Positions 1 to 48,526 of a DNA stretch of 48,526 nucleotides are shown here, one piece after another. The notes below the pieces were generated by a model, which did not search any database, was not told the DNA's origin, and saw nothing but the letters and a program-made list of their open reading frames with translations. The DNA lies in assembly GCA_021813505.1 (NCBI GenBank), contig JAKAKI010000034.1, positions 74,059-122,584 on the forward strand, given 5' to 3'. The DNA is from a bacterium. GTDB lineage: Bacteria; Zixibacteria; MSB-5A5; WJJR01. The position numbers and the translations under genes are program-made. Position 1 is the stretch's first letter. Every line of letters starts with the position of its first letter.

Positions 1-1812
1 GCCCATGCGATCAACAAGGGGCAACGCAAACGCCCTCTCCCCCATCATCTCGTAAAGCAATCCCAGCGACACACGCCTGGGTTCGTTGATGGCAGCCTCG
101 CCCCCCGGAAGCGGAAAGGTCCGAAAGTGCGCGACCCGTTCAAAAGCGTCATCATCGATACGGATAAACTCTCCGCCCCAGATCGTGCCATCGGTCCCGT
201 ATCCGGTGCCATCCCACGCGACACCGAGCACTGGTGGCCGAAGTCCGTTTTCGGCCATGCAGGACAAGACATGGGCATAGTGATGCTGCACCCGAATCAC
301 CGGGAGGCCGAGCGATTCCGCGTGTCTGGTGGAGCCATAGTCCGGATGCAGATCGCACGCCACGGCGATCGGTACCGATTCATGAATCCTGGGCAGATCG
401 GCGATGACATGCTCGAAGGCATCGAGTGCCTGGGCCGTATCGAGATCGCCGATGTGCTGGCTGATGAAGGCATTGCTACCGGCAGACCACGCCACGGTAT
501 TCTTCAGGTGTCCGCCCACAGCGAGCAACGGCGGGATCGATTCCGCGATTTCCACCGGCAGCGGGGCGTATCCCCGGGCGCGCCTCAACAGCAGTTCCCG
601 GCCCAGCGACACCCGGACAACCGAATCATCGGCATGCCGCGTGATGGGACGATTGTGCACGAGGAAATATTCGGCGATCCCATGCAGGCGTCGCAGGGCA
701 TCGGTCTCATCGGTGCAGATTGTTTCATCGGAGCGGTTGCCGCTGGTGGCAACCACAGGGAAGCCCAGTTCCGCCATGAGCAGATGGTGAAGCGGCGTGT
801 AAGGCAGCATAACCCCGAAGTTGGGATTACCCGGCGCGATCGAGGGCGCGACGACCTCCGCAGCCGCCGATGGCGGCGATTTCCGCCGGACTAACGTGAT
901 TGGCGCCTGCGGTGACCCCAGCAACAGGGTCTCGAGGGAAGACAACGCGCAATCACGCTCGATCATTTCACGCAAAGGATACATCAGCGCCAGGGCCTTT
1001 TCCTCGTGTCCTTTGGCCTCGCGCAGGCGGCAGACCGCCGACTCATTGCGCGCATCTACGATCAGATGAAAACCGCCAAGTCCTTTCAGCGCGAGGATCT
1101 TCCCCTCGCGGATGATTCTCGCTGCGAAAACCAGCGCATCTTCCCGCGCGGCAAGTATTCGGCCGCCGGCATCCCATAACTGCAATTGCGGGCCGCACTC
1201 TGGACACGCATTGGGTTGCGCATGGAATCGGCGATCGCGCGGATCATCGTACTCGGCCTGACACGCATCGCACATTTCGAAGCCGTGCATCGTCGTGTTG
1301 ACGCGGTCATAGGGCAACGCCGTTATGATCGTGAATCGTGGACCGCAGTTGGTGCAGTTCGTAAACGGGTAACGGAACCGGCGGTTTTGGGGATCGAAGA
1401 TCTCACACAGGCAATCCGGGCACGTGGCAAGATCGGGGAGGATCACCGCGGTTTTCGAACCGCTCTCATCGCTCTCCCGGATGTCGAATCCGGAAAACCC
1501 TATCGGTGCGAGGTGTGCGAGGTCCACGCGCTGGTAGAAAGCGCGGGGTGGACGTTCGCTCTGAACTCGTGCCAGAAAACTCTCGAGTGCTGCGCCGGGG
1601 CCTTCGACTTCGATGGTTGCCCCATTGGCGGAATTCATCACCCATCCCTGCAACTGCAGTTCATGCGCGAGCCGGTAGACGAAGGGACGGAAGCCGACAC
1701 CCTGCACTGCGCCGCGAAGGTTGATGCGCAGCCGCCGGATGACTTCGTCATCCTTGCTCCTGTGCTGTCGCACGCGGTGATGCGCAGAGATCTTCGCCAT
1801 GCGATGTCTCAT
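1..1812 (-). CDS. hypF: Carbamoyltransferase HypF, C-terminus cut by window edge
   Basis: HypF uses carbamoyl phosphate and ATP to make the thiocarboxamide on HypE that becomes the CN ligands of the [NiFe] site. The minus-strand frame is open from 1812 to the left edge, about 604 codons of a family usually near 750. Visible in order: an N-terminal acylphosphatase-like segment (GAVQGVGFRPF), two paired zinc-finger motifs (CPDC...CTNC and CDAC...CPEC), a YrdC-like segment (KGLGGFHLI) and the start of the Kae1-like domain (CDLHPDYGSTRHAE, VQHHYAH, DGTGYGTDG). I chose the ATG at 1812 because it overlaps the stop of the upstream protease gene as ATGA; an in-frame ATG at 1800 is the alternative. 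It is the last visible gene of the hydrogenase operon, so maturation and structural genes are likely co-expressed. The other hyp genes are not in the window. Confidence 0.95.
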   Translation of the reverse strand, partial: MRHRMAKISAHHRVRQHRSKDDEVIRRLRINLRGAVQGVGFRPFVYRLAHELQLQGWVMNSANGATIEVEGPGAALESFLARVQSERPPRAFYQRVDLAHLAPIGFSGFDIRESDESGSKTAVILPDLATCPDCLCEIFDPQNRRFRYPFTNCTNCGPRFTIITALPYDRVNTTMHGFEMCDACQAEYDDPRDRRFHAQPNACPECGPQLQLWDAGGRILAAREDALVFAARIIREGKILALKGLGGFHLIVDARNESAVCRLREAKGHEEKALALMYPLREMIERDCALSSLETLLLGSPQAPITLVRRKSPPSAAAEVVAPSIAPGNPNFGVMLPYTPLHHLLMAELGFPVVATSGNRSDETICTDETDALRRLHGIAEYFLVHNRPITRHADDSVVRVSLGRELLLRRARGYAPLPVEIAESIPPLLAVGGHLKNTVAWSAGSNAFISQHIGDLDTAQALDAFEHVIADLPRIHESVPIAVACDLHPDYGSTRHAESLGLPVIRVQHHYAHVLSCMAENGLRPPVLGVAWDGTGYGTDGTIWGGEFIRIDDDAFERVAHFRTFPLPGGEAAINEPRRVSLGLLYEMMGERAFALPLVDRMG

Positions 1813-2300
1813 GTCCTCTTCCGCTGGGCCCGGCTCCATTCCTGGCGAAGCTGCGCTGCTAATGAATCAACAGCAACGGACACGTCGTGCGAGATTGGCG
1901 CACCTGCTGAGAAGACGGTTCCCTCAATGGCGAACACGGTCAAGGTGGGCGGCAGCCGGCCCAGCGTTCTGGCGAGCTCGATGACATTGGCGATCCCGAC
2001 CGCGTGCGTGGAGCATTCCCGGAGGATTTGCTCAGGGACAGCGCCCCCGACCGCGTCAAAGCGGAACAACGCCCCCGCTTCCTCACCCGAGCTGCAGGCA
2101 TCGACGATAACGACCTCGTCGAATCCCTGCCACGCATCGATAATCCCAGCCGCGTCCCCGGCTACCTCACGGGTGACGGTTCCGTTGGGAAGCGATCCGC
2201 GCAGCCGCCGCACCAGCGCCAGCCCTGCGGCATCGTCACCACGGAAGTCGTTTCCCACTCCGATGACGAGTCTGCGGATGACGGTCGCCTGAGTGGTCAT
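1809..2300 (-). CDS. Hydrogenase maturation protease (HyaD/HycI family, M52)
   Basis: This 163-residue protein is a nickel-dependent endopeptidase that removes the C-terminal tail of the hydrogenase large subunit after NiFe insertion. The N-terminal signature GVGNDFRGDDAAG is the classic family motif, with the first Asp/Glu-type metal ligand in it; a second acidic site (VDACSSG) and a later histidine region (ISHDVS) complete the usual layout. Length fits the family. It starts 25 bases after the large-subunit stop and ends in a four-base ATGA overlap with hypF, so it is in the same operon. Its most likely substrate is the large subunit encoded immediately upstream, whose C-terminus carries a removable extension. 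Confidence 0.94.
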   Translation of the reverse strand: MTTQATVIRRLVIGVGNDFRGDDAAGLALVRRLRGSLPNGTVTREVAGDAAGIIDAWQGFDEVVIVDACSSGEEAGALFRFDAVGGAVPEQILRECSTHAVGIANVIELARTLGRLPPTLTVFAIEGTVFSAGAPISHDVSVAVDSLAAQLRQEWSRAQRKRT

Positions 2301-2325
2301 GGGGCAATCCCGGACTGTGTCCGGA

Positions 2326-3615
2326 TCAGTCCCGCTCGATGTGAAGCTTCAGAAAGTGAGTCGCGCAGGAGATACACGGATCATAATTACGCACAACCTG
2401 TTCGCATTGCCAGGTAAGCTTTTCGTCGGGCAGGTCGATTCGGGACGCCACGAATTGCCGAAGATCGGACTCGATCTGCTTTTGGTTCTGGGAAGTTGGT
2501 GGCACAATCTTGGCCTCCGTGATGATGCCTTGCTCGTCGAGGCGATATCGGTGATACAAGATACCCCGTGGCGCCTCGGTGCATCCATAGCCTGTGCCCG
2601 CGTGCGGAACCACCGGGACCGCTGCCTTGCCGGGCATCGTGTACTCTTGAATCAGCCTGACCGCCTCATCGCACACCTGCACCAACTCCACTCCCCGAAC
2701 GATAATGCTCTTGAACGGATTGCGGCAGACATTCGTCAGCCCGGCCTCGCGGGCGGCGGCTTGGGCTACAGGTGGCAGTCTGTCGAAATTCAGATTGTAC
2801 CGCGCCAACGGACCGACGTGATACGATCCGTGGTCCTTGTGGACGGATCGCAGGGCATTCGAATGCTTCGCGTGCTCCTCGAAGAAGTGCTCCTCATACT
2901 GATGCACCGCAATGTCGAGTCCGGTGCTGGAGACGATGCGTCCTTCGTTGATTGGGTACTCATCCGGATGACGCAGCGCGACAAACTCATAATCTGGCTC
3001 AAACTCCGGAAATGGAAGTGTCGCGGCCCAGCGGACCGTCTCCACTGAAGCATCCCGCGCCCACTGCAAACGATCCAGCATTGGAGTCAATTCCGACTTC
3101 GCCGGCACCCGGTAAAATCCGCCGACTCTGACATTGATCGGGTGAATCTCACGTCCGCCGAGCGCGGCGACGATCTCATTCCCAATCTTCTTCAATTGCA
3201 GAGCCCGTTGCACAACCGCCGGATGGTCGCGTGCGATTTGAATGGCATCTTCATAGCCGAGGAAGTCCGGCGCATGCAGCAGGTAGACGTGCAGGGCGTG
3301 GCTTTCAATCCATTCACCGCAGTAAAGAAGCCGGCGCAAGGCACGCAGCGGGCCATCCACTGTGATCCCCAGCGCGTTCTCCATCGCCTGCACCGAACTC
3401 ATCTGGTACGCCACCGGGCAGATGCCGCAGATGCGGGCGGTGATATCAGGCGCTTCCGAGTAATTGCGGCCGCGCAGCAACGCTTCGAAGAAGCGAGGTG
3501 GCTCGAAGATGGTCAGCCGGACGTCCGCGACCTCACGCCCCTTGATCCGGATGTGGATCCCACCCTCGCCCTCGACTCTCGCCAGATAGTCGACCTTGAT
3601 CGTTTTAGCGCTCAT
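2326..3615 (-). CDS. hydA: [NiFe]-hydrogenase group 3b large (alpha) subunit
   Basis: Catalytic subunit of a cytoplasmic bidirectional NAD(P)-linked hydrogenase (sulfhydrogenase type). The N-terminal L1 motif ARICGIC supplies Cys63 and Cys66, and the C-terminal L2 motif DPCISCATH supplies Cys414 and Cys417, which together bind the NiFe centre. The nine residues after His420 (FLKLHIERD) are the expected tail removed by the adjacent protease. At 429 residues it fits group 3b. I chose the ATG at 3615, preceded by a GGAGG, rather than an upstream start at 3654; this gives an 11-base overlap with the small-subunit gene. Group 3b assignment rests on the beta-gamma-delta-alpha gene order and on the short large subunit; enzymes of this group oxidise NADPH to evolve H2, the reverse, or reduce polysulfide in vitro. 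Confidence 0.95.
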
Positions 3616-4384
3616 GCGCCTCGCCCTCCTTGCGGAACGGCTCCGCGCAGGCATTGAACCCGCGCATGGCGCGGACGATATCGGGATCGGATACGCCCAA
3701 CCCGGTCAACTGAGCCGCCAGTGATTCGGTGTTCGGCGTTTCTTTTGGGCCAAAACAGCCGTAGCAGCCACGATTGTAGCTCGGACAGATCGCACCACAA
3801 CCGGCGTGGGTTACCGGACCCAGGCAGGGGATCCCCTGCGCCACCATAATGCAGACAGTCCCACGGCGCTTGCACTCGATGCACACGCTGTGGGACGAAA
3901 TACCCGGCTTGCGTTTGTTGAGAATCGCGCTGAGGACCTCGACCAGCTGGTACTTGTTGATCGGGCATCCACGCAGCTCCATGTCAACCTTAACATGGTC
4001 GGAGATCGGAGTCGATTTGCTCAGGGTTTCTATGAATTCCGGCGAGGGATAAACGGCGGAGATGTAATTCTTGACGTCATGGAAGTTGCGCAAGGCCTGA
4101 ATGCCGCCGGCAGTGGCACAGGCTCCGATGGTGACCAGGAACTTCGACAAACGGCGCACCCGATGGATGCGCTCGGCATCGTGCGGCGTGGTAATCGAGC
4201 CTTCGACCAGCGAGAGATCATACGGCCCTTTCCCGACCGCACGCGAGGCTTCCGGGAAATTGGCAATTTCGACCGCACCGGCTACGGCCAACAGCTCATC
4301 CTCGCAATCCAGAAGGCTTAGCTGGCATCCATCACAGGACGAGAATTTCCACACCGCCAGCCGGGGCTTGGCATTCTGTGCCAT
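3605..4384 (-). CDS. hydD: [NiFe]-hydrogenase group 3b small (delta) subunit
   Basis: This subunit carries the FeS clusters linking the NiFe site to the diaphorase part. The N-terminus has the proximal cluster motif [12 protein letters not shown], followed by GACATAGG and [14 protein letters not shown], and a C-terminal cysteine-rich stretch ([33 protein letters not shown]) for further clusters. There is no Tat signal, in agreement with a cytoplasmic group 3 enzyme. The ATG at 4384 is one base past the stop of the gamma-subunit gene and has a GGGAG about ten bases upstream; the longer frame to 4468 would run into the gamma gene and lacks family-like sequence. The 259-residue length is typical. 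Confidence 0.94.
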
Positions 4385-4385
4385 C

Positions 4386-5249
4386 TCAGATCTCCCTCGT
4401 CGCGAAGGTGGACGCGATGCGCGTGTACGGATAGACGGGACCATCTTTGCAGATGAATGTCGGGCCATATTGGCAATGGCCGCAAAGCCCCACTCCGCAT
4501 TTCATGTTGCGCTCCATCGACAGGAAGACTCCGTCCGCCGGTACGCCACGGCTGAGCAGCTCTAGGAGCGTGAACCGCATCATGACCTCCGGGCCACACA
4601 CCATCGCCACAGTGTTGTTCGGGTCGAAGGTCGCTTTGCGGATCAGCGTCGTCACCACGCCGACGCGCCCCTGCCAATCCGAGGTTGCACGATCCACCGT
4701 AACATGCACTTCCAGGTCGAATTGCGCGCGCCACTGTTTGAGTTCCCTTGGGAACAGGATGTCTCCCGGTGTCCGGACGCCGTAGAGGAGCACGATTCTC
4801 CCGTAGCGCTGGCGTTCGGCCAGAAGTCGGTAGAGCGCCGGTCGCAAGGGTGCGAGCCCAATGCCGCCGGCCACGACAACCACATCGGACCCGGCAGATT
4901 CATCGACCGGCCAGTGCGAGCCGAATGGGCCCCGCACACCCAGTGTGCCATTCTTCTTCAGTCCGCATAACGCCGTGGTGGCGGCGCCAACCGCGCGGAT
5001 CGTGTGCACGAACCGGCGGTGATCGGCCGGATCACCGGAGATGGAAATCGGTACCTCGCCGCAGCCATAGGCATAAACCATGTTGAACTGGCCGGGAGCG
5101 AATGCGGGTGTGTTCAATGCGTTCTGCGGCCGCACATCCAACGTAAACGAGTCATGCGTCTCGCGCCGGATGCTGTGCACCCGGTACAGCGCCGGTGCGA
5201 GAGACTCGCCGTGCAGCGGTGGCTGGGACTTTTCAGCGGCTATTGCCAT
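4386..5249 (-). CDS. hydG: Hydrogenase/sulfhydrogenase gamma subunit, FAD/NAD(P)-binding reductase
   Basis: This is the diaphorase subunit that passes electrons between NAD(P)(H) and the FeS chain. It has a ferredoxin-NADP reductase fold: an FAD-binding barrel with APGQFNMVY and VPISISGDP, a nucleotide-binding part with [16 protein letters not shown] and MVCGPEVMM, and a C-terminal 2Fe-2S cysteine set ([14 protein letters not shown], then a further Cys in TFICKDG). At 287 residues it matches HydG-type gamma subunits and the related PyrK/dihydroorotate dehydrogenase electron-transfer subunits; the hydrogenase context decides. It starts inside the end of the cyclic-nucleotide-binding gene (17-base overlap) and ends one base before the delta-subunit start, so translation is tightly coupled. 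Confidence 0.94.
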
Positions 5250-5694
5250 AGAGATCCAGAAGTTGCAAACGGGTGGCGTCCATACGCTGCTGCATGATTT
5301 GGGCGAAGCGCTTCAGCATTTCGTAGCCGAGATCATGATCACGTTCACATTTTGTGCGCAGGCATTCGCCGTCGAGGGCAATGGCTCTGGTCAGTTCCAC
5401 GGCCTGCGCATCGAAGTGCCACTGATACGGCGCCAGCAGCCAGGACCAGCCCAGTATGTCGCCATCATCGACGGTTTGGATCGTGATCGGTCCGCGCCCG
5501 GGTGTGAAGAGCTCCACACGGACCTTTCCATGACGAATGACGTAAAATCGGTCGGCCTCTTCGCCCTCATGGAAAAGGAACTGGCCCGGATTGAAGCGGA
5601 CATTGGTGGCACACCCGACGATCAATTCCAGATGGGGACGCGCGAGTCCGTGCAGGAACGGATGCTCAGCCAAAATTCTTTCAAGCGTTTCCAC
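5233..5694 (-). CDS. Cyclic nucleotide-binding domain protein without DNA-binding domain
   Basis: The 153-residue product is a single cNMP-binding beta-barrel like the sensor half of Crp/FNR proteins. Family marks include [20 protein letters not shown], the glycine-rich turns around GKVRVELF and [10 protein letters not shown], and a C-terminal helix rich in Arg and Gln. No helix-turn-helix follows, so it should not bind DNA alone. The start is a GTG at 5694 with AAGGAG seven bases upstream, overlapping the beta-subunit gene by 14 bases. Such stand-alone domains occur in other group 3b operons between the beta and gamma genes, from memory of the family. A role in tuning the hydrogenase allosterically or as a structural subunit is inference; the ligand is unknown. 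Confidence 0.88.
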
Positions 5695-6859
5695 GTGGGG
5701 TCTCCTTACGAATTGGTGGACAGTTGCCGGGCGGGTTGCCTTCGCGAAGCGCGGCGAGTTCCTCGGTTACGTCGATACCAGCCGGGCACCAGGTGATACA
5801 CCGGCCGCAACCGACACACCCGGATTGCCCGAACTGATCGAACCAGATACCGAATTTGTGCGTCAGCCACTGGCGGAAGCGGGACTTGGCCGACGAGCGC
5901 ACCGCACCGCCGTGGATGTATGAATAATCGAGCGTGAAGCACGAATCCCACAGGCGGCAGTGCTCGGCATGCTCGCCGGCCAGATCGGTGACATCCGTCG
6001 TCGTCGTGCAGAAACAGGTCGGACACACCATTGTGCAATTGCCACAGGTCATACAGCGTGTGGCAACCTGATCCCATCTTGAGTGGCTGGGATTGCGCAC
6101 CAGCAGATCGCGGATATTGGCCGCGTCGACTGTCCGTCCCATGTGCGCGGCGGCGCTGGCCACCACGTTCTCGGCGGCTGTCCGCTCCGCCTCCGTCGGC
6201 ACCGAGTGGGGAATACCTTCGAGAATCTCTGCGCCCAGCTCGGTTTCAGCCCGTGCGACAAAGTAGTGGCGATCCCCCTCGATAATCTCGGTCAAGGCAA
6301 GATCGTATCCACTGGAGGCCCTGGGCCCTGTTCCCATCGAAGTGCAAAAACAGGTGCCGCCGGCCACGCCGCAATCGACAGCGACTATCAGTGTCTTTTC
6401 GCGGCGGCTTCGGTAGGCCGAATCAGCCGCCACTCCGTGCAACAGTACACGATCCAGGGCGAGAATCGCGTTGAGTTCGCAGGGGCGCACCCCAACAAAC
6501 GCCTGCTTGGGCGGCAGCGATTGATTCGCATCGACCTTGAATCCACCGTCATCACGCTGGGCGTTCCAGAGCCGGAGGGTGGGTTCGTGCAGGTACCGCT
6601 TCCATGACTGGGCACCGACCGTATACGAGAAGAAGGCTTGATCCTGTCTGGAGGTCAGCCGGAAGCGCGCGTTGTTCTGGTCAGTCCCCGCACCAATTGG
6701 AAGTTCCGTGATCGAGGAGAGGCGGTCGAGCACAATCGTGTTGTCGCGCACGCGCGGGCCGAAAACCTCATACCCGCGACCCTGCACGGCATCAAGCAGT
6801 GATTGCAGTTGTTCACTTTCAAAAGTAACGCAACGCTGATTCGAGTCGTTTCCCGGCAT
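5681..6859 (-). CDS. hydB: Hydrogenase/sulfhydrogenase beta subunit, 4Fe-4S dicluster protein
   Basis: This electron-transfer subunit of the group 3b hydrogenase links FeS clusters of the small subunit to the flavin subunit. The C-terminal third has two ferredoxin-type cysteine sets, [16 protein letters not shown] and [14 protein letters not shown], and the middle has a further cysteine-bearing segment ([25 protein letters not shown]) shared with HydB and with sulfite reductase subunit A-like proteins. I chose the ATG at 6859 because GGAG lies nine bases upstream; a GTG at 6889 is possible but has a poorer site. The predicted length of 392 residues is normal. It is the promoter-proximal gene of the operon running to hypF. 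Confidence 0.92.
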
Positions 6860-6909
6860 GGGCCCCAATCTCCGACCGATATTCCCCACCTCTTGGTGGT
6901 ATCGGCATA

Positions 6910-6982
6910 ATTATAGGTGATCGGGATGATGATGGGGGGCGCGCCGCGTCAATAATGCGCGGCCGCTGTCACAATCGGACAG
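6910..6982 (-). promoter_or_regulatory. Possible promoter and operator of the hydrogenase operon
   Basis: On the minus strand a perfect TATAAT lies at 6915-6910, about 50 bases before the chosen hydB start, with no convincing -35 box at the usual distance. About 50 bases further upstream an inverted repeat, CTGTC-7-GACAG (6966-6982), could bind a dimeric regulator. The placement between the stop of the preceding gene (6992) and hydB is what makes it plausible. The regulator is not identifiable from sequence. Confidence 0.3.
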
Positions 6983-6991
6983 TGTCAGAAT

Positions 6992-7909
6992 TCAAAGAGT
7001 TCCGGCGATCGAGATCAAATAGGTGTCGCCAAGCTCATGTGCTTGATAGGTATAATCGAGGCGGAAACGGTGCCACAGCAGCGAGGCGCCGATCGTAGGA
7101 TCGTTGCCGGACAATCCGCCACGGACTCCAACATACGACGTCGGGTGGAACTCGGCGCCGCCGTGGAAGACCCGCCCACCGACATCGGAATCATCGGCGT
7201 CCAGACTGATTGTCAGGCGGCGGGAGAGGAGATGGACCGCACATCCGGCTTTGACATTCGTGCTGATATTGTCGTACGAATGCTCCAGTGTGTTCCATCG
7301 CATCCGCGGATTATTCAGATTCTGGACGTTCAGTCCCAGCGAAATCGCATCGGCCGGGGTGAACATGAATCCCAGATCGAAACCGAGGCCATTCGCTGAC
7401 CAGGTGTCCAACTGGTGAAGCAGAAGCTTGGTCCCCAGCCCTACAGAAATCATCCGGTGCAGCCGGTATCCCATCGCGAGGATAAACGCGTTCTCGCTGT
7501 CGCCGAAAGAGCCCTCGACGATGGGACGTCCGTCGGTGTCCTCTCGGCTCGATCGGGTGATGCCATCCACCGATGTCCGTACCAACGCCGCACCGAGACG
7601 ATAGCGCCGCTCGGTGGGCAGGGTGAATCCCAGGCTCACATCGTGAATCCCCAGTCCGAAGCGATTGGCATATGAAATGAAGAACTCGGCAATGTCGCTG
7701 CTGGCCAAACCCGCCGGATTCCAGTACACAGCCGTGGCGTCGTCGGCGATGGCCACGAACGAATTCCCCATTCCAAGGGGACGCGCACCGACACCGAAAC
7801 GCAGGAAGTTCCCGGCGTTCAAGGCCGCGCTCACCGGCCGGGCGGGCACGGCCAGTATGCCCAGCGCCGCCAGGCAGATCAAGGTGAGGCTGGGGCGGTG
7901 ATATCGCAT
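6992..7909 (-). CDS. PorV/PorQ-family outer-membrane protein
   Basis: This 305-residue protein has a signal peptide (hydrophobic stretch about residues 8-25, ending near VSA) and the family opening LRFGVGARPLGMGNSFVA followed by DDATAVYWNPAG. This pattern is shared by PorV/PorQ and FadL-like outer-membrane beta-barrels of the FCB group. PorV shuttles type IX secretion substrates to the cell surface in Bacteroidetes; many uncharacterised paralogues exist, so that exact role is not proven here. It starts nine bases after the stop of the large metallopeptidase gene, whose product ends in a FlgD/sorting-like domain, so the two are probably one transcript and may act together. The protein ends in the repeated amphipathic strands expected of a barrel. 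Confidence 0.82.
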   Translation of the reverse strand: MRYHRPSLTLICLAALGILAVPARPVSAALNAGNFLRFGVGARPLGMGNSFVAIADDATAVYWNPAGLASSDIAEFFISYANRFGLGIHDVSLGFTLPTERRYRLGAALVRTSVDGITRSSREDTDGRPIVEGSFGDSENAFILAMGYRLHRMISVGLGTKLLLHQLDTWSANGLGFDLGFMFTPADAISLGLNVQNLNNPRMRWNTLEHSYDNISTNVKAGCAVHLLSRRLTISLDADDSDVGGRVFHGGAEFHPTSYVGVRGGLSGNDPTIGASLLWHRFRLDYTYQAHELGDTYLISIAGTL

Positions 7910-7918
7910 TGAGAATTC

Positions 7919-10900
7919 CTACCTGATGACCGCCAGTTTGTCGAGCCGATTCACCGATCCCTGGCTGTTTCTCGCCGTGATCTCATAGACGTACGCGCCA
8001 CTCGCGAGGATTCCATAGCCGTCCGACCAGCCGTCCCATGGCACCGCGTTGTAACCCGCCTTGCATTCGATGTTCTCCATCTTGCGCACCAGGTTGCCAC
8101 TAAGATCGTAGACCCGAATGGATACGCCGGCATCCTGTGTCAAGGTGAAGGTAAACTCCATCGGTCCACGCGCAGGATTGGGAAACGGCACGACATTGCC
8201 GAGCCGAAGCTCATCCCCCACCATGAATTTCTTGATCAGCAAGGCCGTGTTCCCCACGTCGTCGGCCACGTTGATCGTCATCGTCTGGGCTCCCGGCGTT
8301 AGCGGCGCCGGCACGGTGACATGGGTGGCGAATGTTGTCGTGTCGTATGAGAATCCGGGGGACCCGCTTCTAAATTCCAGCGGGCCTGCCGCGGTTCCCG
8401 GCAGGATGGATACCAGGACACGGGCCACGTTGATACCTGAACCATCATCCACCAATTGGAATGAGAACGAGGGCATCGCTGACATGTAATCACCGTCCAC
8501 AAACCGCGCGTTGTCCATTGAAAGGCTGGTGATGTAAGGTGGTCTGGTGTCGATCTTGTACGGTTGCACAGCGGAGTGCACCGGTTCGGCATTCCCGGCC
8601 ACGTCGGTGGAAAAGTATTCGATGAGTGAGGGGCCCTGGGACTTGACCCGGAAGGGCCGCGTGTATCGCGCCCAACCGCTTCGATTGACCCGATACGTTG
8701 TCCGGGCAATTCCGCTCAGATTATCGGTGGCGGGAAGCGCAACCAGCCCCTCGGCGCGGCACCACCCATTGCTGTCCAATTCGGCACAGGTCATCGTAAT
8801 CGATGTGACCGGTGGGGTGAGATCGACAACGATCGCGCCCTGCGAACAACTGGCTTCCGAGGAGATGGGATCATTGATAACCGCCCGAACATAGTATCGC
8901 CCATCGGGAACGCCGGCAACGTACCATTCGAAATAGCCGGCATGCCCATCCGCATCTTCGGACAAGGGCTTGCCCGTGATTCCGATGGGGTTTAGGCAAC
9001 TGGCGCTATCGGATCGGTACAGCATCACCTTCGCGTCGTCATTGGGATCTGTGTCATTCCAGGCAATCACGACGCGATGATTGGTAATGATTGTTGCCTC
9101 CGGGATGTCTATTTCAATCGTCGGCGGCACATTGATGATGACCAAGATTCTGGCTTCGCAGACGCAGCCGGCAGGGTCAGTGGTGCGGATGGTCACGGTG
9201 GAATTCCCCGCCCATCCGCGCAGCGGAGCGACGCTGAGGAATCGGTTCCCATCGATTCGGGCACCGCAACTGTCCCTGGTGTTGGCGGCGATTTCGAATT
9301 TGAGCCTGTCGGGCGATGACGTCATCTTCCCGATCGAAAGCCACAGATCATACGCTCCGATCAGGGAATCGTCACGATTCACGATGATCGGTGAATCGAA
9401 GTGGCAGGCTGGTCCGTAGACGACGACAACCGCGCTGTCGGGCGAGACGCCTGGACCACAGGCACTGGAGGCGGTCAGCCGGATCACGTAGATCCCGGGT
9501 TCGGTGTACACATGAGTTGGATGTTGCAGCGCGCTGGTGCTGTCGTCCCCGAAGTTCCACTTCCACCCGGATGGCAGCCCAACCGTTTCGTCGGTTAACC
9601 GCACGGCGAGCGGAGCGCAACCAGACAGCGGCGCAGCGGAAAACTCTGGGAGCGGTTTGACCCGATTGGCGGTGATTTGAACTGACTGCGCCGACGGCAG
9701 GCCGGCGCAATAGACGAGCAACCGGCCGGTCTGCTGCAAATCGGTAAAGGCGTCCCAGTCGGGAACAACTACAACTCCCTGGCTGTCATGGGGAGCCACA
9801 AGAAAAGCGCTCCTCGTGGCCACCATCCATGGGGCGGTGCTGATGATGCTGTCCACCTCCAGGACGGATGCACCGTCGTTGTGCACGAACAGTGATCCTT
9901 CGGAAACCTCCATACAGGCACGCTCGATGAAGGGCTGCATACGCGCCACCACCGCGGGCGGAAACTCGAAATCAATATTGGACATGCCTCCGCAGGCGTT
10001 GCAGTAGCTCATGATGCTGCCGCGAGTGCATTCGACGGGACCGTTGTAGCAAGTGCCTTCCGTATTGTAGCAGTGGTCGAGTGGCGGATCGTAGCAGTGC
10101 GTGTGCGACGAACCGAAGATGTGGCCGATCTCGTGGGCGACGACGTACAAATCCCATGTGCTGTCTGAGCTGGCCACCGGAAACGGGAAATACCCCAGTA
10201 CGCGCGACGCGGCAACCGGCGTCGTGGGATTCTCGGAGGTTGGACACGGCAATGTGCCCAACGATGCGCCCGCACCACCACATCCGGAGAATTTGTACTT
10301 TACGTGCGGTTTGACGCCAGGTGGATTGAATTGGCTCTGAAAGCTGAGCAAGCCATCATATCCGCAAGTCTGGTACGGATCCTCAACAGTCCACACGCGC
10401 GCGTACGTGAGCCGCAGGGCCACTTGGAGGTCGCGTTCGTAGATATTGCTGATCGCGGCGATCAGCGTGGCAACATATTCCAGCGCCACAGTTTCATTCC
10501 CGCCCATTTCCGTGAAGAACGCATCGTCGCAATCGATGGCGACGTTGCAAATCCTCATCCCCCCGATACTGTCCTGCTTCACGCCGCCCGCCCCGGCGAG
10601 CATTTCCGGCCGGATCGGAGAGGCCTCGCTCACGCCGCATCTCCAGGGGTTGCCGCGTCCCAGATCAAAGGCAGACAACTCGGTCATCCGGGCCAGCAAC
10701 CCGTTGGCCTTCAGTGATGGCGGCCCGCTGGAGACCACCCGCATGGTATCCCCGATGCGGATGTAGCCGTTGATTCCGTGGCGCGAAACTCCCAGGAAGA
10801 CCGTCGAACCCGGCACCCCCTTCACCGTGCCTGCCAGAAGCGCGACCTCAGGGACGGCAAGTCGCCTGTCGCCGCTCGCTGTGCCCGCGGCAAAAATCGT

Positions 10901-11338
10901 CCGATTGCTGAACGATTCCATCCGGCGAAGTTCGAGGTTGACGGTCCGTCCACGCTCAAGGACAAAATCCTGGATGGCCACTTGTCCCGCCTCCCGGAGC
11001 TGTTCGAAGGCACCGTCTTTGAGCTCAAGACTCAGACCCGTTGCACCCTGGCCGTCCCCCGCAACGCGGAATGGTGAGCCGATTGCGAGTGATCCACCCT
11101 GTTTCGTCACGCTCGAGGCGGACAGGGAGAGGTGCGGTGTCGTGGTGTCGGTGGATTGGCACTGCTGATCGATAAGCAGAGATGCCGGCTCAACGCGAAT
11201 CGGTCCAACGGCCTGCGCTTGAGCCAATACCGGCGAATGGGAGAGGAGCCCCACCACCGCGACTACCAACCAGGCACCAAGACACGGCCATCCCAACTTT
11301 GGACAAAGGAAGTTCGACGATGAGCCTCGTGTTGGCAT
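7919..11338 (-). CDS. Secreted multidomain zinc metallopeptidase with PKD and C-terminal sorting-like domain
   Basis: A 1139-residue exported protein. A signal peptide spans roughly residues 18-42 (ending near VLAQAQA). The zinc site HEIGHIFGSSH lies at about residues 402-412, an HExxHxxGxxH metzincin motif of reprolysin/adamalysin type, set in a cysteine-rich domain. After it come a PKD domain (about 565-640; WNFGDDSTSALQHPTHVY), several Ig/fibronectin-like beta domains, and a C-terminal FlgD/type IX-like domain (PFPNPARG, IRVYDLSGNLVRKM, then SGAYVYEI near the end). The preceding TTG at 11341 is a possible start; I prefer the ATG at 11338. It is followed at nine bases by the PorV-like gene. 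The substrate is unknown; surface anchoring or release by type IX secretion is inference. Confidence 0.85.
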   Translation of the reverse strand: MPTRGSSSNFLCPKLGWPCLGAWLVVAVVGLLSHSPVLAQAQAVGPIRVEPASLLIDQQCQSTDTTTPHLSLSASSVTKQGGSLAIGSPFRVAGDGQGATGLSLELKDGAFEQLREAGQVAIQDFVLERGRTVNLELRRMESFSNRTIFAAGTASGDRRLAVPEVALLAGTVKGVPGSTVFLGVSRHGINGYIRIGDTMRVVSSGPPSLKANGLLARMTELSAFDLGRGNPWRCGVSEASPIRPEMLAGAGGVKQDSIGGMRICNVAIDCDDAFFTEMGGNETVALEYVATLIAAISNIYERDLQVALRLTYARVWTVEDPYQTCGYDGLLSFQSQFNPPGVKPHVKYKFSGCGGAGASLGTLPCPTSENPTTPVAASRVLGYFPFPVASSDSTWDLYVVAHEIGHIFGSSHTHCYDPPLDHCYNTEGTCYNGPVECTRGSIMSYCNACGGMSNIDFEFPPAVVARMQPFIERACMEVSEGSLFVHNDGASVLEVDSIISTAPWMVATRSAFLVAPHDSQGVVVVPDWDAFTDLQQTGRLLVYCAGLPSAQSVQITANRVKPLPEFSAAPLSGCAPLAVRLTDETVGLPSGWKWNFGDDSTSALQHPTHVYTEPGIYVIRLTASSACGPGVSPDSAVVVVYGPACHFDSPIIVNRDDSLIGAYDLWLSIGKMTSSPDRLKFEIAANTRDSCGARIDGNRFLSVAPLRGWAGNSTVTIRTTDPAGCVCEARILVIINVPPTIEIDIPEATIITNHRVVIAWNDTDPNDDAKVMLYRSDSASCLNPIGITGKPLSEDADGHAGYFEWYVAGVPDGRYYVRAVINDPISSEASCSQGAIVVDLTPPVTSITMTCAELDSNGWCRAEGLVALPATDNLSGIARTTYRVNRSGWARYTRPFRVKSQGPSLIEYFSTDVAGNAEPVHSAVQPYKIDTRPPYITSLSMDNARFVDGDYMSAMPSFSFQLVDDGSGINVARVLVSILPGTAAGPLEFRSGSPGFSYDTTTFATHVTVPAPLTPGAQTMTINVADDVGNTALLIKKFMVGDELRLGNVVPFPNPARGPMEFTFTLTQDAGVSIRVYDLSGNLVRKMENIECKAGYNAVPWDGWSDGYGILASGAYVYEITARNSQGSVNRLDKLAVIR

Positions 11339-11611
11339 CAAACCTACAATACGGTGTTCAATGGCATCTCACACATGATTACCATCAAACCCAGCCGTTA
11401 TTCCCTGAGTTCCCCGTGCGAACTCACGCAACGGTGAGAAATCAGCCATTCCAACCGAGCCACCCGATTGCTCTGTGGCCAATTTTCTGTACATTGTATA
11501 CTACGAGGGCCCAACGAGCCGGTTGCGGCCCCGGAGTCCCTCCTGGGAATTCGACGCCCATTCGGGATGGATGGCCGGGGTTGATCACGTGATGGAGTGG
11601 AGGTCTGGAAG

Positions 11612-12145
11612 ATGGAAGTCTGTGCGTCGCTCGTAGCTGAACATGATGTTATTCTTCATGTTCTTGATGCTCTGGAAAAGGAAGCTGGGAAGGTGGATGG
11701 CGGCGCGCCGGTGCGGCGCGAGTTCTTCGCCGGCGCCATTGCCTTTGTACGTGAGTTTGCCGATGGCGTCCATCACAGGAAGGAAGAGGGCATTTTGTTT
11801 CCCCGGATGGCCGAAGCCGGTGTCCCCCACGAGGGGGGACCAATTGGCGTCATGCTCTATGAACACGACGAGGGGCGGGCACACATCCGGGCCATGGATT
11901 CGGCATTGGCCAAAGCCGCCGACGGCGAGGATCAATCCCGACTCATCCTGGTCCGCGAAACCAGGGGGTATATCGCCCTTTTGCGTGCTCACATAATGAA
12001 AGAGAACATGATCCTCTTCCCGATGGCCGACCGAGTCTTCGATCAGGCCGGCAAAACCGCGATCCTGGCGGCGTTTGCCGAGGCTGAAGCCGCGGACGCC
12101 GAGGTAACCGCGAAGCGGCGACGCTGGGCGGAGGGGCTGGCATAA
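11612..12145 (+). CDS. Hemerythrin-like cation-binding domain protein
   Basis: A 177-residue four-helix protein with the hemerythrin iron ligands in order: H in LVAEHDVILHVL, HH-x-x-x-E in VHHRKEEGILFPRM, H in YEHDEGRAHI, and H-x-x-x-E in LLRAHIMKENMILFPMAD. It should bind a non-heme diiron centre that reacts with O2 or NO. The ATG at 11612 has GGAGG about eight bases upstream; the in-frame GTG at 11597 is less well placed. It stands alone: a minus-strand gene starts at 11338 and a hairpin follows its stop. In an apparently anaerobic, cytochrome-rich organism, oxygen or NO sensing or scavenging is the likely role. No extra domain (MCP, GGDEF) is fused. Confidence 0.9.
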   Translation: MEVCASLVAEHDVILHVLDALEKEAGKVDGGAPVRREFFAGAIAFVREFADGVHHRKEEGILFPRMAEAGVPHEGGPIGVMLYEHDEGRAHIRAMDSALAKAADGEDQSRLILVRETRGYIALLRAHIMKENMILFPMADRVFDQAGKTAILAAFAEAEAADAEVTAKRRRWAEGLA

Positions 12146-12151
12146 GTTGCA

Positions 12152-12187
12152 GGGATTTCCATCTGGCGTAATTCGCCTGGAAATTCC
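12152..12187 (+). terminator. Hairpin downstream of the hemerythrin gene
   Basis: Outer arms GGGATTTCC (12152-12160) and GGAAATTCC (12179-12187) pair with one G-U wobble, and inner arms GGCG and CGCC continue the stem. It begins seven bases past the stop codon. There is no clear T-tract, so termination strength is uncertain. Confidence 0.45.
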
Positions 12188-12383
12188 GGCAGCACTCGTA
12201 ATGACTGCCTAACTCACACCGGCGGTTGCATTGATCCAGAAGATGGCGTTCCAACCTGTGTAGCCCCCGAGCACCGGATCAAGCGCTACCGGAATCTGTC
12301 GATAAAGCAGGGGGTTAACCGGATCCAGAATCGCCTCGTGCGGGGCTTCAATCTCGCAGACCCGCACGCTCTGGGTGTCAATC

Positions 12384-13823
12384 ATGAAGCTGCTTGGATC
12401 AGTCATCATCGCAAGCGTCGCGTTTCTGCTGGGCACCACCGCGTCCGAGCCAGCCGTTATCAGTTCCGTGCAGACGGGCACCACGACCCTTGGATCGGGT
12501 ATCTCCCAAGCGAATGTGACAATCAGCGCAGTGACCCTTGCTCGATCCGTGTTGTTCTTCGGGGTCCAGGAGGACAATGTGGCTCCCGTCAACGGACTTG
12601 TTCGGGGGCAACTGACCTCCACCACGAATATCGCGTTCAACAGGGCGGACACGGCTACTTCGGTGGTGGTTCGGTGGCACGTGGCCGAGTTCGCCTCTGG
12701 TGTAACCGTGCAGCGAGGCTCTCAGACCATAACAGCCGACACGGCCAATGTCACACTGACCGCCGTTGATCTGTCCAGAACATATGCGATAATCTCCCAC
12801 CAAGACACCGGCGCGACATACGGGGTTGGCGATTTCTACCGTGCTCATCTGACATCGACCACCAATCTAGAACTCTCGAAGCAAACCGGGGGGAGCACGG
12901 GCGCGGTCGTGGATTGGCAGGTGGTTGAACTGACCGCCGGAGGAACTGTCCAGAGGGGTGATCTCAGTTTCCTGAGTTCAGATGCTTCCAAGACGGCGGT
13001 TATCAGCGCTGTCGATTCGACCAAGGCCTTTCTGCTGGCGTCCTGGAATGTGGGCGGTACCGGGATCGCGCCCAACTTTGTCCGAGGTCGCATTACATCT
13101 GCTACAGGACTGACATTTGACCGGGCGGACACGGGGACGACAGTCAACCTGACCTACTTTGTTGTGGGACTAAATGACGCGAGCACGGTTCAAAACGGCA
13201 ACACCAGCTTCCTCAGCACTGAGACAAGCAAGGGCGTCACGCTCACCGCAGTGACCCTTTCCCGTTCAGTTGCGTTTCTCAGCGGGAAGGGGTATGGAGG
13301 AAGCACCAGCGCCAATGCGGACAATCCGGGGCCCGGATGGTTTACCGCTGATCTGACAACGACAACCAATCTGCAACTGACGCGCGGGGTGACCGGCAGT
13401 GCGACGGCCGACGCGGCATGGTTTGTTGTGGAATTCAGCAACAAGAGTGTGACGGTGAGCAACGCTGTCTTTGCCTTCGGTACGCGTCCTTTGAATACGT
13501 GGCTTGCCGCCGATTCCAGTGTGCTCACCAATGACAGCCCAGCAGCCGAGAACCTGGTGGGAAAGATATCGAGCTTCACCGACGGCGCGGACACGTGGAC
13601 ACTTTCATCATCCGCCAACGGGCCGGGCCAGATTCGTGCCCAATGGTCCGACTCCAGCGCGACGGGTCCGTGGAATGACATTGCTGCCTATGATTCGGCG
13701 TTTGCGATCAAGACCGGCCTGGCTTCCTCCGGTACGCTCAAGCTCTATCTCCGGATCCAGACCCCGACTTCAACCAGTTCAATCTATCAGCACTCGTCGG
13801 TCCTGACTGTGACCGCACAGTAA
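12384..13823 (+). CDS. Exported protein of four tandem 80-residue beta-rich repeats, function unknown
   Basis: I do not recognise a named family. The 479-residue product has a signal peptide (about residues 1-21, ending TTAS). From residue 29 it consists of four tandem units of 80, 80, 80 and 89 residues, each opening with VQxG and containing TAVDLSR-like, LTSTTNL-like and RADTGTT-like segments, rich in Ser, Thr, Val and almost free of Lys and Cys. A different C-terminal part (about 357-479) has Ig-like character (IRAQWSDSSATGPWNDI). Start choice between GTG 12375 and ATG 12384 is open; no good ribosome site is visible. The composition suggests a surface or extracellular fibrous or adhesive protein. 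The downstream gene also encodes a Thr/Ser/Ala-rich exported protein, so the group may be a surface-layer or appendage locus. Confidence 0.8.
   Translation: MKLLGSVIIASVAFLLGTTASEPAVISSVQTGTTTLGSGISQANVTISAVTLARSVLFFGVQEDNVAPVNGLVRGQLTSTTNIAFNRADTATSVVVRWHVAEFASGVTVQRGSQTITADTANVTLTAVDLSRTYAIISHQDTGATYGVGDFYRAHLTSTTNLELSKQTGGSTGAVVDWQVVELTAGGTVQRGDLSFLSSDASKTAVISAVDSTKAFLLASWNVGGTGIAPNFVRGRITSATGLTFDRADTGTTVNLTYFVVGLNDASTVQNGNTSFLSTETSKGVTLTAVTLSRSVAFLSGKGYGGSTSANADNPGPGWFTADLTTTTNLQLTRGVTGSATADAAWFVVEFSNKSVTVSNAVFAFGTRPLNTWLAADSSVLTNDSPAAENLVGKISSFTDGADTWTLSSSANGPGQIRAQWSDSSATGPWNDIAAYDSAFAIKTGLASSGTLKLYLRIQTPTSTSSIYQHSSVLTVTAQ
12468..13454 (+). repeat. Four in-frame tandem repeat units of about 240 bp
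   Basis: The units are 12468-12707, 12708-12947, 12948-13187 and 13188-13454, exactly 80 codons each for the first three and 89 for the last. They are clearly homologous in protein but diverged, so this is an old internal duplication rather than a recent DNA repeat. Confidence 0.8.
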
Positions 13824-13952
13824 AGGATCACTGAAGAACGCCGATACAACTAACGTAACCCGTGATTCCGGATAGGAGAAGTTCCCGGACACAGGCTTCC
13901 AGGCCGTCCAGAGGATGGGTCGCTGAGGAAGCGTCGCACAGGAGAGGGAACA

Positions 13953-14489
13953 ATGCAGAAGACAATCAAAGCGCTGGTGCTGCTGGCAGCGGTGGCGCTG
14001 GTCAGCACCGGTGGACAGGCCTGGGGCGCCAATCCAGCCACAATCTCAGTGACAGTGACCATTCAGAACCTGAGCGTGTCGGCCACCGGACCGATCGCCT
14101 TCGGAACGGTCATTGCGGCCAGTCAGACGGTTTCGGGCTCAGCCTCGACGGTGACCAACGACGGGAACGTAACAGAGACCTACTCGCTGTCGTTGGCCAA
14201 CCCAGCCTCGTGGACAGCGGTCCAAGCGGCGCCGGCTGCCGAACAGTACGCGCTTCTGGCCCGGTTCAACGCCACCGCGCCCGCGGACACACTCTTCACG
14301 TATGCTAACCATGCGCTGTCGACGACCTCGACCGCCAGCAGCGGGACGAAGTTCGCCGGGGACCAGACAGGACTATCCGTAGCGGCTGCGGCGACGCGTT
14401 CACTCTGGTTCCGTTTCAATGCACCGACTTCGACAGCGGTGACGACGCAGCAGACGATCACAGTTACGATTACCGCGGCAGCCGGCTAA
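13953..14489 (+). CDS. Small exported Thr/Ala-rich protein (possibly DUF4402/WxL-like)
   Basis: A 178-residue protein with a clear signal peptide (KTIKALVLLAAVALVSTGG, cleavage near WGA). The mature part is a single beta-rich domain with ATISVTVTIQNLSVSA near the start, IAFGTV after it and a final strand TITVTITAAAG. This resembles DUF4402 and WxL-type surface domains, where an opening strand is followed by a G-x-I-x-F-G-x-V motif, but the match is by eye. GGAGAGG lies six bases before the ATG. It follows the four-repeat protein by about 130 bases and precedes a gene whose product has two repeated chaperone-like domains. A structural role at the cell surface is inference. Confidence 0.75.
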   Translation: MQKTIKALVLLAAVALVSTGGQAWGANPATISVTVTIQNLSVSATGPIAFGTVIAASQTVSGSASTVTNDGNVTETYSLSLANPASWTAVQAAPAAEQYALLARFNATAPADTLFTYANHALSTTSTASSGTKFAGDQTGLSVAAAATRSLWFRFNAPTSTAVTTQQTITVTITAAAG

Positions 14490-14604
14490 GCCGCCCGGGG
14501 GAAGCGCCCGCGCAGGGCGGGGTTTGGAAATGCCGAGTCTCCACATCAGGGATGAAAGTGGTGGCCCGCGAATCGATAGGATGCGAAGCACAAAGGGGGA
14601 ATCG

Positions 14605-15522
14605 ATGGGGTCCGCATGGAAAAGCCGGCTCCGGGGCATGACTTACGCCCCGCTACTCGTCTTGGGCATCATCAGCCTGCCACACTGCAGCTGGGCCGGC
14701 GGCCTGCGCTGCTCGGTTGGCGAGGTCGTGATCAGTAATTTGAAAATTGGCCAGACTTACTCTCTAAAGGTGCTGGCCAATCTTCCACTTGTGCTGACCA
14801 ACACGAGTGATCGGCCGGTTCACATTCTCGTGGATGCTCTGGTCCCCGATTCCAGCGAACTTCGCATGGAGGCACAGCCCATCCCTGATGCTCGCTGGGC
14901 CTCAGCGGCGCCAGATTCCTTCGATTTGGGTCCCAAGGAGAGCAAGACAATAGAAATGCTGCTGAACATTCCTGACGACGAAACGCTGTTTGGCCGGAAG
15001 TTCCAGGTGACGTTTTGGTCGCATACTCTGGCCCAGGTGGGCGATCTCCTGGCCTACGGTCTAAACACCAGGGTCATTTTCAGCATCGATAAGGTGCGTG
15101 ACACGACCAGTGTGATCCCCTCTGGAGACCTTTCACTTTCCCTCTCCCCTGCGACCATAACAATGGATGGGATTGTGCCCGGCCGTGAATACCGTCTGGA
15201 AGATCTGCTTCGCAAACCTCTGATTGTAGGAAACACTTCGACGCGACCGCTCTCGGTGGAATTACGTCTGCTTAATCCGGAGCAGTCGGCCACGGAATTG
15301 ACACCGGGCTACGCCGACCTTCTTGCTGCCGCCACGGTGACTCTCGCGTCAACACGTATATCTCTCAGGCCCGGCGAACAGGCGACAGTCACCGGAACAG
15401 TGCTTTTCTCGAAGATCGGACCGTCGGCGGGGAAAAAGTACATGTGCGTGGTTGCGGCTCAGGTTCTGGATCTGCCGGTGAGAACGCAGATCTACTCGCG
15501 TATCTACGCGCACATCGAGTGA
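14605..15522 (+). CDS. Exported two-domain protein with internal duplication, function unknown
   Basis: The 305-residue product starts at the ATG at 14605 (GGGGGA five bases upstream) and has a signal peptide ending near CSWAG. Two related halves follow. The first has SVGEVVISNLKIGQTYSL then LVLTNTSDRPVHI; the second has SPATITMDGIVPGREYRL then LIVGNTSTRPLSVEL. Each half is followed by a segment with PKES or RPGEQ before strands, as in immunoglobulin-like bacterial beta domains of the DUF916/pilus-chaperone type. No enzyme motif is seen. Its stop lies 11 bases before the next gene, so the two are co-transcribed. It could be a scaffold or binding partner of the neighbouring exported proteins. 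Confidence 0.72.
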   Translation: MGSAWKSRLRGMTYAPLLVLGIISLPHCSWAGGLRCSVGEVVISNLKIGQTYSLKVLANLPLVLTNTSDRPVHILVDALVPDSSELRMEAQPIPDARWASAAPDSFDLGPKESKTIEMLLNIPDDETLFGRKFQVTFWSHTLAQVGDLLAYGLNTRVIFSIDKVRDTTSVIPSGDLSLSLSPATITMDGIVPGREYRLEDLLRKPLIVGNTSTRPLSVELRLLNPEQSATELTPGYADLLAAATVTLASTRISLRPGEQATVTGTVLFSKIGPSAGKKYMCVVAAQVLDLPVRTQIYSRIYAHIE

Positions 15523-15533
15523 AAGAAGAATCC

Positions 15534-16013
15534 ATGCGGTGCCTGAGAATGATCGCCTGCGGCGTGACAATGGGCATCCTTGCCGGAGGGTTCCAGTTCT
15601 CCGCGGCCGCAGCTAGGCCGACTCTCACCAAGAAGTCGCGAAAGCCGCTGGTCGAGCCGCCCGGGGCCGGCAATGTCGGTGTGACGGTTCAAGTCCTGCC
15701 TGCGGTTCCAGTGCCGAACCGCTTTCATCTGGAGCAGAACTATCCCAACCCGTTCAATTCATCCACCGTCATTTCGTACACTTCTGTCATGGGTGCCGAA
15801 CTTTCGATCAAGATCTACAACATCCTGGGTCAGGAGGTCGCAACACTGGTAACTGGACGGCAAGCCGCTGACAACCGTCAGGTTGTTGAACGTTCCGAGG
15901 TTGTGTGGAATGCTGTTGACCGGAAAGGGAAACCGCTCCCCTCCGGTATCTATCTTTGCCAGATGGTGGCCGGAAGTCACGTGGAGACAAGGAAGCTCGT
16001 GCTTCTGAAGTGA
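15534..16013 (+). CDS. Short exported protein made mainly of a type IX secretion sorting domain
   Basis: The 159-residue product has a signal peptide (about residues 1-23), a basic linker (PTLTKKSRKPLVEPP) and then a C-terminal domain with the hallmark LEQNYPNPFNSSTVISY, followed by IKIYNILGQEVATL and SGIYLCQMVAG...TRKLVLLK. This is the type A sorting/secretion domain of FCB bacteria, recognised with confidence. What is odd is that almost nothing precedes it: there is no passenger domain. The ATG at 15534 follows the stop of the previous gene by 11 bases with a weak AGAAG site. It may supply the sorting domain in trans, act as a small surface anchor, or be the remnant of a longer secreted protein. 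Confidence 0.85.
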   Translation: MRCLRMIACGVTMGILAGGFQFSAAAARPTLTKKSRKPLVEPPGAGNVGVTVQVLPAVPVPNRFHLEQNYPNPFNSSTVISYTSVMGAELSIKIYNILGQEVATLVTGRQAADNRQVVERSEVVWNAVDRKGKPLPSGIYLCQMVAGSHVETRKLVLLK

Positions 16014-16277
16014 CTCCCGACTTGGCCCCGGTCGGGATCGATCCTACTCTTGAACACCGGACTCTCTGGACGCAATCTGCAGCCTGCGTCCCCGATGAAC
16101 CCACGCGGCATGCGTACTGCTTCACCGCGTCCCCCAGCACGATCTGTATCACGCCGGGCAGATTGCGATTGTGTTGAGGGCGCAGGACAATCGGGGCGCG
16201 TGACACCCAGCCGAAGTCTTGACCCAGTTGAATGGGAGCGCAGTCGACCCAACGGGGAGGTTTCAAGTGGAAATTTT
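16014..16277. other. Gene-free stretch before the metal-efflux operon
   Basis: No supported coding region was found. A seven-base stem with a nine-base loop (TCCCGAC at 16015-16021 and GTCGGGA at 16031-16037) directly follows the stop of the sorting-domain gene and may help terminate it, without a T-tract. The remaining sequence up to the promoter at 16278 shows nothing I can name. Confidence 0.4.
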
Positions 16278-16309
16278 TTGTGGCACGTTTATGGAAAGCC
16301 CCGTATAAT
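16278..16309 (+). promoter_or_regulatory. Promoter of the metal-efflux operon, TATAAT very close to ATG
   Basis: A perfect TATAAT at 16304-16309 lies in an A/T-rich pocket, with TTGTGG at 16278-16283 as a possible -35 at a long 20-base spacing. The first ATG of the operon is at 16316, so a start of transcription 6-7 bases past the -10 would fall at or next to the ATG, giving a leaderless or nearly leaderless mRNA. No metal-regulator palindrome was recognised around it. Confidence 0.45.
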
Positions 16310-16315
16310 GCTATC

Positions 16316-16666
16316 ATGCACCGCTACGTGGCCAGAATTCTTGCCTTCTCAGCGATTCTCGGATTGCTGCTCCTGCACGCCGCGCTGGGTTTGGCTTGCG
16401 ATAAGTATGACAGCGGATGCTCAATGGCCGTCTGCTCGAAATGCCCTCTTCAGAGCACGTCAACCCAGGGCGCGGAGGGGCGTGACGGCGGAGCGAATCC
16501 TCGCTGCGTCTGCAGGTGCACGTGCGGGCTTCTCTTCGTGGTTCCACCCACGCTTCCACTCATCGGGCATCACCAGCCCATTTCCTGCCTTGTCATGATT
16601 CTGCAGGAACTGCGCGACCTTCTGCCGGGATCAATGCCTGATCATCCACCTCGTCTGCTCGCTTAA
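16316..16666 (+). CDS. Small cysteine-rich exported/membrane protein of the efflux operon
   Basis: A 116-residue protein, not a family I can name. It has an N-terminal hydrophobic signal (ILAFSAILGLLLLHAALGLA) followed by a short mature part with many cysteines in the first half (CDKYDSGCSMAVCSKC, then CVCRCTCGLLF) and a hydrophobic, proline-containing second half. Small Cys/His-rich proteins commonly open metal-resistance operons, and cysteine clusters of this kind could bind metal in the periplasm; that role is inferred from position only. No ribosome-binding site precedes the ATG, in line with the -10 box only six bases away. It is followed by about 125 bases and the TolC-like gene. Confidence 0.65.
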   Translation: MHRYVARILAFSAILGLLLLHAALGLACDKYDSGCSMAVCSKCPLQSTSTQGAEGRDGGANPRCVCRCTCGLLFVVPPTLPLIGHHQPISCLVMILQELRDLLPGSMPDHPPRLLA

Positions 16667-16791
16667 GTAACTCGAATCTTACGACAACAGAAGCATCAAC
16701 CGGCGGCTCAACAGGGCCGCAGGGTGTTAGATGCATACAACGTCGGTGATCAGACCGCCGATCGCCACTGGGAATCTCTGAGGAGTTTCGT

Positions 16792-18117
16792 GTGAGCAAA
16801 TCGAAGTGCATGGCACTGTTTCTGCTACTCGGCATTTGGCCGTCAACTCATGCGCCCGCTGGAGCGCAGGAATTAACCCTTCCTCCGGTATTTGCAGAAC
16901 TGGGGGCAGCGGCAAATGCCCCGCCCCCCGATCTGTCCGGCCGGGGGCCTATAACTCTGGTTGAGGCTGTGTCCTATGTACTCTATTCCAATCCGCAACT
17001 CCTGGCCGCGAAGTCGCGCGTGTATGCCGCAGAAGCCCGCTGGCGACAGACGGGGCTTTATCAAAACCCTGAAGCCACCGTTGAGATTGAGGATTTGGGA
17101 CGCACCCGCGGTGGCGGTCCGTCGCAGACGACTATGGGAATCTCCCAGCCATTGGAACTCTGGGGTAAGCGGGGAGCCAAACGAGAGGTCGCGCGGTCGG
17201 ATATCGATCTCGTACGTTCAGAGGCCACGGTGTTGTCGCTCGACTTGTACAAACAAACCGTCACTGCCTTCAGCGATGTCTTGGGTGCGCAGTTGAGGCT
17301 GCAGTACGCTGAAGAACGGCTTGAATTGGCCAGGCAGGTCGAAAACGCCGTGTCGATCAAGGTGCGCGAAGGCGCTGCACCGGAGGCAGAGCATTTGCGT
17401 GCAAAGGCGGCGGTCGGATTGGCCGAGATCGGAGTTGAACAGGCAGAAGGGGACATTCGGCGCTCCTCCCTCGCTCTCGGCTCCCTCTGGAGCGATACGG
17501 TCGGCTTGGTGCTAAGTGCATCAGGGGACCTTGCAAACGTCGACGAGATTCCGCCGGCTAAAGTGCTGATTCCGATGCTTGCCGACAATCCGGAGATCAA
17601 GAGTTCGCAGACTGTGGTTCGAGGCAGAGAAGCGGGACTGCGCCTCGCGAAAGCGATGGCTCGACCGGACATTTCAGTTGGTGCTGGCTATCGGCGGCTA
17701 CACGACGATGGGGATAACGCGGTCCTTTTGAACATATCTCTTCCATTCGGGCTGTTCAACCGAAACCAGGGCGGAATTCAAGAGGCCACTGCCCAGATCA
17801 GCGAGGCAAAGGCAGAGACCGATGCCAGTTTTCTTCGTCTTTGCCGTGACTTGATGGTTCTCTGTACCACTTTTCAAACTCAGACTTCCGAGATCACGCA
17901 TCTGCGAAATCAGGTGCTGCCGGCCGCTGAACAGGCGGTCCAAGAACTCAACGAGGAGTACCGCCAGGGACGGCAGCCATATATCAACATTCTGGACGCT
18001 CAACGTGAGCAGGCCGAACTCCGTACGCGACAGATCGAGGTCATGGTATCCCGATCTCAGACGGTCGCGGAAATCGAGAGCATGATCGGTCATCGCATAT
18101 CCTCAGCGGGGAGATAG
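16792..18117 (+). CDS. Outer-membrane efflux protein, CzcC/CusC type (TolC family)
   Basis: A 441-residue TolC-family channel with signal peptide (cleavage near GAQ). Two long helical repeats are seen, the first opening with TLVEAVSYVLYSNPQLLAAKSRV and followed by GLYQNPEATVEIED and SQPLELWGKRGAKR, typical of CzcC proteins; the second ends with NEEYRQGRQPYINILDAQRE and a C-terminal helix. It would form the outer-membrane exit duct of the tripartite pump with the two following gene products. The GTG at 16792 is supported by GAGGAG eight bases upstream. It ends six bases before the adaptor gene. The exported metal cannot be named from this subunit. Confidence 0.9.
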   Translation: MSKSKCMALFLLLGIWPSTHAPAGAQELTLPPVFAELGAAANAPPPDLSGRGPITLVEAVSYVLYSNPQLLAAKSRVYAAEARWRQTGLYQNPEATVEIEDLGRTRGGGPSQTTMGISQPLELWGKRGAKREVARSDIDLVRSEATVLSLDLYKQTVTAFSDVLGAQLRLQYAEERLELARQVENAVSIKVREGAAPEAEHLRAKAAVGLAEIGVEQAEGDIRRSSLALGSLWSDTVGLVLSASGDLANVDEIPPAKVLIPMLADNPEIKSSQTVVRGREAGLRLAKAMARPDISVGAGYRRLHDDGDNAVLLNISLPFGLFNRNQGGIQEATAQISEAKAETDASFLRLCRDLMVLCTTFQTQTSEITHLRNQVLPAAEQAVQELNEEYRQGRQPYINILDAQREQAELRTRQIEVMVSRSQTVAEIESMIGHRISSAGR

Positions 18118-18123
18118 CACACA

Positions 18124-19125
18124 ATGGCAACAAGAGCATGGATTGTCGCACTGGTGGTGATCGCGGTCCTCGGTGCGTTTGGTTACGTTCTGACGCGGAC
18201 CAATTCGCCAGCGACAGAAGAATCACAGGCGGAGGCAGCCGGACAAGCGGTCACACCCGAAGGCGTGAAGCCTGCGGACGAGCGCTACGCGCGGGCTCCT
18301 GGAGCGACCGAGTCTGTCATTCTCTCGGATGCGGATGTTTCCCGCAACGGAATCGTGATCGAGGTAGTGGGACCTGGCAGACTCCGGCGGGAATTCGAGT
18401 TCCCGGCTGAAATCGCCCTGAATTCCGATCACGAGGCTCACATCGTACCCCGCTTCTCAGGTATCACTCAAAAGGTCTTCAAGAATCTCGGAGATCGGGT
18501 CGAGGCGGGTGAGATTCTGGCAATCGTTCAGAGTAACGAGAGCGTCGCGCCATACGATGTGAAAACGCTCTTGGCAGGAACCGTCATCGAGAAACACGTT
18601 ACTCTGGGTGAGTTTGTACGGGACGATGCGGACATCTTCGTGGTCGCTGATCTTTCCACAGTCTGGGTTCAGATAAGCGTGTACGCCAAATATCTTCCGC
18701 AGATCAGACCCGGCTTGGAGGTGGGGTTATTTACCACCGGAGTTCCCGATACGGCCCGGGGGAAAATCGACTACGTCGGCCCAATTGTCGGCGATCGGTC
18801 GCGAACCTCGCAGGCTCGAGTAGTTCTTCCCAACTCGAAAGGGTATTGGCAGCCCGGGTTGTTTGTCACCGCTCGGGTGGCACTCGAGGACATCGCCGTT
18901 CAGACTGCAATTCTGGACGATGCGATTCAAACAGTCAAGGATCGTCCAGTTGTGTTCGTGAGAAATGGGAATCGCTTCGAGGTTAGGCCGGTGATCCTGG
19001 GGCGCAGTGACGGAAGCTGGGTCGAAGTCCTATCGGGTCTGGCGCCGGGCGAGCGGTACGCTAAGTCAAACAGTTTCATTCTGAAGGCCGAGCTGGGCAA
19101 ATCTGAAGCCGGCGACGAGGATTGA
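18124..19125 (+). CDS. RND efflux periplasmic adaptor, CusB/CzcB type
   Basis: A 333-residue membrane-fusion protein joining the RND pump to the outer-membrane channel. The N-terminus is a single membrane segment (WIVALVVIAVLGAFGYVLT). Barrel-sandwich halves are visible as VPRFSGITQKVFKNLGDRVEAGEIL and LLAGTVIEKHVTLGEFV, with an almost absent helical hairpin between them as in short CusB-like adaptors, then a beta-barrel (VWVQISVYAKYLPQIRPG) and membrane-proximal domain (GRSDGSWVEVLSGLAPGERY). No N-terminal His- or Met-rich metal site is apparent. It is ten bases upstream of the PII-like gene. Confidence 0.9.
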   Translation: MATRAWIVALVVIAVLGAFGYVLTRTNSPATEESQAEAAGQAVTPEGVKPADERYARAPGATESVILSDADVSRNGIVIEVVGPGRLRREFEFPAEIALNSDHEAHIVPRFSGITQKVFKNLGDRVEAGEILAIVQSNESVAPYDVKTLLAGTVIEKHVTLGEFVRDDADIFVVADLSTVWVQISVYAKYLPQIRPGLEVGLFTTGVPDTARGKIDYVGPIVGDRSRTSQARVVLPNSKGYWQPGLFVTARVALEDIAVQTAILDDAIQTVKDRPVVFVRNGNRFEVRPVILGRSDGSWVEVLSGLAPGERYAKSNSFILKAELGKSEAGDED

Positions 19126-19135
19126 GGACAGCGCG

Positions 19136-19477
19136 ATGAAGGAGATTAAGGCGACGATACAACCGCACATGCGTGCCAACGTGATCCGGGCGCTGCATGA
19201 GTTACCCCACTTTCCCGGTGTGACTGTCTTCAAATGCCAGGGGCAGGGGCGTGGACGTGGTCAGGGAGGCGTGTACGTAGTTACTGAAGACTCAATCAAC
19301 TACCATCCGAAGGACCGAATCGAAATCATCTGCGCTAACCATATGGCGGGCGATATCGTTGCCGTCATAATTAAGACAGCCCATACAGGCAATCAGGGCG
19401 ACGGAATCATCACCGTTGCCGACCTGGAGTCCGTTACGCGCATTCGAACAAGAGAGAGCGCCGACACGGCTCTGTAG
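19136..19477 (+). CDS. PII-like (GlnB-superfamily) protein of a metal-efflux operon
   Basis: A 113-residue protein of PII fold. Like GlnB it opens with MKEIKATIQPHMRANVIRAL, has a basic loop region (GQGRGRGQGGVY) where the T-loop stands, and ends with the strand-rich VAVIIKTAHTGNQGDGIITVADLESVTRIRT; the GNQGDGII segment corresponds to the nucleotide-binding B-loop. The classic uridylylated tyrosine context is not recognisable. PII paralogues next to CusABC/CzcABC-type pumps form a separate group known from comparative genomics and not linked to nitrogen control. Lying between adaptor and pump genes (10 and 12 bases), it probably senses a nucleotide or metal and adjusts the pump; the mechanism is inference. 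Confidence 0.87.
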   Translation: MKEIKATIQPHMRANVIRALHELPHFPGVTVFKCQGQGRGRGQGGVYVVTEDSINYHPKDRIEIICANHMAGDIVAVIIKTAHTGNQGDGIITVADLESVTRIRTRESADTAL

Positions 19478-19489
19478 GAGCAATGGGAC

Positions 19490-22400
19490 ATGCTGCACGG
19501 GATTCTGAATTTCTCTATTGAGCACCGCTGGCTGGTTCTACTGGCGACCCTGGCTATGGCCGCACTCGGCGTCTACAACTTCCGGCGACTGCCAATCGAT
19601 GCCGTGCCAGACGTCACCAACGTTCAAGTGCAGATCAACACGGAAGCAACGGCGATGTCGCCGCTGGAGGTCGAAAAGCAGATAACTTTTCCAATTGAGA
19701 CCGCCATGAGTGGCATCCCTAAAGTGTCGTCTACCCGCTCGCTCTCGCGTTATGGGTTATCCCAAGTAACGGTGGTCTTCGAGGACGGCACGGATATCTA
19801 CTTCGCCCGGCAATTGGTCAACGAACGCCTGCAAGAGGTCAAGGCAAGTCTGCCACCGGCGGCGAACGAGGCGAAGATGGGGCCGATCTCAACAGGTCTG
19901 GGGGAAATATACAGCTGGACCGTGGACGCGGAACCCAACGCCAAGCGACCCGACGGGCAATCATTCACACTGACCGATCTGCGTGAAATCCAAGATTGGG
20001 TTATCAAGCCACAACTCAGGACCGTGCCTGGTGTCACCGAAGTCAATTCCGTCGGTGGCTACGAGCGCCAGTACCATGTCACCCCCGATCCGTTGAAACT
20101 GGTCGCCTACGACCTCAGTTTTCACGACGTGATTGAAGCGCTCGCTCACAACAACGCCCACGTCGGCGCGGGATACATTGAGCACAAAGGCGAGCAGTAT
20201 CTGATTCGCGTCCCTGGGTTGGTCAGCACGATCACCGATATTGAAGGGATTGTCATTGGCGAGGCAGACGGAACACCAATTCACATCCGAGATGTGGCGC
20301 AGGTTGGCCTTGGCAAGCAATTGCGCACGGGAGCTGCGACCGAAAACGGCGAGGAAGTCGTTCTCGGCTCAGTGTTCATGCTCATGGGTGAGAATAGCCG
20401 CACAGTATCCCAGCGTGTTTCCGCAAAGCTCGCGGATGTGAACAAGACATTACCGCTGGGTGTCGTAGCGCGAACGGTGAAGGACCGGACGCGCCTGGTA
20501 GATGCAACGCTGCGAACGGTGCGGGACAATCTCATTGAGGGTGCATTACTGGTGATCGCCGTCCTGTTCGCTCTGGTGGGGAATTTCCGCGCCGCTATCC
20601 TAATGTCGCTCACCATTCCGCTATCCGTGTTCTTCGCCATGACAGGCATGGTGGAAAACAAAATCAGCGGCAACCTGATGAGTCTCGGGGCCATTGACTT
20701 TGGGATGATCGTCGATGGCGCCGTCGTGGTGGTCGAAAACATCTTGCGGCGCTTCGGGGAGAGACAAAAGCATCTCGGTCGACTTCTGACTCGTGGAGAA
20801 CGACTCGAGGAGGCGTTTGAGAGCGCTCGCGAGGTTGCCAAGCCCACGCTTTACGGAGTGGGAATCATCATGATAGTGTATCTGCCAATCCTCACTCTGC
20901 GGGGAATTGAGGGCAAGATGTTTGTTCCAATGGCAGAGACCGTTGTCATGGCGCTCGCGGGTGCCTTGATCCTTACATTCACATTCATACCTGCTGCCAT
21001 TGCCATTTTGCTCACGAAACGTGTAAGCGAGACTGAGAATTTGCTCATCCGAACCGCAAAGCGACTGTATCTACCGGCGTTGCGCACGGCTATCCGCTAT
21101 CGCTTGCAGGTTGTGTCTGTCGCCGGGGCGCTTGTTGTGTTGTGCGCGGCCGTTGCCTCGCATCTGGGAAGCGAGTTTATCCCAACGTTGGATGAGGGAG
21201 ACGTCTTGTTGCAGCCTGTTCGGATCCCTTCGATCAGTCTGTCTCAGGCCATCGAAATGGAAAGCCGCTTGGATAAGGCCATTCACGCATTGCCGGAAGT
21301 CGAGCGCGTGTACTCACAGGTCGGTACACCGGAAGTGGCTGCCGATCCCATGCCCATCTCGACGGCCGATGTATACGTGATGGTCAAACCTCGCTCTGAG
21401 TGGCCCAATCCACGAATGCCAAAGTCGGAACTTGTAGCGAAGATCGAACAGGCGGCGGGTGAGGTCCCTGGGAGCAAGTACGAATTCACACAACCCATCC
21501 AGATGAGATTCAACGAACTCATCTCAGGAGTCCGTAGCGATGTCGCAGTCAAAGTCTTCGGAGATGACTTGGATGTTATGCTCAATGAGGGGGAGAAGAT
21601 CGCGAGGATTCTGCAGGCAATCCCGGGGGCTGCGGACGTCAAGGTGGAGCAGGTGGCAGGGCTTCCGGTCCTTTCCATCGACATTGATCGCGTCGCCATG
21701 GCAAGATACGGACTGAATGTCGCCGATGTGCAGGACGTAGTGGAAGTAGCGATCGGCGGCAAGTCGGTTGGTGACATTTTCCAAGGGGATCGTCGCTTCG
21801 ACCTCGTGGTGCGTTTGCCTGAGGGCGCTCGGCGTGACATACAGAAGCTTGAATACCTGCCGATTCCCCTGCCAATCAACGAACGACAGGAGACCGGCTT
21901 GCGCCGGATTTCCAGTCACGGTCCGCCTTCTGATGCTGGTCCGCGGTACGTGACGCTCGGCACGATCGCCTCGGTGAAGATCACTGAGGGCCCAAACCAA
22001 GTCAGTCGCGAGGACGGGAAGCGACGCGTCGTCGTGCAAGCCAATGTTCGGGGGCGTGACATGGGGTCATACGTAGCGGATGCCCAACAACGCATCGCCG
22101 AGCGCGTCAGACTTCCGGCTGGTTATTGGATGACTTGGGGTGGTCAGTTCGAGAATTTGATCGCCGCCCGCACACGTCTCGCCGTCGTTGTACCGATTGC
22201 GCTGTTGCTCATCTTCATGCTCCTCTTCGCCAGTTTCAATTCCGTGAAACATTCTCTTTTGGTTTTCACTGGCATACCGCTGGCACTCACAGGTGGAATT
22301 CTGGCACTCTGGTTGCGAGGCATTCCTTTCTCAATCTCCGCAGGCGTCGGGTTCATCGCGCTTTCAGGAGTCGCCGTTTTGAACGGCCTCGTGATGATTT

Positions 22401-22672
22401 CTTTTGTCAACAAGCTGCGCGACGAAGGGACACCTCTTGAGGAATCGATCCGCACAGGTGCTCTTACTCGTCTCCGGCCGGTCCTGATGACCGCCCTCGT
22501 GGCGTCTTTGGGCTTTGTCCCGATGGCGATTGCGACCGGCAGCGGGGCGGAGGTCCAGCGTCCGCTCGCCACCGTCGTTATTGGTGGAATTGTCTCGTCG
22601 ACATTGCTGACTCTGGTTGTGCTGCCAGCGCTTTATCGAATCTTTCATAGGAGTGGACAGAGCAAGGACTGA
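19490..22672 (+). CDS. Heavy-metal efflux RND pump, CusA/CzcA family
   Basis: A 1060-residue proton-driven inner-membrane transporter with the RND plan of twelve membrane helices and two large periplasmic loops. The N-terminus has RRLPIDAVPDVTNVQVQINT, the family mark of heavy-metal RND pumps, and the fourth helix carries DFGMIVDGAVVVVEN around residue 403, holding the proton-relay aspartates. The C-terminal half shows FIPTLDEGDVLLQP and the last helices (GAEVQRPLATVVIGGI, LVVLPALYRIF). It has full length without frameshift. Substrate (Cu/Ag versus Zn/Co/Cd/Ni) is undecided: I could not place the CusA methionine triad by eye. It is the last intact gene of the operon. Confidence 0.95.
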   Translation: MLHGILNFSIEHRWLVLLATLAMAALGVYNFRRLPIDAVPDVTNVQVQINTEATAMSPLEVEKQITFPIETAMSGIPKVSSTRSLSRYGLSQVTVVFEDGTDIYFARQLVNERLQEVKASLPPAANEAKMGPISTGLGEIYSWTVDAEPNAKRPDGQSFTLTDLREIQDWVIKPQLRTVPGVTEVNSVGGYERQYHVTPDPLKLVAYDLSFHDVIEALAHNNAHVGAGYIEHKGEQYLIRVPGLVSTITDIEGIVIGEADGTPIHIRDVAQVGLGKQLRTGAATENGEEVVLGSVFMLMGENSRTVSQRVSAKLADVNKTLPLGVVARTVKDRTRLVDATLRTVRDNLIEGALLVIAVLFALVGNFRAAILMSLTIPLSVFFAMTGMVENKISGNLMSLGAIDFGMIVDGAVVVVENILRRFGERQKHLGRLLTRGERLEEAFESAREVAKPTLYGVGIIMIVYLPILTLRGIEGKMFVPMAETVVMALAGALILTFTFIPAAIAILLTKRVSETENLLIRTAKRLYLPALRTAIRYRLQVVSVAGALVVLCAAVASHLGSEFIPTLDEGDVLLQPVRIPSISLSQAIEMESRLDKAIHALPEVERVYSQVGTPEVAADPMPISTADVYVMVKPRSEWPNPRMPKSELVAKIEQAAGEVPGSKYEFTQPIQMRFNELISGVRSDVAVKVFGDDLDVMLNEGEKIARILQAIPGAADVKVEQVAGLPVLSIDIDRVAMARYGLNVADVQDVVEVAIGGKSVGDIFQGDRRFDLVVRLPEGARRDIQKLEYLPIPLPINERQETGLRRISSHGPPSDAGPRYVTLGTIASVKITEGPNQVSREDGKRRVVVQANVRGRDMGSYVADAQQRIAERVRLPAGYWMTWGGQFENLIAARTRLAVVVPIALLLIFMLLFASFNSVKHSLLVFTGIPLALTGGILALWLRGIPFSISAGVGFIALSGVAVLNGLVMISFVNKLRDEGTPLEESIRTGALTRLRPVLMTALVASLGFVPMAIATGSGAEVQRPLATVVIGGIVSSTLLTLVVLPALYRIFHRSGQSKD

Positions 22673-22703
22673 CCCCATCTGATTCGTCATTCGTCGGCCG
22701 GAC

Positions 22704-22841
22704 GCCGGGGCGGAGTCACAGCGCGATAACGGTGGTATGTCTGTCGTCATCGGAGGGATTCTCACGTCAACGGCGCTCTCATTGATCGTGTTGCCAGTAC
22801 CGTATGCGATGTTCGGAGCAGGCAGTTCTTCGGAGGAATGA
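22704..22841 (+). pseudogene. Broken C-terminal remnant of a second RND efflux pump
   Basis: Thirty-one bases after the pump stop, one plus-strand frame reads GAESQRDNGGMSVVIGGI and then LTSTALSLIVLPVPYAMF before a TGA at 22839-22841. This matches, position by position, the last membrane helix and tail of the intact pump just upstream (GAEVQRPLATVVIGGI...LVVLPALYRIF), but the DNA is strongly diverged, so it derives from another RND gene rather than a fresh copy. No coding capacity for the remaining thousand residues exists. It is best read as a deletion scar of a tandem efflux gene. Confidence 0.7.
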
Positions 22842-22864
22842 TTAAGTTGCAGCTGCCGCTGACG

Positions 22865-23995
22865 TCAACGGAGGGTTACCTCATACATTCTGTACTTCTT
22901 GTACAGCTTCCCCCCCAGATTGTGCGCGACACCGTTCATCATGTCGTTGGTTTCCAGAATCCAGGACATTTCGGCGGCGTTGTACCCGGCGGCGACGCCT
23001 TTGGTGTATGTCTCGTAATGGAGAAGATTATCGATCCCGCGTTTCTGGTAATCCGGGAGGATGCCCATGACCAGCATGCGCACCTGGGTCACCACTTTGC
23101 GCACTTTCGTCAGCCAAAGGAGTTTGGCCAGACCGAAAGGAAAGAGGCGTCCGTTCATGCGAATGAGTGCCTGGTTGATATCGGGCAATGCCAGCGAGAA
23201 CCCGACCGTCTCGCCATCCACTTCCGCGAAGAAAACCATCTTGGGGTCGACGATCCGTTTGAGATCCTTGGCCATCTGGAAAAACTCGGCGTTCGTCATC
23301 GGCACGAAACCCCAATTGGGCGCCCAGGCTCTGTCGTAAATCGATTTTACCAGGCGCACCTCGTCGTCGAACCTCGACATGTCCAGCGTGCGAATGGTGG
23401 CGCCGGTGCGCTTTCGGATGCGCTCGATCAGCCGCACGATGCGGTCCGGGATTTGCATCGTCTTGTCAATGTAATAGGCGTTGAAGTCCATCGCCTTCGT
23501 CAGGCCGTACCGTTCGGCAAACTCCAGATAGTACGGCGGATTGTACGTCATCATCACCCACGGGGGGCTGTCGAATCCTTCGGTGAGGAATGCGATCTCA
23601 TGATTGGTGGTGAAATTGGCCGGCCCGCGCATCCGGTCCATGCCGCGCTCCTTCAGATAGGCTGCGGCCTCCTGGTAGAGCGCTTCGGCAATAGCGTAAT
23701 CCTGTTCGCACTCGAAGAATCCGAAAAAGCCGGTGCGTTCATTATGGGTTTGGTTGTGGTTGCGGTAGACGTGGGCCGTGATCCGGCCGACACAGCGTCC
23801 GTCGCGGCGGGCAATGAAGAGCTGGGCATCGGCGTTATCGAAGAACGGATTCTTGGCGGGATCGAAGAAATCGCGCCGCTCGATGCGCAGCGGACAGACC
23901 CAATTCGGATTGCCGGCGTACAAGCGCTCCGGCAGTCTCAGGAACAACTTCTTATCGGCGTCAGAGGTGACTGGAGTAACTTCAATTCCGCTCAT
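22865..23995 (-). CDS. GNAT-like N-acetyltransferase superfamily protein, about 376 aa
   Basis: The product has the layout of the large uncharacterised GNAT-like family often annotated only as N-acetyltransferase: ERLYAGNPNWVCPLRIE near the start, RCVGRITAHVYRNHN, GFFGFFECEQD, a GPANFTTNHEIAFL segment, and in the second half VFFAEVDGETVGFSLALPD and MGILPDYQKRGIDNLLHYE, the latter like the acetyl-CoA loop of GNAT enzymes (Q/RxxGxxxxL). It is probably two tandem GNAT folds. No signal peptide; cytoplasmic. The ATG at 23995 has AAGGA eight bases upstream; an ATG at 24004 is the alternative. It stands alone between the efflux operon and an inverted repeat. Substrate is unknown. Confidence 0.8.
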   Translation of the reverse strand: MSGIEVTPVTSDADKKLFLRLPERLYAGNPNWVCPLRIERRDFFDPAKNPFFDNADAQLFIARRDGRCVGRITAHVYRNHNQTHNERTGFFGFFECEQDYAIAEALYQEAAAYLKERGMDRMRGPANFTTNHEIAFLTEGFDSPPWVMMTYNPPYYLEFAERYGLTKAMDFNAYYIDKTMQIPDRIVRLIERIRKRTGATIRTLDMSRFDDEVRLVKSIYDRAWAPNWGFVPMTNAEFFQMAKDLKRIVDPKMVFFAEVDGETVGFSLALPDINQALIRMNGRLFPFGLAKLLWLTKVRKVVTQVRMLVMGILPDYQKRGIDNLLHYETYTKGVAAGYNAAEMSWILETNDMMNGVAHNLGGKLYKKYRMYEVTLR

Positions 23996-24113
23996 GATGA
24001 TCATCCTTGAGTGGTCGATAGGTCCCGGGCGTCCCGTCTGCCCAGCGAAAACATCGGCCTAGCTACGGGAAATTGGCCCGTAAAGGCAATCGAAAAGGAA
24101 CAGCGGTATTCGT

Positions 24114-24183
24114 GGGAGGGCGAGGCTCCTGGCGAGCCTCTTTCCCGCGCGGGGAATAGGCTCGGCAGGAGCCTCGCCCTCCC
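24114..24183. repeat. Long inverted repeat (25-bp stem), terminator or REP-like element
   Basis: Arms of 17 perfectly paired bases (GGGAGGGCGAGGCTCCT at 24114-24130 and its reverse complement at 24167-24183) are extended inward by eight more with one mismatch, around a 20-base loop. It lies between two minus-strand genes, downstream of the NrfD-like gene. The element is strongly GC-rich without T-tract. It may be a dispersed palindromic repeat or a bidirectional mRNA-end structure. Confidence 0.7.
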
Positions 24184-24225
24184 TCAGTGCATTACTGCGT
24201 CAGGCTGAGGCAGCCTGCTCGCGTG

Positions 24226-25431
24226 CTACGGCGTCGACAACTGCGTCTCGCTTTTGGACCAGGGTGGCAGGAAGCGCGTAATGACATAGAGGATCACGAA
24301 TGGCAGCGCCAGTAGCAGCATCACCATGAACAGGCCCTCAAGTCCAAAGAGCTCCGTCTTGTACACGGTCAGTCCACGCAGGCTCTTGGAGAACAGCTGC
24401 CCACCCACGACAACGTTCCAGCGGGTGCTGAAGATCCCAACCTGGACCAGGATCGCGGCCACAAAAAAGAGCATCCGCTTCATCTCGTCGGGGACTTTGC
24501 CGAATCGCGCCCAGATGATGGACGCCATGGGGACAAGCGTCCCCAGGATGATTTGCGAAATGATCAGACTGATAAACAGCCGATTCGAAATCATCTGTGA
24601 AAGAATATTGATCGACTCTTCCGCTTCATAGAGGCGCTGGATGAAATCGAGAATTTCCAGCGAGAAGTCGACGATCATCGCGTACAGCAGCAATTCGGAC
24701 AGCTTGTTGATGCAGGCCATGTTGATGGTCTTCTCGCGGAACATGGTTGCGATCATGTAAATCAGCAGCACCATCGCCATGCCGGATACAATGGCTGAGA
24801 ACAAGAACACGATCGGCATCAGCACACTACTCCACCACGGATTGGCTTTCACCGACCCGAAGATGAATCCGACGTATCCATGGAGCAGAAACGCCGACGG
24901 AATGCCGAGGATCGTGATCGTCCGGCCGACTTTTTCATCAAACTGCAGCGCTTTTTCCGATATGTCGGTGGTCCCCAGGCTCAGAATCTTGTAGACGAAC
25001 TTTTTGAATCCGGTGCGCTCACGCGACCAGACCACGAACTCTTTGCGGTAGTCAAACCAGATTTCCAACAGCAGGATGACCATGAGGTACCAGGCGTACA
25101 CAAAGCCGAACATCGCCATGGCCGACTGCGTGTGCGGCGTCAGGAACATCTCGAACGAGCGCTCCGGGTGGCCCAAGTGAGCCAGGAGCGGCGACGGCGC
25201 CACGATGAGGAACGCCAGGGCCGTCAGAAGCGAGAGCCGATAGACCGGCTGCAGGACCTTGACGTTGAAGATGCGTTCCAATGATGCCAGAATAAACGCC
25301 CCGGCAACCAAACCGGTCAGATACGGATACAGGACGATCAGAAGCCCCCAATGCAGTTCGAACTCATTGGGGTAGATGTATCCGGCGATCTTGTGCAGCT
25401 CGGGGGCAATGTCGGCCAATGGAAATCCCAT
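24226..25431 (-). CDS. nrfD: NrfD/PsrC-family integral membrane quinone-interacting subunit
   Basis: A 401-residue polytopic membrane protein with about ten hydrophobic helices, of the NrfD/polysulfide reductase C/HmeB family. Recognisable are the opening WGLLIVLYPYLTGLVAGAF, PLLAHLGHPERSFEMFL, and the helix end RWNVVVGGQL near the C-terminus, which match the family. Such proteins exchange electrons with menaquinone at the membrane without a bound heme. It follows the FeS protein gene by three bases and belongs to a cytochrome c-FeS-NrfD operon, a plan shared by Nrf, Qrc, Hmc/Tmc and ACIII-like complexes. The direction of electron flow cannot be told from sequence. Confidence 0.92.
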   Translation of the reverse strand: MGFPLADIAPELHKIAGYIYPNEFELHWGLLIVLYPYLTGLVAGAFILASLERIFNVKVLQPVYRLSLLTALAFLIVAPSPLLAHLGHPERSFEMFLTPHTQSAMAMFGFVYAWYLMVILLLEIWFDYRKEFVVWSRERTGFKKFVYKILSLGTTDISEKALQFDEKVGRTITILGIPSAFLLHGYVGFIFGSVKANPWWSSVLMPIVFLFSAIVSGMAMVLLIYMIATMFREKTINMACINKLSELLLYAMIVDFSLEILDFIQRLYEAEESINILSQMISNRLFISLIISQIILGTLVPMASIIWARFGKVPDEMKRMLFFVAAILVQVGIFSTRWNVVVGGQLFSKSLRGLTVYKTELFGLEGLFMVMLLLALPFVILYVITRFLPPWSKSETQLSTP

Positions 25432-25434
25432 AGT

Positions 25435-26208
25435 CTATCTCACTTCCCTGTCGGCGCCGGCATAGTACACTTTCGGATTCGTGTTCAGCGACGGCTTGAG
25501 AACGGTGACATCATTGAAGCGCAGGAACCGGCGCAGCGGGCTGCTCTGCCGTCCGGCTTCCCCGAATACACGCGCCTGTGTCGGGCACACCTCAACACAC
25601 GCGGGCAACAGTCCTTTGCGAATGCGGTGGTAGCAGAAGGTGCACTTGTCGGCGACTTTCTTTTCCGGATGCAGATACCGGGCGCCGTACGGACAGGCCT
25701 GGATACAGTAGCGGCAGCCGACACAGTACGTCTCGTCCACGAGAACGACACCGTCCTGGGTGCTGAATGTCGCACCCACCGGACAGACTTGAACACAGGG
25801 CGGATTGGCGCAATGATTGCACAGCTTGGGCGCAAAGAACGCCCGGCGGATGTCCGGATCGGTCTTCATCTCGGGGAAGCCATCGCGGCCGCCATTGGGG
25901 CTGTCGACCTGGGCTTCACCCTCTGCCGGGATGACATACCGCTCAACCCATGTGCGGAAGAAATAGGGTTCAGCGGGCACCTTGTTTTCGATCTTGCAGG
26001 CGTTCACACAACGGCCACAGCCGATGCATTTGTGGATGTCAATCCCCATGGCGTAATCGTGCTGCTTGGGGTCATAGACTTCCGTCTCATCGGCGGCCGA
26101 TAACGTGCCCGCCTTGATGGTGGCAAAGAAGACCACCCATGCCGGGAGTGCTTTGCCGCAGGTTTCCAAAAACTCGCGCCGTGGTGTCTTGGCTTCTTCG
26201 GTTTTCAT
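25435..26208 (-). CDS. nrfC: Tat-exported four-cluster ferredoxin subunit (NrfC/HybA type)
   Basis: A 257-residue periplasmic iron-sulfur protein with a Tat-type N-terminus (PRREFLETCGKALPAW). Four [4Fe-4S] cysteine sets are visible: CIGCGRCVNACK, CNHCANPPCVQVCP, CVGCRYCIQACP and CTFCYHRIRKGLLPACVEVC. This is the DmsB/NrfC/PsrB-like arrangement that conveys electrons between a membrane quinone subunit and a periplasmic redox partner. I chose the ATG at 26208: it overlaps the stop of the octaheme cytochrome gene (ATGA), while the longer open frame upstream is antisense-like sequence of that cytochrome. Partners are the octaheme cytochrome and the NrfD-like protein. Confidence 0.93.
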   Translation of the reverse strand: MKTEEAKTPRREFLETCGKALPAWVVFFATIKAGTLSAADETEVYDPKQHDYAMGIDIHKCIGCGRCVNACKIENKVPAEPYFFRTWVERYVIPAEGEAQVDSPNGGRDGFPEMKTDPDIRRAFFAPKLCNHCANPPCVQVCPVGATFSTQDGVVLVDETYCVGCRYCIQACPYGARYLHPEKKVADKCTFCYHRIRKGLLPACVEVCPTQARVFGEAGRQSSPLRRFLRFNDVTVLKPSLNTNPKVYYAGADREVR

Positions 26209-26951
26209 CTCGCTGCCTCTGGGAAATGGGGATAATGGCAGTCCCAGCACACGTACCGGCCGCCATGGGTCGCCAGATCGATGCGCGGGATTTCTGCCGG
26301 ACTGTCCGCGCCCTGCGCGTGGCATTTCCCGCAAAGGTCCTTGGTCTTCGGCTTTTCGGCCAGGACGGTATTCGGATTGGTCAAATGTCCATCCGGGACC
26401 GTGTGGCACGTGACGCAAGTCAGCGTGGCGTGATGCGACACGGTCTTCTGGCTGGCGATCTGCCGATGGCAGGCGGCGCATTCCTCCGGCGCGTGCGGCA
26501 GCATCGGATTGTGCGCGTTGTGGCAGGACATGCACGCGCGCCCGGGGTTATGGAGGTCGGGGTTGATCTGCGGGAATCCTGTCGGCCGCGCCGGATTGTA
26601 TCCGTGGCACAGCGGGCAGTACCCGCGCCCGATCGGTTTGATCGGCTTCACCTCGTCCGGCGCCTCGACATGTTTGGCGGCATCACCGTGGCAGACCTCG
26701 CACGACAGCCCCCGGTGCTTGGACTGGCTCTTGACCTGGTCGATATCATCGTGGCAGTCCAGACAGGCCTTCGAACCGGCGTACGAGATTGGCTGCGAGG
26801 CGATTTCGTCCACGGCCGCAGCGCGGTAATAGCCCAGATCACCGAATGTCTTCGGCACCAGAATCTTCCGCGCGATGATGAGGGCGGCCAGCGCCGCCGC
26901 AAAGATAATCACCAGCGGAATAACTTGTTGCGGTAGCTTGCGAGCGCTCAA
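26205..26951 (-). CDS. Membrane-anchored octaheme cytochrome c
   Basis: The product (248 residues) has an N-terminal membrane anchor (VIPLVIIFAAALAALIIARKI) and eight CXXCH heme sites: CLDCH, CEVCH, CPLCH, CMSCH, CAACH, CVTCH, CGKCH and CWDCH, the last near the C-terminus (YPHFPEAAR). It is probably anchored to the inner membrane and faces the periplasm, taking electrons from, or giving them to, the FeS-NrfD pair encoded next. I prefer the TTG at 26951 because GGGAGG lies six bases upstream; a GTG at 26972 would add seven residues. This is the first gene of the three-gene unit. An assignment to a named octaheme enzyme (no catalytic CXXCK is seen) is not supported, so electron transfer is the safest role. 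Confidence 0.9.
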   Translation of the reverse strand: MSARKLPQQVIPLVIIFAAALAALIIARKILVPKTFGDLGYYRAAAVDEIASQPISYAGSKACLDCHDDIDQVKSQSKHRGLSCEVCHGDAAKHVEAPDEVKPIKPIGRGYCPLCHGYNPARPTGFPQINPDLHNPGRACMSCHNAHNPMLPHAPEECAACHRQIASQKTVSHHATLTCVTCHTVPDGHLTNPNTVLAEKPKTKDLCGKCHAQGADSPAEIPRIDLATHGGRYVCWDCHYPHFPEAAR

Positions 26952-27051
26952 TCCATCCTCCCAAAGGGCCACCAGATGGCCCTCAGCTTGTGAATCTAGG
27001 AATTAAGGATGAAAAAAGCAAGCTTTAGATGCGAAAAATCCATAGGAGCCA

Positions 27052-27066
27052 TGACACTTTTTGTCA
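27052..27066. promoter_or_regulatory. Palindrome TGACA-CTTTT-TGTCA, possible operator
   Basis: A perfect five-base inverted repeat with a five-base spacer lies about 100 bases upstream of the octaheme cytochrome start and downstream of a possible plus-strand start. The half-site TGTCAC is repeated at 27115-27120. The spacing resembles dimeric regulator sites but does not fit FNR or CRP consensus. The whole interval 26952-27166 holds no gene and is A/T-richer than its surroundings, as expected for promoters. Confidence 0.4.
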
Positions 27067-27166
27067 CGATTGCGATTCGGGCCTAGTCAGAAGGTTATCG
27101 ACCATGTACCAAAGTGTCACAAAGGGGAGGTTTTAGGGCTTGTTTTGGCACATCAAGGAGCATTCT

Positions 27167-27358
27167 ATGGACGCCGTCCACTATCCCGCGCGGGAGCGAT
27201 TTGGTCCGGCTTTCCAGCCTGCTTTTCCGTGGGCGTGGACCGGATACGATGACCCGTGTCAGGCCAATCGGGATAGGGGCCTCAGGCTTTTCCCTGAGGA
27301 CCCCTCCCACACCACCCGGCATGCGGGTCCGCACCGGGCGGTTCCGAAGGTTGAGTAA
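27167..27358 (+). CDS. Candidate short gene running into the intron
   Basis: An ATG at 27167 follows a strong AAGGAG ribosome site at six bases. The first 33-34 codons are outside the intron and read MDAVHYPARERFGPAF then an aromatic/proline-rich stretch (WAWTGYDDPCQ); codons past 27266 are antisense intron sequence and end at 27358. If the intron is removed in thought, the frame continues into the terminator region and ends by 27971 after about 50 codons. I do not recognise the peptide. It could be a genuine small gene cut by the intron, or a chance frame; the ribosome site is the only real support. Confidence 0.28.
   Translation: MDAVHYPARERFGPAFQPAFPWAWTGYDDPCQANRDRGLRLFPEDPSHTTRHAGPHRAVPKVE
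27301..27344 (-). ncRNA. Group II intron domain V and start of domain VI
   Basis: On the minus strand this stretch starts GAACCGCCCGGTGCGGACC and folds back through GCATGCCGGGTGGTGTGG, the conserved catalytic hairpin. The ACCGC context fits a CGC catalytic triad, as in class C introns, rather than the common AGC. Domain VI follows immediately at 27300-27267. Confidence 0.8.
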
Positions 27359-27383
27359 ACGTGACGAGCCGGGGAACACCCAG

Positions 27384-27500
27384 TCCGTCATACGTTCCTG
27401 AGTGTTCCTCTCCGTGCCCCGCCATCGGCGCTTCCTCACTCCGTGGGATCATCGGGGCTTCACCCCTGCCTCCCAACGGGAGCTCCAGTTGCCTGGACAT
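27384..27500 (-). pseudogene. N-terminal remnant of the intron-encoded reverse transcriptase/maturase
   Basis: From the ATG at 27500 the frame reads MSRQLELPLGGRGEAP and continues with EEAPMAGHGEEHSGT, which is the usual opening of group II intron proteins just before the reverse-transcriptase domain. After about 39 codons the similarity stops and the frame runs into an 11-bp hairpin (27373-27408) and then domain V. All catalytic RT, maturase and DNA-binding parts are missing, so the protein is dead; the deletion appears to be a single event within domain IV. Confidence 0.78.
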
Positions 27501-27926
27501 CTGAGGCCTGGCGTCTTTGAGAGGCACGACCGAATCACTCTCCCTTCGGTTCAGCCCTTCGTCCCGGTATCCACCGGAACTACTATGGCCTCGGCTGACT
27601 TCTCGCTCTCCCATGGTCCGGCCACGGGATCGCCCTTTCAGGCGTAAGGCGAGATCTCCCCGGGTAAGAACACTGACTGTCACCGCAGGACCGCCGGATT
27701 TACGCCGGGTCCCTTTGGTCACAGGAACTTCGTGGTCACTTGCCCACTCATCCCGGTTCCCAGCGCCTCGTATCCGGTTTTTGTTCATCGGCCCACGGTT
27801 GCGTTCCACGCTTCCTCCGGACGAACGGTCACCCGTCCGCCCTTGCGCTTCCCTTGTGTCGCTGTGACCTGCTTCACAGAGGACTTACACCTCCAAGTCA
27901 GTGCCCATGCCGGGCGCACATAAGAT

Positions 27927-27954
27927 GGGCCGCGGCGCCTTCGCGCCGCGGCCC
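27927..27954 (-). terminator. Perfect 12-bp hairpin ending the cytochrome operon
   Basis: GGGCCGCGGCGC and its reverse complement flank a four-base loop, 23 bases past the stop of the 18-heme cytochrome gene. On the minus strand it is followed by ATCTTAT and then directly by the group II intron. The strong stem supports termination although the T-tract is weak or was altered by the insertion. Confidence 0.8.
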
Positions 27955-27977
27955 TCATTCGGTATACCCTGATCGCC

Positions 27978-29972
27978 CTAACCCTGGGTCTTCAGCAACG
28001 CGGTGAGCTTGCCCGCATCGGCCTCCAGAATCCGCATCTGCTCGACGTGGTTGTGTGTTCCCCGTGAGCCGTCCGCGGTGACCGCTTCCAGGTGCTTGCG
28101 GATCGGCTCAACGGCCGACTGCCGTTCGGGCGTCACCGGGAGCGCAGCAACCTGTGTCAGAAGCGAATCGATCTTGCGCTCGAGCGCTGCAAACTCCTCG
28201 AGCCACTCGCGATGCCGGTCGGCGTAGGAGTTGTCATGGCAATCGGCGCAGCGTTGCGATACGGGCCGGACAATCTGGCGATCGGGACGTTCGTGGCAAT
28301 CACGGCACCCGGTGCCGGCCGCGATCATCACATCCGGACTCGTGACCGGGAGATCGGCCGACTTGCCATCCAATATGGCCTGTTGTGCCGTATGGCAGTA
28401 GCCGCATTCACGCGCTGTCTGCGAATGGTGGCACGACAGGCAATCGCGTTTTTGGACGATCAACTCGCCATGGCGCCTTTGATTGGAATGGCACCGGCTG
28501 CAGGTCTGCTGGGCTTTGACCAGATGGCGCTGGTGGGAATAGGTGACGCCGAAAATCTGGGCGTCAACGTTCTCGATGCCGATGTGGCAGTTGAGACAGC
28601 CTGACGGAACCACCTCGTCTTTGCCTTCGAGGGCCGCCAGCCGGTGACCGGGTCTGGCGCTCTCAAAGAACTTCTGGAGGCGGTCATAGGCGGCATCGAG
28701 CAGCCGGTTCGCGTAGACGATATTGTGGATCGGCTTTCCCTTTTGAACCATGTTGAAGTTGTACTCGGCCTCACCCAGGAGCGAATCCTCAGCAACCTCG
28801 CTGGGCCGCGACGCGACGCGCTGCTTGCGCAGACGGTTCGCCTCCTCCAACGCCTTATTGACTTCATTTACCTTCGTTTGCGCGGTCTTCTTCCAGTTGT
28901 CCAAGAGACGGCTATAGCCGGCACCGTGGCAGGATTCGCAACTGGCGCCGGAAGCGAGAAACGTCTGGCCGGCAAAGCCGGCGCTGTCGGCGCTGGTGTG
29001 AACGATATGGCAGCCCTGGCAGGAGATGCCCTTTTCGAACATCGGATTTGGCTGGTCCGCCACACCGATACCACCATGCCCGACGAACAAATCCTTCTGA
29101 GCCTCGTGGAAACCCTCGTGGCAGGTCTGACAATCCGGGATGACCTGCTCTTTGAAAGTCGACTTGTGCTGCATCGACAGGTGGCAAAGATCACATTCGA
29201 TCTTGTGTTCCGTGATGTGCGTGCTGTGCATCAGATCGGTGTTGCTGTACTTGTCCAGCCGCTCGCGGTCCCAGTGGCAGCTGTAGCAGCGTTCGCGCGG
29301 CACCACGCCATCGCCCACGACCATCGAGCCGTGGCATTTGACACAGTCGAGCTTGCGCTGGATCACTCCGATATGATCGTATTTGGGCGGCTCCTGACCG
29401 GCGATGGTCGTCGGCGGATCGTGGCAGATCGTGCAGCGTGAGTTGTTCACGCCTTTCTCATCGAGCTTGAAATGGCAGATGATACAGGTGGCCTCGGTCA
29501 CCTTCATGTGCTCGCCCTGCACGATCTGGGAGTGGCAGGACGTGCATTTGAGTTTCTTGCCGCGGCGCATTTCTTCCAAATGGGGCTTGTGGTCGAAATT
29601 GACGCGTCCGAACATCACGCGTCCGTGCAGCAGGCGTTCGGAGTGGCAGCCGGAGCGGAGGCAGGATTCATCGGCGATCTCCGCCCAAGGCTTGGATTTG
29701 CGGTAGGCGTTGGTCCAGTACTTCACCAGCTGGTTCATGTCGCGAATCTTGCCTTTGACCACGTTGGAGTAGCCGGGTTCGTAGTGGCAGTCGCGGCACG
29801 GAACATTGTGATGGGACGATGCGGCCCAGGCGTCATAGAACGGCTGCATGTAATGGCACGTCGTGCAGAAATCCGAGCGGTTGGTGAATTGAATCGCGCC
29901 GACAAACAACAGCAACGACGCCAGTCCGGCGATCAAGAAACCCAAACCCACTCGTCTAACCAATATTCGCAT
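27978..29972 (-). CDS. 18-heme cytochrome c with NapC/NirT-type N-terminus
   Basis: This 664-residue protein has an N-terminal membrane helix (VGLGFLIAGLASLLLFVGAI) followed by a NapC/NirT-like start (DFCTTCHYMQPFYDAW, PCRDCHYEPGY), the family that oxidises quinol and feeds periplasmic enzymes. I count 17 CXXCH motifs and one CX4CH (CLRSGCH, third in order), the last near residue 600 (CRDCH, CADCH). Between hemes 12 and 13 lies a long charged helical insert (about residues 365-465), with a coiled-coil look, and a second helical tail follows the last heme. It is the last gene of the unit with the two c-b fusions, 51 bases after the upstream stop, and is followed by a terminator. Function as a quinol-to-periplasm electron hub is inference. 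Confidence 0.9.
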   Translation of the reverse strand: MRILVRRVGLGFLIAGLASLLLFVGAIQFTNRSDFCTTCHYMQPFYDAWAASSHHNVPCRDCHYEPGYSNVVKGKIRDMNQLVKYWTNAYRKSKPWAEIADESCLRSGCHSERLLHGRVMFGRVNFDHKPHLEEMRRGKKLKCTSCHSQIVQGEHMKVTEATCIICHFKLDEKGVNNSRCTICHDPPTTIAGQEPPKYDHIGVIQRKLDCVKCHGSMVVGDGVVPRERCYSCHWDRERLDKYSNTDLMHSTHITEHKIECDLCHLSMQHKSTFKEQVIPDCQTCHEGFHEAQKDLFVGHGGIGVADQPNPMFEKGISCQGCHIVHTSADSAGFAGQTFLASGASCESCHGAGYSRLLDNWKKTAQTKVNEVNKALEEANRLRKQRVASRPSEVAEDSLLGEAEYNFNMVQKGKPIHNIVYANRLLDAAYDRLQKFFESARPGHRLAALEGKDEVVPSGCLNCHIGIENVDAQIFGVTYSHQRHLVKAQQTCSRCHSNQRRHGELIVQKRDCLSCHHSQTARECGYCHTAQQAILDGKSADLPVTSPDVMIAAGTGCRDCHERPDRQIVRPVSQRCADCHDNSYADRHREWLEEFAALERKIDSLLTQVAALPVTPERQSAVEPIRKHLEAVTADGSRGTHNHVEQMRILEADAGKLTALLKTQG

Positions 29973-30023
29973 GCGACTCCCTCACTGCCGATTCTCAGGA
30001 TGTTACCGCGGCGTGATCCAATA

Positions 30024-32801
30024 TCAGCGGTAGCCGAAGATCTCCGCCCATATGATCAGAATAATCAGCAGCAGACCGATCGACAAGGCAATTGCACCGA
30101 AGATCTTCAGGCCGCGGACGACCAGAGGCGGAAGCGGTTCGGCCAGGTGGCGTTTGAGCTGATTGGCCGCCACCAGTTCTTCGTACTCCCGGGGACGGTC
30201 CAGCTTGAATTCCTCCAGAGGAATCCGGCCGGTGAAGATCACTGTGTCCATCGGGAATTTGTCGGGACGGAAGTGCGTATTGAAGAAATGCACCGTAAAG
30301 ATGAAGCCCACGGCAAGGAGGGCCTCATCTGAATGGATGATGGTGGCCACGTTGATAAACCAGCCCGGCAGGATCCGCGTGAAGATCTCGGGGAACCACA
30401 ACATCAGCCCCGTCGATCCAATCACCATGACGCCCCAGAAGACCGCCAGATAATCGAACTTCTCCCAGTAAGTCCAGCGCCCGTACGCCGGCCGTGGCCC
30501 AATGCCGATGAACCACTTGAATGTCGCCACACCTTCGCGCACATCGGTCCAACTGGGCACCATCGAATGCGAGCTGGTGAGAAACTGCTTCCACGTCTTG
30601 CCGGACGTGCGCTTCTGGCGGATCACGTCATAGAAGTGCGCACCGAAGTAGAAGAACGTGATCACCGCACAGACGCGGTGAATGTACCCCGCCGACTCGA
30701 ATCCTCCGAGCACGCGCGAAATGAAGCGCGCCCAGCCCAGATAGGAGAACTTCAGAGTCATTCCCGTCAGCGCCAGTCCGATGAAGCTGATCACGACCAG
30801 GATGTGGAGTTGGCGCTGCCGGCGGGTGAAACGGCGGTATTGCAGGCCGTGAGATGCAATCTCCTGCTGCTTGTGCTGCTTCATCGCCTGGAACGACCGC
30901 GGCAGCCAGAGCAGAGTGTGCGTACCGGCCACCACCAGCGTGCCCACCAACAGCGAGGTCATGAACCAGAAGGTGTAGAACAAGACCGGATACTTGCTGC
31001 GATCGTGATGCGTGGCATGGGTCAGGTACCCGGCGAACTGCCGATGCGATCCGGGGTGGCACTTGCCGCAGGTCTTGACGATGTTCTGGCGCGACAGATG
31101 CGACTTCGGCTCGAAGGGAGGCAGAATATCGTGCGAACCGTGGCAGTCGTAGCACTTCGCCGCCGCCGTGTAGCCGAGCTTCGACACCTTGCCGTGGAAG
31201 GTGTCAAAGTAGGTCTTCATGACCTCTTCATGGCAGCGGCCGCACTGGTTCATGATATTGAGCTTGAAACCCTCGTTGTCCGTCCGCGAGATGGTGTGCG
31301 CCGAGTGGCATTCGTTGCAGACGGGCAGCGGCTTGTCGGTTTTCGAAACCGTTGGCGAGTGGATGCTCTGCGTGAATTGCTCGTAGATGCCGTTGTGGCA
31401 GCGCGCACAAGTCTGAGCAATGTTGTTGCGGTTAACGCTGGAGGCAGTGTCCGCATGCGGCAACTCGTGATGGGGCGTGTGGCAGTCGGTGCACATGGCG
31501 GTCACCACCAGACCGCTCTCCAAGAGCCCTTTGCCGTGAATGCTCTCGACGTAGTTTCCAAGAATGTTCGTCTGCTGGCCGGTATACCGCATGGCCGCCT
31601 TCTGGCCGGCGCGATGGCACTTGCCGCACAGATCGGGCACATGGGTCGGATAAGTCGGCGACGCCGGAGTGCGGCGGTCGCGAATCCCGTGGGTGCCGTG
31701 GCAATCGCGGCAGGTTGGTGCGACCTGATCGCCACGGTCCGCCAGCTTGCCGTGAGTGCTCGTCTGGTAAGTCTTGACGACCTCAGCATGGCAGATCGAA
31801 CAGTCGACTTTCGTCGTGATGGTGGCACAGGGACGCTTGGCCGTGGGACTGGCGCCGGTGTGACATTGAGCGCAGGCCGTATTACGATGAGCGGACACAT
31901 GAACTTCGGTCGTATCGATGCTCAGCGAAATCGTGTCCTGATCGCGAACGATGAACTGGCCCGGCTTGGCGTGGCAACCCAGGCAATCCTGGTCGGCCAT
32001 GCCCATCTCATAGAAGATATTGCGAACCTTGTGAGGTGAATGGCAGTCCACGCAGACCGGGACTTCATTGGGTGCTGACTCCCACAGCTCACCGCGAATC
32101 ACCTTTTGGTGAACCCTCTCGATGATCCCGTGGCACTTCTGGCAGGTCCGCGCGACATTGGCGCGGTTGATGCTCGACTTCGGGTCGGTATGGGGCAGGA
32201 CGTCGTGCGACGAGTGGCAGTCGGAACAGACCGCGCTGACAGTCAATCCCTTCTTGAACAGGCCCTCGCCGTGAATGCTCTCGGAGTAGTGAGTCAGGAT
32301 ACTGTCCTGAGGGATGTCATACGTCTGCGTGACCGGCGTGCCTTCCTTGTGGCAGCGGCCACAGACATAAGGAACATTGAATTTGCTGACGCGCGAACCG
32401 GCCGCTTGCGCGCGGATGATATCATGGGAGCCGTGGCAGTCCCAACAGCGCGGGGCGAGCTTCACGCCCTCTTTGGCCAGCTTGCCGTGGAGGCTGCCGG
32501 CGTAGGTTGCACCAACCGCATCGTGGCATGAGCCGCAATCCACTGGCGCAACAGCGGTTTTATGCGGGAACTCGGCGCCGGCAAGGTCCGCATGGCAGGC
32601 GACACATTCCAATTCGCCATGGATCGATCCGGCAACGGCCTTGCGATCGACGAACAATGACACCGTGCGTCCGGCCCGCTCGGCCTGCAATGATGGATCT
32701 TCATGACAGCCAAGGCAGTCATCGGCAGACTGCGCATGCGCGGCCGCACTGGCGGCAAGCACCGTCAACAAGACCAACCACCATGGACGCAGCGATTTCA
32801 T
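30024..32801 (-). CDS. 19-heme cytochrome c fused to a b-type membrane cytochrome
   Basis: The 925-residue product has a signal peptide (cleavage near AAAHAQS), 19 CXXCH motifs over the first 590 residues and a C-terminal domain of several membrane helices like formate dehydrogenase gamma/cytochrome b561 (histidines in IHRVCAVITFFYFGAHFYDV and IIHSDEALLAVGFIFTVHFF). The heme part is an internal duplication: CWDCHGSHDII and CRDCHGTHGIR, then YSESIHGEGL and YVESIHGKGL, then CSDCHSSHDVLPH and CTDCHTPHHELPH recur in order. Start at ATG 32801, ten bases after the upstream stop; the longer frame begins inside the upstream gene. One polypeptide thus joins a quinone-reactive di-heme b domain to a periplasmic heme wire. 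The close paralogue upstream has 11 hemes. Confidence 0.92.
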   Translation of the reverse strand: MKSLRPWWLVLLTVLAASAAAHAQSADDCLGCHEDPSLQAERAGRTVSLFVDRKAVAGSIHGELECVACHADLAGAEFPHKTAVAPVDCGSCHDAVGATYAGSLHGKLAKEGVKLAPRCWDCHGSHDIIRAQAAGSRVSKFNVPYVCGRCHKEGTPVTQTYDIPQDSILTHYSESIHGEGLFKKGLTVSAVCSDCHSSHDVLPHTDPKSSINRANVARTCQKCHGIIERVHQKVIRGELWESAPNEVPVCVDCHSPHKVRNIFYEMGMADQDCLGCHAKPGQFIVRDQDTISLSIDTTEVHVSAHRNTACAQCHTGASPTAKRPCATITTKVDCSICHAEVVKTYQTSTHGKLADRGDQVAPTCRDCHGTHGIRDRRTPASPTYPTHVPDLCGKCHRAGQKAAMRYTGQQTNILGNYVESIHGKGLLESGLVVTAMCTDCHTPHHELPHADTASSVNRNNIAQTCARCHNGIYEQFTQSIHSPTVSKTDKPLPVCNECHSAHTISRTDNEGFKLNIMNQCGRCHEEVMKTYFDTFHGKVSKLGYTAAAKCYDCHGSHDILPPFEPKSHLSRQNIVKTCGKCHPGSHRQFAGYLTHATHHDRSKYPVLFYTFWFMTSLLVGTLVVAGTHTLLWLPRSFQAMKQHKQQEIASHGLQYRRFTRRQRQLHILVVISFIGLALTGMTLKFSYLGWARFISRVLGGFESAGYIHRVCAVITFFYFGAHFYDVIRQKRTSGKTWKQFLTSSHSMVPSWTDVREGVATFKWFIGIGPRPAYGRWTYWEKFDYLAVFWGVMVIGSTGLMLWFPEIFTRILPGWFINVATIIHSDEALLAVGFIFTVHFFNTHFRPDKFPMDTVIFTGRIPLEEFKLDRPREYEELVAANQLKRHLAEPLPPLVVRGLKIFGAIALSIGLLLIILIIWAEIFGYR

Positions 32802-32811
32802 CACGCGAAAC

Positions 32812-34839
32812 TCACTGACCCACTTCCTTGTCACCGATGCGGAACTTCGGTCCTTCGGGCGGCTTGCCCTTCTCCGCGGCGATCCGCCGGTACCAGGCGG
32901 GGTGCTTTTCCTTGAGCGTGTGTTCCGTCATCTTGCCATCCATCCAGGTCAGGCTCATCGGGAACTCGTCCGGATGGAAAATCACAAAGAAGAAATGCCA
33001 GACGATGATCGCCAGCGTTGCCAGCCAGGCCTCATAGTAGTGAATCGTCTCCGCTGCGATGACGACCCAGCTCTTCAAATGCTGTGTGAAAACTTCCGGG
33101 AACCAGAGCACCAGGCCGGTTGCAATCATCACGACCGTGCCCCACACGAGCGCCCAATACTCGGCCTTCTCGGTGTACTCGTACCGGTCGAAGTCCGGCT
33201 TAACGCTCGACCAGCCAAGGTGGAATCGAATGTTCTGCAAAGCCTGGGTCACGTCGGACAGCCGCGGCAACATGTGATACAGCTCGGTACGGCCACGCCG
33301 CGTCGCGATGAGGAAATACACGTGATATATTGAGGCGGCCATCATCGCCACGGCCGCGATTCGGTGCACAAGGCTGCGGATGTGTTCCGTCAGCCCGATG
33401 AAGGAGAGCGGGCGGGACCACCAGGCATCCGGGAAGCGCAGGGCGAATCCGGTGATGACCAGCGTGATGAAGGAGATCACCAGAATCGCGTGCTGGATCA
33501 CCATGCTCCGCGAGAAGCGCTCGTAGCTGACCTGGGATTTTTCGAGGGCACGCTTGCGTCTGATGAAGTGAAGTGTGATCACGCCGTTGTGGAGCGCCAT
33601 GCCGCCGATCACGACGATAATCAAGGGAATGTAAATGGTCTCGATGATGCGCTTGGCGCCATCCGGCTTGCCGATGACCGCCTCGTGAGTGTATGAGGCG
33701 GCGAATTCAGCGTTCGCCTCGGGGTGGCATTTCTGGCAGGTCGCCACGATCCGGCCGGGCGCGATGGAACTGGCTGCATTCGTCGCCGGGAGAATGTCGT
33801 GCGCCTTGTGGCAACTCACGCAGTTGGCGGCCTTGGTCGAACCACGTTTGACCGCCATCCCGTGGTAGGAGTCCTGATAACTCGAGATACGTCCACCCTT
33901 GAGGCCGTACTCGGAGACCAGGTCCGGATTGTTGTGGCACTTCGCGCACACGTAGTCAGACAAATTGCCGGCATTTACGGGCGACGCAGCGCCCGATGGG
34001 GCGAGGATCTGATGCTCCCCGTGGCAGTCGGTGCAGTTGGGTGAATCCATGACCCGGGCCGCCAGTGCCTGTCCGTGAATCCCGCGCTGGTACTGGGCGT
34101 AAATCTCCGAGTGGCACTGCCCGCAGGTGGCGGGAATATTGAATTTGTTGACCTTGGAGGCCGGATCATCGGCCCTCTTAAGATCATGGGTGCCGTGGCA
34201 ATTGTTGCAGGTCGCGGCCCCGAGAACGCCCGCGTTGATGCGCTCGGCATGAATCCCGCCGACATAACGGCCATAAGCATCGATCAAGTGCACGTCGGTC
34301 CCTGCGCCTTCGGCAAGACGGCTATGGCAGACCGCACAGGTGTGCGGGAGGTTTTTCGGATGGACGAGCGATGTGGTGTCCGCCGCTGGACGGATATCGT
34401 GCGTTCCATGGCATGAGCCGCAGGTCGGCGCCAGAACGTCGCCGTGATGGGCCGCGGCTTTCTGCCCGTGCCAGCTGGAGGCGAACTCTTTGGCGACGTC
34501 CTCATGGCAGGTTCCGCAACTGGCCGGCGCGAGCTTCTCGGCATGCGGGAAGTCACTCACGCTGGCCAGATCCGCGTGACAATCGGTGCATCCCACGCCC
34601 GCGTGCACGGAGGATGCAAGCGATGCCTCCGAGACCACCAGCGAATCGGCGCGCGCCCCAAGGTCGCTGAACAGGGATTTGTCGGCGTGACAATCGGCGC
34701 ACGGATTGCCCTCGGCATATGCCAGTCCGCCGAATGCCAGGAGCAGCGTTACGATGCCCATGAGGAGAGCAAAGCGGCGGCCGGCAGGGCCCCCCTTGGC
34801 CCGCCGGTCCATGACCCTTTGATCCATTGCGCCAGTCAT
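32812..34839 (-). CDS. 11-heme cytochrome c fused to a b-type membrane cytochrome
   Basis: A 675-residue paralogue of the following gene product. After a signal segment (ALLMGIVTLLLAFGGLAYAE) come eleven CXXCH motifs (first CADCH, last CQKCH) with the same intervening features (CGSCHGTHDIR, YVGGIHAERI, CHKAHDILPA), then a C-terminal di-heme cytochrome b/FdnI-like membrane domain (VHRIAAVAMMAASIYHVYFL, IHYYEAWLATLAIIVWHFFF). It would couple menaquinol chemistry to periplasmic hemes. I chose the ATG at 34839 with GGAGAG just upstream; the earlier codon at 34935 gives a charged, signal-less extension. It is the first gene of the three-gene cytochrome operon. Confidence 0.91.
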   Translation of the reverse strand: MTGAMDQRVMDRRAKGGPAGRRFALLMGIVTLLLAFGGLAYAEGNPCADCHADKSLFSDLGARADSLVVSEASLASSVHAGVGCTDCHADLASVSDFPHAEKLAPASCGTCHEDVAKEFASSWHGQKAAAHHGDVLAPTCGSCHGTHDIRPAADTTSLVHPKNLPHTCAVCHSRLAEGAGTDVHLIDAYGRYVGGIHAERINAGVLGAATCNNCHGTHDLKRADDPASKVNKFNIPATCGQCHSEIYAQYQRGIHGQALAARVMDSPNCTDCHGEHQILAPSGAASPVNAGNLSDYVCAKCHNNPDLVSEYGLKGGRISSYQDSYHGMAVKRGSTKAANCVSCHKAHDILPATNAASSIAPGRIVATCQKCHPEANAEFAASYTHEAVIGKPDGAKRIIETIYIPLIIVVIGGMALHNGVITLHFIRRKRALEKSQVSYERFSRSMVIQHAILVISFITLVITGFALRFPDAWWSRPLSFIGLTEHIRSLVHRIAAVAMMAASIYHVYFLIATRRGRTELYHMLPRLSDVTQALQNIRFHLGWSSVKPDFDRYEYTEKAEYWALVWGTVVMIATGLVLWFPEVFTQHLKSWVVIAAETIHYYEAWLATLAIIVWHFFFVIFHPDEFPMSLTWMDGKMTEHTLKEKHPAWYRRIAAEKGKPPEGPKFRIGDKEVGQ

Positions 34840-34969
34840 CACTCTCCGCACCTCAGAATGAGTTTGAGCAGGATACGATCTCACGATCAAATCCGAAGCG
34901 GAATCGTCTTCATTTGCGCGCTTCGGTCCATGCACCCGGCCCCGAATATACGGGAGCTAACAAGTCGAG

Positions 34970-34998
34970 AATGAGAAAAATTTCACCAATATTGTCAA
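34970..34998 (-). promoter_or_regulatory. Possible promoter of the c-b fusion operon
   Basis: On the minus strand a perfect TTGACA (34998-34993) is followed after 17 bases by CTCATT (34975-34970), a poor -10. It lies about 130 bases before the chosen start in an A/T-rich gap. A nearby TATATT at about 34950 without a -35 is an alternative. Confidence 0.3.
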
Positions 34999-35078
34999 AG
35001 ATTCAAACTGAACCCGGCGCCAAGTGATCGCTGGTTTCGAGCGCGCGTTCTTGAAACACCGCGAAGGTCTCGCTAATG

Positions 35079-35117
35079 CACAGTGGGCCGTGACGACTCT
35101 GGTCACAGCCCACTGTG
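35079..35117 (-). terminator. Hairpin downstream of the seven-heme cytochrome gene
   Basis: CACAGTGGGC (35079-35088) pairs with GCCCACTGTG (35108-35117), and GTGAC/GTCAC inside extends the stem around a seven-base loop. It starts about 30 bases past the stop at 35148. No clear T-tract follows. Confidence 0.65.
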
Positions 35118-35147
35118 GGACGGCACAATGTGTTTTAACTCAAACGA

Positions 35148-36263
35148 TCAGTTCTTCGCGTGGCACTGGTCGCACCCCTCGCCGCTAATACCGCTCGTGG
35201 GATCCCATCGCAACGAGAAGGAGTTGTCGCCGCCATGAGCGCGGTGGCAGGTGAGGCAGAAGACGCCGTTCTTGGCCGGATCAATCGCGGTGGCGTCGGC
35301 AAAATTGAGCGCGGGGTTATTAACGAATCGCAGGCGGGGCGTGGCCTGGAATCCGGCACCGGTGCCGGCGACCCAGTGAGCGGGAACGGTCGTGCCGCTG
35401 GCGGCACCTTGGGCGATGTTATTTGTCGAGCCCCGTTCCGCTTCGGACGATGGATGCCGGTTGTGAATGCCGTCGCCATCCGGGTCTATGTACCCGTTGC
35501 CGGAATAGACGTGGTGGCAATCAACGCACATGTTGGTTACTTCGAATACGGTTGCGGCGTCAGTCCCGTACCCGATGTTCGCCGCTTCATAGCGCTGTAG
35601 TCCGGTCGCCGATGCGGCCTCAAACATTCCAAATTCAGGCTCCCCACCCGGCCAGGAAGCCCACTGCAGATTGCGCGATTTGTTGTTCCCGTGCGGATTG
35701 TGGCAATCTATGCAACTCACCGAGGCGTCGGCCATTCCATTGAAGTGGCAGCGATTGCATAAATCCGAACCTGCAAGCGATTGCCCGCGATCCAGTGAGT
35801 GACCGCGAGGGTTCCGGGTGCCCACAGGCGCAAAGTATCCGGCGGAGCGCTCCGTCAGGCCATTCGCATCCGCAGTCATCACGTCGGGTATCCCGGCTTG
35901 GTTGTCATGACAAGTGAGACACAGATCGACCGGATCCGGGGCCTTCAAAAGACTCTTTCCCCCGTTGTAATTCTGAGGGTATGGTCCAAAGGGATCGGAG
36001 AGGGGATCGCCATCTACCGGGTGCTGCCGCGATTCGTGCATGGCATGGCAATCGGAGCAGCGTAATGTCACTCCGTTATGATACGTCGGTGCGAATGACG
36101 TAATTCCGGCCGCCATTTTGGGCGTTGTCACACGCTTATGGAGCGGCCGGCCGCGATAGTCGCCGGAACCATTGCTTGCTCCTGCAAGAGCGGGTAGCAG
36201 GACTCCAATGATCGCGAGGATGACAAGACCGCGGATTCTGAGGATAGGTAATGAGAGACGCAT
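35148..36263 (-). CDS. Seven-heme exported cytochrome c, OmcS-like layout
   Basis: A 371-residue protein with signal peptide (LVILAIIGVLLPALAGASN) and seven CXXCH sites: CSDCH (with AMH after it), CLTCH, CNRCH, CIDCH (NPHG after it), CVDCHH, CLTCH (RAHG after it) and CDQCH at the extreme C-terminus. The order and the long glycine/asparagine-rich loops between hemes resemble the hexaheme nanowire cytochrome OmcS of Geobacter; one extra heme (CNRCH) lies between the second and third equivalents. The ATG at 36263 has AGAGGGAAC upstream and a hairpin follows the gene, so it is monocistronic. Extracellular or periplasmic electron carrier is supported; polymer formation is inference. Confidence 0.88.
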   Translation of the reverse strand: MRLSLPILRIRGLVILAIIGVLLPALAGASNGSGDYRGRPLHKRVTTPKMAAGITSFAPTYHNGVTLRCSDCHAMHESRQHPVDGDPLSDPFGPYPQNYNGGKSLLKAPDPVDLCLTCHDNQAGIPDVMTADANGLTERSAGYFAPVGTRNPRGHSLDRGQSLAGSDLCNRCHFNGMADASVSCIDCHNPHGNNKSRNLQWASWPGGEPEFGMFEAASATGLQRYEAANIGYGTDAATVFEVTNMCVDCHHVYSGNGYIDPDGDGIHNRHPSSEAERGSTNNIAQGAASGTTVPAHWVAGTGAGFQATPRLRFVNNPALNFADATAIDPAKNGVFCLTCHRAHGGDNSFSLRWDPTSGISGEGCDQCHAKN

Positions 36264-36377
36264 CGGTGTTCCCTCTTGGCCCGGGAATCGGGAGATTTTA
36301 TGTCTAAACTCGTTTCGCAACACGGTCTGATGCCGGTGTGAGTGTTCAGTAGATCAACTTCTGAAGTCGATTGGGAA

Positions 36378-36407
36378 GGGCGTTCTGCCGTGTCAGGCAG
36401 AACGCCC
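36378..36407 (-). terminator. Perfect 12-bp hairpin after the six-heme cytochrome gene
   Basis: GGGCGTTCTGCC and its exact complement enclose a six-base loop, 40 bases past the stop at 36447. In the minus direction it is followed by TTCCC. It separates the six-heme and seven-heme genes into their own transcripts. Confidence 0.75.
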
Positions 36408-36446
36408 CTCGCCTTCCTTGCGAATCGGATTACACCAACTACTTAT

Positions 36447-37454
36447 CTAGCCACGCGAATGGCAGTCTCTGCACAGATCGCGATAGCGGGCACCCGAGCC
36501 CTCTTCGCCGATCGGAAGCACGCCGGCCGAATCCGGATAGATCAGACCAAACGCGCGCTGGTTACCATGCGCCTTGTGGCACGTGAAGCAGGAAGGAGTA
36601 AGGTCTGCGGGCATCGTTGCGCCCCACGCCGTTCCCTGCGTACCCCAACTGCCAGTCGGGCTCATGACTTTTACGCGGTAGGCACGATCATCGAACAGAC
36701 CGCCGCTGATATTCACGTCGGCAGTCGGATGCCGGATCCAATTGCCCGCGACACCACCCGCGGCCATGTTCGCATCGGTGGACTTGCCGTGGAAATTCGT
36801 ATGGCAAGTCTTGCAGTATTGACCGTAGTAGGAGGAGTCGCTCTTCGGCTCGTTGAAATCAACGTTGCCGATGTCGTAGTGGTCGGTCCCACCGGCAACG
36901 CGCTCAAACACGTCCTTGGTGAGGTCATTGGTCGCCACCGCGTAGGAAATCACGTTTCCGCCAGCGTACAGATTGCGGTACGGGTTGGAGGCATGTGTGC
37001 CGCCACGACCATGCGGGCTGTGGCAATCGATGCATTCCAGACCCACGGGATTTGCAAACGTCCCGCCGGGTGCGGTCGCCGTTGAACCAAGCGTGTGTCC
37101 CGTCGCATCAAAATACGGCGCGGTGTTGTTCATGTTGAGTCCACCAGCTTGACGGCCCAATGTGGGAGCCGTACCGCCGTTGGCTTGGAGTACATCGGGA
37201 GCGAACGTCTGATTGTCGTGGCAAGACAGGCAGAGAGCGTTCGGCTCATTGCGGAGCAGCCACTGGTACGGTCCAGCGCCACCGACTGTTGTGAATGTTC
37301 CGGTTCCGTCGGCATTGTACCCGTGTTGCTGCGAGCCGTGCATTACATGGCATTCGTTGCAATTCAACGTGCCCTTGTAATGATAATCGCCGGCAAACGC
37401 GATCCCTGCGCTCGTCAGCGCGATCACGGCTGCCAGTACTACCACTTTCTTCAT
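36447..37454 (-). CDS. Six-heme exported cytochrome c, candidate OmcS-like nanowire subunit
   Basis: A 335-residue protein with a short signal peptide (KKVVVLAAVIALTSAGIAFA) and six CXXCH sites: CNECHVMHGS, ALCLSCHDN, LECIDCHSPHGR, YCKTCHTNFHG, SCFTCHKAHGN and a C-terminal CRDCHSRG. The same sequence of sites, with CxxCHxMH first, a GH...APGG region before CxxCHxPHG, a CxxCHxxxH fourth site followed by RHP, and a heme within the last ten residues, is what I recall of OmcS, the hexaheme that polymerises into nanowires in Geobacter. A perfect AAGGAGG precedes the ATG at 37454, which suggests high expression, and a strong terminator follows. Loops are rich in Gly, Asn and Thr, as in extracellular cytochromes. 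Identity to OmcS is by pattern only. Confidence 0.88.
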   Translation of the reverse strand: MKKVVVLAAVIALTSAGIAFAGDYHYKGTLNCNECHVMHGSQQHGYNADGTGTFTTVGGAGPYQWLLRNEPNALCLSCHDNQTFAPDVLQANGGTAPTLGRQAGGLNMNNTAPYFDATGHTLGSTATAPGGTFANPVGLECIDCHSPHGRGGTHASNPYRNLYAGGNVISYAVATNDLTKDVFERVAGGTDHYDIGNVDFNEPKSDSSYYGQYCKTCHTNFHGKSTDANMAAGGVAGNWIRHPTADVNISGGLFDDRAYRVKVMSPTGSWGTQGTAWGATMPADLTPSCFTCHKAHGNQRAFGLIYPDSAGVLPIGEEGSGARYRDLCRDCHSRG

Positions 37455-37500
37455 GTGAACCTCCTTGAAGGTTGATTGATGGACGGTTATTACCATGTTG

Positions 37501-38649
37501 TTATTTCTCCGTTTGAGGATCCGATGCAACCTCTGACGATGCCGGCGGTTCAAGTCCCGGCGGAATGGGGCTCGCGTTCGCCGGCCGCAGCGATTTCAAT
37601 TCGTTCGCGGCCAAAGCTCCGGGAAGCACATATTGCTGGACCCGCCGGCCAACACGCTCGGCCACCGCCAGGTGCGACACCCCGTCGCCAACCAGGGCAG
37701 AGGGGAACCTAAGGTTTCCCGGCGCCCCGCCGAAGCCACCGATAAACTCCAGGAACTTCCCATCGGACGAGTAGTGCTTGACCGCTTGTCGAAGTCCGTC
37801 CGCCACCCAATAAGTACCATCTTCGGCAAAGAGCATTGACACGGGAAACGAGAGGTCGCCTCCTGCGATCTCGTGATCTCCGAAGCCCAACAGGAGTTTC
37901 CCCTCAGGGCTGTAAATCCTCACCGCAGGCACACCGCGGTAGTCCAGAATCGCGAGCCGGCCATCCGCGGCCACCGCCATCCCGGTGATGCAATCGATCT
38001 TCTCCGCCGCAGCATCAAGAAAGACCTCTGCGCGCCCGCCATCCAGGCGGCGCCGCAAGATGCCGCTGCGTTCGCCACCGATGCTCGCGTAGAGCCAGCC
38101 CAGCGTGTCAATACCCAGCTTTTCAGGACGAAGCGAAGTGCCTTCCCAGCCCACATCGGCCAGCATGTCGATGTGCTCGATGACTTCACCGCGTATGTTT
38201 AGGATGTCGATCTTGTGCGAGAAGAAATCGGTGAGGTAAATGTCTCCCTCGGAGGTGATCGCAATTGAATTCGGCTCTCCCGCCGACTTTTGACCGGTTT
38301 TCTGGTCCGTGACCCAGTGATTGAAGGTGAAGCGCGGGAAACCGGCAGAGTCAATCACATCGACCGCATGCCGGCCGGCATCAAGGACGTACAGTTCTCC
38401 TGACAGCGGATCAGTCGCCATTCCGCTGATGGACCTGAATCCTGTCGATCCTAACGGCTCATAATAGATGGCTTTCACGAACCAGGGACTCACTTGGCCG
38501 AACGCTCCAGACCCGCCGATCGATAGGACGGCGAATAGGAAACCCGACGCAATGTATCTGCAAAGCGATGCAGGAATCCAGCATGATTCGTGAAAAGAAT
38601 CACATGTCTTCTGCCAGGGAGAGTGCGGACGGGTGGCAATTCGCATCAT
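37501..38649 (-). CDS. Exported NHL-repeat six-bladed beta-propeller protein
   Basis: A 382-residue protein with a late signal peptide (about residues 32-52, FLFAVLSIGGSGAFG). Repeating blades are evident: SGMATDPLSGELYVLDAGRH, NSIAITSEGDIYLTDFFSH, TGMAVAADGRLAILDYRG, VSMLFAEDGTYWVADGLRQ, and a final FPSALVGDGVSHLAVAER, the NHL-type propeller. A proline/serine-rich tail follows. It has its own promoter and lies 46 bases upstream of the six-heme gene. NHL propellers occur beside extracellular multiheme cytochromes in Geobacter-type clusters, so a role in assembling or presenting the cytochrome is plausible; there is no enzymatic motif. The ATG at 38649 has no strong ribosome site, so the exact start is unsure. 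Confidence 0.85.
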   Translation of the reverse strand: MMRIATRPHSPWQKTCDSFHESCWIPASLCRYIASGFLFAVLSIGGSGAFGQVSPWFVKAIYYEPLGSTGFRSISGMATDPLSGELYVLDAGRHAVDVIDSAGFPRFTFNHWVTDQKTGQKSAGEPNSIAITSEGDIYLTDFFSHKIDILNIRGEVIEHIDMLADVGWEGTSLRPEKLGIDTLGWLYASIGGERSGILRRRLDGGRAEVFLDAAAEKIDCITGMAVAADGRLAILDYRGVPAVRIYSPEGKLLLGFGDHEIAGGDLSFPVSMLFAEDGTYWVADGLRQAVKHYSSDGKFLEFIGGFGGAPGNLRFPSALVGDGVSHLAVAERVGRRVQQYVLPGALAANELKSLRPANASPIPPGLEPPASSEVASDPQTEK

Positions 38650-38737
38650 GTCAACTCGAAGTCAGAACTGGCCTTGCCGATCAGTATGGTTTCGCTCTCG
38701 CGAAGCAGGGGTGAGGGTCTGCTGGCGCGATGGTGCT

Positions 38738-38765
38738 ATAGTAAGCAAATCCTGAGTAAAGTCAA
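38738..38765 (-). promoter_or_regulatory. Sigma70-like promoter of the NHL/six-heme unit
   Basis: On the minus strand TTGACT (38765-38760), a 16-base spacer and TACTAT (38743-38738) form a good sigma70-type pair, with transcription expected about 80 bases before the ATG at 38649. It is the best promoter match among the cytochrome genes. Confidence 0.55.
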
Positions 38766-38931
38766 CCAATTTTGTGAATTTCATCCCAATATCTGTCACA
38801 AACCCGCCACCCGCTAAATGGGAAATATAAGCGAGTTAGTCACATTCGATTCCCTGGCGCGATCACCTCAGATGCGATCGTTCGTTCATCGATCAGCAAT
38901 ACCCGCAAAGAGCGAGCGCCCGTCGGCCATA

Positions 38932-38952
38932 ATGTAACTGAAGTAGTTACAT
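38932..38952. promoter_or_regulatory. Perfect palindrome ATGTAACT-5-AGTTACAT, possible operator
   Basis: Two eight-base arms separated by GAAGT lie in the 386-base gene-free interval between the NHL gene and the 39036 stop. The interval holds this palindrome and the promoter at 38738-38765; I see no gene in it. The palindrome is about 165 bases upstream of the -35, so it may act at a distance or belong to an unseen antisense or small RNA promoter. Confidence 0.45.
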
Positions 38953-39035
38953 TAACGAGGCGTGCAACTTCTTCCGCGAGCTCGCAGAATCCGACCTCTC
39001 GAATAGAACCGGGAATCGCCCGATGTGGGACTAAG

Positions 39036-39863
39036 TTATTGGCGCGTAGCGGTACAAGGCGGCGCCTTGGCCACCTTGGTGAACTGGTTGCAAGCTCGGC
39101 GCGCCAGTGAGTGGGCCAATCTGGTGATGTCGTGCTCGACTCCAAGACCAAAAAGCCACTCACCTGAGTTCCCTGTGGCATGGTAGGTGTCGGACCAGAG
39201 GGTTTTTCCCGTGCGGCCATCCCTCAATTGTAGCGATACCCCCACGGTTGGAATAACTCCGGAATAGGCATCGGTGACAGCGTGGTAAGCGATGACGGTC
39301 CCGAGAACGAAATAGTCGACATCAAGTGCCTGCCGCAAACGCTGGCTTTGGACATCGTCCATCAGAACCGGCAACCGGATACGCGCCCGGAGTGTCGCGG
39401 TTTCCACGTCGCCGGCCGCCACGACGTCGACCTTGGATGTCTGACTAAGCTGGTCCTGAAGGAGCCGCGCGAAGATCCGGGCTCCGTCCTCCGATTCGGC
39501 CAAGTTTTCCAGCGGCAGAACCGCGAGCCGCGCCTTCGCTGGCACAACGTGGATGGTCTGCACGCATGACTGCGACCCGCCACAGGTGTCTCTCGCCAGC
39601 CAGGTGCGAGTGATCGTGTAGCGATCAGGAGAAGGTCCGGGCGTGACCCTGTCTTCAAAGGTTCGAAGCAGCTCACTGCATCCACCCGTGGCGATGATCG
39701 GGATCGCCGCCGTGTCGGTCGAGCGATTGCACCCGACAGTCAAATCGGCCGTGCACTGCATCACAATCGGATCCGCCTCTTGTGCCTCAGCCGGTAGGGC
39801 CGCGCCGGCAATGAAGACTGCGCCCGAGATGCAGAGAATGAGCCGAAGTCTCGCCCGCCTCAT
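39036..39863 (-). CDS. Exported HYR-like plus CsgG/TolB-like protein
   Basis: A 275-residue protein with signal peptide (LILCISGAVFIAGAALPAEA). The first third has a Cys-containing hyalin-repeat-like segment (RTWLARDTCGGSQSCVQTI), the second two thirds a CsgG/TolB-N-like fold (ARLAVLPLENLAE, FARLLQDQLSQ, VDYFVLGTVIAYH, GVSLQLRDGRTGKTLWSDT). The latter type forms oligomeric outer-membrane secretion pores or envelope regulators. It overlaps the upstream lipoprotein gene by four bases and is the last gene of the unit starting with the 42-heme cytochrome. Joining of the two domains is unusual. A conduit accessory or pore part is inference. Confidence 0.75.
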   Translation of the reverse strand: MRRARLRLILCISGAVFIAGAALPAEAQEADPIVMQCTADLTVGCNRSTDTAAIPIIATGGCSELLRTFEDRVTPGPSPDRYTITRTWLARDTCGGSQSCVQTIHVVPAKARLAVLPLENLAESEDGARIFARLLQDQLSQTSKVDVVAAGDVETATLRARIRLPVLMDDVQSQRLRQALDVDYFVLGTVIAYHAVTDAYSGVIPTVGVSLQLRDGRTGKTLWSDTYHATGNSGEWLFGLGVEHDITRLAHSLARRACNQFTKVAKAPPCTATRQ

Positions 39864-40441
39864 TTGAGTGTCCTCAGTGAGTTGCGGCAGAGCTTGGTCA
39901 GCAATTCATCAAGGGTGTGAGTTTCACCGATGGCGAGCACCGGAAACTTGGGCCCTCCCCGTTCACCAAGCGAGATGTCCCAGACTATCCGTCCTGTCGG
40001 AGCATCGACCATTTGCAGCGACAGTGAGATCATCGGGAATTCTTCCTGCCCGACACGTTCCATCCGATAATCCCGGACAGTGCCAAGGATGATCCCCTGA
40101 ACCCCGGCCTTTTGCCCAATCAACTGGAGAGCTGCGCTGTCCAGAGGCACATCACCGGTAATGTTCAGTTGGTTTCTCACGTCCGTTTCTATTTTGGTGA
40201 AGTACCCTGGAGCGATGACTTCGTGGTCCTTGCGCTTGAGGAGCTCCGTGATGAAAACGCGTTGCACCTTCTGGCCCGCCTTTGGGTCATCCGCCAGTGT
40301 CAGGAATTGCGCCACACCGAGGCGGCGATAGAAGCTCAGGTCGGCTTCCGGGTTCAGGTAGGCGGTTGGGCCGCTGCATCCGGCCATCAGCGCCAGAACT
40401 CCCAGAAGCCCCAAAACACCCTGTAAAGTCCAAGTTCGCAC
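39860..40441 (-). CDS. CsgG/LpoB-like outer-membrane lipoprotein
   Basis: A 193-residue lipoprotein with the lipobox LMAGC after a hydrophobic stretch (LQGVLGLLGVLALMAG). The mature part has a CsgG/LpoB/DUF799-like core: RRLGVAQFLTLADDPKAGQK, ELLKRKDHEVIAPGYF, GVQGIILGTVRDY, LSLQMVDAPTGRIVWDI. I place the start at the GTG at 40441 because AAGGA lies seven bases upstream and the gene then sits ten bases after the beta-barrel stop; the longer ATG at 40489 would overlap that gene. It is related in fold to the next product and may form an oligomer with it at the outer membrane. Confidence 0.78.
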   Translation of the reverse strand: MRTWTLQGVLGLLGVLALMAGCSGPTAYLNPEADLSFYRRLGVAQFLTLADDPKAGQKVQRVFITELLKRKDHEVIAPGYFTKIETDVRNQLNITGDVPLDSAALQLIGQKAGVQGIILGTVRDYRMERVGQEEFPMISLSLQMVDAPTGRIVWDISLGERGGPKFPVLAIGETHTLDELLTKLCRNSLRTLK

Positions 40442-40451
40442 TGTCTTGTCC

Positions 40452-42110
40452 TTAGAATGAAGTCGAAATGCTGACGCCCCAGTTTTCATTGGATTGACCC
40501 CCAATGGTCGTTTGATGTGTATACTGCGCGCTAAGCGTGGAACTTGGTCCGAGCCAGAAGACAACATTGGCCAAAAGCGTGCTGGGCCGGGCCGTGACCT
40601 TCGGCGCAGCTGGATCGGCCAATTGGATCGCCTGCTGCCTGGAGTAGCTGAAGCCAGCATTGGCCAGGGAAGGCCAACGGTAAGTTCCTGTCACGGTCCA
40701 GGTTGGTGTCCACTTGCGCTTTAATTGCCGGTTGTGTCCGACAGCCCAGGCTGCCGAAATCCCCAAATTCGTAGTCACCGTGTATTGAAGGTTGGTGTTG
40801 AGGTTTTCCTCGGAAACCCTCATTGCGCCAATCCTCTCACCACTGAGAATGCTCGAGTATCCCGCCTGCATCTGTACACTTGCCAGAGGCTGCAGGCGGG
40901 AATAGACATTCGAGGCTCCGGCATACCGGTCCGCCTGACGACCGTGGCGATCGGCAAGCGTCATCTCCGCCGACCAGTCCACACGCACAAATGGCTGTCC
41001 GCGAAAAGCCAGAAAATACGCGTCGTTATACTTCGCTCCTTCCGGGGCACCTGTGTAGTATAGCCGGTAGAATGTCCCCATGACTCGCATATGCCTGTAC
41101 AGCTTTCCTTCCGCGGAGATACGTCCCTGCCAGTAGTCTGTTCTCTGTGCAGTCTGGTCCGCCAGCGCACCTCCCCTCTCCACATATCGGGAGGCTGAGG
41201 CTGTCACTTCTCGCACCGGTGTCCAGGAGACGGTCGCTGAAGCCAGGTGGTTTGTGAGGTTTGCCGCCAGGACCGATGCACTCGTGCGGGAGGTGTGCTG
41301 GAAGCGGCCACCGTATTGCGCCGTCCAGTTGAGGCTGGGAAACGGATCACCGCCCAGGCTGAGGCTCGCGGAGTGCTGATCCTGTGAACTGGAAACCGAG
41401 GCGTAGCTCTGATTCCAGGTGCGATCAAAACCATAGGTCAGATTCATGCGACTGTGCCACCAAAAGGTGCGGTCTGTGCTCGCAGTAGCTCTATAGACTT
41501 CAACCAGTTCCGCGGACGCCCCGTGGGATGTCCTCTTCTGACGGGAATAAGAGAGCGCCAGGACATGCGGTCCGGGCTGCCACGTCACCTGATAGGTGTT
41601 CCAGTTTTCCCTCCCGGTTCCCCGGGAGGTTTGTGTCCGGCGCGCCCGCAGAAAATCGGCCGAGAAGCGTGGCCAGCGATCGGGCTGAGCATAGATCGCT
41701 CCCCGCCATCGGCGGCTGACATCCTCTTCCCCGTCGATTCCTGGTTGTTTCTGCGTGTGAGGCTCGTAGACCAGTTGTCCACCGTATCCGTAACTTGTCA
41801 ATGTCAACTCGTATCGCGGGCGAAAGTCTGCCGGCTGCCCGCCCTGACGGCCTCGGTGCAGGAAGTTACCGGTAAATGAAAGTTGGTTCTTGTAGAACAA
41901 CCGATCGGACACGCGCACGTAGTATTGCTGCAGGAGGTCCTGGCGTTTCCCCCCCGAGCTTGGAATGGCCTGGTAGTCAAGTCGCATGGAACCACTCCAT
42001 ACCGCCGCCGTTGATTCCGATCCCAGCAGACTCATGATCAGAACTGTCAACAGTGTTCCCGGAAGCCGGAACCAATGAAGGGCCCCGGCGCCGACCGGCC
42101 TGCCTGGCAT
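40452..42110 (-). CDS. Large outer-membrane beta-barrel protein, candidate electron conduit porin
   Basis: A 552-residue protein with signal peptide (LLTVLIMSLLGSESTAAVWS). The whole mature part is alternating amphipathic strands with aromatic belts (RYELTLTSYGYGGQLVYEP, YQVTWQPGPHVLALSYSR, WNAQYGG-type turns) and ends in phenylalanine (VSISTSF), the signal for outer-membrane insertion. I count on the order of 26-30 strands. The size fits MtrB/PioB-type porins that ensheath a decaheme, though no CXXC is present and no family name can be given. It overlaps the upstream cytochrome stop as TGATG, so translation of the two is coupled, which is how porin-cytochrome conduits are usually encoded. 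Confidence 0.84.
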   Translation of the reverse strand: MPGRPVGAGALHWFRLPGTLLTVLIMSLLGSESTAAVWSGSMRLDYQAIPSSGGKRQDLLQQYYVRVSDRLFYKNQLSFTGNFLHRGRQGGQPADFRPRYELTLTSYGYGGQLVYEPHTQKQPGIDGEEDVSRRWRGAIYAQPDRWPRFSADFLRARRTQTSRGTGRENWNTYQVTWQPGPHVLALSYSRQKRTSHGASAELVEVYRATASTDRTFWWHSRMNLTYGFDRTWNQSYASVSSSQDQHSASLSLGGDPFPSLNWTAQYGGRFQHTSRTSASVLAANLTNHLASATVSWTPVREVTASASRYVERGGALADQTAQRTDYWQGRISAEGKLYRHMRVMGTFYRLYYTGAPEGAKYNDAYFLAFRGQPFVRVDWSAEMTLADRHGRQADRYAGASNVYSRLQPLASVQMQAGYSSILSGERIGAMRVSEENLNTNLQYTVTTNLGISAAWAVGHNRQLKRKWTPTWTVTGTYRWPSLANAGFSYSRQQAIQLADPAAPKVTARPSTLLANVVFWLGPSSTLSAQYTHQTTIGGQSNENWGVSISTSF

Positions 42111-43234
42111 CAATGACCACCGGACGGATTGTGCACGTTGTTCCCGTTTGGAGTGGAGTAATCATCCCCGTGCCCATTCATGCAGTGCTGGATGTCATAG
42201 GAGCGATGAGGCTCAAAGTTGGGGAGTTGCTTTGCAATGATCCCCTCAACTGGTATGGAGGGCGTTGTCTGATCGGCGTAGGCATGGCAACCGGTGCAGA
42301 AACGGCGCGCTTGCGCCGCATTGTTGCGAATATCGGTCAGACCGTACCATCCGGGGCGCTCATCCGAAAGCAGAAATCCATTCGGGTTTTGATTATTGTT
42401 CCCCGTGGATCCGTGCGGGTTATGGCAGTCGTAGCAGGGCAGCCGATCACCCGCCTTCACGGACCCACGAGTCGTAAGTATTGCGTGGCCTGCCCGCGAG
42501 GAGCCTGTAATCGTCCGGCTGTAGTAGTTGGCGATGCTCCGTGAGGTTGGCGGAAGCGAAGCGGGCCCGGTCGGACCATGGCACTGAAAACACATGTCGT
42601 ATTGTGGCGGGGCTGCGTTGATCCCTGAGCCGGCAATTGGGCCGTAGGCCTTGACCAGGTGGTCGTATGGTCCTGCGCCGTTGTGCGGCTCGTGACAGTT
42701 CAAACAGGCGCCATGACCGGTGCCATCCAGTCGCGGCATATTCGGGCTGCTGTAGTGTTTTGAATAGGTCAGATTCTCCCAAATCGTCCGTCCCGGCCAC
42801 CGGACCCGATTCTCGACTCCCGGAATCCTCTGGCCGCCCGAATTCGCTTCAAAGTACCCGTGGTAGATATGCTGGTCGGGGAATCGGTCAGTCCCTTGGG
42901 CAGGGTAACCGGCGGTTGCTCCGGTGGGGCGGTTGATATGACACCCCTCAACACCGCTCGTCGAGTAACAGAGCATGTTATCGTTGGGGGCAAAGAGGTT
43001 TCGAATCTGCGGTTGGTCTTCCGCGTGCAATATGTGGCATTGGCGGCAATCCCCACGGGGAACAGTGGCATCCCGAAGCACACCCGAGCTCGTCGAAAGA
43101 TGCGCTCCAGGGTAGGGCAGGTTGGGCGCGGTTTGGGCCAAAGGCCGATGATTCCCATCAAGTACACTGACACCAACAATGATGGTGATCCTGAGCATCC
43201 AGACTACGTATTTATCAATATCCGCGCGTCTCAT
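42110..43234 (-). CDS. Atypical multiheme cytochrome of the conduit operon
   Basis: A 374-residue exported protein with an N-terminal hydrophobic segment (MLRITIIVGVSVLDG). Five canonical heme sites are present (CRQCH, CLNCH, CFQCH, CYDCH, CTGCH), plus an extended CX8CH (CYSTSGVEGCH) after the first and a broken seventh site CMNGH near the C-terminus in a Gly/Asn-rich tail. Intervening sequence (PRLDGTGHGACLNCHEPH, GAGPYDHLVK, CYDCHNPHGS) marks a cytochrome c3-like or doubled-CXXCH protein. It starts eight bases after the 42-heme gene and ends in a TGATG overlap with the beta-barrel. It is a likely partner inside or next to the barrel. The length is moderate and no repeat is seen. Confidence 0.86.
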   Translation of the reverse strand: MRRADIDKYVVWMLRITIIVGVSVLDGNHRPLAQTAPNLPYPGAHLSTSSGVLRDATVPRGDCRQCHILHAEDQPQIRNLFAPNDNMLCYSTSGVEGCHINRPTGATAGYPAQGTDRFPDQHIYHGYFEANSGGQRIPGVENRVRWPGRTIWENLTYSKHYSSPNMPRLDGTGHGACLNCHEPHNGAGPYDHLVKAYGPIAGSGINAAPPQYDMCFQCHGPTGPASLPPTSRSIANYYSRTITGSSRAGHAILTTRGSVKAGDRLPCYDCHNPHGSTGNNNQNPNGFLLSDERPGWYGLTDIRNNAAQARRFCTGCHAYADQTTPSIPVEGIIAKQLPNFEPHRSYDIQHCMNGHGDDYSTPNGNNVHNPSGGH

Positions 43235-43242
43235 AGGCTTCC

Positions 43243-46200
43243 CTACTCTCTCTTTGAGCCCGCCTTATGCTGTGTCGACGGATCGTGACAACGCATGCAC
43301 AATTCCCGATTCGGCTCTCCCAATAATAACGCCGGATTGTCGGAATTGTGCGGCGAATGACAGCTCGTGCAAATCACCGGACCCTCACGGTTCGGATCCT
43401 TGGTCTTGCCGCCCATGGGATGAAAATGCGTCTTGGTCACATTGTCGTGGCAAGACTGGCAAAGCGCCATCACATCCGCCTCCGACAACAGGTACTTGTT
43501 GTCGCCGCCGTGGGGGGTATGGCAATTGGCGCAATCCTCGGCGGCCGGCGGATGGACCTTGGTATCGGTCAGCTTGATTTCCGTGTGGCAGGTCAGGCAG
43601 ACCGAATACCCGGTCAGGCGCAGCAGCGCCGGCGTGTCGCCGGTGTGTGGTGAATGGCAGACCACGCATCCTGCGCTGTCGGCGAGCGCCGGATGCGGGA
43701 CTTTGTACTTGTCGATTTGATCGATCACTTTCGCATGGCACTTCCCGCAGAGTTCGCGATTGCCCTTGATCTTCTGCCCGCCGGTGGCGGCATGGCACAC
43801 ACCGCACGTGCGCTGGGCGAATGGCGGATGCTCATTGCGTTTCAAGAGCGTCCCGGTCGTTTTCGGGGATGCATGCGGATCGTGGCAGCTCACACAGTCT
43901 TCTACTCTGCCGCCACCCTGATGGCTCGAAACCCACCGCGGCGCCTTCAAATCGTGGCACTTGGAGCAAAGATCCACAATCGGGGCCTTCAGCAACGAAT
44001 TGAATTTTGATGAGTGGCCGTCGTGGCAGGTGGTGCAACCCTTGTCGAGGGCCGCGTGCGGGCGTTCCTTGGCCAGCCGATCTTTGAGCGCGGTGTGGCA
44101 ATCCAGACAAATCTGCCGCGACGTGCCCAGCAACAGCGAGGGTTCGGTGGAGCCGTGCGGGGCGTGGCACTTGGCGCATTCCCCCTGGGCAAATGGGGTG
44201 TGAACCTTCCCCTCGACTTTCAGATCATGGCATTGGCGGCACAAAGCGGGAGGCTTGCCCACCAGGAGCTTGTCGTTGTTCGCCGTATGCGGTCCATGGC
44301 ACGCGATGCACTGCCCGGCTTTGGCGGGGGCATGAACGGACGGAAGAGCCAGTTGCTTTTCGATTCCTTCATGACAGGTAAGGCACAATTCCGGCATCGG
44401 CGATGACAGCTTGGTGCTGCCCTTGGCTTCATGACACGCATCGCAATTGCCTTCGGCGAACGGCGCGTGGCGATTGGAACGGATCAGTGCCTTCTCGTCA
44501 CTGGCGTGCGGATCATGGCATTGGGTGCAGACGGCCGTGGCAAAGTCCATCCCCTGATGCGCCTCGTTCTTCAAGTCCGTCGGTTTGTGGCAGCTTTGGC
44601 AGATGGCGTTCGACGGTTTGACCAGCAGGTGTTCGGCGTCAGACTGATGCGGCTGATGGCAGACAAAGCAGGTCCCGTTCTTGACCGGCTTATGGATGAT
44701 CGGTTTGTCAAGCCAGCCGGCAATCTTCTCGCGATGGCAGGTGCGGCACAGACTGACGGCACTGGAGTCCACCTTCGGATACCGAAGGATATCCCCCATC
44801 GGAGTCTTCTCGATCTGACGGCGCGGTCCCAGCAGGCCCTTAACCGTGCTCCCGTGGGGATTGTGGCAACCGGCGCAATCCCCTTTGGCAAATGGCGGAT
44901 GTGTGGAACGTGATGTCGGTTTGAGTCCGATTTCATGGCAACCGCCGCACAACTCTGTGGGTTTGCTGACCAGAAGCCCCGGGTTGGGGGCATCGTGGTT
45001 GCCATGGCAGCTCAGGCAATCTTCAACCGGCGGGTGCTTGATTGGGGCGCTGACGAAACGGGCGATGTCCGGATGGCAACTGAAGCAGAGCGTCGGCTGT
45101 TCCTGGCGCAGATTCGCCTTTCCGCTGCCGCCGTGGGGATCATGACAGGCGGAACAATCAGTCTTTTTGGCCGGCTCATGCGCAAACTTGCCCGGAGTGA
45201 CTTTCGACTGATGGCAGGTGCCACAGGTGGCGACCGGGTCCTGTTTCAATAGCGCCGGTTGCGTGCTAGTGTGCGGCAGATGGCAATCCATGCACGCCAC
45301 GCCCGCCTTCTTCAGGTGTGCCGAACTGGTGAATTTCTCCTTGGTGTGGCAATTCAAACACAAGGCGTCGCCCGTGAGTTTGAGCAGGCTCTTATTAGGA
45401 CTCCCATGCGGATCGTGGCAGGCCTGGCAATGACCCTGGGCGACCGGCGCATGGCTGCTGTTTTCCTTGGCGATCGCCGCGGCCGTCTTGTCCTCATGGC
45501 AAGTCTGGCACATCTCGCCCACGCCGCCGCGAAGGAGCTTGGGGCGATTCGATCTGTGAGCCACGTGGCACTGGAAGCATTCGCCGTCGGCGGCAGGCTG
45601 ATGGGGCACCGCGGCCGCCAGCTTCTTGCTGATATCGGCGTGGCACTTCTGGCAGTTGGTCCAGGTCGAGTCGGCTGGACCAAATGCCGTCGTCCCAGGT
45701 GCCGGAGCGGAGTGGCATTCGGCGCACTTGCCCTCGCTGACCGGTTTGTGAACCTTGTCGCCGACCAGGTTGGGGCGGCTGGAGCGATGCGGGTCATGGC
45801 AGCCGATGCACTGCAGGCCGGCGGTGTTCAGGCCGCGCGCGAGGTGCTGGCTCCCGATCTTGACGACATCATGGCATTTCTTGCAGACGTCATCGGCCGA
45901 TGCCCGGAGCATTTGGGGATCGGTCCCGCCGTGCGGCATATGACATGAGGCGCAGTCGCGTTGGGCAAACGGCGCATGCGCCTTGGGAGCACCGGCGGTG
46001 TCGGCGAACTCAACGTGGCAGGTGAAGCAGGCGATATCATTGCCGATGTCCCGGATCAGGCCTTTGCGATCGGAGGCGTGCGGATCGTGGCAACTCGTGC
46101 ACAGTTGATCCTTCACCGCGGGGTGGAGATTGGTCAATCCCACCAGCGATGTATCAAACTTAGTATGGCAGCCGACGCATAGCGCCTTTCCGGAGCTCTT

Positions 46201-46419
46201 CAGTATCAGAGAATTGGAGAAGCCGTGGCGGACATGGCATCCCTCACAGTTCTCCTTGGCAACGGGATCATGTTTGAATTTGCGGTCGAATTTCTGTGCC
46301 GCCGCCTTGTGACAGGAGTAGCACGATTTCTGCTCGGCGCGGGCCACAGTGATCGAGCCCGCACTGACCGCAATCAGTACAAAAAAAACCAAGATTCTGC
46401 GCAGCATCACAGCCATCAT
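43243..46419 (-). CDS. Giant 42-heme cytochrome c with doubled-CXXCH repeats
   Basis: A 1058-residue exported protein with a signal peptide (RILVFFVLIAVSAGSITVARA). I count 42 CXXCH motifs, one per about 25 residues, none missing to the C-terminus. They come in pairs of the doubled-CXXCH family: a site with CxxCHxPH(G/A)S, a run of 14-20 residues with LLxG-like sequence, and a site with CxxCH followed by HxPxxxGxC. Histidines for bis-His ligation lie in HAPFA, HPP and PHG contexts. The chain is very likely an extended heme wire of more than 20 nm if stretched. The ATG at 46419 (or 46416) has GGAG upstream. It is the first gene of the unit ending at 39036. Location (periplasmic bridge or extracellular) is not decided by sequence. 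Confidence 0.92.
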   Translation of the reverse strand: MMAVMLRRILVFFVLIAVSAGSITVARAEQKSCYSCHKAAAQKFDRKFKHDPVAKENCEGCHVRHGFSNSLILKSSGKALCVGCHTKFDTSLVGLTNLHPAVKDQLCTSCHDPHASDRKGLIRDIGNDIACFTCHVEFADTAGAPKAHAPFAQRDCASCHMPHGGTDPQMLRASADDVCKKCHDVVKIGSQHLARGLNTAGLQCIGCHDPHRSSRPNLVGDKVHKPVSEGKCAECHSAPAPGTTAFGPADSTWTNCQKCHADISKKLAAAVPHQPAADGECFQCHVAHRSNRPKLLRGGVGEMCQTCHEDKTAAAIAKENSSHAPVAQGHCQACHDPHGSPNKSLLKLTGDALCLNCHTKEKFTSSAHLKKAGVACMDCHLPHTSTQPALLKQDPVATCGTCHQSKVTPGKFAHEPAKKTDCSACHDPHGGSGKANLRQEQPTLCFSCHPDIARFVSAPIKHPPVEDCLSCHGNHDAPNPGLLVSKPTELCGGCHEIGLKPTSRSTHPPFAKGDCAGCHNPHGSTVKGLLGPRRQIEKTPMGDILRYPKVDSSAVSLCRTCHREKIAGWLDKPIIHKPVKNGTCFVCHQPHQSDAEHLLVKPSNAICQSCHKPTDLKNEAHQGMDFATAVCTQCHDPHASDEKALIRSNRHAPFAEGNCDACHEAKGSTKLSSPMPELCLTCHEGIEKQLALPSVHAPAKAGQCIACHGPHTANNDKLLVGKPPALCRQCHDLKVEGKVHTPFAQGECAKCHAPHGSTEPSLLLGTSRQICLDCHTALKDRLAKERPHAALDKGCTTCHDGHSSKFNSLLKAPIVDLCSKCHDLKAPRWVSSHQGGGRVEDCVSCHDPHASPKTTGTLLKRNEHPPFAQRTCGVCHAATGGQKIKGNRELCGKCHAKVIDQIDKYKVPHPALADSAGCVVCHSPHTGDTPALLRLTGYSVCLTCHTEIKLTDTKVHPPAAEDCANCHTPHGGDNKYLLSEADVMALCQSCHDNVTKTHFHPMGGKTKDPNREGPVICTSCHSPHNSDNPALLLGEPNRELCMRCHDPSTQHKAGSKRE

Positions 46420-46727
46420 CGCTCCATCTCTTGCGAAACCAGGAAAAACGCCCGGCCCGCACCCCAACAAGATAAGGAAAGTATCGAAAAAGCAAGTGAA
46501 TCGATTCTCAAAGTGACAACTTCTTGTCCTATTTCGAGTTCGTTATCGTCCTGAATCGCCGCCGCATCCGAGAGAGCACCAGCACCTGGACGGTTCGCCA
46601 GATTACCCCGGATCGGGCCATCGGAACCCTGTCGAACACCATGGCACTTGAAGACCCGCTCATTCTATATTTCCGGCTGGCCTGAAGGCCGGGAGTACGA
46701 ATGATGAAACGGCCAAGGAGGAGCATC
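46420..46727. other. Divergent gene-free stretch between the 42-heme gene and the DUF885 gene
   Basis: About 308 bases between two divergent starts. It is A/T-richer next to the cytochrome gene, where the minus strand has TTGCTT-15-TATCTT as a weak promoter candidate, and GC-rich on the other half. No palindrome or gene is convincing. The frame upstream of ATG 46728 is open from 46701, but the ribosome site favours the later start. Confidence 0.4.
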
Positions 46728-48482
46728 ATGAGGCGGTACGGATCACGATCAGCCGCCACCCTGCTGGTCATACTGATAGGATGGTTCAAGATGAGCAGTG
46801 CGGAGACGCTCAACGACTTGTTTAGCGACTACTGGGAATTTCAAATGAGGCAATCGCCGACGTGGGCCACCAACCTTGGCGATCATCGGTACGACAGCCT
46901 CTTGCCAGACATGTCACTGGAAGCGGTGCCGCGCGAGGCGGCGGCACTGCGAAGTTTTCAGGCGCGGCTCGAAGTGCTGAGCAAGCAGAAAGGGTCCGCG
47001 CGCGATACCATTAATGCCGAATTTTTCGGACGGGAACTCTCGGACCGGCTCGAGGACCTGGATAATCACTGGTATCTGATGCCGGTGAGCCAGCAGGGTG
47101 GCCCACAGATCGACATTCCGGAGCTGGTCAACTACCACCCCCTGAAGACCGCCGGCGATTGCGAGAACTTCGTCACCCGTCTGCACGCCTTCCCGGCCTA
47201 TGTCGATCAGTTGATCGCCCGGATGCGCCAGGGGATGAAAGAGCATCTGGTGCCTGCGAAGATCACAATCGAGAAAGCGCTGCCGCAGATCGAGGCGCAC
47301 GTCGTCGACGATCCGCAGAAGAGTGTCCTGGCCGGCGCTATTGACAAGATCGACAGCACCATTCCCGAGAACGAACGTAAGAAACTCTCGGAGTCAATAC
47401 AGGCAGCCATTCAGAAAGAGGTGGTGCCTGGCTATGATCGCCTCGCCAGGTTCGTACGCACCGAGTATCTGCCGGCATGCCGTGACACGGTTGGCATACT
47501 GGCGCTGCCCGACGGCAAGCGGCGGTACCGCTCGCTGGCACGGCAGTTCACCACAACCCAGTTGGCCCCCGAGCAAATCTTCCAGCTCGGCCAGAAACAA
47601 TTGACTGAAATCCAGACGCAGATGCGTGAACTGATGGAGGACGTGGGGTTCAAGGGGTCGCTGGTGGAATTTGCTGAATCCCTCCGGCATTCCGGGAAGT
47701 TCTTCTACACGAGCGCCGATTCGCTGGTTGAAGGGTTCAAGACAATCTTGAAGCAGATGGACGAGAAGCTGCCGCTTCTGTTCGGCCATCTGCCCGAGGC
47801 TCCATACAGCTATAAAGTGATGGAACCATATCGCGCCGAATCGGCGCCGGATGCTTACTATTACCCGGCGCCGGAAGACCGTTCGCGGCCCGCTTATTTC
47901 TACATCAATACATTCCGCCCGGAAATGCGTCCCAAATACACGATGGAGGCACTGGCCTATCACGAGGCGGTTCCGGGTCACCACATGCAAATCGCGATTC
48001 AACAGGAACTGGGCGAACTGCCGCAGTTCCGCCGCCATGGCGGATATACCGCCTTCGTGGAGGGGTGGGCACTGTATTCCGAGGAACTGCCCAAGGAAGT
48101 TGGGATGTATTCGGATCCGTATTCCGAATTCGGGCGACTGACCTTCGATGCCTGGCGCGCGGTGCGGCTCGTGGTCGATCCCGGCATCCACTACTTTGGG
48201 TGGACGCGGGATGAGGCCATCAAGTTCTTCCATGAGAACACGGCGTTATCGGACCTGAATATTGTCTCCGAGGTCGAGCGTTACATCGCCTGGCCGGGAC
48301 AGGCACTCGCTTACAAGGTAGGGCAGTTGAAAATCCAGGAGATTCGCGTGAAGGCCGAACGCGAACTGGGAGACAAGTTCGACATCCGTGCATTCCACGA
48401 CGAATTGCTCAGCGACGGCGCCCTGCCACTCGACCTCCTGGACGAGAAGATGGACCGGTGGCTGGAAGTCGTGAAGAAGTAA
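46728..48482 (+). CDS. Exported DUF885-family zinc metallopeptidase-like protein
   Basis: A 584-residue protein of the DUF885 family, related to zinc peptidases. A signal peptide is present (SAATLLVILIGWF, cleavage near SSAET). The zinc motif HEAVPGHH lies at about residues 412-419, followed by FVEGWALYSEELPKEVG, which supplies the third ligand; upstream is ATNLGDHRYDSLLPDM typical for the family, and near the C-terminus RYIAWPGQALAYKVG. A perfect AAGGAGG sits eight bases before the ATG at 46728; two earlier ATGs at 46701/46704 lack a site. Family members are thought to cleave peptides or small substrates; the substrate here is unknown. It is monocistronic as far as seen and ends 44 bases before the right edge. 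Confidence 0.92.
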   Translation: MRRYGSRSAATLLVILIGWFKMSSAETLNDLFSDYWEFQMRQSPTWATNLGDHRYDSLLPDMSLEAVPREAAALRSFQARLEVLSKQKGSARDTINAEFFGRELSDRLEDLDNHWYLMPVSQQGGPQIDIPELVNYHPLKTAGDCENFVTRLHAFPAYVDQLIARMRQGMKEHLVPAKITIEKALPQIEAHVVDDPQKSVLAGAIDKIDSTIPENERKKLSESIQAAIQKEVVPGYDRLARFVRTEYLPACRDTVGILALPDGKRRYRSLARQFTTTQLAPEQIFQLGQKQLTEIQTQMRELMEDVGFKGSLVEFAESLRHSGKFFYTSADSLVEGFKTILKQMDEKLPLLFGHLPEAPYSYKVMEPYRAESAPDAYYYPAPEDRSRPAYFYINTFRPEMRPKYTMEALAYHEAVPGHHMQIAIQQELGELPQFRRHGGYTAFVEGWALYSEELPKEVGMYSDPYSEFGRLTFDAWRAVRLVVDPGIHYFGWTRDEAIKFFHENTALSDLNIVSEVERYIAWPGQALAYKVGQLKIQEIRVKAERELGDKFDIRAFHDELLSDGALPLDLLDEKMDRWLEVVKK

Positions 48483-48526
48483 GGCACGTCGGAATAGCGT
48501 TAGAGGGTCCACCACCTGTGGGAGGG

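Follow-up and report, generated by a model that had tools for sequence, protein, structure and literature searches.

Organization of the hexaheme locus

The window, by which we mean the entire 48,526-nucleotide stretch of Zixibacteria DNA that was analyzed, contains a gene designated P0001 that lies on the minus strand within a run of genes for multiheme cytochromes and putative outer membrane factors (Table 1). Its reading frame extends from an ATG at 37454 to a stop at 36447 and encodes a protein of 335 aa. A perfect Shine-Dalgarno sequence (AAGGAGGT) is located 5 nt before the ATG. The Sec-type signal ends in AFA, directly before GDYH, and contains no lipobox. Six CXXCH sites follow (CNECHVMH, CLSCHDNQ, CIDCHSPHG, CKTCHTNFHG, CFTCHKAHG and CRDCHSRG), with an RHP motif after the fourth and the sixth falling within the final eight residues. 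The initial annotation of this DNA was thus accurate in describing a perfect ribosome site, six heme sites in an OmcS-like order, an RHP motif and a terminal heme near the C-terminus. Because more than 20 genomes encode relatives that are 42-93% identical and have all six sites intact, the gene is not a chance reading frame. Pfam recognizes only a generic Paired_CXXCH signature in its product.

A strong terminator had also been reported downstream of P0001. A strong, perfect hairpin is indeed present shortly 3' of the stop codon (region MFE -47.5, z -4.9). It lacks a following T-run on the coding strand, however, and a terminator scan of the window does not list it. We infer that it is a transcript stabilizer or attenuator rather than a canonical terminator.

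Table 1. Features of the P0001 locus (window coordinates)
Feature	Coordinates	Strand	Basis
P0001, OmcS-like secreted hexaheme c-type cytochrome, candidate filament subunit	36447..37454	-	Translation, OmcS profile match, His conservation
Perfect GC-rich hairpin between hexaheme and heptaheme genes	36360..36412	-	Folding z -4.9; no T-run
Heptaheme paralogue (S), next gene downstream of P0001, second OmcS-like superfamily member	35148..36263	-	57.6 bits, OmcS-family HMM
NHL beta-propeller, P0001 partner directly upstream	37501..38649	-	Pfam NHL; pairing across loci
CsgG/GNA1162-like protein, N-terminal HYR-like domain	39036..39863	-	Pfam GNA1162-like E 0.0024, HYR_4C E 0.0012, neither reaching its curated cut-off; position conserved
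LpoB/CsgG-like lipoprotein	39860..40492	-	Weak LpoB match; position conserved
Predicted outer-membrane beta-barrel, porin-like, putative conduit	40452..42113	-	Sequence character only, no Pfam match; position conserved
Multiheme cytochrome, 5 CXXCH, candidate conduit partner, not OmcS-like	42110..43234	-	OmcS-family HMM -1.6 bits
Giant Paired_CXXCH cytochrome, 42 CXXCH, ~1058 aa	43243..46419	-	By position, counterpart of 26-heme cytochrome in OmcS cassettes

The NHL gene ends 46 bp upstream of P0001. On the other side, the heptaheme has sites 2 and 3 separated by an additional, seventh heme site, and genes of its type adjoin the hexaheme in several genomes. The tandem CsgG/LpoB/GNA1162-like pair was encountered in nearly all complete cassettes, and the homologue of its lipoprotein member in locus L093 matches LpoB with an E of 1.7e-4. 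The weak likeness of the pair to the curli secretion channel hints at a role in export. The giant cytochrome is unusually heme-rich for a single protein, and its counterparts in related cassettes have about 23-42 heme motifs. Two further minus-strand genes (30024-32834 and 32812-34935) encode multiheme cytochromes, with 19 and 11 CXXCH motifs respectively, that are fused to a C-terminal b561-like membrane domain and are possibly quinol-cytochrome oxidoreductases. The window also contains a cytosolic NiFe hydrogenase-like cluster (1809-6889, minus strand), judged from translations alone, comprising large and small subunits, FAD and FeS subunits and a maturation protease.

P0001 is distantly related to OmcS

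The OmcS query used for comparison has a mature part identical to 6EF8 chain A. Pairwise methods did not connect it to P0001: a single-sequence phmmer search of the PDB with P0001 returned an unrelated octaheme reductase as its best match (E 0.97) and did not find OmcS, and a single-sequence OmcS search of P0001's own genome yielded nothing significant. By blastp, the alignment covers OmcS residues 5-174 only at 36 bits, and P0001 falls outside the published pairwise definition of OmcS homologues (E < 1e-5, > 75% coverage; PMC10954620). A profile built from seven close relatives of P0001 likewise did not reach OmcS. However, a broader profile made from P0001, its relatives and its paralogues, from which OmcS orthologues were left out, ranked OmcS first of 177,635 PDB sequences with an E of 6.8e-19 and aligned to OmcS residues 1-350. 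The nanowire proposal of the initial annotation turned in part on such profile homology, which was therefore found. The second match was 9yuq, a putative multiheme cytochrome (E 5.5e-5), and the third, a weak one, was the filament cytochrome OmcE (7tfs, E 0.0017). Adding OmcS orthologues to the profile gave E values of 5e-34 for OmcS (residues 1-406) and 1e-4 for OmcE, and hhalign of the P0001 family against the OmcS family returned a probability of 99.8% (E 6e-30).

Against the OmcS-family HMM, mature P0001 scored 47.1 bits. The maximum among 500 shuffles that kept the CXXCH motifs was 17.4 bits, and shuffles keeping CXXCH plus 4 residues averaged 18.0 bits with a maximum of 43.0, so that the margin over this strictest control is modest. 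Scores across real mature sequences were 45-47 bits, with maxima of 17-23 for CXXCH shuffles and 39-43 for those keeping 4 residues more. Among the genes of the window, the same HMM gave 63 bits for the hexaheme and 58 bits for the heptaheme, while the other multiheme proteins, including the one with 42 hemes, had negative scores. With six CXXCH sites collinear with those of OmcS and profile similarity over most of its length, P0001 belongs to an OmcS-like superfamily, and on these comparisons it is a real but distant homologue of OmcS.

Both the likeness and the distance are apparent when P0001 is set beside Geobacter sulfurreducens OmcS (6EF8/6NEF). The six CXXCH sites have the same order and following residues, both signals end in AFA, the first histidine lies exactly 7 residues before heme 1, and the terminal heme is at the C-terminus. 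Unlike its counterpart, P0001 has a mature part of 314 residues (407 in OmcS), with an overall identity of about 25%. The likeness to OmcE (7TFS) is confined to the weak profile match, since OmcE is a tetraheme and overall sequence similarity is absent; its four hemes can be superposed on hemes 1 to 4 of OmcS (PMC9473688). Another parallel outside Geobacter is DA_402 of Desulfurivibrio alkaliphilus, an OmcS-like extracellular cytochrome that has been assigned to a clade sister to OmcS within Desulfobacterota; six of its seven heme motifs align to OmcS, making it comparable with the heptaheme of the window (PMC12545173).

Twelve histidines are invariant across the superfamily

Histidines were aligned across 57 proteins: OmcS and 16 orthologues, 23 members of the P0001 family (P), 8 paralogous hexahemes (T) and 9 paralogous heptahemes (S). 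Exactly twelve columns are histidine in 57/57 proteins, and they consist of the six CXXCH histidines and six others, all of them kept in the heptaheme of the window as well. In P0001 the six others are H25, H39, H120, H148, H242 and H296, and their counterparts in mature OmcS are H2, H16, H110, H147, H257 and H335. Twelve is just enough to bis-ligate six hemes. Outside this set, H222 of P0001 (OmcS H247) is common to P and OmcS only; H44 is invariant in P, common to P and S only, and absent from OmcS. This extra histidine could change heme ligation.

OmcS has twelve histidine ligands, eleven from within the chain and one supplied by the neighboring subunit at heme 5 (PMC6584659). The initial annotation had the C-terminal heme bridging subunits, which does not hold for OmcS given that its inter-subunit ligand belongs to heme 5. 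As the superfamily has twelve invariant histidines and OmcS twelve ligands, the distal set retained in the P0001 sequence most probably includes the donated one. We take the donated residue to be OmcS H16, which corresponds to H39 of P0001, the histidine of CHVMH; its partner is presumably H332, the heme 5 proximal histidine in the numbering used here. The twelve-histidine set alone is no proof of polymerization, because the T and S paralogues, which may or may not form filaments, have the same twelve.

The P family forms a separate clade

In the superfamily tree, P, S and OmcS are separate clades with full bootstrap support; support for T is weaker (95/31). OmcS and its orthologues make up a 100/100 clade that excludes P0001, and the P clade lies outside it on long branches. 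P0001 is therefore OmcS-like but not an OmcS orthologue. OmcS homologues in diverse bacteria have already been published (PMC10954620, PMC10553843), so the claim of a nanowire type outside Geobacter is not new as far as the OmcS type is concerned; what is new is a separate deep clade, which BLAST surveys with OmcS as the query would most likely overlook at E < 1e-5.

P-family genes are found in 22/132 genomes of the Zixibacteria phylum, a count that leaves out two genomes (G063 and G086) in which the weak matches are OmcS orthologues. Clear OmcS orthologues, full length and about 30-35% identical, are found in 18/132. No genome has both types, against 3 expected across the 132 genomes (hypergeometric p 0.03, without phylogeny correction). 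A same-genus relative (93% identity) is from a Candidatus Zixiibacteriota groundwater MAG, and further relatives occur in Candidatus Eisenbacteria MAGs, with a remoter one in locus L024. Another relative, at locus L018, comes from a genome named Ignavibacterium, but this name is probably wrong, since the hexaheme and gene layout are the same as in a genome of the Zixibacteria phylum (G084). A search of plasmids with OmcS and a search of viral contigs with P0001 both returned nothing. P0001's own genome has a second P-family copy (contig C95, 17208-18203) that is 69% identical and solitary, lying downstream of a transporter-like gene with no NHL partner or cassette.

Hexahemes are usually paired with NHL genes in equivalent cassettes

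Neighborhoods were compared by scanning the loci with iterated profiles. The P layout consists of a giant Paired_CXXCH cytochrome, often an NHL gene with a T hexaheme, a multiheme cytochrome, the beta-barrel, two LpoB/CsgG-like proteins, NHL, P and often S. In Zixibacteria, OmcS orthologues are arranged as NHL, OmcS, barrel, two LpoB/CsgG-like proteins, PPIase, 26-heme and 16-heme cytochromes, and thus occupy a cassette equivalent to that of P0001 within the same phylum. No match between the barrels of the two cassette types was seen at E 1e-6. An NHL gene lies directly upstream of the hexaheme in 12/15 distinct P loci for which sufficient sequence lies upstream, 6/6 T loci and 7/9 OmcS loci; it is missing in three P loci. 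The initial suggestion that P0001 has its own NHL partner therefore reflects a near-rule of the family. Locus L024, labelled Pseudomonadota, has three consecutive NHL-cytochrome pairs whose cytochromes are distant members of the OmcS-like superfamily.

Oet-type cassettes have been described with a porin (OetI), a periplasmic cytochrome (OetA), a surface cytochrome (OetB) and an OmcS-like gene, the last proposed to encode wires (PMC10553843). The Zixibacteria OmcS cassette has the parts of oetABI and of the 16-heme, 26-heme, PPIase and beta-propeller operon (PMC10553843, PMC5539420), namely propeller, PPIase, 26-heme, 16-heme and barrel. The window cassette resembles them in its propeller, barrel and giant cytochrome; it differs in having no PPIase and in including the 42-heme cytochrome, the heptaheme and the multiheme-b561 fusions. 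These parts are analogous, and their correspondence to OetI, OetA or OetB is a likeness of layout.

Discussion

A role for P0001 in extracellular electron transfer is very likely. By analogy with OmcS, we consider it somewhat better than an even bet that P0001 is a filament-type secreted hexaheme that polymerizes into an extracellular heme wire, with the NHL protein and the cassette assisting; polymerization taken by itself we hold, on the same analogy, to be reasonably likely. Homology, ligand conservation and gene order are the observed steps of this mechanism. As we infer the others, the six hemes would stack in sequence order along the chain with two histidines each, and one distal histidine, by analogy H39, would pass head-to-tail to the neighboring copy as a ligand of its heme 5, such that copies polymerizing outside the cell would form a continuous heme wire. 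The NHL propeller may serve P0001 as a dedicated partner in assembly, capping or export. The subunit, electrons or both could cross the outer membrane by way of the beta-barrel, the CsgG/LpoB-like pair and the 42-heme cytochrome. Electrons would presumably come from the quinone pool through the adjacent NrfD/FeS and multiheme-b561 modules (24226-34935), pass on to the giant cytochrome, the barrel and the P0001 filament, and leave it for minerals or partner cells.

Alternatively, P0001 might be a discrete extracellular or periplasmic carrier, a monomer or small oligomer that shuttles between a porin conduit and acceptors and forms no filaments. We regard this as a possibility to be taken seriously, though the less favored one. 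It is unlikely that T and S, which share the histidine set, are wires in every case, H44 could satisfy one heme within the chain, and AlphaFold with 11 and 19 sequences produced unusable models (pLDDT 33 and 36). On the other hand, the complete OmcS histidine set is retained, and filaments are formed both by OmcS, which the profile places nearest among solved proteins, and by the weaker match OmcE. A further reading makes P0001 the surface-exposed outer component of a fixed porin-cytochrome conduit, in the role of OetB or MtrC, and not a wire. Its place beside genes for a beta-barrel and a giant multiheme cytochrome, as in oetABI (PMC10553843), would fit, but this reading is improbable: P0001 has no lipobox, a different cytochrome adjoins the barrel, and the same authors proposed the OmcS-like genes of oet cassettes as wires. 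Convergence of CXXCH-rich sequences, with P0001 an unrelated Paired_CXXCH cytochrome, would agree with the pairwise searches and the generic Pfam match but is the least credible explanation and was rejected on the shuffle controls and the below-zero scores of the other heme-rich proteins, and it is further opposed by the first rank of OmcS in the PDB, the invariance of distal histidines far from any CXXCH (H25, H120, H242) and the gene cassette common to both types.

The physiological role of OmcS filaments is itself disputed (PMC11077965). Because P0001 keeps every histidine that holds the hemes of OmcS and the same kind of gene set, this Zixibacteria lineage probably also makes conducting cytochrome threads. 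A more tentative generalization, which we think has less than an even chance of being correct, is that OmcS-superfamily wire subunits are each paired with their own NHL protein and exported or polymerized by a shared machine of the barrel and two CsgG/LpoB-like proteins, with OmcS, P and T acting as interchangeable cartridges in one cassette across Zixibacteria and Eisenbacteria.

The P family bears on how cytochrome wires are assembled and on which organisms make them, and with it the OmcS plan reaches into uncultured Zixibacteria and Eisenbacteria. The twelve-histidine rule allows OmcS-type ligation to be tested simply from sequence, and the pairing of NHL and hexaheme genes singles out a specific partner protein for deletion or co-expression.
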